This document shows positions 1 to 32,869 of a stretch of 32,869 nucleotides of DNA, piece by piece. The notes beneath the pieces are model-generated. The model made no database searches and was not told where the DNA came from. It worked only from the letters and a program-made list of their open reading frames with translations. Position numbers and translations under genes: made by a program. Origin of the DNA: an uncultured Deferribacteraceae bacterium (GTDB lineage Bacteria > Chrysiogenota > Deferribacteres > Deferribacterales > Mucispirillaceae); contig CAMRCY010000025.1 in NCBI GenBank assembly GCA_947041165.1, positions 1-32,869 on the forward strand. Reading direction: 5' to 3'. Within the stretch, counting starts at the first letter, position 1; every line of letters begins with the position of its first letter.

Positions 1-267
1 AACTAAACCGTACCCTATTCACACTATATACAATTAATTACAATATTTAACTTAACGTCGTGTATAAAGATTTATATCTATTCTAAAATAACTAAACCGT
101 ACCCTATTCGCACTATATACAATTAATTACAATATTTAACTTAATGTCGTGCATAAAGATTTACACCTATTCTAAAATAACTAAACCGTACCCTATTCGC
201 ACTATATACAATCAATTACGATAGTTAACTTAATGTCGTGCATAAAGATTTACACCTATTCTAAAAT
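1..267. repeat. 89-bp tandem repeat, three copies
   Basis: Three head-to-tail copies begin at 1, 90 and 179, each opening with AACTAAACCGTACCCTATTC. Copies differ at a few positions only (for example TGTCGTGCATAAAG in copies 2 and 3 against CGTCGTGTATAAAG in copy 1). A fourth copy breaks off after 3 bases at 268-270. The array may continue to the left of the window. It fills the region upstream of the polymerase gene, so it could affect its expression, but I see no clear promoter or LexA-type box in the unit. Confidence 0.95.
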
Positions 268-309
268 AACTCTATCATTTTTCTACTATTCAACTATATT
301 TAATCTATT

Positions 310-1551
310 ATGGATAATAAACGTACTATCTTATGTATGGATATGGATGCTTTTTTTGTGTCTGTTGAACAAGCATTTGACAAATCATTAATTGATAAGC
401 CGTGTGCTGTTGTTGGGTCACTCGAGAGATCTGTTGTTGTCACATCTTCATATCTCGCAAGATCGCTTGGTGTGAAAACTGGGATGTCTATGTATGAAGC
501 TAAAAACGCTTGTCCGAACTTGATATTCATAAAAGCTGATCCTCTAAAATATACAGAAGTATCTAAAGATATCATCTCTTATCTATATAATATTACTCCT
601 GATGTAACACCCTTCTCTATTGATGAAGCCTTTCTTGATATAACTGGTGTTGATATATCTCCAATCGATGCATCAAAACGCATAAAAGAGTATATAGAAA
701 CAACTTTCAATATCACCGCAACCATAGGTGTTGGTAACAATTTTCTACTTGCTAAACAAGCAACCTATTTTGCAAAACCGAATGGATATTACGATATGCG
801 TTCTGAAAATCCAATAGATTTTATGGATAAATTTAAACTAAATGATATATGGGGAATCGGTCGAAAATTGACAGAAAAATTCAAATCAATAGGTTTATAT
901 AGAGTAAAAGATGTTAGAGATTACGGAGAAGAGGCGTTAATTAAATTGATTGGTAAAAGTGGTAGCAAAGTTTACAACCTCATCTTAGGAGTTCACGATG
1001 ATAAAGTGTCTAAATATCAAGAAGATATGAAATCAATCGGACACTCTATGACGTTGCCTGAAAATATTAGTGATGTAAGTCAGGCGTATGAATATCTGTT
1101 GCAAATGTCTGAAATGGTATCCTCTCGTGTTAGAACAAATAATTATCAAGGAAATACCGTTACCCTTACAATACGATTGAAAGATATGAAAACTTTTACT
1201 TTTCAACGAAATATAGGCTATTATACAGCGTTTACTCATCATATATATGATACTGTAAAATTGCTGGTTGAAAAAAACTTTCCAGAAAATGAGTCTATAC
1301 GACTTTTAGGTGTGTCACTATCAGGACTTAAAAAAGATCATTATGAAACGAAAACAGTTGAAGATTTTTTGACTGATACTAATGACGATAAATCAAAAAT
1401 ATATAAAACGATAGATAAAATAAATAGTAAGTTTGGTGCAAATACAATAAGCTATGCAACTGTACTTAAATGTAGTAGAAGAGGAAATAAAGTTATATCT
1501 CCTGCTTGGCGTCCAGATGGTGAGAGGAACATAGATTTTACTGATAAGTAA
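310..1551 (+). CDS. dinB: Y-family DNA polymerase (DinB/Pol IV type)
   Basis: This is a translesion DNA polymerase of the DinB/UmuC family, 413 aa, acting at lesion-stalled or mismatched primer ends. The N-terminal motif CMDMDAFFVSVEQ (residues 9-21) carries metal ligand D11 and the aromatic steric-gate position F16. SIDEAFLDITG (103-113) supplies D105 and E106, and GVGNNFLLAKQA (140-151) is the conserved palm segment. A helix-hairpin-helix (WGIGRKLTEKF, about 181-191) follows, then a little-finger domain in the last 150 residues. Length fits Pol IV (350-420 aa). The ATG at 310 has no Shine-Dalgarno, but the motif spacing leaves no later start. SOS control is usual for the family; I see no obvious LexA operator. 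No beta-clamp motif was clearly identified at the C-terminus. Confidence 0.93.
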   Translation: MDNKRTILCMDMDAFFVSVEQAFDKSLIDKPCAVVGSLERSVVVTSSYLARSLGVKTGMSMYEAKNACPNLIFIKADPLKYTEVSKDIISYLYNITPDVTPFSIDEAFLDITGVDISPIDASKRIKEYIETTFNITATIGVGNNFLLAKQATYFAKPNGYYDMRSENPIDFMDKFKLNDIWGIGRKLTEKFKSIGLYRVKDVRDYGEEALIKLIGKSGSKVYNLILGVHDDKVSKYQEDMKSIGHSMTLPENISDVSQAYEYLLQMSEMVSSRVRTNNYQGNTVTLTIRLKDMKTFTFQRNIGYYTAFTHHIYDTVKLLVEKNFPENESIRLLGVSLSGLKKDHYETKTVEDFLTDTNDDKSKIYKTIDKINSKFGANTISYATVLKCSRRGNKVISPAWRPDGERNIDFTDK

Positions 1552-1668
1552 GATAGAGTTACTCTGTTTTTTGTATCATAAAGTGCAATTGTTTTGCTTT
1601 ATATGATGATTTCTGATACAGTAGAGAGATGTATGTTACAACGTAACTACAATTTGTGGAGGTTTTTA

Positions 1669-3258
1669 ATGGTACCAATAAATTTAGGATCAATCCTAAC
1701 AATGCAGAGTGAAAAAACCCCTAGGAAAAAATTTCTCGATTTTAAAGGGAAAAAATACACTTATAAAATGGTTGAGTCTATCTCAAACAAAATATCAAGA
1801 TATATCGTAAACCTAGGTATTAAGCCTGGTGACAGAGTTGCAATAATGATGGGGAACTCGCCAGAGTTTATTTTTGCACTAAACGCTGTACTTAAATCAG
1901 GAGCAGTTGCTGTTCCAATTAATACATTTCTTAAACAATACGAAGTAGCATATATTCTAAATAATTGTGAAGCAAAACTATTATTTACTTCAAAACAATA
2001 CGAAGAAGTTGTTGGGACAACGCTTAAAAATACTGCAACCATTGAGAAAGTGTTAAGCTTCTCTCCTGACTTAGAACTAAACAACTCTATAGATATCTAT
2101 AAAAATATCGAGATGATAACAGACAAACCATTGAACTTGGAGATTGAACCAACTGAATTGGCTCTTATTATCTATACATCTGGTACAACTGGAGAGCCTA
2201 AAGGAGCTATGTTGTCACACGCAAATATATACTCTTGTGTATCAAGCACTAACACACTCTACCCTATGGGTAGAAAAGATAGGTTCCTTCTATTTCTTCC
2301 TATGTTCCATATATACTCGCTTGCTGTAAGTATTTTATGGCCAACTTTCTTAGGTGCATCAATTATAATATTAGAATCAGTTTTAGATCTTAAAAAGAAA
2401 TCTTTTAGAAATATATTACTATTTAAACGTCCAACTCTTATGGCTGCCGTTCCGAGTATATATTCTGCACTTGCTTATGCAAATATTCCTAACTGGTTTA
2501 TCAAATTCTTTTATCCAATAAAATTTCATCTATCTAGTGGTTCTGGATTACCTACTGAGGTTTTTCAAGCATTTAGAAATAAATTTAAAGCATCAATTAT
2601 TGAAGGCTACGGCATATCTGAAACATCTCCTGTTGTTGCTGCAAACAGACTTAATCATATCAAACCTGGATCTGTTGGAAAACCACTTAGTGATGAAGTT
2701 CAAGTTAAAATTCTTGATGATGAAAGCAATGAAATGCCTTTAGGTGAAGTTGGCGAAATAGTTGTTAAAGGTCCTAACATAATGCAAGGTTACTGGAAAA
2801 TGCCTAAAGAAACTAAAGAAGTATTAAAAAATGGTTGGTTCTTTACTGGCGATTTAGGGTACATTGATAAAAATGATGGATGCATATCTATTGTTGATAG
2901 AAAGAAAGATCTTATACTTGTTAAAGGTATGAATGTTTATCCTAGAGAGGTTGAAGAGCTGATATATACTGTTGATGGGGTTGAAGCCTGTGCAGTGATA
3001 GGCGTGCCTGAACCAAATGGTGATGAGATCATCATCGCATACATTAAAAAAGTTGCTGATGTTATACTGCATGAAAGAGATATTAAAAAATATCTAAGAG
3101 AAAATCTTGCAAACTTTAAAATACCTAAATATGTATACTTCTCTGATGACATACCAATGACTACTATCGGGAAAGTGCTTAAACGTAAACTACGTGAAAT
3201 GGTTATCAATGGCGAAATGAAAGGGAAAGCAACGGTAACTGGAAATAGTCACATCTAA
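1669..3258 (+). CDS. long-chain fatty acid-CoA ligase (AMP-forming)
   Basis: This is an adenylate-forming acyl-CoA synthetase, 529 aa. It activates a fatty acid with ATP to acyl-AMP and transfers it to coenzyme A, at the cytoplasmic face of the membrane. The P-loop-like motif YTSGTTGEPKG lies near residue 170, the adenine-binding motif EGYGISETSP near 315, and the hinge and C-terminal domain motifs GDLGYID and DRKKDLILVKGMNVYPREVE near 393-425. The catalytic lysine context IGKVLKRK is near 500. I chose ATG 1669 because GGAGG (1658-1662) stands 6 nt upstream; the in-frame extension to 1594 lacks a binding site and family similarity. Chain-length preference cannot be read from sequence. It may be FadD-like, but no beta-oxidation genes are adjacent. 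Confidence 0.9.
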   Translation: MVPINLGSILTMQSEKTPRKKFLDFKGKKYTYKMVESISNKISRYIVNLGIKPGDRVAIMMGNSPEFIFALNAVLKSGAVAVPINTFLKQYEVAYILNNCEAKLLFTSKQYEEVVGTTLKNTATIEKVLSFSPDLELNNSIDIYKNIEMITDKPLNLEIEPTELALIIYTSGTTGEPKGAMLSHANIYSCVSSTNTLYPMGRKDRFLLFLPMFHIYSLAVSILWPTFLGASIIILESVLDLKKKSFRNILLFKRPTLMAAVPSIYSALAYANIPNWFIKFFYPIKFHLSSGSGLPTEVFQAFRNKFKASIIEGYGISETSPVVAANRLNHIKPGSVGKPLSDEVQVKILDDESNEMPLGEVGEIVVKGPNIMQGYWKMPKETKEVLKNGWFFTGDLGYIDKNDGCISIVDRKKDLILVKGMNVYPREVEELIYTVDGVEACAVIGVPEPNGDEIIIAYIKKVADVILHERDIKKYLRENLANFKIPKYVYFSDDIPMTTIGKVLKRKLREMVINGEMKGKATVTGNSHI

Positions 3259-3334
3259 AACATATAGTTATTTTATGACTGTGTGAGTGAATACAAAATT
3301 TTATTTATTAACAATTTTATTAATAAAAATATAT

Positions 3335-3378
3335 AAGTAGAGAGTATTAGAGAAATCTTTTACTCTCTACTTTTTTTA
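3335..3378 (+). terminator. strong rho-independent terminator after acyl-CoA ligase
   Basis: A perfect 12-bp stem (AAGTAGAGAGTA at 3335-3346 with TACTCTCTACTT at 3361-3372), a 14-nt loop and a T-run to 3377 follow the ligase gene by 76 nt. On the opposite strand the stem is followed by a weaker T-rich stretch, so it may also stop the convergent TPR transcript. Confidence 0.9.
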
Positions 3379-3468
3379 TTGTAACATTTTTACTGCCTAA
3401 CCTATCTTTTATACCCTTCTCTTCTACTTTATATTTTCGGTATAGCACATTTGAACTACAAACCTTTA

Positions 3469-4341
3469 TTAGTTTACAACCTCTAATTCACGAGCCTTTT
3501 TATAATCTTGCTCTGCTTTCACAACTTCACCTAGCTTACTATATGCATTGCCTCTATTATTATAAACGACTGCTTGATTAGGTTCTAACTCTATAAATTT
3601 GCTGAAATCAAGAATAGCTTTTTCATACTCTTTAAGCTCTGAATATATACTGCCTCTGTTGTTATAAGCTAATAGAAAACTTGGATCAAGCTCTAACACT
3701 TTGCTATAATCAGCAATCGCTTTATCATGCTTTTGAAGAAGATAATATGAGTTGCCTCTTGTATAATAAACAGCTTGAAAATTAGGCTCTAACTCTATAA
3801 ATTTACAATAATCATAAATAGCCTTCTCATACTCCTTAAGTGAATAATATACATTACCTCTATTGTTATACGAAACTATATAATTAGGATCTATCTCAAG
3901 AGATTTACTATACTCTAAAACAGATTTATCATACTCCTTCATATCAAAATATACACAACCTTTATTATAGTAACCTAACACAAAACTAGGATCTATCTCT
4001 GTAGCTTTATTATAATGCGAAAGAGCTTGATCGTAATCCTTATGCAGATAATATACGTTACCTATATTGTTGTAAGATTGTACAAACTTAGGATCAACAT
4101 CTATCGCTTGTCCGTAATCCACAATAGCCTTATCATACTCATTAAGACTATAATACGCATTGCCTCTCTTATGGTAAGCTAACGCATAATTAACTATATG
4201 TTTGCTTAATGTATCACTATCAATTTTTCCAAATAACTCTATAGATTTTGTAAGGTTACTTATCGCCTCGTCATATTTATCTGCAAGCAACGCACTTTCA
4301 CCTAAATTAAAGTAGCTTAACGCCTCTTCTATACTGTTCAT
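3469..4341 (-). CDS. TPR-repeat protein (about 8 repeats)
   Basis: This 290-aa protein is almost wholly tetratricopeptide repeats. After an N-terminal TPR-like segment (EALSYFNLGESALLADKYDE, residues 6-25) come seven canonical 34-residue repeats of the pattern YNNRGNAYYSLKEYDKAI..DY.K.IELDP. No signal peptide, membrane segment or catalytic domain is visible, so it is probably a cytoplasmic protein-protein scaffold; the partner is unknown. The ATG at 4341 has a good binding site (AAGAGGG) just upstream. It lies 98 nt downstream of a paralogous TPR gene on the same strand; the two share the opening pattern 'EAL..(F/L)NLG.S.L....YD' and probably arose by duplication. They may form one transcript. 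Confidence 0.9.
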   Translation of the reverse strand: MNSIEEALSYFNLGESALLADKYDEAISNLTKSIELFGKIDSDTLSKHIVNYALAYHKRGNAYYSLNEYDKAIVDYGQAIDVDPKFVQSYNNIGNVYYLHKDYDQALSHYNKATEIDPSFVLGYYNKGCVYFDMKEYDKSVLEYSKSLEIDPNYIVSYNNRGNVYYSLKEYEKAIYDYCKFIELEPNFQAVYYTRGNSYYLLQKHDKAIADYSKVLELDPSFLLAYNNRGSIYSELKEYEKAILDFSKFIELEPNQAVVYNNRGNAYSKLGEVVKAEQDYKKARELEVVN

Positions 4342-4439
4342 ATATTACCCTCTTAAATTAAATTTATTACACATACCTTAGCAATGTTTCTGAAACTATT
4401 CCTATCATACAACTTCAAAAAAATAAACCAGCACCAATA

Positions 4440-5456
4440 TTAACCACCCAACTCTTGAGCCTTTTTAATATCTTGCTCTGATTTTTCTAAATCACCTAAC
4501 TCATGATATATATTACTTCTATCGTAATAAGGCTCTACGAAATCAGGATGTGCATCTATAAATTTGCTGTAATCTACAATAGCTTTTTCATACTCATTAA
4601 TAAGAGAATATACATTCGCTCTACTGTAGTATGCTAAAGTATTACTCTGATCTAACTCTATAACTTTGCTATAATCTAGAACAGCACTCTCATAATCACT
4701 CTCATTAAAATATGCATCACCTCTATTATAATATGCTTTTACATAATTTAAATCAATCTCGATAGCCTTACTGTAATCAACAATAGCTTGCTCGTAATCA
4801 TTAAGGCTTGTATATATACAACCTCTCTTATAGTAAGCTTTTGCAAAATCAATATCTATCTCTATAGCCTTACTGTAATCAATAATCGCTTTCTCGTAAT
4901 CACTAAGTTCACGATAAATATCACCTCTATTATAATATGCTTTTATATTTTTTTGATCAATGGTGATAGCTTTGCTGTAATCAGAAATAGCTTTCTCGTA
5001 CTCTTTAAGCATTTGATACGCACCACCTCTATTATTGTAGGCATTCGTATATGAAACTAAATGCTTATTAAGAAGATCGGTATCCATCTTTTCAAACATC
5101 TCTATACATCTGTTAAAATCAGCGATAGATTTATCATACTCATGAAGCTCATAATATAAGTTAGCTCTATTAATACAACCGTTTGTATCGTTTGGATATA
5201 TTGTTATAGACTCAGTGTAATCACTAATCGCTTGCTTGTAATCTTTAAGCATACGATACGCATTACCTCGATTTGTGTAAACACTTGCATAAGCATTTCG
5301 ATAAGCATCTAACTGTCTACTGATAGTATTGCTATCAACTTTATCAAACAATTTTATAGACTTTGTAAAACTGATTATCGACTTATCGTAACTGCCTTCA
5401 ACCAGATCACTCACACCCAAATTCAAACAGTTTAATGCCTCGTCTAATTTACTCAT
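4440..5456 (-). CDS. TPR-repeat protein (about 9 repeats)
   Basis: This 338-aa protein is made of consecutive TPR units, such as AYYNRGDIYRELSDYEKAI and AYYKRGCIYTSLNDYEQAI. Two longer, divergent repeats (around residues 35-60 and 105-125) contain the phrase KMDTDLLNKHLVSY, a relative of KIDSDTLSKHIVNY in the neighbouring protein. I start at ATG 5456 (MSKLDEALN) because AAGGAT stands about 11 nt upstream and the N-terminus then aligns with the paralogue; a longer frame to 5516 adds a hydrophobic, repeat-free leader and lacks a binding site. No enzymatic domain is seen. It is the last chromosomal gene before the phage-like module and is transcribed away from it. A link to the module is possible but unsupported. 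Confidence 0.88.
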   Translation of the reverse strand: MSKLDEALNCLNLGVSDLVEGSYDKSIISFTKSIKLFDKVDSNTISRQLDAYRNAYASVYTNRGNAYRMLKDYKQAISDYTESITIYPNDTNGCINRANLYYELHEYDKSIADFNRCIEMFEKMDTDLLNKHLVSYTNAYNNRGGAYQMLKEYEKAISDYSKAITIDQKNIKAYYNRGDIYRELSDYEKAIIDYSKAIEIDIDFAKAYYKRGCIYTSLNDYEQAIVDYSKAIEIDLNYVKAYYNRGDAYFNESDYESAVLDYSKVIELDQSNTLAYYSRANVYSLINEYEKAIVDYSKFIDAHPDFVEPYYDRSNIYHELGDLEKSEQDIKKAQELGG

Positions 5457-5497
5457 TAAATATATATCCTTAAAATAACATATTAGATAGAACAGAT

Positions 5498-5526
5498 ATT
5501 GTATATTAATAAACAATATTATTCAA
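5498..5526 (-). promoter_or_regulatory. probable promoter of the TPR genes
   Basis: On the minus strand TTGAAT (5521-5526) and TACAAT (5498-5503) are separated by 17 bp, 42 bp before the start of the TPR gene. The -10 region sits in an AT-rich inverted repeat (ATATTGT... facing ACAATAT), which could bind a regulator. Confidence 0.55.
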
Positions 5527-5723
5527 GAATAATAGAGTATCATTTTCTATCAAATCAACCGATTGCAATACCCTCTTTGCTGACAAAAACTGAGCCACCA
5601 AAATATCGTTTTCTGCTGATTTATCTACTGTTTTTAATCACATAAAAATCAATATAAACCAAAACTGAAAGTTGAATTGTAGTAAACTATAATCATGTTT
5701 ATCAACCTAAACTCAATTTATTG

Positions 5724-5752
5724 TTGACATTTTACCTGAATTCAACTATAAT
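5724..5752 (+). promoter_or_regulatory. consensus sigma70 promoter driving the phage-like module
   Basis: TTGACA (5724-5729), a 17-bp spacer and TATAAT (5747-5752) match the housekeeping consensus at every position. The first gene of the module starts 30 bp further on. A second TATAAT (5688-5693) with CTGAAA 17 bp upstream (5665-5670) is a weaker upstream candidate. No other promoter of this quality was seen inside the module, so it may drive a single long transcript. An unrepressed promoter of this strength would be costly, so a repressor encoded elsewhere is likely (inference). Confidence 0.85.
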
Positions 5753-5781
5753 GCACTATAAATTGAAAAGGGGGAGATAAG

Positions 5782-6333
5782 TTGAGTACAAGTAAACTAA
5801 TTGAAACAATCAATAGTGAATTAATATCAGAACAGTTAGATGAGATAAATGTAAAGTTAGACGAGAGCGAATTAAATAACTTAGATATCGCAACAACTAT
5901 GATGAGTAATGACGGAGTTGATTGCGAGTTTTTAGCTGATGCATTTAACAACTCAAACACTCACATAGTGAGCAACATCAATAACGCAGTTAATTGCGAG
6001 CAACTTTCTGAACAGTTAGATAGCATAGAGTTAGAATTAGATAAAATTGAAACAGTTGTTACAGACAAACTAAATGAGAGCACCAATAACGATCTGTCAG
6101 TTGATCAAGTTCGTAACTTAGATATTATCACATCAAATAAATCTGATGAGAAGGTTGATAGAGAGTTATTATCTGAAGAGTTTGATGAGATGGATATTGA
6201 AACAAATTATAAATACAACAGTAAATATTCTTACGATGAAGTATCTCCAAATGATGATCCTGCTGATCTTGTGGACATCTTTCCAAACATGTTAGGAAAC
6301 GAAAATAGATATTATCCAAAATTTTGGTATTAA
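5782..6333 (+). CDS. acidic internal-repeat protein, first gene of the module
   Basis: This is a 183-aa, strongly acidic protein of unknown function. It begins with TTG at 5782, chosen because AAGGGGGAG (5768-5776) is 5 nt upstream. A short motif of the form E-x-L-[SA]-[ED]-x-[LF]-[DN] occurs four times (residues 13-20, 49-56, 73-80, 128-135), three of them followed by an acidic stretch such as EINVKLDE or SIELELDK. A longer duplication pairs NLDIATT...VDCEFL (34-51) with NLDIITS...VDRELL (112-130). The C-terminus ends with an aromatic tail (NRYYPKFWY). No DNA-binding or membrane segment is visible. Its place directly behind the module promoter would suit a regulator or decoy-like early protein, but that is conjecture. 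Confidence 0.75.
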   Translation: MSTSKLIETINSELISEQLDEINVKLDESELNNLDIATTMMSNDGVDCEFLADAFNNSNTHIVSNINNAVNCEQLSEQLDSIELELDKIETVVTDKLNESTNNDLSVDQVRNLDIITSNKSDEKVDRELLSEEFDEMDIETNYKYNSKYSYDEVSPNDDPADLVDIFPNMLGNENRYYPKFWY

Positions 6334-6348
6334 TTAGGACTAAATTAT

Positions 6349-6747
6349 ATGAATGAAAAGTTGTACTCTTTACTTGATGAAGCGTATCTGCTATCAACTG
6401 AGATTAAAGATATGAATGAAAAATTGAAAAACATAAAAGAAGAAATTATGAAATCAATAGATGTACCGAAAGATAAAAAATCTTTCAAAATATCTACTTC
6501 TAATTTAACGATGAAAGTTACATTTAAAAAAGTATTAAAGTGGGATCAAGTAACATTAGAAAAAATCAAAAATAAGGTAGGTGATAATATTTTCTACAAA
6601 ATATTTACTACTGAATATAAACCGATAAAAAGCGGTATTCAAGATATTTTAAACAATTTTAATAAAGAGATTAGAACTCTATTTAACAAAGCTGTAAAAG
6701 AGGAAAATAGAGCTCCTTATATCGAAATATACAAGGAGAGTAAATAA
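6349..6747 (+). CDS. small phage protein of unknown function
   Basis: This 132-aa, lysine-rich protein has an N-terminal helical, coiled-coil-prone stretch (residues 1-38), then alternating strands (SFKISTSNLTMKVTFKKVLKWDQ, about 45-67) and a helical C-terminal part. The arrangement of a helix followed by 'kv..kkvlkWDq..l..i' is reminiscent of small proteins found before phage terminase genes (DUF7173-like), but I cannot confirm this. It starts 15 nt after the previous gene with a weak AGGA site and ends 3 nt before the small terminase gene. Confidence 0.7.
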   Translation: MNEKLYSLLDEAYLLSTEIKDMNEKLKNIKEEIMKSIDVPKDKKSFKISTSNLTMKVTFKKVLKWDQVTLEKIKNKVGDNIFYKIFTTEYKPIKSGIQDILNNFNKEIRTLFNKAVKEENRAPYIEIYKESK

Positions 6748-6750
6748 TCT

Positions 6751-7173
6751 ATGACTAAAGAAACTATGGTTAAGTTAGATAATTTTCTTAAATATTTAAC
6801 ACAAAATGGAAATGTATCTAAATCAGCTAAAAAAGCAAATGTTGATAGAAGTTACATTTATCAACTTCGTAAAGAAGATATTGAGTTCTCTAAAAAAATG
6901 ACAGACGCAAGATCTATCGCATTTGATCTATTAGAAGAAGAAGCGTTAAAAAGAGCATTAGAGGGCGTTAATCAAAAAGTTTATTATAAAGGAGAAGTTG
7001 TTGACTCTGTAAAAGTTTATTCAGACAAATTGCTCTTAGCGTTACTTAAAGCAAATAATCCAGAAAAATATGCTGAAAATATCGTCAATCGTAATCCTGA
7101 TATTGCAAACTTGCTTAGTAAATCAATTATGAAAAATAAAGAAGAAGATGTGATAAAAAGCATAGATGAATAA
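6751..7173 (+). CDS. terS: terminase small subunit
   Basis: This is probably the DNA-recognition subunit of the packaging terminase, 140 aa. Residues 10-35 form a helix-turn-helix (LTQNGNVSKSAKKANVDRSY). The central and C-terminal segment has the family pattern EEEALKRALEGV..KVYYKGE...YSDKLLLALLKANNPEKY, common in small terminases that precede TerL. AAGGAGAG lies about 10 nt before the ATG. The last 8 nt overlap the start of the large subunit gene, as expected for subunits made together. The DNA site it recognises (cos, pac or non-specific) cannot be inferred. Confidence 0.85.
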   Translation: MTKETMVKLDNFLKYLTQNGNVSKSAKKANVDRSYIYQLRKEDIEFSKKMTDARSIAFDLLEEEALKRALEGVNQKVYYKGEVVDSVKVYSDKLLLALLKANNPEKYAENIVNRNPDIANLLSKSIMKNKEEDVIKSIDE

Positions 7174-8644
7174 GCTTAACTATAACGATAAAGACCTAAA
7201 CATCTTGATGGATTTTTTAGCAGAAACTAGTAACGATCCTTTGAAGTTTGTAGAAAATTTATTTAGATGGGATCAATTAGGAGCATCAAAATTTAAATCC
7301 CCTCTCAAATGGCAAAGGAAGATTTTAGAAGATATTAAAACTGCACTAGATTCTAATGAGAAGATAATTAGAATAGCAACTGCATCTGGACATGGTATCG
7401 GAAAATCTGCACTTGTTGCATGGCTGATACTCTGGGGGATTTCCACTAAACCATACACTAAAGGAGTGATCACTGCTAATACTGAAACACAACTTAAAAC
7501 AAAAACTTGGGCTGAATTATCAAAATGGTACAGGTTATCAATTGTTGCACCTCTACTAAAACTTACAGCAGATTCTGTTCACACAATAGATCAAGCGTGT
7601 GAGAAATCATGGCGAATAGATATGGTGCCGTGGAGTAAACATAACTCTGAAGCGTTCGCTGGATTACATAATCAAGGAGGGAGAGTTCTTCTAATATTTG
7701 ATGAAGCATCATCTATTCCTGATACAATTTGGGAAGTTGCAGAAGGTGCTATGACTGATGATGAAACAGAAATCATATGGATAGTTTTTGGAAATCCAAC
7801 CAGATCATCAGGAAGATTTAAAGAGTGTTTTGGCAGGTTTAGACATAGATGGAAAACGTATCAAATATCATCAAAAGATGTAGAGATCACAAATAAAAAG
7901 CAGATCAACAGATGGATTGAAGATTATGGTGTTGATTCAGATTTTGTGCGTATTAGAGTTTTAGGAGAGTTTCCACTGTTATCGCAAAACCAACTTATCG
8001 GATACGACACTATCAACATATCTAGAAACAGAAATATCTCTCTAGATGATGTTGAAGGTGAGCCTAAAGTTATTGGAGTTGATGTTGCGAGATTTGGAAA
8101 TGACTTATCAGTTATCGTACTTAGGCAAGGCAGATTAATTATAGATATCGAAAGATATTACAAAATAGACACAATGAAACTATCTGGAATAATCGCTGAA
8201 AAAATAGCTCAATTTTCACCAGATATAATATTTATAGATCAAACAGGTGTTGGAGGAGGTGTTGTTGATAGACTGCATCAGTTAGGATTTAAAGATGTTG
8301 TTGGAATAGATTTTGGATCATCTGCAACTAACAAAAAAATGTATCTTAATAAGCGTGTTGAAATGTGGCATAAGATGTCTAAGTGGATTAAAGATAAAGG
8401 AAAATTAATTGATGACAAAGATCTTATTAACGATCTTATATCTCCAACTTATTCGTACTCTGGTGATAGCTCGCAAATGATTTTAGAGAAAAAAGACTCA
8501 ATGAAAAAAAGAGGGTTAGCATCACCTGACTCTGCTGACGCTTTAGCATTAACATTTGCACATGATATAAATATTGACCTGCATAGTAAAAATATTGAAA
8601 AAAGAAATAATATCTTGAACGATTTAACAGATATTAACTTATAG
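7166..8644 (+). CDS. terL: terminase large subunit (ATPase-nuclease)
   Basis: This is the DNA packaging motor and nuclease, 492 aa, close to the usual TerL length. The N-terminal ATPase has a Walker A motif GHGIGKS (75-81), Walker B LLIFDE (175-180) and coupling motif FGNPT (208-212). The C-terminal RNase H-like nuclease has its acidic residues in GVDVARFGND (D306), FIDQTGVGGG (D359) and SPDSADALAL (D455/D458). All key residues are present, so the motor should work. It docks on the portal encoded just downstream. Its integrity argues that the particle still packages DNA. Confidence 0.96.
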   Translation: MNKLNYNDKDLNILMDFLAETSNDPLKFVENLFRWDQLGASKFKSPLKWQRKILEDIKTALDSNEKIIRIATASGHGIGKSALVAWLILWGISTKPYTKGVITANTETQLKTKTWAELSKWYRLSIVAPLLKLTADSVHTIDQACEKSWRIDMVPWSKHNSEAFAGLHNQGGRVLLIFDEASSIPDTIWEVAEGAMTDDETEIIWIVFGNPTRSSGRFKECFGRFRHRWKTYQISSKDVEITNKKQINRWIEDYGVDSDFVRIRVLGEFPLLSQNQLIGYDTINISRNRNISLDDVEGEPKVIGVDVARFGNDLSVIVLRQGRLIIDIERYYKIDTMKLSGIIAEKIAQFSPDIIFIDQTGVGGGVVDRLHQLGFKDVVGIDFGSSATNKKMYLNKRVEMWHKMSKWIKDKGKLIDDKDLINDLISPTYSYSGDSSQMILEKKDSMKKRGLASPDSADALALTFAHDINIDLHSKNIEKRNNILNDLTDINL

Positions 8645-8653
8645 AGGTAAACA

Positions 8654-9028
8654 ATGGGAGTAGCGGCAGCAATCATCGGTGGCTTAGGAATTAGTAAATT
8701 TATTTTCGACACAGTTAGCGGTAGCATAGAAAGTTCTAACTCACAAAAAGCAATTAAAGAGGCTGAAGAGAAGTTAGCAAAAGAACAAAGAGAGGCTGAA
8801 GCAGAAGTCAAAAAACAGCTGGATGATGAAAGAAAATTACAAGATGTAAAAGATAAAACTTTAAGAGAAGATGCGTATCTTAACAGAAAATACGATTACG
8901 ATTCAGAAAGTAATGACACATATGTACACACTGGAAATAGTAATGAATCAGTTTATACTCCAACTATTTTAGGTGGCAGTAGTAACTCAAGTATTAGTTT
9001 AAATAAAAAAATGACAAGAAGAGTATAG
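8654..9028 (+). CDS. small pre-portal protein (T7 gp7.3-like position)
   Basis: This 124-aa protein has a short glycine-rich, hydrophobic N-terminus (residues 2-22), a charged coiled-coil (about 30-70, rich in E, K, A and Q) and a polar tail ending in a Ser/Gly-rich and then basic stretch (SLNKKMTRRV). A small protein with this arrangement and such a tail often precedes the portal gene in T7-like phages, where T7 gp7.3 is a minor virion protein acting in tail assembly or adsorption. The similarity is of layout and composition only. Good binding site AGAGG at 8643-8647. Confidence 0.7.
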   Translation: MGVAAAIIGGLGISKFIFDTVSGSIESSNSQKAIKEAEEKLAKEQREAEAEVKKQLDDERKLQDVKDKTLREDAYLNRKYDYDSESNDTYVHTGNSNESVYTPTILGGSSNSSISLNKKMTRRV

Positions 9029-9035
9029 GATAGTT

Positions 9036-10712
9036 ATGAACACAGATAAATTAAAAGAATTAGCTTGCAACATCGACAGAAATATTAAAAAACTCGCTAA
9101 GCTACGATCAGATCATATATCAATTTATAAAGAAATCACTCGATATATCTGTCCTGAAAGAGGAAGATATCCTAGTTATAACAACAAGTTAGATGGGTAT
9201 AATTCAATCAACAGTAAAGCAAATAAATATCTACATAACCTTGCATCAATTTTGCAATCTGGATTAACATCCCCTGCTCGTCCATGGTTTAAATTAGCGT
9301 TGCAGAATAAAAAAGTTTATGAGTGGGGTGCTGTTAGAAGTTACTTATCTGAAATTGAAGAGATCATGTCACGCATTTTTAGAGTAACAAATTTCTATCC
9401 AGCTATATATTCTGCATATATTGAACTCACTGCATTTGGCACGGCTGTGATGTCTACAATGGAGAATAGTGACGAAGATAAAAACGGTTACCCGATTTTT
9501 ACAACCTACACAGCTGGGCAATATTTGCTATCTCAAAACAGTAATGGTGAAGTTGATAAAGTTTATCGAACTCAGATAATGACAGTTGAACAGATAATCA
9601 ACAGGTTTAAAGATAAAGGATTTAAGACGATTGAAAAGCTTAAAAACTATAGTCTTGATAATGAACTTAAAGTTATTCATGCAGTAGAGAAAAGAGAAGA
9701 AAGAGATCGTTCTAAGATAGATAAATATAATATGCCCTACTCTTCTATATGGATGATTGATGGATTTACCGATAAAGAAGGTTTCGGTATTTTAGACATT
9801 TCAGGTTACAACGAAATGCCATATCACATTGCAAGATGGGATGCTTTAAATGATGAGCCTTACGGAATTGGTCCTGGAATTAAAGCTTTTAAGGATGCTA
9901 AAAATCTAAATATTTTAGAACAGATTACAACTTATGGTTTAAATAAAGCTGTTAATCCTCCTATTTTAGTTCCGTCATTTATGAATATAAAACTCAACAA
10001 TGCACCAGGTGGTATCACCTATTATGCAGGACGACATGATGAGTTTCAAGTTAAGCCTCTATACACTGTATCATCTGATTTGAACGCTGCATTAGTGTTT
10101 ATGAATAGATGGGAAGAGGTTCTCAAAGAGAGTTTTCAAAACGATCTTTTTATATACATGATGAATAGATCAAATGTTACAGCAACTGAAATCAATGAAA
10201 GGTCTGAAGAGAAACTTCTACTCCTAGGGCCTGTGCTTGAAAGAATTGAAACAGAACTTCTAATCCCATGTTTTGACAGAGTGTTTGCGATATTAGAAAG
10301 GAACAACCTTCTACCTCCTGCACCTGTTGAACTATTGGGGTTAGATATCAAACCTGAGTTTATAGGTTTACTTGCGAACGCTCAAAAAGCGATCACAAAA
10401 TCATCTATAAAAAACTTAATCAATTTTGTATCGTACGCAACACAAGTTGATAGTAATGCAACAGACAAGATCGATGTAGATCAAGCTATAGATATCTACT
10501 CATCAATTGAAGGTGTTCCAAATGGTATGGTTAGATCGGATGAAGAAACTGTAAATATCAGACTTAAACGAGAAGAAGTTTTGTCTATGCAGCAGAGTGC
10601 TATGAGTGAAAGTACTAATGTTAAAGAAGCTATTGATTATGCATCTAAATTATCGAAAATTGATTTAGGTAAAAACAGTGTATTAAAAAATGCTATTGAA
10701 GGTGGTTTATGA
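9036..10712 (+). CDS. portal protein (head-to-tail connector, T7 gp8-like)
   Basis: This is the dodecameric portal through which DNA enters and leaves the capsid, 558 aa, matching the T7-type connector family (PF12236). The hallmark N-terminal region reads NLASILQSGLTSPARPWFKL (residues 68-87), close to the family phrase 'LAS.L.S.LTPP.RPWF'. The wing and clip continue with YIELTAFGTAVM (about 129-140) and a proline-rich segment LLPPAPVEL (near 430). The stop codon overlaps the next start (ATGA). No frameshift or missing region is seen. Confidence 0.93.
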   Translation: MNTDKLKELACNIDRNIKKLAKLRSDHISIYKEITRYICPERGRYPSYNNKLDGYNSINSKANKYLHNLASILQSGLTSPARPWFKLALQNKKVYEWGAVRSYLSEIEEIMSRIFRVTNFYPAIYSAYIELTAFGTAVMSTMENSDEDKNGYPIFTTYTAGQYLLSQNSNGEVDKVYRTQIMTVEQIINRFKDKGFKTIEKLKNYSLDNELKVIHAVEKREERDRSKIDKYNMPYSSIWMIDGFTDKEGFGILDISGYNEMPYHIARWDALNDEPYGIGPGIKAFKDAKNLNILEQITTYGLNKAVNPPILVPSFMNIKLNNAPGGITYYAGRHDEFQVKPLYTVSSDLNAALVFMNRWEEVLKESFQNDLFIYMMNRSNVTATEINERSEEKLLLLGPVLERIETELLIPCFDRVFAILERNNLLPPAPVELLGLDIKPEFIGLLANAQKAITKSSIKNLINFVSYATQVDSNATDKIDVDQAIDIYSSIEGVPNGMVRSDEETVNIRLKREEVLSMQQSAMSESTNVKEAIDYASKLSKIDLGKNSVLKNAIEGGL

Positions 10713-11014
10713 CAACAGATAAGAGTTCTATTTATTGGCAAAATTCTATTACAGATATAAGTAAGAGTGATAGTGGTATAAGTTTTTTAACCACCCTTCT
10801 TGTAAAGGTTGGGCATTTTACAGGGTCATTTACAACAGGTGCTACGATCTATAAAAACGCAGCACTATCTGATCTTGGTAAATGGCTAGAAAGTGAACTT
10901 GATAAAATTGATTTAAATATAATGATAAAAATCAAAAAAGAGCTACACAATATTGAATACACAAACCTAGAAAATATAAATCAAAAAGAGGAAGACTTAA
11001 ATGCAAAATATTGA
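10709..11014 (+). CDS. Bbp19-like phage protein
   Basis: This 101-aa protein has the core 'GISFLTTLLVKVGHFTGSFT', then 'KNAALSDLGKWLESEL' (about residues 23-65). That corresponds to the small family typified by Bordetella phage BPP-1 Bbp19 (a conserved '..FL..LL...G.f..sFt......f..G.r..g..L' pattern), which sits between portal and scaffold genes in podoviruses. Its function is unknown. It overlaps the portal gene by 4 nt and the scaffold gene by 14 nt, implying translational coupling. Confidence 0.75.
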   Translation: MTTDKSSIYWQNSITDISKSDSGISFLTTLLVKVGHFTGSFTTGATIYKNAALSDLGKWLESELDKIDLNIMIKIKKELHNIEYTNLENINQKEEDLNAKY

Positions 11015-11609
11015 TGCACCAGTAAACGCAGAAAACACAGATATAATTAATGGAAATAAAGTAGATAACATAAATGATAAACAGATATCCACTCACGAAA
11101 ATAGTTTAAGTGTGGATGAAATTATACCTGAAAATTTTAACGACTATGAATTAGAAAGAAACGAAAACATACCAACAAATGAGAAAGTTGATTCAGAGTT
11201 TAAAGAGTTAGCACAAAAACTTAAACTAAACCATAAACAGGTGAAAGAGATAAGTAGCTGGGCTAATAAAACAACTTTAGAATCTATAAACAACTACAAC
11301 ATAGATATGGAACAAAAAAGAGAAGATACTTTAACTCAACTTAAAACTGATTGGGGAAGTCAACATGATGCTAATCTTAAAAAGTCAATTTCAACAGCTA
11401 AAAGATTAACAGAGTTTGCTCCTGAATTTGGTGAGTATATTGAAGAATCTAAAGCTGGTAATGATCCTAAATTTATCAAAATGGTACTTAAACTTGGTGA
11501 ACTTATAAGCGAAGATAAGTTAAATATTTCATCAGGTGTATCTGCTGATAAAAAAAATTATTTAGGCAATCTACCAGTACTCTCGTTCGACTCTATGGAG
11601 AGCAAGTAG
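11001..11609 (+). CDS. capsid assembly scaffold protein
   Basis: This is a 202-aa, acidic, mostly helical protein located between portal and capsid genes, where T7 encodes scaffold gp9. The first 60 residues are polar and look disordered. The core reads FKELAQKLKLNHKQVKEIS...LTQLKTDWGSQHDANLKKS, followed by FIKMVLKLGELISEDKL. This matches the usual scaffold plan ('W...D.N...A' then 'li..l.klG'). It should chaperone HK97-fold capsid assembly and leave the procapsid. Binding site AGAGGAAG lies inside the preceding gene. Confidence 0.85.
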   Translation: MQNIDAPVNAENTDIINGNKVDNINDKQISTHENSLSVDEIIPENFNDYELERNENIPTNEKVDSEFKELAQKLKLNHKQVKEISSWANKTTLESINNYNIDMEQKREDTLTQLKTDWGSQHDANLKKSISTAKRLTEFAPEFGEYIEESKAGNDPKFIKMVLKLGELISEDKLNISSGVSADKKNYLGNLPVLSFDSMESK

Positions 11610-11650
11610 TTATTAATTAAGCAATTCACAATTATAGTAAAGGAGAAATA

Positions 11651-12631
11651 ATGGCAGAAAATTTAACAATTCAGGATATTCTAAATAGTATAGATATGAA
11701 AGGTAACGCTGCAAAAGTTGCAGAGATATTATCAAAAGCAAATCCAATTCTTAGAGATGCTCCTTGGATGGAAGCTAATGAATCTTTCGGATATAAATTC
11801 GCACGTAGAACAACTTTGCCTACTGGAGAGTGGCGTTCAATTAACTCTGGTGTTACTAACGAAGTTGCAACAACTATACCTGTAACTGAACCTATGGGGA
11901 TGCTTGAAACTTACTCTGAGATAGATAAAGCATTAGTAGATAACCACCCTCACCCTGATTATTTCCGTATGATTAATGCTAACGGATTTATTGAAGGTAT
12001 GGGTCAAACAATGGCTCAAGGGATCATCTATGATAGTAATACTGATAACAAAACTAGAGTAAATGGTTTAGCTCCTAGGCTTAATTCAACAGATAAATTC
12101 AACGTATATAATAGTGGTGGATTAGTGACTTCAACAACGTTAACATCATGTTATCTTGTACAGTGGGGCGTTGATAAAACTTTCTTATTCCACCCTAAAA
12201 ACCACAAAAGTAAAGGTGTTGAACATCAAGATCTTGGAGAGGTAACATTAAATGATATAGCTAATAAAAAGTATCAAGGTTACAGAGATCACTTTAAAGT
12301 TCATTGCGGTTTAGGTGTTATGGATGAAAGAGCAATCGCTAGACTTGCCAATATTGATGTTGCTAAAAAAGCTGGTGATGCATCAGGTGGATTTAATGAA
12401 AATCTTTTAATTGAAGCTATAAATCAATTTAATAACGACGCTGAAAATGTTGTCTTATATGTAAATAAAAAATTGAAAACAATAATGGAAATTGCACTAA
12501 AAGATAAAAACAATATCAACTATACTTTAGAATCAAACTTAGGTGGATTACCTCTTCTACGTTTTAGAGGAGTACCTGTTAGAACTCTAGATATAATCAC
12601 AAACAACGAAACATTCGTTCCAGAAGCATAA
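11651..12631 (+). CDS. major capsid protein (HK97 fold, epsilon15 gp7/BPP-1 type)
   Basis: This is the shell protein, 326 aa. Recognisable segments are MAENLTIQDIL, then ILRDAPWMEANESFGYKFAR and TTLPTGEWRSINSGV (residues 32-75), and ETYSEIDKAL (about 90-99). These fit the coat family of epsilon15 gp7, for which an HK97 fold is established. AAGGAG stands 6 nt before the ATG, the clearest binding site in the module, as expected for the most abundant product. No cleavable delta domain or fused decoration domain is apparent. A hairpin follows the gene. Confidence 0.9.
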   Translation: MAENLTIQDILNSIDMKGNAAKVAEILSKANPILRDAPWMEANESFGYKFARRTTLPTGEWRSINSGVTNEVATTIPVTEPMGMLETYSEIDKALVDNHPHPDYFRMINANGFIEGMGQTMAQGIIYDSNTDNKTRVNGLAPRLNSTDKFNVYNSGGLVTSTTLTSCYLVQWGVDKTFLFHPKNHKSKGVEHQDLGEVTLNDIANKKYQGYRDHFKVHCGLGVMDERAIARLANIDVAKKAGDASGGFNENLLIEAINQFNNDAENVVLYVNKKLKTIMEIALKDKNNINYTLESNLGGLPLLRFRGVPVRTLDIITNNETFVPEA

Positions 12632-12644
12632 TAAATAGTCAAAC

Positions 12645-12675
12645 GCTAACTCATACTTTTATGGTATGGGTTAGC
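12645..12675 (+). terminator. hairpin after the capsid gene (T7 Tphi-like position)
   Basis: GCTAACTCATAC (12645-12656) pairs with GTATGGGTTAGC (12664-12675) as a 12-bp stem with one G-U pair and a 7-nt loop. It lies in the 63-nt gap between capsid and tail adaptor genes, the place of the leaky terminator Tphi in T7. It lacks a T-run (ATTATACATA follows), so it is more likely a processing or mRNA-stability element, or a weak attenuator. Confidence 0.6.
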
Positions 12676-12694
12676 ATTATACATAGGTGTAAAA

Positions 12695-13255
12695 ATGTTA
12701 ACAAAAATAGATATATGCAATATCGCATTAGGTTTAATAGGCACAAGTTTTATTAAATCATTTGATGAAAAAAGTAAAGAAGCGCTCGTTTGCAAACAAT
12801 ATTATGATAACTGTAAAGATAAACTCCTCTCAAGATATGATTGGTCGTTTGCAAGAAAAATTGCAAAACTTGCTAAAGTTGTTGATGATGATAAATCACT
12901 CTCACAAAATATTTTTAAGAATATATTTCAACTACCAACTGATATGATCAGCATTATAAAAGTTTTTGAAAGTAACAGCTACGATTTCGTTGTGTCAGTT
13001 GATAAACTATTAACCAACCTTGATAGTGTAACAATTCTTTACACATCAAATGGAGTGAATGTTCATCTTTATACTCCACTATTTATCGACTCGCTAACAT
13101 CAACTTTAGCATCAGATTTAGCAGTTACTATAACGGACAACTATCAACTATCAGCAAACTTAAAGATCCTTGCTGAAGAGAAATTGAAAGTTGCATCTGT
13201 TGTTGATGCAAATAGCTTTAGTTCAAACTCAAGAGATAACATCTCTAATTTATAA
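12695..13255 (+). CDS. tail adaptor / tail tubular protein A (T7 gp11-like)
   Basis: This 186-aa protein is the ring that connects portal to nozzle. The N-terminal signature ICNIALGLIGTSFIKSFDEK, then ALVCKQYYDNCKDKLLSRYD and WSFARKIAKL (residues 7-60), matches the gp11/tail tubular A family ('iN.aL..iG...I.s.dE.s..A..c...Yd..rd.lL....W.FA'). The family phrase LPTDMISIIKV follows near residue 80. Length fits T7 gp11 (196 aa). Binding site AGGTG lies before the ATG. The order after the capsid gene is the same as in T7. Confidence 0.9.
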   Translation: MLTKIDICNIALGLIGTSFIKSFDEKSKEALVCKQYYDNCKDKLLSRYDWSFARKIAKLAKVVDDDKSLSQNIFKNIFQLPTDMISIIKVFESNSYDFVVSVDKLLTNLDSVTILYTSNGVNVHLYTPLFIDSLTSTLASDLAVTITDNYQLSANLKILAEEKLKVASVVDANSFSSNSRDNISNL

Positions 13256-13279
13256 CATTAAATCAATTAGGATAAAATC

Positions 13280-15340
13280 ATGGCTTTAATAATATGGAAA
13301 AATTTCTCAGCAGGAGAGATATCTCCTCTACTATCAGAAAGAACAGATATAGATCTGTATTACCGTGCAGCTAAAAAAATAGAAAACTTTATACCTCTAA
13401 AATTTGGAGGTGTAAAACGACGAGATGGTTTAAAATTTATGGGTGTAATGAATGAAAATATATATGACCCTGGTACAAAATTTATCCCCTTTAAATACTC
13501 TGAAAGTGTGTCTTACATACTAGAATTTTCTCATCAGTATTTTAGAGTGATAACACCTAACGGCTACTTATTAGATAACAATAATGTAATACTGAAAATT
13601 TATTGTGGAATATCCGTCAAATATATTAATGATGTTTCTTATGCACAATATGAAAACAAATTATATATGTGTCATAGTAAATTTCCTCCTAAAATAATAG
13701 AGCTAAACGGTACAACTTGGAAAAGTTACGAAATGAAGTTTAATTCAGAATCTAAAAAAGTTCTAGCAGTAACAGTTTTAACCCCTAGACCAACTGGAAA
13801 ACCTATACCCGAAGGAACGGTATATAAAAATGTTTCATACACTGTAATACCATTTGATAAAGATAATATACCTGGGTATAAATCATACGTACTACAAACT
13901 AAAGATGTGCCAAAATACCCTACTCAAGATTTTTACACATATATAAGTTGGACTGCTTGTAACGATGCTAGTGGATATCTTCTGTATGAAGTTGAAGATG
14001 GTATAGAGTCATTCCTTATGAAGACAACAAAAACTATTTATAAAGATTTTGGATACCACGCTCTAAATCACAATAAAGGTTTTCCTCAACAAACATCTCT
14101 TTTTACAACTACAGATCAATACCCGTCTAAAGTTACTTTTTATGACAGGAGATTAATTTTTGCAGCATCAAATAAAGAACAGCATACAATTTGGGGATCA
14201 GCCCCTGCTCTCTTTCATAATCATATGGCTGAAAGTATTCCAACAGATGCTTGTCCTTGGAAATTTACAGTAGCATCTAATCAGAAAAATCCTATTAACT
14301 GGTTATTTTCATCTGACAAATTAATTGTCGGTTCTGACTCTGATGAATGGAGAGTAAGCGGAAGCTCTGGTGAAAGTATAACTCCAAACTCTATAGAAGT
14401 TAGAAGACTCTCTTCATGGGGATCAGCAGAAATGACTCCTAAAGCGTTAGGTGATGATATTCTTTTTATAGATAACACGAGAAAAAATATTCGTGCTATG
14501 AATAAAAATAATAATTTTAGTATATCAAATTTAAATATTTATGCAGACCATCTAACTAAAGATTGTAAAATTGTAAACTGGGATATCGTTACTGGCGACA
14601 ATCAGATTATCTACCTTGTGTTAGATAATGGATCTATGATCGGACTTACATACGATAAAGATCATCAAGTGTTTGCATGGCATAGATACACTACTGATGG
14701 AAAATTTCTAGATGTATGTATGCTTAAAAACAATGGTGAATGTAACTTATTTGTATCAATTGAAAGAGAGGTTGATGGTAAGAAAATAACAACATTAGAG
14801 ATGTTCGACAACAGTCATTATCTAGATTCTTTTATCTCATATAATGGAGATGAGATTACGAAACTTGAAGGCTTAAATCACTTAAAAGGCAAGGTTGTTG
14901 AAGTATCTACAAACACTAAATCTAGTAAAAAATATACAGTAGATAAGGAAGGTATGATAACTCTAGATGAGCCTTCAAATAATATTGTAGTAGGCTTAAA
15001 CTTTGAATCAGTTTTAGAAACATTACCGTTAGAATCTGCAACAGCTGTTGAATCTCTAAAAGTTAGAAAAAATAAAATCACAAGTATAAAACTTAAAATA
15101 ATTGATACACTTGGATTAGAAGTTGGAATACATAATGATGATTTAATGATGCTACAGTACGATAATGTTGAGAATAATAACATCAATAATAGCAATAATT
15201 TAGACCTATACTCTGGAACTAAGTATGTTGGAAATATTTCTGGCTATGATGAGAATTGCTCAATAATCATTAAACAAAACAACTCATTGCCTGCAACAAT
15301 TTTAAGTATCTATGCTGAAGTTCTCGGTATCGCATTATAA
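13280..15340 (+). CDS. tail nozzle / tail tubular protein B (T7 gp12-like)
   Basis: This 686-aa protein forms the tail nozzle. The N-terminal family signature NFSAGEISPLLSERTDIDLY, then ENFIPLKFGGVKRRDGLKF (residues 8-51) is typical of podovirus nozzle or tail tubular B proteins ('F..GElsp.l..R.D...Y..g...leNfi....Gg..rRpGt.fv'). A beta-rich propeller-like body follows (for example VSGSSGESITPNSIEVRRLS, near 355). Length is somewhat below T7 gp12 (794 aa). It ends TAA at 15340, in the same frame as the next gene but separated from it by a second stop, TAG (15344-15346). Confidence 0.88.
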   Translation: MALIIWKNFSAGEISPLLSERTDIDLYYRAAKKIENFIPLKFGGVKRRDGLKFMGVMNENIYDPGTKFIPFKYSESVSYILEFSHQYFRVITPNGYLLDNNNVILKIYCGISVKYINDVSYAQYENKLYMCHSKFPPKIIELNGTTWKSYEMKFNSESKKVLAVTVLTPRPTGKPIPEGTVYKNVSYTVIPFDKDNIPGYKSYVLQTKDVPKYPTQDFYTYISWTACNDASGYLLYEVEDGIESFLMKTTKTIYKDFGYHALNHNKGFPQQTSLFTTTDQYPSKVTFYDRRLIFAASNKEQHTIWGSAPALFHNHMAESIPTDACPWKFTVASNQKNPINWLFSSDKLIVGSDSDEWRVSGSSGESITPNSIEVRRLSSWGSAEMTPKALGDDILFIDNTRKNIRAMNKNNNFSISNLNIYADHLTKDCKIVNWDIVTGDNQIIYLVLDNGSMIGLTYDKDHQVFAWHRYTTDGKFLDVCMLKNNGECNLFVSIEREVDGKKITTLEMFDNSHYLDSFISYNGDEITKLEGLNHLKGKVVEVSTNTKSSKKYTVDKEGMITLDEPSNNIVVGLNFESVLETLPLESATAVESLKVRKNKITSIKLKIIDTLGLEVGIHNDDLMMLQYDNVENNNINNSNNLDLYSGTKYVGNISGYDENCSIIIKQNNSLPATILSIYAEVLGIAL

Positions 15341-15355
15341 GATTAGGAGGTTACA

Positions 15356-15850
15356 ATAATAATCGAAAATATTGGAAAAACAAAACATAATAAAAAGCTA
15401 CATATTGAAACCAGGGACTCTACATCTAATGATCTCATAGGGTTTGAGCCTCGCTACGATGATGATAAAAACTATATTAATGAGCTTACTTTATACATAG
15501 AAAACTTTCCTACAACTACACTTTTAATAGACAATAAAATTATTGCAATTGGTGGTTTTATTAGAAGTCATAAAGGGGTATGGAGCAGTTGGAATATAGT
15601 GTCTAAAGATTATGCAAATTATAAAAAAAGTACATTTAAATATATTGCAACCACTTTCTATAAATTGAAAGAACGAATTAAATCTATTGAAACAGTTCAT
15701 CGGTTTCAAGCACTTATACGAGCTGATAGACCTGAGGCTATAAAATTTAATCTTCTACTTGGGTATAAAAAAGAAGCGGTACTAAAGCAGTATGACATAT
15801 ATAAAAATGATGTATTAATTATGTCTGAATTAATTAAAGGAGATGAATAG
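15356..15850 (+). CDS. T7 gp13 / GNAT-fold phage protein with a non-canonical (ATA) start
   Basis: The open frame runs from 15347 after a TAG and encodes about 164 aa, but it contains no ATG, GTG or TTG until GTG 15599. AGGAGG (15345-15350) stands 5 nt before ATA 15356 and 8 nt before ATA 15359, so one of these should be the start. The conserved body begins well before 15599: IIAIGGFIRSHKGVWSSWNI, then RADRPEAIKFNLLLGYKKEA near the C-terminus. This is the GNAT-like fold of T7 gp13-type proteins (DUF2833/GNAT). The acetyl-CoA binding pattern RxxGxG is not seen, so it may be structural. The order nozzle, gp13, gp14, gp15 matches T7. A sequencing error is possible but would have to remove the start codon only. 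Confidence 0.75.
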   Translation: MIIENIGKTKHNKKLHIETRDSTSNDLIGFEPRYDDDKNYINELTLYIENFPTTTLLIDNKIIAIGGFIRSHKGVWSSWNIVSKDYANYKKSTFKYIATTFYKLKERIKSIETVHRFQALIRADRPEAIKFNLLLGYKKEAVLKQYDIYKNDVLIMSELIKGDE

Positions 15851-16450
15851 ATGGGTGCAATGACAATGGTTGACATGACAACCTTAACTGCTGGATTAAA
15901 AATGATTGGAGGTATAAGTGGTGGTCAAAGTGATAATGCTACATCTAAAATGCAGAGCAGATATAATATATCAAACCTTAAAATGGATAACAGTATTAAA
16001 AACCATAACATAAATTTAGATATACTAACCACTAAACGAGAGGCTGAACAGATACGAACTCAAAATAGTTACGATATGTTTGAGTACGATTATCAAACAT
16101 CAAATACTGTTGCAAGTCGTGAGGTTGAAATTCTTTCATCAGGTGTAGAACTTTCAGGATCAGCTTCAGCTGTTTTAAATGGAATAGAAAATCAAGTTAT
16201 AACAGAGAGAGAAAGCAGAGTACAGATGCAAAATAGCGAAGCAATAAAAAGAGAACATCTTGCAACCAATCTACTGCATGAAATAAATTATAACAATATC
16301 TTAACTGATTATAATATTAAAGCAGCAGAGTTCGGACTGAATAATACCCTTAGCAAAAACAACTCTGATATCTTTAGCTCACTCGGAAGCTCTATGAATG
16401 ATTTATATAAAGATATTAATAAACTAAATACAGCTACACAAACAAAATAA
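15851..16450 (+). CDS. internal virion protein (T7 gp14-like)
   Basis: This is a 199-aa protein of the ejected core that would form the outer-membrane part of the DNA ejection channel. It has a glycine-rich N-terminus (GLKMIGGISGGQ, residues 15-26) and a long helical region with the phrase REVEILSSGVELSGSASAVL (about 94-113), typical of gp14-like proteins ('..i...l..sGv..sGS...vl'). It is Asn- and Ser-rich. The ATG directly follows the stop of the previous gene with AAAGGAGA upstream, so translation is probably coupled. Length matches T7 gp14 (196 aa). Confidence 0.75.
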   Translation: MGAMTMVDMTTLTAGLKMIGGISGGQSDNATSKMQSRYNISNLKMDNSIKNHNINLDILTTKREAEQIRTQNSYDMFEYDYQTSNTVASREVEILSSGVELSGSASAVLNGIENQVITERESRVQMQNSEAIKREHLATNLLHEINYNNILTDYNIKAAEFGLNNTLSKNNSDIFSSLGSSMNDLYKDINKLNTATQTK

Positions 16451-16512
16451 CCGTATGAAATAATTATAAATCTATCGCAATAAAGTAACATTAAAATTAA
16501 TGGAGAGTAATA

Positions 16513-17715
16513 TTGGCTACTATAAATAAAGTTGATTACAATAAAAGTATTAGTAACAAAAAGCAGACAACAATCTTATCTGCAATCTATGATCAAGAAA
16601 CATTAGATGCACTATCAATATATAAAGTTCTATCAAAAGAGAACGACTTTATCGTCTATCTTAACGAACAAATTGATGAAGCTAAAAATAAGAATGAAGA
16701 AGAAATTTTAAATATACTATTTGAACTATCAGAAACATTTAAGAAAACAATTAAAGAGATTACTAAAACGCTTACATCAAACACTGAAAAAATAGCGTTC
16801 ATGAAATTTGCAGAATCTAAAGTTAGCAGAGAACTTACTGCACTACATACCTACTGTATGAATAAAATTGAAGAGAAAAAAAATATCGAGTTACAAAGAT
16901 ACTGTGACTATTTAATCGATAACTCAAATGTAAATTATAATAATTTTCAAATACATGAAGAGAATATAACTTACTATAAAAACTATATATCTATATTAAA
17001 TAAAAACAGTAAAGACTCTCTCAAAATAGCTGAATACAACATCTATAAAGCAGCCATAACTGGATCTATAGAAAGTAAAGATTATGCCTTCGCAAAATCT
17101 ATATTAAAAATTAAAAAAATCTCTAAATTGTTTTCTGAAAGCGAAATATTAATGTGTGAAACATTAATTAAAAAAATATATGAAGAAGCATTAATAAACA
17201 AATTAGAAAGCAGTTTTGTGATCTCCACTGATAAAACCTTAGATCAAAATATATCAGAAATAAACTCAGCTATGGCAAGTGGTTTAATCGATAAAGAAAC
17301 AGCCGATAGCCTGATTGAAAAGATTAAAGACAATAATACTTTTAAAGAATTCTACTTTAAAAAAGAGATCAGTAATACAGTTATCTCAACAATTTATCAA
17401 CTGTTAAACGATATCTATTCATCGAAAACATACGATATAAATTATCGTGATATTAATCTTGATGCAAGCTCAAAACATTTTATAAGAACAGTTATTGAGA
17501 ACTCACTCATAGCCACCACTGATAAAATTAAAGAGAAAAGATTTAAACTATTCGAAAGCTTAACTAATAAAATAGGTTCTGGATTTATTGATGATATATA
17601 CACAGTTATTAAGTCTGTTGAGGTGTTAACATATTTTCAAATATCAGATGCTTTAAAAATCATTAAGATATTTATTGAAGCTGAAAGTCAACGAACTACA
17701 GTCATCAAGGAGTAA
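16513..17715 (+). CDS. probable internal virion protein (T7 gp15-like position)
   Basis: This 400-aa protein is almost entirely alpha-helical, lysine/glutamate-rich, without signal or membrane segments. It starts with TTG 16513 behind GGAGAG (16502-16507). Helix-pair phrases such as IYKAAITGSIESKDYAFAKS and INSAMASGLIDKETADSLIE (about 186-205 and 252-271) recall the helical-repeat pattern of gp15-type ejection proteins. Position after gp14 supports this. It is much shorter than T7 gp15 (747 aa), and no gp16-like partner with a transglycosylase domain follows. I recognise no specific family; the assignment rests on position and secondary structure. Confidence 0.6.
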   Translation: MATINKVDYNKSISNKKQTTILSAIYDQETLDALSIYKVLSKENDFIVYLNEQIDEAKNKNEEEILNILFELSETFKKTIKEITKTLTSNTEKIAFMKFAESKVSRELTALHTYCMNKIEEKKNIELQRYCDYLIDNSNVNYNNFQIHEENITYYKNYISILNKNSKDSLKIAEYNIYKAAITGSIESKDYAFAKSILKIKKISKLFSESEILMCETLIKKIYEEALINKLESSFVISTDKTLDQNISEINSAMASGLIDKETADSLIEKIKDNNTFKEFYFKKEISNTVISTIYQLLNDIYSSKTYDINYRDINLDASSKHFIRTVIENSLIATTDKIKEKRFKLFESLTNKIGSGFIDDIYTVIKSVEVLTYFQISDALKIIKIFIEAESQRTTVIKE

Positions 17716-17718
17716 AAA

Positions 17719-17949
17719 ATGGAGCTACTACCTATATTAAAACTTATCGTAACAGATAGCATTCCGATTGCAATTCTACTTATATTCCTTGTTGCAAAAT
17801 TCAATATGATTGAACATAAAATGAAAGACCTAAGAAGTCATTTCGATATTTATATACGAGATAATTATATCACTCGTGATGAGTGTGGCGCTAATCGTGT
17901 CGCAACAAAAGTTGTTAAAAAAGTTAGCACAAGGAAGAGTACAAAATGA
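17719..17949 (+). CDS. small single-span membrane protein, possible holin or holin partner
   Basis: This 76-aa protein has one membrane helix (about residues 9-27, IVTDSIPIAILLIFLVAKF), a short amphipathic helix and a basic tail (KVVKKVSTRKSTK). The phrase DNYITRDEC resembles the middle of XhlA-type and other small phage membrane proteins. It begins 3 nt after the gp15-like gene and its stop overlaps the next start (ATGA). Position at the head of the lysis genes suggests holin, antiholin or partner of the next protein; sequence alone cannot decide. Confidence 0.6.
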   Translation: MELLPILKLIVTDSIPIAILLIFLVAKFNMIEHKMKDLRSHFDIYIRDNYITRDECGANRVATKVVKKVSTRKSTK

Positions 17950-18248
17950 TTGAAGAAATGATTTTAACAAAACTGATACCATATGTTTTACCTGCATTTA
18001 TGATAAATATTATTCTTGATTTTATAAAGAAAAACTTTTTCATACTTAAACCAAAGTTGGTTATGCCGATTTTAGCACTGCTTCTTTCATTAATACTATC
18101 AGTTACTTACTCTATACTTGTTAATTCTTCTGGATTAGATAAATTTACGCATGCTATATCTATAATAGGTATATCATTTTTTATGTACGACATCGGAGGT
18201 TATCAATCTATGAAAAATAAGTTACTTAAACTAGTAACTAGAAAGTAG
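17946..18248 (+). CDS. putative holin
   Basis: This 100-aa, strongly hydrophobic protein has two or three membrane helices (about residues 9-25, 37-60 and 69-84) and a basic C-terminus (MKNKLLKLVTRK). Size, topology and the location just before spanin and endopeptidase genes fit a holin that opens the inner membrane at lysis. It overlaps the preceding small membrane protein by 4 nt, and the two may act as a pair. No family signature was recognised. Confidence 0.65.
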   Translation: MIEEMILTKLIPYVLPAFMINIILDFIKKNFFILKPKLVMPILALLLSLILSVTYSILVNSSGLDKFTHAISIIGISFFMYDIGGYQSMKNKLLKLVTRK

Positions 18249-18253
18249 GTATT

Positions 18254-18469
18254 ATGCAGAAATATTTAACAGTGATTTTATCAATTATAAATACAATTTT
18301 AGTCGGTGCGATATCATTAATTGTAGTAATCGGAAAGAATAGAAAAATTAAAGAGAAAGAAAAATTAGTAGAAGAGATTGAAAAAAAAAGTGAGGTTGAG
18401 AGAAAAATATTACAACTTAATGATAGTTTGAAGAAAGGTGAAAATAATGATTCGCATAATAAATGGTAG
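18254..18469 (+). CDS. i-spanin (Rz-like)
   Basis: This 71-aa protein has an N-terminal membrane anchor (about residues 5-27) followed directly by a charged coiled-coil (KEKEKLVEEIEKKSEVERKI, 34-53). This is the arrangement of an inner-membrane spanin subunit with a periplasmic coil. Its 3' end overlaps, in another frame, the start of a lipoprotein-like gene, the classic Rz/Rz1 arrangement. The coil is short compared with lambda Rz. The pair fuses inner and outer membrane at the last step of lysis, so the particle is released from a Gram-negative cell. Confidence 0.75.
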   Translation: MQKYLTVILSIINTILVGAISLIVVIGKNRKIKEKEKLVEEIEKKSEVERKILQLNDSLKKGENNDSHNKW

Positions 18470-18740
18470 CTTAATAACAGCCGTAATTTTAATACTTATA
18501 ACTCTTCAACTCTCATGTAGTAGACATGTAGTCATTTCTAAATGTCCTAAATTATACCCAGTAGATCGACCTGCATTTCCTGAGATCAAATACATTGAAA
18601 CGATCGCAGAAAATATGTATTGTTACGATAACATGAATTTCAATTTACTTAAAGAGAGGTTAGTTTTTTGTAAAAGCAGTACAGAAATTTATGAACAAAT
18701 GATAAAAATTTATATGGAGTATATTAATGAAATTAGGTGA
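18447..18740 (+). CDS. o-spanin-like lipoprotein (Rz1-like)
   Basis: From ATG 18447 (AAAGG 8 nt upstream) the product is 97 aa. It has a hydrophobic signal (about residues 8-22) ending in an imperfect lipobox LQLSC with C24 as the lipidation site. A short proline-containing stretch follows (CPKLYPVDRPAFPEI). A GTG at 18438 is in frame but overlaps the binding site. The gene starts inside the i-spanin gene in another frame and ends inside the endopeptidase gene. It would sit in the outer membrane facing the i-spanin. It is longer than typical Rz1 and has four additional cysteines or more after C24, which could form disulfides. Confidence 0.7.
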   Translation: MIRIINGSLITAVILILITLQLSCSRHVVISKCPKLYPVDRPAFPEIKYIETIAENMYCYDNMNFNLLKERLVFCKSSTEIYEQMIKIYMEYINEIR

Positions 18741-19065
18741 AGCACAAGAGGTTTTTACATACAATGTATCTAAACTTATCCAGCATTCTGTAGCACTTGG
18801 ATATACAGTCAGGTTGCGTGAAGTTGAACGAACTTCTTACCAACAACAACAATACGTAAAACTAGGAGTTTCTAAAACAATGAACTCGCTACATCTTAAA
18901 TCGTTAGCAGCAGATATATACTTTTTCAAAAAAGCTAAATTAATTTTAAGTAAAAAACAGCTAAAAGAGTTAGGAACATATTGGGAATCTTTAGATAAAC
19001 ATAATCGTTGGGGTGGGAATTTTAAATCATTTACAGATACGCCACACTTTGAAATGGATATATAA
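18727..19065 (+). CDS. M15-family peptidoglycan endopeptidase (endolysin)
   Basis: This 112-aa protein is a zinc peptidase of the M15 family (VanY/L-alanyl-D-glutamate peptidase type) that cuts peptide stems of peptidoglycan. The zinc ligands are in SLHLKSLAAD (H56, D63) and TPHFEM (H107), with the usual tryptophan-glycine motif NRWGGNF (93-99) before the last. There is no signal peptide, so release depends on a holin. It overlaps the o-spanin gene by 14 nt and is the last gene of the module. Length fits compact phage M15 endolysins (110-140 aa). Confidence 0.9.
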   Translation: MKLGEAQEVFTYNVSKLIQHSVALGYTVRLREVERTSYQQQQYVKLGVSKTMNSLHLKSLAADIYFFKKAKLILSKKQLKELGTYWESLDKHNRWGGNFKSFTDTPHFEMDI

Positions 19066-19140
19066 AACTTATATTTATGTGTTATATAAATTATACAGTT
19101 TGAAATATTTTAACACAACTAACCTACTCTAATATTTCTA

Positions 19141-19300
19141 TCATATAGTTGACGTGTTTTGAATATAGTTGTCGTGTGTTTTAACGAAACTGATAATTTA
19201 TTTTAATCATATAGTTGACTTGTTTTGAATATAATTATTGTGTGTTTTAACTAAACTAATAATTTATTTCAATCATATAGTTGACGTGTTTTAAACACAT
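19141..19300. repeat. 66-bp tandem repeat at the right edge of the module
   Basis: TCATATAGTTGAC recurs at 19141, 19207 and 19273, a 66-bp period with about 2.4 copies. Each unit itself contains two diverged halves with the core GTTG(A/T)CGTGTGTTTT. The last copy includes the palindrome GTGTTTTAAACAC (19286-19298). The rest of 19066-19396 holds no gene that I can support. The array separates the last phage gene from rsfS. Confidence 0.9.
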
Positions 19301-19396
19301 TGACAACGTGTTTAGGATATACTATTAGTATGTTTTAATTAAGTAAACTGATTGACGCAATATTTAATCTAATAAATTTTGCATCAACAAATTTGT

Positions 19397-19452
19397 ATAG
19401 GTAATATGTAATTACAGTAAATGATATATGCAAAAAATTACGTATTACCTAT
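19397..19452. terminator. large hairpin between the module and rsfS, possible bidirectional terminator
   Basis: ATAGGTAATATGTAATT (19397-19413) pairs with AATTACGTATTACCTAT (19436-19452): a 17-bp stem with one G-U pair around a 22-nt loop. It lies 14 nt beyond the end of rsfS and between two convergent transcripts. T-runs on either side are short (TTTT at 19457-19460), so intrinsic termination is plausible but not textbook. Confidence 0.55.
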
Positions 19453-19466
19453 ATATTTTAAAATAA

Positions 19467-19799
19467 TTAAATCTTTTTCGATCCGCCCCAAATAGACTCA
19501 AGGTCGTAGAATTCACGTTCATCTTCTCTCATAATATGTACAATAACATCAGAGTAATCAACACAAACCCACACACCAGATTGAAGCCCTTCATGAAACG
19601 CAGGCATAATACCTTCTTTCTTTAATTCTACCATAAAATATTCTGCAATAGCCTTTACATGAGTATCTGCTGACCCTGTTGCAATAATAAAATAATCTGC
19701 AAGTGATGATATTGGTGCTATTTCAAATATCACTGTATCTTTTGCTATTTTATCCTCTAAAAACTCTCTTATTTTCTTTGCTAATTCTATTGATTTAAT
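19467..19799 (-). CDS. rsfS: ribosome silencing factor RsfS, ATT start
   Basis: RsfS binds ribosomal protein uL14 and blocks subunit joining in starvation. The body SSLADYFIIATG and VWVCVDYSDVIVHIM...EREFYDLESIW is diagnostic. The nearest GTG (19733) would give 88 aa and remove the conserved N-terminal helix. The frame continues upstream without a stop, giving KSIELAKKIREFLEDKIAKD, just as in other RsfS proteins. No ATG, GTG or TTG occurs there. GAAGGAG lies 8 nt before ATT (19799-19797) and 2 nt before ATC (19805-19803), so ATT is the best start (110 aa, normal for RsfS). It is the last gene of the proB-proA-nadD-rsfS run, 38 nt after nadD. Confidence 0.88.
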   Translation of the reverse strand: MKSIELAKKIREFLEDKIAKDTVIFEIAPISSLADYFIIATGSADTHVKAIAEYFMVELKKEGIMPAFHEGLQSGVWVCVDYSDVIVHIMREDEREFYDLESIWGGSKKI

Positions 19800-19837
19800 A
19801 TCGATTACTCCTTCTTTATTAATATATTATATTTATA

Positions 19838-20440
19838 TCATTTTGTATTGTATAGGTTATTTTCTTGCATATATTTAAGTACACCTGCATCTAAATTGTC
19901 ACTTTTAGGATAGACTCTCATCTCTGTGCTAGATATAGGAGAAATTTTGCTATCATCAAATAACACAACTCCTTCTTGTACCCAGTCAAGATATAGAAGT
20001 CCTATTTTTTCTTCAAGAAATGCTTCTGAATATTGTTCTCTTTGGAAAACAATAACTTTAGTAATATGAAGCAATTCTGAGTATTTATGCCATGTTTTAA
20101 TTGTTGAAAAGATATCACTTCCAGTAATGAAAAACAGGTCTTCATTTGGATATTTTTTTCTAAAATAGTTCATAGTTGTAACAGTATAAGATACAGACAA
20201 ATTTCTTAACTCGTAATCAGAAACAGTGATCTTTCTACTTAATTTATCTACTGCTAGAAAAATCATTTTAATTCTATCTTTTATAGATGCCACTAATCCA
20301 CTTTTATGTGGAGGTACTGCAGTTGGCACAATATATACTTTATCCATTTTATATTTTTCAAGCAATATGTCTACAATTTCAATATGTCCATTATGTATCG
20401 GATCAAATCCGCCACCATAAACAGCTATTTTTTTTCTCAT
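19838..20440 (-). CDS. nadD: nicotinate-nucleotide adenylyltransferase
   Basis: This 200-aa enzyme makes deamido-NAD from nicotinate mononucleotide and ATP in NAD synthesis. The nucleotidyltransferase signature GGGFDPIHNGH (residues 9-19) carries the HxGH ATP-binding motif, PTAVPPHKSG follows (39-48), and ISSTEMR (about 167-173) is the second signature. Start and the stop of proA overlap as ATGA, so the two are translationally coupled. Pairing of nadD with rsfS is common in bacteria. Confidence 0.94.
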   Translation of the reverse strand: MRKKIAVYGGGFDPIHNGHIEIVDILLEKYKMDKVYIVPTAVPPHKSGLVASIKDRIKMIFLAVDKLSRKITVSDYELRNLSVSYTVTTMNYFRKKYPNEDLFFITGSDIFSTIKTWHKYSELLHITKVIVFQREQYSEAFLEEKIGLLYLDWVQEGVVLFDDSKISPISSTEMRVYPKSDNLDAGVLKYMQENNLYNTK

Positions 20441-21690
20441 TCTCTTAATTGCCCCCTTCCATATACCTGATACTTTATAGTAGTAAGATCTTTTGCACCC
20501 ATAGGGCCTCGTGCATGAAACTTTTGGGTTGATATGCCTATTTCAGCTCCAAGCCCAAATTCACCACCATCAGTAAAACGTGTTGACGCATTAACATATA
20601 CGACAGCTGCATCAACTTTATTTAAGAATTTTTGAGCATTTGTATAACTTTCTGTTACGATACACTCACTGTGTCCTGTGCCATGTTTCTCGATATGTTC
20701 AATAGCTGCATCTATATTGTCTACCACTTTGATAGATAATATTTTATCAAGGTATTCTGTATCCCAATCTTCATCTATTGCTGGTCTACAATCCTCTATA
20801 TATTGTTGTGCGATCTCGCAAACTCTAAGATCAACATTAACCGATTTTAGCATAGTTTCAATAGCAGGCAAAATATGTGATGCAATATCTTTATGCACAA
20901 GCAAGGTTTCTAAAGCGTTACAAGCAGACACATTTCCTAACTTAGAATTAAAAACTATTTGTGATGCCATATCTCTATTCGCAAATCTATCGATATAAAC
21001 ATGACATAATCCAGCATCGTGTTTGACGACTGGGATAAGAGAGTTCTCTGTAACAAATTCTATCAAACTTTTTCCACCACGTGGAATTATCATATCTATA
21101 TTATTTTTAGACCTTAGAAGTTTTATTAATAGTTCTTTTTTATTATTACTTAGAAAGTAGACAACATCAGGAGATATATCTTCATCAGTTAAAGCCGCAT
21201 GAACTAATGACACAAGATACCTATTTGAGTTAATCGCCTCTTTCCCACCTTTTAAGATGATACAGTTGCCTGATTTGATAGCAAGAGCCGCAGTATCTAC
21301 AGTCACACTAGGACGAGATTCATATATAATAGCTATAACACCGATAGGCACTCTAACTTTATTTATTATAAGTCCATTAGGTCTAACGCTACCTTCTAAA
21401 ACATCTCCGAGAAAATCAGGTTGAAAAGCTATTTCGTTTAGCGACTTTATCATAGAATTAATAACTTTATTATCTATTCTAAGTCTATCTATAAAAGATC
21501 TTTGTAGTCCACTCTTTTCAGCTTCAATAAGATCATAATTATTAGCAGCAATCAACTCTTCTCTATTCTCATCTATTTTTCCAGAGATATTGAAGATTAT
21601 TTTATTTCTCACCAGAGCAGGCAAATCTGCTATTAATGGTCTCATTTTTTTAATTTGTGTAAATACTTCTTCTAACTGTTCTTCGTTCAT
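20437..21690 (-). CDS. proA: glutamate-5-semialdehyde dehydrogenase (gamma-glutamyl phosphate reductase)
   Basis: This 417-aa enzyme reduces gamma-glutamyl phosphate with NADPH to glutamate semialdehyde, the second step of proline synthesis. The signatures PIGVIAIIYESRPSVTVD, ALAIKSGNCIILKGGKEA and the catalytic cysteine region NVSACNALETLL are present, as is the C-terminal block VNASTRFTDGGEFGLGAEIG. Length is standard for ProA. It lies 121 nt downstream of proB and overlaps nadD by 4 nt. Confidence 0.96.
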   Translation of the reverse strand: MNEEQLEEVFTQIKKMRPLIADLPALVRNKIIFNISGKIDENREELIAANNYDLIEAEKSGLQRSFIDRLRIDNKVINSMIKSLNEIAFQPDFLGDVLEGSVRPNGLIINKVRVPIGVIAIIYESRPSVTVDTAALAIKSGNCIILKGGKEAINSNRYLVSLVHAALTDEDISPDVVYFLSNNKKELLIKLLRSKNNIDMIIPRGGKSLIEFVTENSLIPVVKHDAGLCHVYIDRFANRDMASQIVFNSKLGNVSACNALETLLVHKDIASHILPAIETMLKSVNVDLRVCEIAQQYIEDCRPAIDEDWDTEYLDKILSIKVVDNIDAAIEHIEKHGTGHSECIVTESYTNAQKFLNKVDAAVVYVNASTRFTDGGEFGLGAEIGISTQKFHARGPMGAKDLTTIKYQVYGRGQLRE

Positions 21691-21811
21691 AATCTTATAT
21701 AAATGTACACCTTTATTTCTTTTTTACAACCCAAAACAAGTTACAACGTATATAGTAATTTATTTTTGACATAAATAGCAACAAAAAACTACTATTTAGA
21801 GATAAAAATAA

Positions 21812-22969
21812 CTATATATCTAATAGTATAATAAGATCATCACGATGAATAATTTCATCAGATATATTATATCCCAGTATATTTTCTATCTCATTTGAGT
21901 TTTTCTGCTTGATTTTCATTATATCAACCGATGTATACCTGCTCTTCCCTCTTGCAATCTCTAAGTTATTAATATCAAATACAGAGACGATATCATCTTT
22001 ATTAAACTTACCTTTCACATCAACGATACCTTTAGCAAGAAGTGAACGAGAACTGTTTTTAAGAGCGTTTACAGCACCTAAATCAATAACAATTCCACCT
22101 CTCGGTATGGCTGCATTCTCTATCCAAAACTTTTTATTATTCAACAACCCTTTCGATTTCTTACCGTTTTGAGAGTGTATATATGTTCCAACCTCTTCAC
22201 CATTAAACAATCTATCAATATTCACAATATCTTGTCCGTTGATAATTGCAACATCACAACCTATCATACACGCTTTTTTCGCAGCAAGTAATTTATATCG
22301 CATACCACCGCTACCAACTGATGTGCCACTACTTACGGCGTTCGTAAAGTTTAAAATATCTTTATCAATCTTGTCTATATCATGAATTATCTTAGCATTA
22401 ACATTTGTATTTGGATTGTCATTATATACGCCGTCAACATCTGATAATATAAGTAGTAACGATGCATCAATCATAGAGGCAACAAGTGCAGATAAATTAT
22501 CGTTATCACCAAAAGACTCTATATACTTTAATTCATCAACAAGTATCGTATCGTTTTCGTTAATAATAGGTATTACACCTAGATCTAATAACCTCATAAT
22601 CGCTCTTTTAGCGTTAAGAAATCGTTTTCTATTAGATAGATCATCTTTAGTTATTAATATTTGAGCAACATTGATATTGTGATCTTTAAAAGCGTTATCG
22701 TATGCTTGAATAAGCCTTGCTTGTCCAACAGCAGCCGATGCTTGTTTATCTATTATTTTCGTGGGACGTGATGAAAATCCTAACAATCTAAATCCAGCTG
22801 CGACAGATCCAGATGATACGATAACAATATTGGGTATAGTTTTTTTAAGTTCTGATATTTTATTAGATAGTTCAGTGATGAAGTTATAGTTTATGCCAAG
22901 AGTTGCATCAGATATTACCGAACTCCCGATTTTGATTATTAATTTATTGATATTTGATATATTATTCAT
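21812..22969 (-). CDS. proB: glutamate 5-kinase with C-terminal PUA domain
   Basis: This 385-aa enzyme phosphorylates glutamate at the gamma position, the first step of proline synthesis. The N-terminal kinase (about 1-265) has IIKIGSSVISD, the phrase IVSSGSVAAGFRLLG and SVGSGGMRYKLLAAKKA. The remainder, with RSLLAKGIVDVKGKFNKDD and IARGKSRYTSVDI, is the PUA domain found in full-length ProB. Feedback inhibition by proline is expected for the family. The ATG at 22969 lacks a clear Shine-Dalgarno. The tRNA-Gln gene ends 27 nt upstream on the same strand, so the tRNA promoter may also serve this operon. The tRNA is followed by a T8 tract that could reduce read-through. Confidence 0.95.
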   Translation of the reverse strand: MNNISNINKLIIKIGSSVISDATLGINYNFITELSNKISELKKTIPNIVIVSSGSVAAGFRLLGFSSRPTKIIDKQASAAVGQARLIQAYDNAFKDHNINVAQILITKDDLSNRKRFLNAKRAIMRLLDLGVIPIINENDTILVDELKYIESFGDNDNLSALVASMIDASLLLILSDVDGVYNDNPNTNVNAKIIHDIDKIDKDILNFTNAVSSGTSVGSGGMRYKLLAAKKACMIGCDVAIINGQDIVNIDRLFNGEEVGTYIHSQNGKKSKGLLNNKKFWIENAAIPRGGIVIDLGAVNALKNSSRSLLAKGIVDVKGKFNKDDIVSVFDINNLEIARGKSRYTSVDIMKIKQKNSNEIENILGYNISDEIIHRDDLIILLDI

Positions 22970-22996
22970 ATTTTTATATGTATAGGAAAAAAAAGA

Positions 22997-23069
22997 CTGG
23001 GGCAGAAGGATTCGAACCTCCGAATGCCGGTACCAAAAACCGGTGCCTTGCCAGCTTGGCGATGCCCCA
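22997..23069 (-). tRNA. tRNA-Gln (anticodon TTG)
   Basis: The minus strand folds as a complete tRNA: acceptor stem TGGGGCA/TGCCCCA, D-arm with GCCAAGCTGGC, anticodon stem CCGGT/ACCGG with loop TTTTGGT (anticodon TTG, reading CAA), and T-arm GAGGTTCGAATCC with its GTTCGAATC core. Discriminator base is G, as usual for tRNA-Gln. The CCA end is not encoded. Confidence 0.95.
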
Positions 23070-23093
23070 CTTTATTTGTTCCACAGGTTGATA

Positions 23094-23122
23094 GTTATAA
23101 TATTTTTTTTTATGATTTCCAA
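23094..23122 (-). promoter_or_regulatory. probable tRNA-Gln promoter (possibly also proBA-nadD-rsfS)
   Basis: Minus strand TTGGAA (23117-23122), 17-bp spacer, TATAAC (23094-23099), ending 25 bp before the mature tRNA. I see no equally good promoter between the tRNA and proB. The remaining stretch 23123-23379 is AT-rich with no gene that I can support; it must contain the Rrf2 gene promoter (TTGATA at about 23310 with TAAACT 17 bp on is a weak candidate). Confidence 0.6.
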
Positions 23123-23379
23123 GAAATAGATCCAAATTATCTCAAGTTATGTTCATAATTCTAATATTTTAATATATTTTAACTAAAGTATATGATCAAA
23201 TATTGATTTCATCTGTCTAGATATTATTAAAAAAATACTATTAATTATCGCAATATAATTCTGCTATTATAATATTATAACAATTAATAACAGTAATTAT
23301 AAAAAAGAGATTGATAACCTGAGAATTTTAGCATAAACTACTAAAACTGTGTTATTACAGCTACGGGGGCAACAACAGT

Positions 23380-23799
23380 ATGAGAATAACGAGAGCATTT
23401 GATTACACTTTAAGAGCATTGATGCATATGGGGAAATCTCCAGAAGGTTCTGTTTTTATGCGTTCAGATCTTGCAAAGGTCATATCCGTGCCTAATAGTT
23501 TTTTAGGTAAAATACTTCAAAATCTAGCTAAATCTGGTATATTAATATCAGAAAGAGGCAAAAAAGGTGGATTTAGATTAAGTAAACTTCCTCATGAGAT
23601 CTGTATTTACGATGTTTTCATAGCAGTTGATGGTCCTCTTAACATTAATAACTGTATGGATGATAAGTTTGAATGTGAAGCTGGATGTAACTGTCAAGCA
23701 ACTCATATGTGGAAAGATATTCAAGATAGTTTGGAAGCAAAATTGAAAACCTATACACTTGCAGATATCTCTAAAAAAGATTTTTGTTCAGCAAATTGA
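23380..23799 (+). CDS. Rrf2-family transcriptional regulator with clustered cysteines
   Basis: This 139-aa regulator begins MRITRAFDYTLRALMHMG, has a winged helix-turn-helix (about 26-68, LAKVISVPNSFLGKILQNLA then ERGKKGGFRL), and a cysteine cluster C92-x6-C99-x3-C103-x-C105. The Rrf2 family includes IscR, NsrR and RsrR, whose cysteines in this region hold an Fe-S cluster. The spacing here resembles but does not equal the IscR triad, and the extra cysteine suggests redox or NO sensing. No isc or suf genes are adjacent. The start has GGGGG about 9 nt upstream. Targets may include itself and the following dehydrogenase-like gene. Confidence 0.9.
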   Translation: MRITRAFDYTLRALMHMGKSPEGSVFMRSDLAKVISVPNSFLGKILQNLAKSGILISERGKKGGFRLSKLPHEICIYDVFIAVDGPLNINNCMDDKFECEAGCNCQATHMWKDIQDSLEAKLKTYTLADISKKDFCSAN

Positions 23800-23814
23800 A
23801 AATAATTTTATATA

Positions 23815-23910
23815 TTTTTGGAGTAGTAGTTTTACATAAATATATCTAATAAATTTAAAGTGTTTTTGGAGTAGTAGTTTTACATAAAGGTATCTAATAA
23901 GTTTAAAGTG
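23815..23910. repeat. 48-bp direct repeat, two copies
   Basis: The unit starting TTTTTGGAGTAGTAGTTTTA is present at 23815 and again at 23863, with about three differences. It fills the start of the 238-bp gap between the Rrf2 and ornithine cyclodeaminase-like genes. The remainder of the gap is AT-rich with short TTTTAAG repeats and no hairpin terminator. Confidence 0.9.
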
Positions 23911-24037
23911 TTTTAATAGATTGTAAGTTACGAAAAATAACTATTTAAGTAACATGACATTAGCAAGAGTTTGAAATTGTGTTTTAAGTTTTAAGTTTTA
24001 ATTATAAATAATTATATAAAAATAATCGAGGTGAATT

Positions 24038-25000
24038 ATGTCAGCAATATACCTAAACGAAGATGATGTAAAATCTCTTCTTAACATGAATATAGCATTA
24101 GATTTAACAGAAGAGGCTTTCAAAAGCATGTCAGAGGGAAAATCTTTCAACATGGCAAGACAGAGAATGAGAATAAAAAAGGGTGCACTTCATCTTCTTC
24201 CAGCAGCCATTCCATATAAAAATGTTATTGGTTATAAAGCGTATACCTCATTCAGATCAGGTCTTATCTTCAAGGTGTATTTACACTGTTCTGAAACTGG
24301 CAACCTTCTTGCTGTTATCGATGCTAATGAGATTGGTAGACTTCGCACAGGAGCTGCATCTGGAATTGCGACAAAGTATATGGCAAAGAAAGATGCAACA
24401 ACAATGTTGTTATACGGTGCAGGTTCGCAGTCTGAAACACAGCTTGAAGCGATTGTATTAGCACATAAATTATCAAAAGTTTATGTTACGAGCAGAAAGA
24501 TTGAGAGTGCTGAAGCATTTGCAACTAAAATGTCTGAAAAGTTAAATATAGATATTAAAGCAGTTGCAGATCCTAAAGAACTACTATCTAATGTGGATAT
24601 TATTACAACTGTTACAACGGCTAATAAACCACTTTTTACTCATGATGATCTAAATTTAGATCGTGGAATACATATAAATGGTGCTGGGTCAAACTCACTA
24701 ATTAGAGCAGAGATACCTGAAAAAACTATTGAGGCTGCAAAAGTTCTTGCAGTTGATAGTAAAGAAGTTGCAGAGATCGAAGCAGGAGATTTACTACCAT
24801 CGTTAGAAAAAGGTAGAGTGCATTGGAATGAAATTGTTGAACTTGGAGATATCGTTGCAGGAACTCAGAAAGGAAGAAATTCTGATAAAGACATGACTAT
24901 CTTTCTGTCACAAGGAATGGGACTACAAGATTTAATGATCGCAGAGTATCTGTATAAGAAAGCATTGGAGAACAAACTTGGTACTAACTTACCGTTCTAG
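24038..25000 (+). CDS. ornithine cyclodeaminase / alanine dehydrogenase / mu-crystallin family protein
   Basis: This 320-aa NAD(P)-dependent enzyme belongs to the OCD/mu-crystallin family. The N-terminal substrate domain contains ALHLLPAAIP and RTGAASGIATKYMA; the Rossmann domain has LLYGAGSQSETQLEA (about 123-137) and the C-terminal block INGAGSNSLIRAEIPEKT. Family members include ornithine cyclodeaminase (ornithine to proline), alanine dehydrogenase and ketimine reductases, which sequence alone does not separate reliably. Proximity to proBA is suggestive of a second proline route but they are separate units. GAGGTGA stands just before the ATG. Confidence 0.9.
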   Translation: MSAIYLNEDDVKSLLNMNIALDLTEEAFKSMSEGKSFNMARQRMRIKKGALHLLPAAIPYKNVIGYKAYTSFRSGLIFKVYLHCSETGNLLAVIDANEIGRLRTGAASGIATKYMAKKDATTMLLYGAGSQSETQLEAIVLAHKLSKVYVTSRKIESAEAFATKMSEKLNIDIKAVADPKELLSNVDIITTVTTANKPLFTHDDLNLDRGIHINGAGSNSLIRAEIPEKTIEAAKVLAVDSKEVAEIEAGDLLPSLEKGRVHWNEIVELGDIVAGTQKGRNSDKDMTIFLSQGMGLQDLMIAEYLYKKALENKLGTNLPF

Positions 25001-25242
25001 TAAAATATTAGAGAAGAAGTTCCATATTAAGCTTAGTACTCTAATTAAATTGTTAGAGAAAAGCTTAGTAATAAAGTTTATCGTTCTAGTTTTGCCTACT
25101 TATAGGTTTACTTATTTTTAAAGTTTTACAAAAAAATATATTATAGATAGGTCTTCACTGTTATATTCTTGCTAAGTACGTTATTTTTAATTGTTATAAA
25201 GCATTAAGCATACACATTGATTGATTTTAGGGGAAAAAGTAT

Positions 25243-27543
25243 ATGTCATCATCAAAAGGTAATAAAGAGTATTTTAACTCAGAAATAATGTTATCGAAAA
25301 ACTCTTTGACGGTTTTAGAGAAACGCTACTTAAAGAAAGATCTTCTTGGAGTAATCGTTGAAACACCTAAAGACTTATTTATGCGTGTTGCAAAAAATAT
25401 TGCTGAAGGTGAATTGAAGTTTAATAAAGATTGTAACTATCTTGAGATAGCTGGAGAATTCTACGATCAGATGGTATCGTTAAAATTTCTACCAAACTCT
25501 CCTACATTGATGAACGCAGGAGCAGCATTACAACAGCTTTCAGCTTGTTTTGTTCTCCCTGTTGATGATTCGTTAAGTGATATTTTTGATGCTGTTAAAT
25601 ACACAGCATTAATACATAAATCAGGTGGTGGGACAGGATTTTCATTCTCACGCCTAAGACCAAAAGACGGCACTGTGAAAACAACTAAAGGTGTTTCTTC
25701 AGGGCCTATATCTTTCATGAGCGTGTTTGATGCAGCAACTGAAACTATCAAACAAGGTGGTATGAGACGTGGTGCTAATATGGGTATTCTACGTGTCGAT
25801 CATCCAGATGTTATGGAGTTTATTTACGCTAAAAAAGATAAAACTAAATTAACTAATTTTAATTTATCTGTTGGTATAACAGAAGAATTTATGAAGGCTG
25901 TTAAAGCTGGATCAGAGTATAACTTAATTGATCCTAGGGATCAACGAGTTGTTGGCAAGCTAAATGCAAAACAAGTTTTTGACGAAATGGTTAGACTTGC
26001 ATGGGAAGGTGGAGATCCTGGAATTGTTTTCCTTGATAGAATAAATAGAGAGAACCCTACTCCAACTGAGGGTGATATGGAATCAACTAACCCTTGTGGC
26101 GAGCAACCGTTACTTCCTTATGAATCTTGTAACCTTGGATCAATAAACCTTAGTCATTTTGTGAAAAATGGCAAGATAGATTGGAAAGATTTAGAGAAAA
26201 CAATTAGAATAGCTGTTAGATTTCTTGATAACGTAATCGAGATGAATAACTACCCTCTTCCACAGATTGATGTTATGACTAAGAAAAACAGAAAGATCGG
26301 TTTAGGTGTTATGGGTTTTGCAGATATGTTAGTTCTTCTATCTACTCCATATAACTCTGATGAAGGGATTGAGATCGCTGATACGCTAATGAAATTTATT
26401 AGAGATAAAGGACGTGAAGCATCAACTCAATTAGCTGAAGAGAGAGGCTCTTTCCCTAATTTTGATGACTCTATATTTCCTGCAATGGGAATTAAAAAAT
26501 TACGTAATGCAACTGTAACAACGATCGCTCCTACTGGAACGATATCTATTATATCTAATGCATCTGGTGGTGTTGAACCATTCTTTGCTCTTGCATATTA
26601 TAGAAACGTTATGGATAATAATAAACTGCCTGAAGTTAATCCATTCTTTGTTGAAATCGCTAAAAGAGAAGGTTTCTACTCTGAAGAATTAATGAACACT
26701 CTTGCTGATAAAGGTTCTGTTGAAGGGCTTGAAGAAATTCCTGAAAAATGGAGAAAAGTATTTGTAACATCTCACGAGATAGAACCTATATGGCACGTTA
26801 AAATGCAAGCTGCTTTCCAAAAATATACAGATAATGCAGTTAGTAAAACGATCAACTTCTGCTCATCTGCTACACAGGCAGATATATATAATGCATATAT
26901 GTTAGCATACGATTTAGGATGTAAAGGTATCACTGTTTATCGTGATGGAAGCAGAGATGCACAAGTTCTTAATATCGGTAAAGATACATCAGGCGATAAA
27001 GAAGAGTCTACATTTAAAGCTGTAGGACCTAAAGATCGTCCATCAATACTTATTGGAAAAACTGTGGCGATTGATACTGGTTGTGGCAAAATGTATGTTA
27101 CTATTAATCAAGATGAAAAAGGCAATATATTTGAAGTATTTGCATCAATCGGTAAAGCTGGTGGATGTGCACAAAGCCAATCACAAGCGATCGGAAGACT
27201 TATATCATTAGCATTAAGAAGTGGAACTGACCCTGAGTTTATCGTTAAACAGCTTAAAGGTATCTCTTGCCATATGAAATACGGTTTCGGTCCTAACGCT
27301 GTGCATTCATGTGCTGATGCTGTTGCGATTGCGATAGAAAAGATCATGAACAACCCGATTAAAACAACTGTGTTACAACAAGAAACTGTTGAGAACTTAT
27401 TAACACATATAGATAAAAAGAAAGGTTCTAGTAGCACATCTAAAAAGATATCTGCGGGTGCTTGTCCTGATTGTGGTGGACAGATCGAGTTTGTTGAAGG
27501 ATGTAATGTTTGTCACTCTTGTGGCTACTCTCAATGCAGTTAA
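25243..27543 (+). CDS. nrdJ: adenosylcobalamin-dependent (class II) ribonucleotide reductase
   Basis: This 766-aa enzyme reduces ribonucleotides to deoxyribonucleotides with a cobalamin-generated thiyl radical and needs no oxygen. Key segments are NSPTLMNAGAALQQLSACFV, GGGTGFSFSRLRP, the active-site motif NPCGEQPLLPYESCNLGSIN (residues 283-302, with radical Cys and Glu), and APTGTISIISNASGGVEPF. A TSCPD domain follows (about 600-690, with DTGCGKMYVTIN). The C-terminus carries six cysteines (C741, C744, C754, C757, C760, C765) forming a zinc-ribbon-like module that may also shuttle reducing power. I saw no cobalamin riboswitch and no clear NrdR boxes in the 242-bp upstream gap, only AT-rich sequence with duplicated TTAGAGAA and AAGCTTAGTA words. 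Confidence 0.95.
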   Translation: MSSSKGNKEYFNSEIMLSKNSLTVLEKRYLKKDLLGVIVETPKDLFMRVAKNIAEGELKFNKDCNYLEIAGEFYDQMVSLKFLPNSPTLMNAGAALQQLSACFVLPVDDSLSDIFDAVKYTALIHKSGGGTGFSFSRLRPKDGTVKTTKGVSSGPISFMSVFDAATETIKQGGMRRGANMGILRVDHPDVMEFIYAKKDKTKLTNFNLSVGITEEFMKAVKAGSEYNLIDPRDQRVVGKLNAKQVFDEMVRLAWEGGDPGIVFLDRINRENPTPTEGDMESTNPCGEQPLLPYESCNLGSINLSHFVKNGKIDWKDLEKTIRIAVRFLDNVIEMNNYPLPQIDVMTKKNRKIGLGVMGFADMLVLLSTPYNSDEGIEIADTLMKFIRDKGREASTQLAEERGSFPNFDDSIFPAMGIKKLRNATVTTIAPTGTISIISNASGGVEPFFALAYYRNVMDNNKLPEVNPFFVEIAKREGFYSEELMNTLADKGSVEGLEEIPEKWRKVFVTSHEIEPIWHVKMQAAFQKYTDNAVSKTINFCSSATQADIYNAYMLAYDLGCKGITVYRDGSRDAQVLNIGKDTSGDKEESTFKAVGPKDRPSILIGKTVAIDTGCGKMYVTINQDEKGNIFEVFASIGKAGGCAQSQSQAIGRLISLALRSGTDPEFIVKQLKGISCHMKYGFGPNAVHSCADAVAIAIEKIMNNPIKTTVLQQETVENLLTHIDKKKGSSSTSKKISAGACPDCGGQIEFVEGCNVCHSCGYSQCS

Positions 27544-27545
27544 GT

Positions 27546-27650
27546 GCGTAAGTTAAGTTGATGGCAAGTTAAGTTGGTGGCAAGCTAAGTGCGTAAGTTA
27601 AGTTGGTATAAGTTAAGTTGGTGGCAAGCTAAGTGCGTAAGTTAAGTGAG
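27546..27650. repeat. imperfect 45-bp tandem repeat behind nrdJ
   Basis: GCGTAAGTTAAGTTG recurs at 27546 and 27591, and in shortened form (GCGTAAGTTAAGTGAG) at 27635, with a 44-45 bp period. Each unit is itself built from AAGTTAAGTTGGTGGC words. It begins directly after the nrdJ stop codon, so the array is in the mRNA leader of the terminator. Confidence 0.9.
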
Positions 27651-27726
27651 TCCTTTTAATAAGATTCTTGAAGATACATAGAGCGAAACACTAGCTGATA
27701 GTAACATTTAAAACATTTGCTTATTA

Positions 27727-27799
27727 TAAATTAAAAATTTAGAAATAAATATTAAAACCTATCTTTTATCGAATGCGATTTAAGGTAGGTTTTTTAATG
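27727..27799 (+). terminator. rho-independent terminator within a dispersed repeat (copy 1)
   Basis: AACCTATCTT (27756-27765) pairs with AAGGTAGGTT (27782-27791), one G-U, with an inner mini-stem ATCG/CGAT in the loop, followed by six T. It is the likely nrdJ terminator. About 30 bp of 5' flank and the whole hairpin recur at 29184-29256 in the same orientation. From 27800 to 28014 I see nothing but AT-rich sequence. Confidence 0.85.
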
Positions 27800-28020
27800 T
27801 TTATAATGATAGATAAAACCAATCTATCAACAAGATATATTCATTTTGTATGTAAAAAACAGCAATTATCAATCTATATAATTACACTTATAAACAATCT
27901 ATATAATTACGCTCACAAAATTTAGCTCCTAAAACCGACTGCAATACTGTTACATCTTGATAACTGATGCCCTATATGATATAGTCTGTATTAAGTATTA
28001 AACATTTATGTTATAAATGT

Positions 28021-28192
28021 CACAAGGTTAACCAGAACATACTAAGCATAAGCGTACTAAGTATTGTGTACTAAATATCACAAGGTTAAACAGAGCATAC
28101 TAAGCATAAGCGTACTAGAATTGTGTACTAAATGTCACAAGGGTAAACATAACATACTAAGCATAAGCGTACTAAGTATTGTGTACTAAATA
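28021..28192. repeat. 57/58-bp tandem repeat, three copies
   Basis: Units starting CACAAGG or CACAAGGG begin at 28021, 28079 and 28136. All contain CATACTAAGCATAAGCGTAC. The array ends about 37 bp before the lipoprotein gene, so it lies in or next to its promoter, which I cannot place with confidence. Confidence 0.93.
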
Positions 28193-28228
28193 TATTATAA
28201 TAATATGATTAAGATATAAGGATATTTC

Positions 28229-28981
28229 ATGAAACAAATATTAGTTTTATTTCTGATTACTTGCTCAGCGGTACTAAGTGGTTGTTCGGTAGAGCTAGGG
28301 CCTGCAACTCGTGTTGATAAGGTTTTTACAGAGATTAGCGATATAAATCTATCAGCAGTTATGAGCATAGGTGGGGTTAAGGTCGAAGAATCGAGTGACG
28401 AAAATCTTCACATAACTTATTACGAATACGATCTTATAAAATATAGTACTACGAAAAATGCTCATGGACTTGAATTAAAACAATCGGTTGATAAAGATAT
28501 TTGGGGTACAGAAAATCCTCTTCCTGTCACGATATCAATCCCTTCACATTTTACTGGCAATTTCACCTCTAGCATGTCTGCTGGAAATATAATTATCGAA
28601 AACCTCTTAACAAAAATAAATGACATCAATATCTCTCTAAAAACAGGAAGCATCAATATTGTAAACACCTCGGCTGCCAATAATTTAATTCTAAAAGTCA
28701 ACGTAGGAAATTTAGTTATTACAGATATTGCAGTACCTACTATCGATTTAGAGGTTGATACTGGAGAAATAATACTTGCAAATATAGCTGCAAACAAGAG
28801 CATAATATTGAATACTAAGATAGGATCAATAAATGGATCTATCAAAGGATATAAAGGCGATTTTACCATATCTAGCAAGACTAACATCGGTGACAACAAT
28901 CTTGCAAACTCATCTGGTGGGAAGAAAACCTTAAATGCAACTGTTGATATAGGAAATGTTAATATTAAATTCACACCATAA
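28229..28981 (+). CDS. lipoprotein with DUF4097-like beta-repeat domain
   Basis: This 250-aa protein has a lipoprotein signal (hydrophobic residues 4-18, lipobox LSGC with C19), so it is anchored to a membrane on the periplasmic or outer side. The remainder is a series of short beta-strand repeats with the rhythm of DUF4097 (putative adhesin/beta-helix) domains: GNFTSSMSAGNIIIEN, NISLKTGSINIVNTSA, LKVNVGNLVITDI, LEVDTGEIILANI and LNTKIGSINGSIKGY. Function is unknown. AAGGAT stands about 7 nt before ATG 28229. It is monocistronic, with its own terminator at 29012. Confidence 0.88.
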   Translation: MKQILVLFLITCSAVLSGCSVELGPATRVDKVFTEISDINLSAVMSIGGVKVEESSDENLHITYYEYDLIKYSTTKNAHGLELKQSVDKDIWGTENPLPVTISIPSHFTGNFTSSMSAGNIIIENLLTKINDINISLKTGSINIVNTSAANNLILKVNVGNLVITDIAVPTIDLEVDTGEIILANIAANKSIILNTKIGSINGSIKGYKGDFTISSKTNIGDNNLANSSGGKKTLNATVDIGNVNIKFTP

Positions 28982-29011
28982 TTATTTAAAATAATCTACA
29001 ATAATATAAAT

Positions 29012-29048
29012 GAACAAGTTGGTTTTAATCACCTGCTTGTTCTTTTTT
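29012..29048 (+). terminator. rho-independent terminator after the lipoprotein gene
   Basis: GAACAAG (29012-29018) pairs with CTTGTTC (29036-29042), extended inside by GGT/ACC after a small internal mismatch, and is followed by TTTTTT (29043-29048). It lies 31 nt after the stop. Confidence 0.85.
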
Positions 29049-29183
29049 ATATACTGAGTTATCTATCTGTAATATCTTTATTATTTAAATGCCTCGTAGT
29101 AGCTAATTTGTAGCAAATAGTGTAGTTAATTTGTAGCAAATTTTGAAACAATTACTCAAGCGTAGCGAAGCAGTAACTTATAG

Positions 29184-29256
29184 TAAATTAAAAATTCAGA
29201 AATAAATATCAAGCCTATCTTTTATCTAACACGATTTAAGATAGGCTTTTTTTGAT
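29184..29256 (+). terminator. orphan terminator-like dispersed repeat (copy 2)
   Basis: AAGCCTATCTT (29211-29221) pairs perfectly with AAGATAGGCTT (29238-29248), followed by a T7 tract (29247-29253). The 5' flank (TAAATTAAAAATT.AGAAATAAAT) matches copy 1 at 27727. No gene ends just upstream: the lipoprotein already has a terminator at 29012-29048. Between the two, 29050-29183 holds only a duplicated TAATTTGTAGCAAAT word (29104, 29126). The stretch 29257-29393 shows nothing I can support. Confidence 0.75.
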
Positions 29257-29393
29257 ATTTTTTTTAAAATGGTAAATAAAAAGATGAACGATCGCAACAT
29301 ACTGCCTTTTAAAAAAAATAAAACAAAAAAATCAATTGATCAACCGTACCAGTCATCAAGTTTATTTGTAACAGTCTACTTATTTTATGTTAT

Positions 29394-30266
29394 TTATTTT
29401 ATTGCAACAAACTCAATATAGCCTCTACTACCGATCGGTTCAAGCTGTATACGAGGGCTTTTTGCGTCCCAAGTATATCCTATAACTGCTGGATCATATT
29501 TCTTAATCGCACTACATACCTCACTTATCGCCAACATATAATTTTCCTCTTCAAACGGTTCTCCATTAAACATCAGATATTTAGCCATAGGTAAATCTAT
29601 AATATCAAAACCGTTAGGCAACTCTCCATCATAGCTAGTCAAAACCTCTACACCTTGCACATACTCGGAAGTCCCTTGCTCGATATAAGCAGATGGCAAC
29701 CACATACCTATCGGTTCATTACTAATAGATTTAATACTTGTTAAAAACCCCCAAATATCACAATCCACCTCATTGCAGTAAGCGAAATAATCTGTAGCCT
29801 TAACACCTCTTTTGATAATTACTTTACGAGCAGGTTTTTCAATCACCTGAATAAATATATTTTTTACAGTTTCCATTATAGCTCTCTCCATCATATTTTT
29901 TCTATACTTAACACCGTAAGGAGTGAACAGATATATAGGAATAGGTTTTATAGAATATTCGCTAGGATTTATACCAAACTCACGAAGAAATGCTCTCTGA
30001 TATCCATCAACACTTTTAAACCCCATTTCAAAAGCTATATCAACTATTTTCTGATCTTGATCACGCAGACGTAATGCTGATTTTGATAATCTTAGTTTGC
30101 GTATATAGTTAGATGGAGTAAGTCCAGTCCACCCTTTCAGCAAACGATATGAGTACCATGGAGAAAGCTTTGATACTGTCGACAAATCTCTAAGAGTAAT
30201 CTCATCATATAAATTGGCTTCTATAAAATCTTGCATACATTGAACAGCTTTTTGTTGTATTAGCAT
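29394..30266 (-). CDS. AraC-family regulator with GyrI-like effector domain
   Basis: This 290-aa protein has an N-terminal AraC DNA-binding domain with two helix-turn-helix units (about 8-105; FIEANLYDEITLRDLSTVSK and IVDIAFEMGFKSVDGYQRAF, ending in REFGINPSEY). A C-terminal GyrI-like/BmrR-type ligand domain (about 125-290; phrases MAKYLMFNGEPFEEENYMLA and GYIEFVAIK) follows. This is the Rob-like architecture, known to sense small amphipathic or aromatic compounds and to control efflux or metabolism. The ATG at 30266 has a purine-rich upstream stretch (GGTGGAAAAGGG). It is alone in its transcription unit; the target is not evident. Confidence 0.92.
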   Translation of the reverse strand: MLIQQKAVQCMQDFIEANLYDEITLRDLSTVSKLSPWYSYRLLKGWTGLTPSNYIRKLRLSKSALRLRDQDQKIVDIAFEMGFKSVDGYQRAFLREFGINPSEYSIKPIPIYLFTPYGVKYRKNMMERAIMETVKNIFIQVIEKPARKVIIKRGVKATDYFAYCNEVDCDIWGFLTSIKSISNEPIGMWLPSAYIEQGTSEYVQGVEVLTSYDGELPNGFDIIDLPMAKYLMFNGEPFEEENYMLAISEVCSAIKKYDPAVIGYTWDAKSPRIQLEPIGSRGYIEFVAIK

Positions 30267-30411
30267 CCCTTTTCCACCGCCTTACATCTTAACTATACAG
30301 TAATAAAAAGTAAAATTCTCGACTATTTTTGCCATATTTAAAAATTAAATTATTTTACAATAGAGTAACTATGATATGAAAATTTATTAATTAATTAGTT
30401 TTAAGTTTTGT

Positions 30412-30444
30412 AAAAAAATAGGGGATAAAAAAATCTATCCCCTA
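30412..30444 (-). terminator. rho-independent terminator after the DUF4139-like gene
   Basis: TAGGGGATA (30419-30427) pairs with TATCCCCTA (30436-30444), 9 bp perfect with an 8-nt loop. On the minus strand it is followed by seven T (30412-30418). The gene stops at 30572, 128 nt upstream. The remaining part of the gap, 30267-30411, is AT-rich and should hold the AraC-type gene promoter (TATAGT at about 30292-30297 on the minus strand is a candidate -10, without a good -35). Confidence 0.9.
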
Positions 30445-30571
30445 AAAAATATTAACAACTTTTATAACTACCTTATCTTTTAAAAACTATAAATTACTAA
30501 ACATAAAACCGATCTGATAATCTATCTTAATAAATTCTTATTACTTAATCGATTACAATTTTTTATCACTA

Positions 30572-32098
30572 TCAATAAATTCTTATCTCTGAATTAGTTG
30601 GATATTTTAACGTGTATGATATCTCTATTTTTTGCTCTGATGATGGTGCAAGGTCTATCGTCCAACTTGCAATTCCTTTATCATTTATCTCTGTAGGTTT
30701 TAGAGATATTTTCAGATCCTTTACCTCAACCTTACTATTAATAGATATTGGTGTTGGATACTCTATTTTAACCTTTTTACTCTCTTTATTATAGTTATTA
30801 ATAGTTATCGTATAAGACTCAGAGTATGATCCTTTCATAAATCCTTCATTTGTTTTCGATATGTTTTTCTCAACAGTCGCCGTTATAGATTCCATAAAAC
30901 CAAACGGAATTTTAACATCATGGCTACCCTCATAAATAGTATCTAATTGACGAGTAGATTTAAATGTTTTATCAATAAACAGATCAACCTTGCTTCTCAT
31001 TATTGATTTAGGAAACTGATCAATAGTTGCAACCATAATAGAGTAATCATAATATTTAGGAATAAGTGCCATCTCTAAATTAGATCTAATCGTGTAGTCA
31101 TCGGTTATGATATCAATACCCTCATTTGATACAAGATCAACATTCATCTCTAGCCTAACTCCTAATTCATCTGACAAGGTGGTTGGAGCAGTTGAAACCA
31201 TTTCTTCTTCTGAAAAAGCTATCTCTTTACTCATACGAATATCTTTCCTCATAGATGAGTTTACAGCTCTTGGTGTAACTGGCTCATAGACATCAACAGT
31301 TTGGGGATTAACTTCAAGGTTAATGTAATGATCTGTTATAGGTGATGAATAAATTGATGCCTTACCATTTAAATCTAAAAATGTGTTTTGTACTATATTA
31401 ATATATTGCTTCACATTTAGATCTCCAGTTTTAGAGTTTAAATACATTTTATAATAAATATCCCAAACGATATCTTTACTCTCAGCTGTAAAAACAAGTT
31501 TCGCTTTCGCATCTCCAGTTGCCACAACTTCGATATATTTATTATTAGCAGTAGCACCTTCAGACAAGTTTTTTAGAACCTTCTTTTTATATAATAACTC
31601 TCTCTCAATAGTGATTATTCTTAAAGAGTAACCTTCTTTTAGTTTTGAAAAATTGTTGATGTCGTTTTTGATAGTTTGAGCTGTGAAGGCTGTTGGAGTT
31701 AATTGATCTAAATATTTTGAAGAAAATTTCAATCCCTCTAACTCACTTTCTAATTTATCTATCTCGCTTACTATTTTTTTAAAATCATTGTTTATGAATT
31801 TATGATCTTTAATGCTCCATGTAATCTCTTTCTCTTTGACATTAAATGATTTTATACCAACTGATTTAGACTCATCAAGCCTAAAAGAATTCTTCATAAA
31901 TGTTGATGGAAATTCAAGAGTTGTTTTATCTTTTAGATCAACAGTGAACTCAACTTTGATCAGATTTGTATAGATTTCTATGTTAGATGTTTTCATATTG
32001 CTTGCATCTGCATTATTGGAGATATTAAAAAATACCATAAAGAAAATCAAGAAAAATACCAAATTTATAAACTTTTTTTTACGCAATAATATATCCAC
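30572..32098 (-). CDS. exported DUF4139-like protein
   Basis: This 508-aa protein starts with GTG 32098 (GGAG 8 nt upstream). It has a basic n-region (LRKKKF) and a hydrophobic signal (about residues 10-26), with possible cleavage after ADA (near 33). Then come a beta-rich segment, a coiled-coil (about 108-185, EIDKLESELEGLKF and SLRIITIERELLYKKKVLKN), and a C-terminal beta-rich part with EISYTLKYP. This order (beta, coil, beta) is that of DUF4139/DUF4140 'mucoidy inhibitor A-like' proteins, whose function is unknown. It is probably periplasmic or surface-attached. I am fairly sure of the export signal and less sure of the family. Confidence 0.8.
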   Translation of the reverse strand: MDILLRKKKFINLVFFLIFFMVFFNISNNADASNMKTSNIEIYTNLIKVEFTVDLKDKTTLEFPSTFMKNSFRLDESKSVGIKSFNVKEKEITWSIKDHKFINNDFKKIVSEIDKLESELEGLKFSSKYLDQLTPTAFTAQTIKNDINNFSKLKEGYSLRIITIERELLYKKKVLKNLSEGATANNKYIEVVATGDAKAKLVFTAESKDIVWDIYYKMYLNSKTGDLNVKQYINIVQNTFLDLNGKASIYSSPITDHYINLEVNPQTVDVYEPVTPRAVNSSMRKDIRMSKEIAFSEEEMVSTAPTTLSDELGVRLEMNVDLVSNEGIDIITDDYTIRSNLEMALIPKYYDYSIMVATIDQFPKSIMRSKVDLFIDKTFKSTRQLDTIYEGSHDVKIPFGFMESITATVEKNISKTNEGFMKGSYSESYTITINNYNKESKKVKIEYPTPISINSKVEVKDLKISLKPTEINDKGIASWTIDLAPSSEQKIEISYTLKYPTNSEIRIY

Positions 32099-32128
32099 TC
32101 TTTAACTCCATAATGATGTTGATAATAA

Positions 32129-32157
32129 ATTATATCGGTAGAAAGTAACGTTGTCAA
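32129..32157 (-). promoter_or_regulatory. consensus sigma70 promoter of the DUF4139-like gene
   Basis: On the minus strand TTGACA (32152-32157), a 17-bp spacer and TATAAT (32129-32134) match the consensus perfectly, 30 bp before the GTG start. Confidence 0.85.
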
Positions 32158-32178
32158 TATCAATAAAAACATTAATAT
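32151..32178 (+). promoter_or_regulatory. divergent promoter candidate for the unknown gene at 32209
   Basis: TTGTCA (32151-32156), a 16-bp spacer and TAATAT (32173-32178). Its -35 hexamer is nearly the same base pairs as the -35 of the divergent minus-strand promoter, so the two could not be occupied together. Confidence 0.45.
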
Positions 32179-32208
32179 GAGTGATGATTATTAGTCTGGA
32201 GGTGTTAT

Positions 32209-32589
32209 ATGATTAATATGAAAATATGGGTTGAGGATACATTAACTGAATCATATCTATCAACCTATAGTTATCATCTTGAGATAGAAGAGGCAAAAAA
32301 TGAAGTCTCTAGAATATTTGAAAACTACTATGAAAATTTAGAAACATATGATTACATACATGTCTATATGAGCACAAAATGTATTAAAAAATTATTAACA
32401 AAAGCTTATAAATTAACAGTGTCGAAAAAGAATAGATACATATTGCAACTTACATCAGAAGTGATAATGAAAAAACGAAATGTATTAATTAATTATGAAG
32501 GCATATTGAAAGAACCATTAAATGGATATTCAGATAGTGAATTCAAGAACTGGCTTAAAAAGTTTATTAAAGACGATTTAATAGTGTGA
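32209..32589 (+). CDS. conserved-looking hypothetical protein
   Basis: This 126-aa protein is not recognised. It is rich in Tyr, Glu, Lys and Asn, predicted mixed alpha/beta, with a helical stretch (about 25-45, EEAKNEVSRIFENYYENL), a strand-like YDYIHVYM and a helical C-terminus (EFKNWLKKFIKDD). There is no signal peptide, membrane helix or metal motif. A strong binding site (GGAGG) lies 6 nt before ATG 32209. It is divergent from the DUF4139-like gene, and the two share a promoter region. Confidence 0.75.
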   Translation: MINMKIWVEDTLTESYLSTYSYHLEIEEAKNEVSRIFENYYENLETYDYIHVYMSTKCIKKLLTKAYKLTVSKKNRYILQLTSEVIMKKRNVLINYEGILKEPLNGYSDSEFKNWLKKFIKDDLIV

Positions 32590-32734
32590 CATATTTTTTA
32601 TTCATGCAAATATCTAGAACTTTGTACAATTAACTATACTTTCAGGTTTCAATATTGAAGCATTTAATTTGAGTGATATATTTGAGAATTAATTTAATCA
32701 GTTAGTGTTAATATTAAATTTGAGGATTAGTTTA

Positions 32735-32869
32735 AGTAGTTCATTCACTTAGTTAGTTCACTTAGTTCGTTCACTTAGTTCGTTTACTTAGTTCGTTTAC
32801 TTAGTTCGTTTAAGTAGTTCATTCACTTAGTTCGTTTACTTAGTTCATTCACTTAGTTCGTTTACTTAG
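32735..32869. repeat. 13-bp tandem repeat array running off the window
   Basis: About ten copies of a 13-bp unit, CTTAGTTCGTTCA or variants (CTTAGTTCGTTTA, CTTAGTTCATTCA, AGTAGTTCATTCA), occupy the last 135 bases. The array continues past the window end. The stretch 32590-32734 is AT-rich with no gene or terminator that I can support. Confidence 0.93.

Follow-up and report, generated by a model that had tools for sequence, protein, structure and literature searches.

What kind of element is the phage-derived module at 5724-19065 in the window, the 32,869-nucleotide (32.9 kb) stretch of DNA analysed here? Its host is an uncultured gut bacterium of the Mucispirillaceae (Deferribacterota). Our preferred answer, to which we assign a probability of about 0.68, is that the module is a host-domesticated podovirus of the epsilon15/BPP-1 type that works like a gene transfer agent (GTA).

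Gene content of the module

The module is a single locus of 13.3 kb. An earlier note on this DNA had counted about 20 intact, co-oriented genes; our ORF reading of the window gave 19, all in the same orientation and none interrupted. They encode two leader ORFs, the small and large terminase subunits (TerS and TerL), the portal, a scaffold protein and a GP7-type major capsid protein (MCP), followed by tail tubes A and B, with a gp14-like protein and a set of lysis genes behind them. Profile searches of the 32.9 kb window revealed none of the integrase, repressor and replication genes expected of a functional prophage and no phage polymerase gene, and the genes on either side of the module are ordinary chromosomal ones. 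On both points the earlier note had been right. The elements that frame the operon are:

5724..5752, forward strand: sigma-70 promoter TTGACA-17-TATAAT (12/12 consensus match)
5782..6333, forward strand: o1, first gene of the operon, no assigned function (50–56% amino acid identity, tblastn)
6349..6747, forward strand: o2, phage protein of unassigned function (phrog_2480, 1.4e-5)
19394..19455, no strand given: long hairpin, likely terminator (z = -5.8 versus shuffles)

The promoter hexamers are identical and the spacer is nearly identical in three species, the window host and two sister species. Within the spacer lies a palindrome (TTGAATTCAA in genomes G001 and G003, TGAATTCA in the window) that is a candidate operator. 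Because the promoter/spacer motif was found at a single site per genome (≤3 mismatches), dispersed co-regulated loci were rejected. SOS control via LexA was also dropped, as the LexA DNA-binding domain was not found in four genomes of the genus. The o1 gene evolves fast except for its leader, with the initial ~57 nt nearly invariant between species, and o2 shows 89–92% amino acid identity between species. The lysis operon and rsfS converge on the hairpin, whose arms are kept in the three species.

The packaging and head genes follow directly:

6751..7173, forward strand: TerS, Sf6-type (phrog_4044, 1.8e-32)
7166..8644, forward strand: TerL, ATPase and nuclease residues intact (phrog_5902, 1.5e-68)
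8654..9028, forward strand: o5, small protein without assigned function between TerL and portal (position matches small ORFs of relatives)
9036..10712, forward strand: portal, the head-to-tail connector (PF12236, 2.7e-117)
10709..11014, forward strand: o7, conserved small head-region protein (position of the phages' ~98-aa gene after the portal)
11001..11609, forward strand: scaffold protein (phrog_458, 8.5e-17; phrog_3742, 6.2e-16)
11651..12631, forward strand: MCP of the GP7/epsilon15-BPP-1 type (PF20911 GP7, 1.9e-88)

Both capsid and portal match solved structures (3j4u, 3j40 and 8cjz for the MCP; chain 8ck0_A at 1.6e-93 for the portal). The phrog_458 hit would label 11001..11609 a protease, but position and homologues favour a scaffold: the ORF matches the gene preceding the capsid gene in phiV10, UFJF and Carin1. 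Between species, o5 has a dN/dS of 0.24–0.29, and o7 is 96/93% identical. TerL carries Walker A (SGHGIGKS, 74–81), Walker B (FDEA, 178–181) and the acidic residues D306, D358 and D458, as had been claimed from the sequence; compared with one TerL of the P22 type and two TerLs from phages, all of these residues are invariant except S81. Its dN/dS between species is only 0.020–0.043.

The terminase also bears on which DNA would be packaged. The match of TerS to the Sf6-type family spans the domain (PF20901, 1.8e-5 over residues 10–111, slightly below the curated cut-off), and P22-type headful phages have a related TerL. A full Sf6-type domain could favour pac-specific packaging, with TerS reading a pac site within the module or close by and the flanking chromosome being taken up headful by headful in order, as in lateral transduction. 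Against such fixed-start packaging, which we consider quite unlikely, stands the lack of any gene for replication or excision that could amplify the site.

The remaining genes encode tail, ejection and lysis proteins:

12695..13255, forward strand: tail tubular protein A, adaptor (phrog_394, 8.3e-40)
13280..15340, forward strand: tail tubular protein B, nozzle (phrog_376, 6e-133)
15599..15850, forward strand: o12, small protein at the position of internal virion protein A (position only)
15851..16450, forward strand: internal virion/ejection protein, gp14-like (PF24072, 5.6e-5, slightly below the curated cut-off)
16513..17715, forward strand: o14, helical 400-aa protein at the position of the gp15 ejection protein (position)
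17719..17949, forward strand: small membrane-anchored protein, possibly holin-like (one N-terminal hydrophobic segment; intact in three species)
17946..18248, forward strand: putative holin (several membrane segments in the translation)
18254..18469, forward strand: putative inner spanin (N-terminal membrane anchor and charged helix; precedes the lipoprotein gene)
18438..18740, forward strand: putative outer spanin (lipobox LQLSC)
18727..19065, forward strand: endolysin, M15 peptidase (PF13539, 5.4e-8; phrog_465)

The adaptor gene starts only 64 bp after the MCP gene and is strongly constrained (dN/dS 0.012–0.024), as is the endolysin (0.026–0.034). The putative holin has no family match in profile searches. 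The internal-virion set is reduced to the gp14-like protein, whose match to T7 gp14 is weak, and o14, predicted to be all-helical at low confidence (mean pLDDT 45), with a dN/dS of 0.07–0.12 and the lysis genes directly behind it; o12 is intact in the three species. The ejection proteins reported earlier are therefore only partly there: a giant gp16-like protein, a tail spike and a tail fibre are all absent from the module.

With a complete and conserved lysis cassette and no receptor-binding or giant ejection genes, the module might instead encode a domesticated PBSX-like particle that kills competitors or frees cell contents without delivering genes, perhaps with host DNA packaged. Killer particles usually retain variable receptor-binding genes, however, and the module shows none. 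Moreover, TerL, TerS, portal, MCP and tail tube A rank among its best-conserved genes, which argues that filled heads matter. We therefore regard a killer or lysis particle as unlikely and retain the GTA-like reading.

Inheritance and selection across the genus

The module was found at one shared site in all three genomes of the genus that assemble the region (the window host and the two sister species), between polIV/AMP-ligase/TPR on the left and rsfS-nadD-proA-proB on the right. Length-weighted dS was 0.56–0.68 for the module versus 0.51–0.60 for the flanking genes, and dN/dS was 0.085–0.091 versus 0.061–0.073 (16–17 module genes per species pair, eight flanking genes). The module dS is close to the flank dS in each of the three species pairs, and both single out the same pair as the closest. 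Since both measures are near flank values, we conclude that the module is inherited vertically under purifying selection and is not decaying. The sample, three species of a single uncultured genus and all draft MAGs, is a weak test of tree congruence.

A fourth genome of the genus (G002) lacks the entire region. This was dropped as a sign of mobility: in G002 neither the module nor the flanking nadD, proA and NrdJ genes gave a match, although rpoB shares 96% identity with the G003 gene, and a MAG gap is therefore most likely.

An ordinary decaying prophage remnant would explain why many phage genes are absent. Broken ORFs and relaxed selection should then be seen, but ORF lengths are near-constant wherever contigs reach, all ORFs are open in the three species, bearing out the claimed absence of frameshifts, dN/dS is ~0.09 and the promoter is conserved. 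We rejected decay, an extremely unlikely reading, on dN/dS and open ORFs. The earlier note had proposed to look for the module in relatives and to compute dN/dS, and had named a full prophage at this position, lack of the module in close relatives and relaxed selection as observations that would speak against its proposal; none of the three was made, and portal and MCP, like TerL, are among the best-conserved genes.

It is very unlikely that the module is the late part of a phage that is split or satellite-like, with its remaining genes elsewhere in the genome. The assembly in 70 contigs and the absence of fibre genes from the window speak for such a phage, but the module dS is close to that of the chromosomal flanks in three species. 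The giant-protein profile phrog_9880 also had no match in four genomes of the genus, a weak argument because the controls gave no match either.

Relation to complete phages and the proposed particle

The gene order of the module is common to the complete phages vir555, UFJF_PfDIW6, BPP-1, phiV10 and Carin1. With epsilon15/BPP-1-type podoviruses (Uetakevirus, Rauchvirus, Carin1, UFJF_PfDIW6, vir555) it shares the order TerL-portal-scaffold-MCP-TTA-TTB-gp14 at identities of ~33–38% (MCP), ~32–35% (portal) and up to 49% (TerL). These phages are 39–44 kb long, whereas the module has 13 kb. It lacks the genes that in these phages separate MCP from tail tube A (in Carin1, one for a cement protein), the gene of ~2,000–2,900 aa for a giant ejection protein (in 4/5 complete phages), the tail spikes or fibres, the replication genes and the integrase that is often present, and it has no repressor. 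The nearest IMG/VR capsid is 40% identical (10 relatives at 30–40%). A few exact peptide seeds of the portal found no relatives in IMG/VR viral contigs, a search that distant ones could escape, and thus no recent phage source is known. The portal has no match elsewhere in the order.

Domestication of a phage locus is well supported by these comparisons, because the same locus occurs in three species with dS close to its neighbours and strong purifying selection in the structural genes, all life-cycle genes are absent and the site showed no complete prophage. This part of the earlier proposal, a domesticated particle-forming locus, holds; the step from particle locus to GTA rests on analogy. 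In our model, a tightly controlled promoter at 5724 would drive one operon, which would build the head, load DNA through TerS/TerL, attach the short tail and lyse the cell. Since genes for excision, replication and phage propagation are absent, the host chromosome would be the DNA at hand for packaging and delivery. On the other side, the absent tail fibre and giant ejection protein could impair delivery.

GTAs are defined by caudoviricete-derived proteins forming caudovirion-like particles that encapsidate mostly random host DNA and deliver it to other cells, by full endogenisation of their genome in the host chromosome, a head too small for that entire genome, mostly vertical inheritance and co-diversification with the host (PMC9662315). 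The module proteins are caudoviricete-derived according to profile searches and solved structures; the shared site in three species, at a locus devoid of genes for integration or replication, shows full endogenisation; and dS in three species pairs indicates vertical inheritance and co-diversification, three species being a weak congruence test. The same capsid type makes ~40-kb heads in phages, so that the head might have room for all 13 kb of the module.

Comparison with the sister genus and known GTAs

A sister genus in the same host family, probably the cultured Mucispirillum, has an SU10-type head module that co-diversifies with its hosts and is under selection in 10/10 sampled species. 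It is vertically maintained like the window module, and its TerL is 53% identical and sister to the window TerL in a 148-tip tree. Its portal and capsid, however, are SU10-type with no detectable relation to those of the module, and tail or lysis genes are not adjacent in the species read. It is conceivable, although doubtful, that a podovirus-derived GTA was already present in the ancestor of the Mucispirillaceae and that both genera inherited its packaging motor, TerL, but came to differ in the capsid-portal set through exchange, leaving a GP7/epsilon15 shell in the window's genus and an SU10 shell in Mucispirillum. This would be a GTA changing its shell around an inherited terminase. The sister genus offers a testable case, as Mucispirillum schaedleri, a cultured commensal of mice, appears to belong to it.

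For the phylum Deferribacterota, we found no literature report of a GTA-like system. If the module makes DNA-filled particles, it would be such a system, the second podovirus-derived one after FpGTA of Faecalibacterium, with an epsilon15/BPP-1-type ancestor, and short-tailed phages would have been domesticated repeatedly in gut bacteria. The loss of the cement-region genes, giant ejection protein and spike hints at which phage parts such a particle might spare.

The three recognised GTA groups, RcGTA, BaGTA and VSH-1/BhGTA, have independent origins (PMC9662315). These viriforms are phage-derived, chromosome-fixed, vertically inherited and intact, like the module; they occur in other hosts, and the module, known from its genes, is likened to them by description. 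A podovirus-derived GTA had been expected to be unusual, a view overtaken in part by FpGTA, a GTA-like element reported as podovirus-like (PMC12946183, January 2026); the module is hence not the first of its type. Like the module, FpGTA has a gut host, carries TerS, TerL, portal, scaffold and capsid in an operon together with lysis genes, and is conserved through its genus (PMC12946183). It differs in belonging to Bacillota and in having two operons of 10.5 and 5.5 kb, compared with the single 13.3-kb locus in Deferribacterota. For FpGTA, whose published description is the basis of this comparison, particles with ~9 kb DNA have been shown (PMC12946183), whereas the module is known from its genes alone.

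Gene content, chromosomal site and selection

The source genome is a 2.14 Mb draft (98.6% complete) in which the window is contig 25. Between window positions 5724 and 19065 we counted 19 ORFs, all co-oriented, close to the figure of about 20 in the earlier note. Profile matches named the terminase subunits (TerS, TerL), portal, scaffold, GP7-type major capsid protein (MCP), tail tubes A and B (TTA, TTB), a gp14-like protein and an M15 endolysin; position and sequence suggest that putative holins and a two-component spanin are encoded as well. Profile searches of the window gave no phage integrase, repressor, polymerase or replication gene, in agreement with the note's description of a module free of integrase, repressor, replication and RNA polymerase genes.

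Four species of the window's genus were sampled. The expectation that relatives would carry the module at the same locus held in G003, where it is joined to the same left (polIV, AMP ligase, TPR genes) and right flanks (rsfS, nadD, proA, proB). In G001 the right flank adjoins the module end, and the left flank lies on a separate contig ending in TPR repeats. Two TPR-repeat protein genes adjoin the module in the window (3469-5516), and their number and layout vary between species. The module was not found in G002. This absence most likely reflects incompleteness of the MAG, since polIV, nadD, proA and NrdJ could not be detected either, despite an rpoB 96% identical to that of G003. Among 46 genomes of the order, the portal turned up in 3, each of them from the window's genus.

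Over the module genes (o1, the first module ORF, and scaffold excluded), length-weighted dS was 0.557, 0.681 and 0.617 in the three species pairs, and eight flanking genes gave 0.505, 0.604 and 0.538 in the same order; dN/dS was 0.085, 0.086 and 0.091 for the module and 0.073, 0.065 and 0.061 for the flank. TerL, portal, MCP, TTA and endolysin are slow (dN/dS 0.012–0.049), so that the relaxed selection considered earlier is not seen in TerL, portal and MCP; o1, o5, o12, scaffold and outer spanin evolve faster. The G003 scaffold and MCP are cut by a contig end, and values for these two genes rest on fewer pairs. Together, these dS and dN/dS values match a long-resident locus maintained by selection rather than a recent or decaying prophage. 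Elsewhere in the window, an AraC-family gene (29000-30200) is 98–99% identical to G001 (dS 0.02, surrounding genes about 0.5), which points either to a tract of recent recombination linking these two congeneric species or to a binning artefact.

Promoter and operon ends

The operon starts with a perfect consensus promoter, both hexamers of which are identical in all three species with the module. One base of the spacer differs, so that it contains TTGAATTCAA in two species and TGAATTCA in the window, and the promoter/spacer motif occurs once per genome, allowing up to three mismatches. Because so strong a promoter ahead of lysis genes would be lethal if unregulated, we infer that a repressor gene lies elsewhere, and its product may act on the spacer palindrome as candidate operator. 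LexA is probably not this repressor, as its DNA-binding domain was not found in four genomes of the genus. The first ~57 nt of o1 (5782-5840) are nearly invariant in the three species and the remainder is only 50–56% identical; this leader is under extra constraint. Beyond the operon end lies a conserved long hairpin (z = -5.8). Imperfect copies of TATAGTTGACGTGTTTTGAATATA recur several times in the AT-rich intergenic stretch 19066-19390 and seem to be peculiar to the window's species.

A head module in the sister genus

The sister genus is probably Mucispirillum, and we infer Mucispirillaceae as the family of both it and the window's genome. It includes a 2.35-Mb single-contig genome. In 10 of 10 sampled species its TerL is 53–55% identical to that of the window, and lies within a compact head module:

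L016:8823-15114 (= G006:C1:1043822-1050113, G006 being a sister-genus genome): SU10-type head module with TerS, TerL, portal, scaffold and capsid

Portal (PF23899, 6.3e-124) and capsid (PF17236, 3.9e-40) are SU10-type, and no tail genes adjoin the module in the three species read. Across nine species, the distances for TerL and portal track those for rpoB (Mantel r 0.98 and 0.985), with dN/dS of 0.06–0.13 for TerL and 0.07–0.10 for capsid. Judged by these comparisons, the module co-diversifies with its host under purifying selection, a candidate second domesticated particle locus.

The TerLs of the two genera are sisters (support 0.95) in a 148-tip tree whose viral tips were picked by similarity to these queries. 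A single TerL inherited by both is no more than possible, because the TerL/rpoB distance ratio between genera (2.2–2.4) exceeds most ratios within a genus (1.4–2.7, mostly near 1.6).

Phage ancestry and comparison with gene transfer agents

The module portal matches the solved structure 8ck0, and its capsid matches 3j4u, 3j40 and 8cjz, which we take to be the capsids of BPP-1, epsilon15 and Cobetia phage Carin1. The closest IMG/VR capsid and TerL are 40% and 53% identical. Uncultured phages in IMG/VR very commonly encode a TerL of this family, phrog_5902; 106 of 148 fetched contigs (L121-L268) also carry a relative of the module's portal, and 9 a relative of the SU10-type portal. The order TerL-portal-scaffold-MCP-TTA-TTB-gp14 is shared with the complete phages vir555, UFJF_PfDIW6, BPP-1, phiV10 and Carin1. 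These have two or more extra genes between MCP and TTA (in Carin1 a cement protein), where the module has a gap of only 64 bp. They further encode large structural proteins, of which one reaches about 2,000 aa or more in four of the five phages, as well as replication genes and tail spikes or fibres. In the module the lysis genes directly follow the 400-aa o14 (16513-17715).

In the most likely mode of working, the repressor would leave the promoter on a rare or late signal; capsids would be made, filled by TerS/TerL and given short tails, and holin, spanins and endolysin would then open the cell. The filling would be host DNA, as there is no phage chromosome to replicate. Delivery is the weakest step, since the search detected no fibre and the module lacks the giant ejection protein. 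The data establish only which genes are present, that they are intact, that their site is fixed and that they are under selection. A search of an open-licence library yielded no publication on GTAs in Deferribacterota. The published definition of GTAs (PMC9662315) has six features, of which the module shows phage-derived proteins, endogenisation in the chromosome and vertical inheritance. With particle formation, head size, random packaging and delivery as putative features, it is a candidate for working like a GTA rather than a member.

Follow-up and report, generated by a model that had tools for sequence, protein, structure and literature searches.

Probable AUA initiation of a gp13-position gene in a T7-type virion cassette of a Deferribacterota genome

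Gene content of the locus

The window, a stretch of 32,869 nucleotides that makes up contig C25 in a genome of 2.14 Mb, encodes a T7-type virion cassette in which an open frame lies between the genes for the nozzle and a gp14-like protein (Table 1). The sequence confirms what the initial annotation described at the head of this frame: a perfect AGGAGG, two ATA codons at workable distances behind it, and GTG 15599, which is codon 85 of the frame, as the first canonical start, with no ATG, GTG or TTG in frame before it. After the two ATA codons, the third codon near the Shine-Dalgarno sequence is ATC (15362). The nozzle gene is read in the same frame, with two stop codons (TAA 15338 and TAG 15344) intervening.

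Table 1. Features of the start region, the virion cassette and the adjoining rsfS gene (positions in the window)
Feature	Position	Strand	Details
Open frame	15347-15850	+	167 codons
Shine-Dalgarno sequence AGGAGG	15345-15350	+	AGGAGGT counting 15351; pairing -11.4 kcal/mol
ATA, alternative start	15356-15358	+	spacing 5 nt; ATA in both congeners too
ATA, most likely start codon	15359-15361	+	spacing 8 nt; ATG in both congeners (codon alignment)
gp13-position gene of T7-type cassette	15359-15850	+	163 codons plus stop; phrog_4177
GTG, first canonical in-frame codon, unlikely start	15599-15601	+	GTT and GTA in congeners
Nozzle (gp12-like) gene	13280-15340	+	phrog_376, E 6e-133; stop TAA 15338-15340
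gp14-like gene	15851-16450	+	PF24072, E 5.6e-5, just under curated cut-off
T7-type virion cassette	5782-19065	+	terminase, portal, capsid, tail tube, nozzle, internal proteins, endolysin
rsfS	19467-19799	-	inferred start ATT 19797-19799, behind AAGGAG 19808-19813

The gene order of nozzle (phrog_376), open frame and gp14-like gene (PF24072) is that of T7, in which gp13 lies between the nozzle protein gp12 and gp14, and bears out the assignment of the frame to gp13 as far as position is concerned. The predicted product is also similar in size to T7 gp13 (approximately 138 residues), but no sequence match between the two was obtained. Its sole family match is phrog_4177, of unknown function, which covers residues 57-155 of the frame and thus begins upstream of GTG 15599. 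The GNAT-like label of the initial annotation is not confirmed and rests on resemblance: one phage protein annotated as "putative acetyltransferase" matched weakly, Pfam and NCBIfam profiles yielded no acetyltransferase match, solved structures gave a chance-level match only, and the AlphaFold model, built from three sequences, has a mean pLDDT of 37.7, too poor for a fold search. A profile search of 50 genomes of the phylum identified no homologue beyond two congeners; a weak match in a further genome (G010, locus L004, E 9.9e-4) vanished with the profile search and was rejected. In phage records, tblastn gave one weak homologue (Methylophilales phage MEP301), and a search of viral contigs gave neither a homologue nor an independent copy of the start site.

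The cassette adjoins rsfS-nadD-proA-proB in all three species, its left junction being seen in the window only. Synonymous divergence (dS) is mostly 0.3-0.9 in the element versus mostly 0.4-0.75 in host genes, and dN/dS of the core genes is very low (TerL, 0.02; portal, 0.047; capsid, 0.045; gp11, 0.012-0.014). Virion genes are vertically kept at one locus under purifying selection, as in gene transfer agents, and neither an integrase nor a replication gene could be recognised between 5782 and 19065, where several genes have no assigned family. These features fit a vertically inherited, gene-transfer-agent-like candidate with podovirus-type parts. One cassette gene (6349-6747) has a dS of 0.15 to congener G001, well under its neighbours, which may reflect local recombination or constraint. 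Just past the endolysin gene, at approximately 19100-19350, imperfect repeats with ATATAGTTGACGTGTTTTGAATATA are apparent by eye and could be regulatory.

Comparison with congeners

Full-length orthologues of the gp13-position gene are found in congeners G003 (81% identity) and G001 (73% identity), without indels or stops, which indicates that the frame is a real gene and not a chance one. A third congener (G002), in which proA, nadD and rsfS were likewise not found, was left out of the site comparison. Starting at the nozzle stop, the window (TAAGATTAGGAGGTTACAATAATAATC), G003 (TAAGATTACGGAGTTAAAATAATGGTA) and G001 (TAAGATTATGGAGTTGAAATAATGATA) can be aligned across the junction with no indels. 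The initial annotation had proposed homologues as a guide to the N-terminus and start codon, and the codon alignment places both at the column of ATA 15359, where each congener has ATG. ATA is therefore most simply a derived state, the start having apparently changed from ATG to ATA in the lineage of the window. The start codons of all other comparable genes of the element, TTG and GTG ones included, are unchanged between the window and the congeners. The ATA at 15359 is known from one genome, which is probably metagenome-assembled, as are those of its relatives.

The Shine-Dalgarno sequence also differs. Its pairing with the anti-Shine-Dalgarno sequence is -11.4 kcal/mol in the window, -8.5 kcal/mol in G001 and -6.1 kcal/mol in G003, so that the window has the stronger site by 2.9-5.3 kcal/mol. 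No other gene of the element shows so large a shift, the others drifting by up to 2.4 kcal/mol; given that drift, the change may be drift in part. Among the genes of the element, the one with the strongest Shine-Dalgarno sequence starts at TTG. The coincidence of a stronger site with a weak start suggests compensation, although in a single case. The proposal that a rare start serves to hold the protein at low copy found no direct support; the strengthened site that accompanies the derived start looks more like compensation.

Homology favours ATA 15359 as the most likely start codon. The 5 nt spacing of ATA 15356 is nearer to the distances found in hpf, hflX and infC, so that this codon also remains a candidate. 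The motif itself is uninformative: AGGAGG-N5-8-ATA occurs 32 times genome-wide versus 37 times for the reversed control. In the absence of enrichment, the motif taken alone is no evidence for a start, and the argument is founded on the orthologues.

The frame is under purifying selection in the two congeners. In the pairwise comparison with G003, the gene as a whole has a dN/dS of 0.14, with 0.10 in the codons ahead of GTG 15599 and 0.18 in those beyond it. Unique changes (synonymous/nonsynonymous) number 20/17 in the window, 15/14 in G003 and 16/30 in G001, which indicates no relaxation on the window branch, although a very young start mutation might not yet have left visible decay.

Initiation at AUA and its alternatives

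Taken with these comparisons, the sequence makes it quite probable that this virion-cassette gene is functionally initiated, at reduced efficiency, at AUA 15359 (or AUA 15356). An ATG start would have become ATA in this species, and a Shine-Dalgarno sequence with a GGAG core would have been extended to the seven-base match AGGAGGT. The strong site would position the 30S subunit, perhaps assisted by coupling to the nozzle gene, whose terminating ribosomes would be 18 nt upstream, and fMet-tRNA would then initiate at the AUA less efficiently than at AUG. We infer the reading of AUA as fMet, its efficiency, the compensatory role of the Shine-Dalgarno change and the coupling from this arrangement; the sequence comparison directly shows where the N-terminus lies, that the loss of ATG is derived, that the site is stronger, that the frame is under purifying selection and that AUA and AUU starts are conserved in other genes of the phylum.

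A recent mutation might instead have abolished the start and left the gene silent or nearly so, as an incipient pseudogene in a prophage-like element. The start was indeed lost in this species only, AUA is a weak start, and the remaining frame would stay open for some while after such an event, but silencing is unlikely in view of a Shine-Dalgarno sequence stronger than those of the congeners, a window branch without relaxation, and the intact remainder of the cassette, which is under strong purifying selection. Moreover, the AUA starts of Staphylococcus aureus (PMC13009471) and of Listeria (PMC13068326) are functional. Random single disruptive changes strike the start in only 9-12% of cases in the gp13-position gene and 5-8% in 28 genes of the window, rates that weaken both decay and base error as explanations, to the extent that one event can.

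Such an error in the assembly consensus, with position 15361 really G and the gene starting with ATG, is very unlikely. One base would suffice, and the relatives are metagenome assemblies too; however, the genes of the window align to those of the congeners over their full length without stops, the Shine-Dalgarno sequence differs as well as the start, and natural AUA, AUU or AUC starts of rsfS and hflX recur in several independent assemblies.

It is highly improbable that the protein is produced by another route, either as a short form from GTG 15599, the first canonical start, or as an extension of the nozzle protein, whose gene shares the frame: the GTG is GTT or GTA in the congeners and therefore not a conserved start, it would leave out codons with a dN/dS of 0.10 and the beginning of the phrog_4177 match, readthrough would have to pass both TAA and TAG, and a frameshift is rejected by a junction that shows no indel or frame change relative to congeners that use ATG after the nozzle stop.

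Initiation at AUA is of a known kind, of which a virion-cassette gene in Deferribacterota would be a new instance. The S. aureus genes infC, ccpN and citZ have AUA as their start codon; reporters with the AUA of ccpN and citZ yield approximately 10% of the expression obtained with AUG, rising for ccpN to as much as 30% in rich medium, and the AUA of citZ is a lineage-specific state (PMC13009471). As in the window, AUA stands behind an extended Shine-Dalgarno sequence in the S. aureus genes and that of citZ is confined to one lineage, but ribosome profiling and reporters support those cases, whereas the virion-cassette gene is supported by comparison. In Listeria monocytogenes, natural and selected ATG-to-ATA changes in rsbW lower translation, which still occurs (PMC13068326). 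Such a change is likewise a single step in one lineage; it confers a gain under stress through lower RsbW, and strengthening of the Shine-Dalgarno sequence is not reported in the portion of the source consulted, whereas the gene in the window has the stronger site and no known advantage from its ATA.

The gene for IF3, infC, starts at AUU, AUC or AUA and resembles the gp13-position gene in having a non-canonical start behind a strong Shine-Dalgarno sequence. Autoregulation of infC through IF3 is established in E. coli; by contrast, the gp13-position gene has no known feedback of this sort, and the congeners do not share its ATA. A natural ATG-to-ATA change in a selected gene, with ATG-bearing sisters at hand, makes Shine-Dalgarno compensation directly testable.

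Non-canonical starts elsewhere in Deferribacterota

Individual reading of 30 of the 32 AGGAGG-N5-8-ATA matches revealed one further convincing non-canonical gene start, that of hflX. Read from sequence and homology, the start of this gene is ATA or ATT in 28 of the 30 Deferribacterota genomes compared (22 ATA and 6 ATT, among them the genome of the window and its three congeners) and ATG in the other two, each start following a Shine-Dalgarno sequence in the same column (loci L052-L081; the window genome's own copy is on G000:C46, from 2161). The script counted 20 ATA and 6 ATT; L078 and L081, which it scored as GAA, have an ATA preceded by GGAGG one codon further upstream, a call made by eye from the printed sequence. 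The ATA of L073 depends on a start shifted one codon by hand, and a canonical codon is present further upstream in frame in L072, L076 and L079. A literature search found no paper on a conserved AUA or AUU start of hflX in this phylum. In hpf, which served as the control, the start is ATG in 30 of 30 genomes.

The infC start is likewise read as ATA in nearly all of 35 Deferribacterota loci (L012-L017, L082-L110), mostly as GGAGGTGA-NNN-ATA, with exceptions in G004 (ATC) and the outgroup family (ATT); in the genus of the window, the frame also has an ATG five codons ahead of the ATA, which makes the start ambiguous. In rsfS, the inferred start is ATT in the window and G001 and ATC in G003, the three congeners where the gene was found, versus an ATG close to this column in almost every other genus. 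No canonical start precedes GTG 19731-19733, which is GTT in G001 and from which the conserved N-terminus would be lost.

Initiation at AUA in the virion cassette fits a lineage in which infC, hflX and rsfS have non-canonical starts, and the initial annotation's view of such starts as very rare applies less to this lineage than it assumed. Its proposal of a start ahead of GTG 15599, with AUA as the simplest choice, holds up against the ATG column of the congeners and the AUA and AUU starts conserved in infC and hflX of the phylum. Gene callers restricted to ATG, GTG and TTG would miss or halve the gp13-position gene, and in these genomes their hflX and rsfS predictions would come out truncated.

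The products of infC, hflX and rsfS all act on the ribosome, and the AUA or AUU start of hflX beside that of infC suggests start-codon control of ribosome factors. More tentatively, and with considerable doubt, AUA, AUU and AUC starts might constitute an IF3-sensed set comprising infC, hflX and rsfS, into which the virion-cassette gene was recruited in one species and whose expression would go up whenever ribosomes outnumber the available IF3. Such a set would link the splitting and silencing of ribosomes, and possibly the assembly of particles, to the state of the ribosomes.

Elsewhere in the window, an AraC-like gene on the minus strand (29394-30266) has a dS of 0.02 to G001 versus approximately 0.5 in its neighbours, which may be read as a recent exchange between species.
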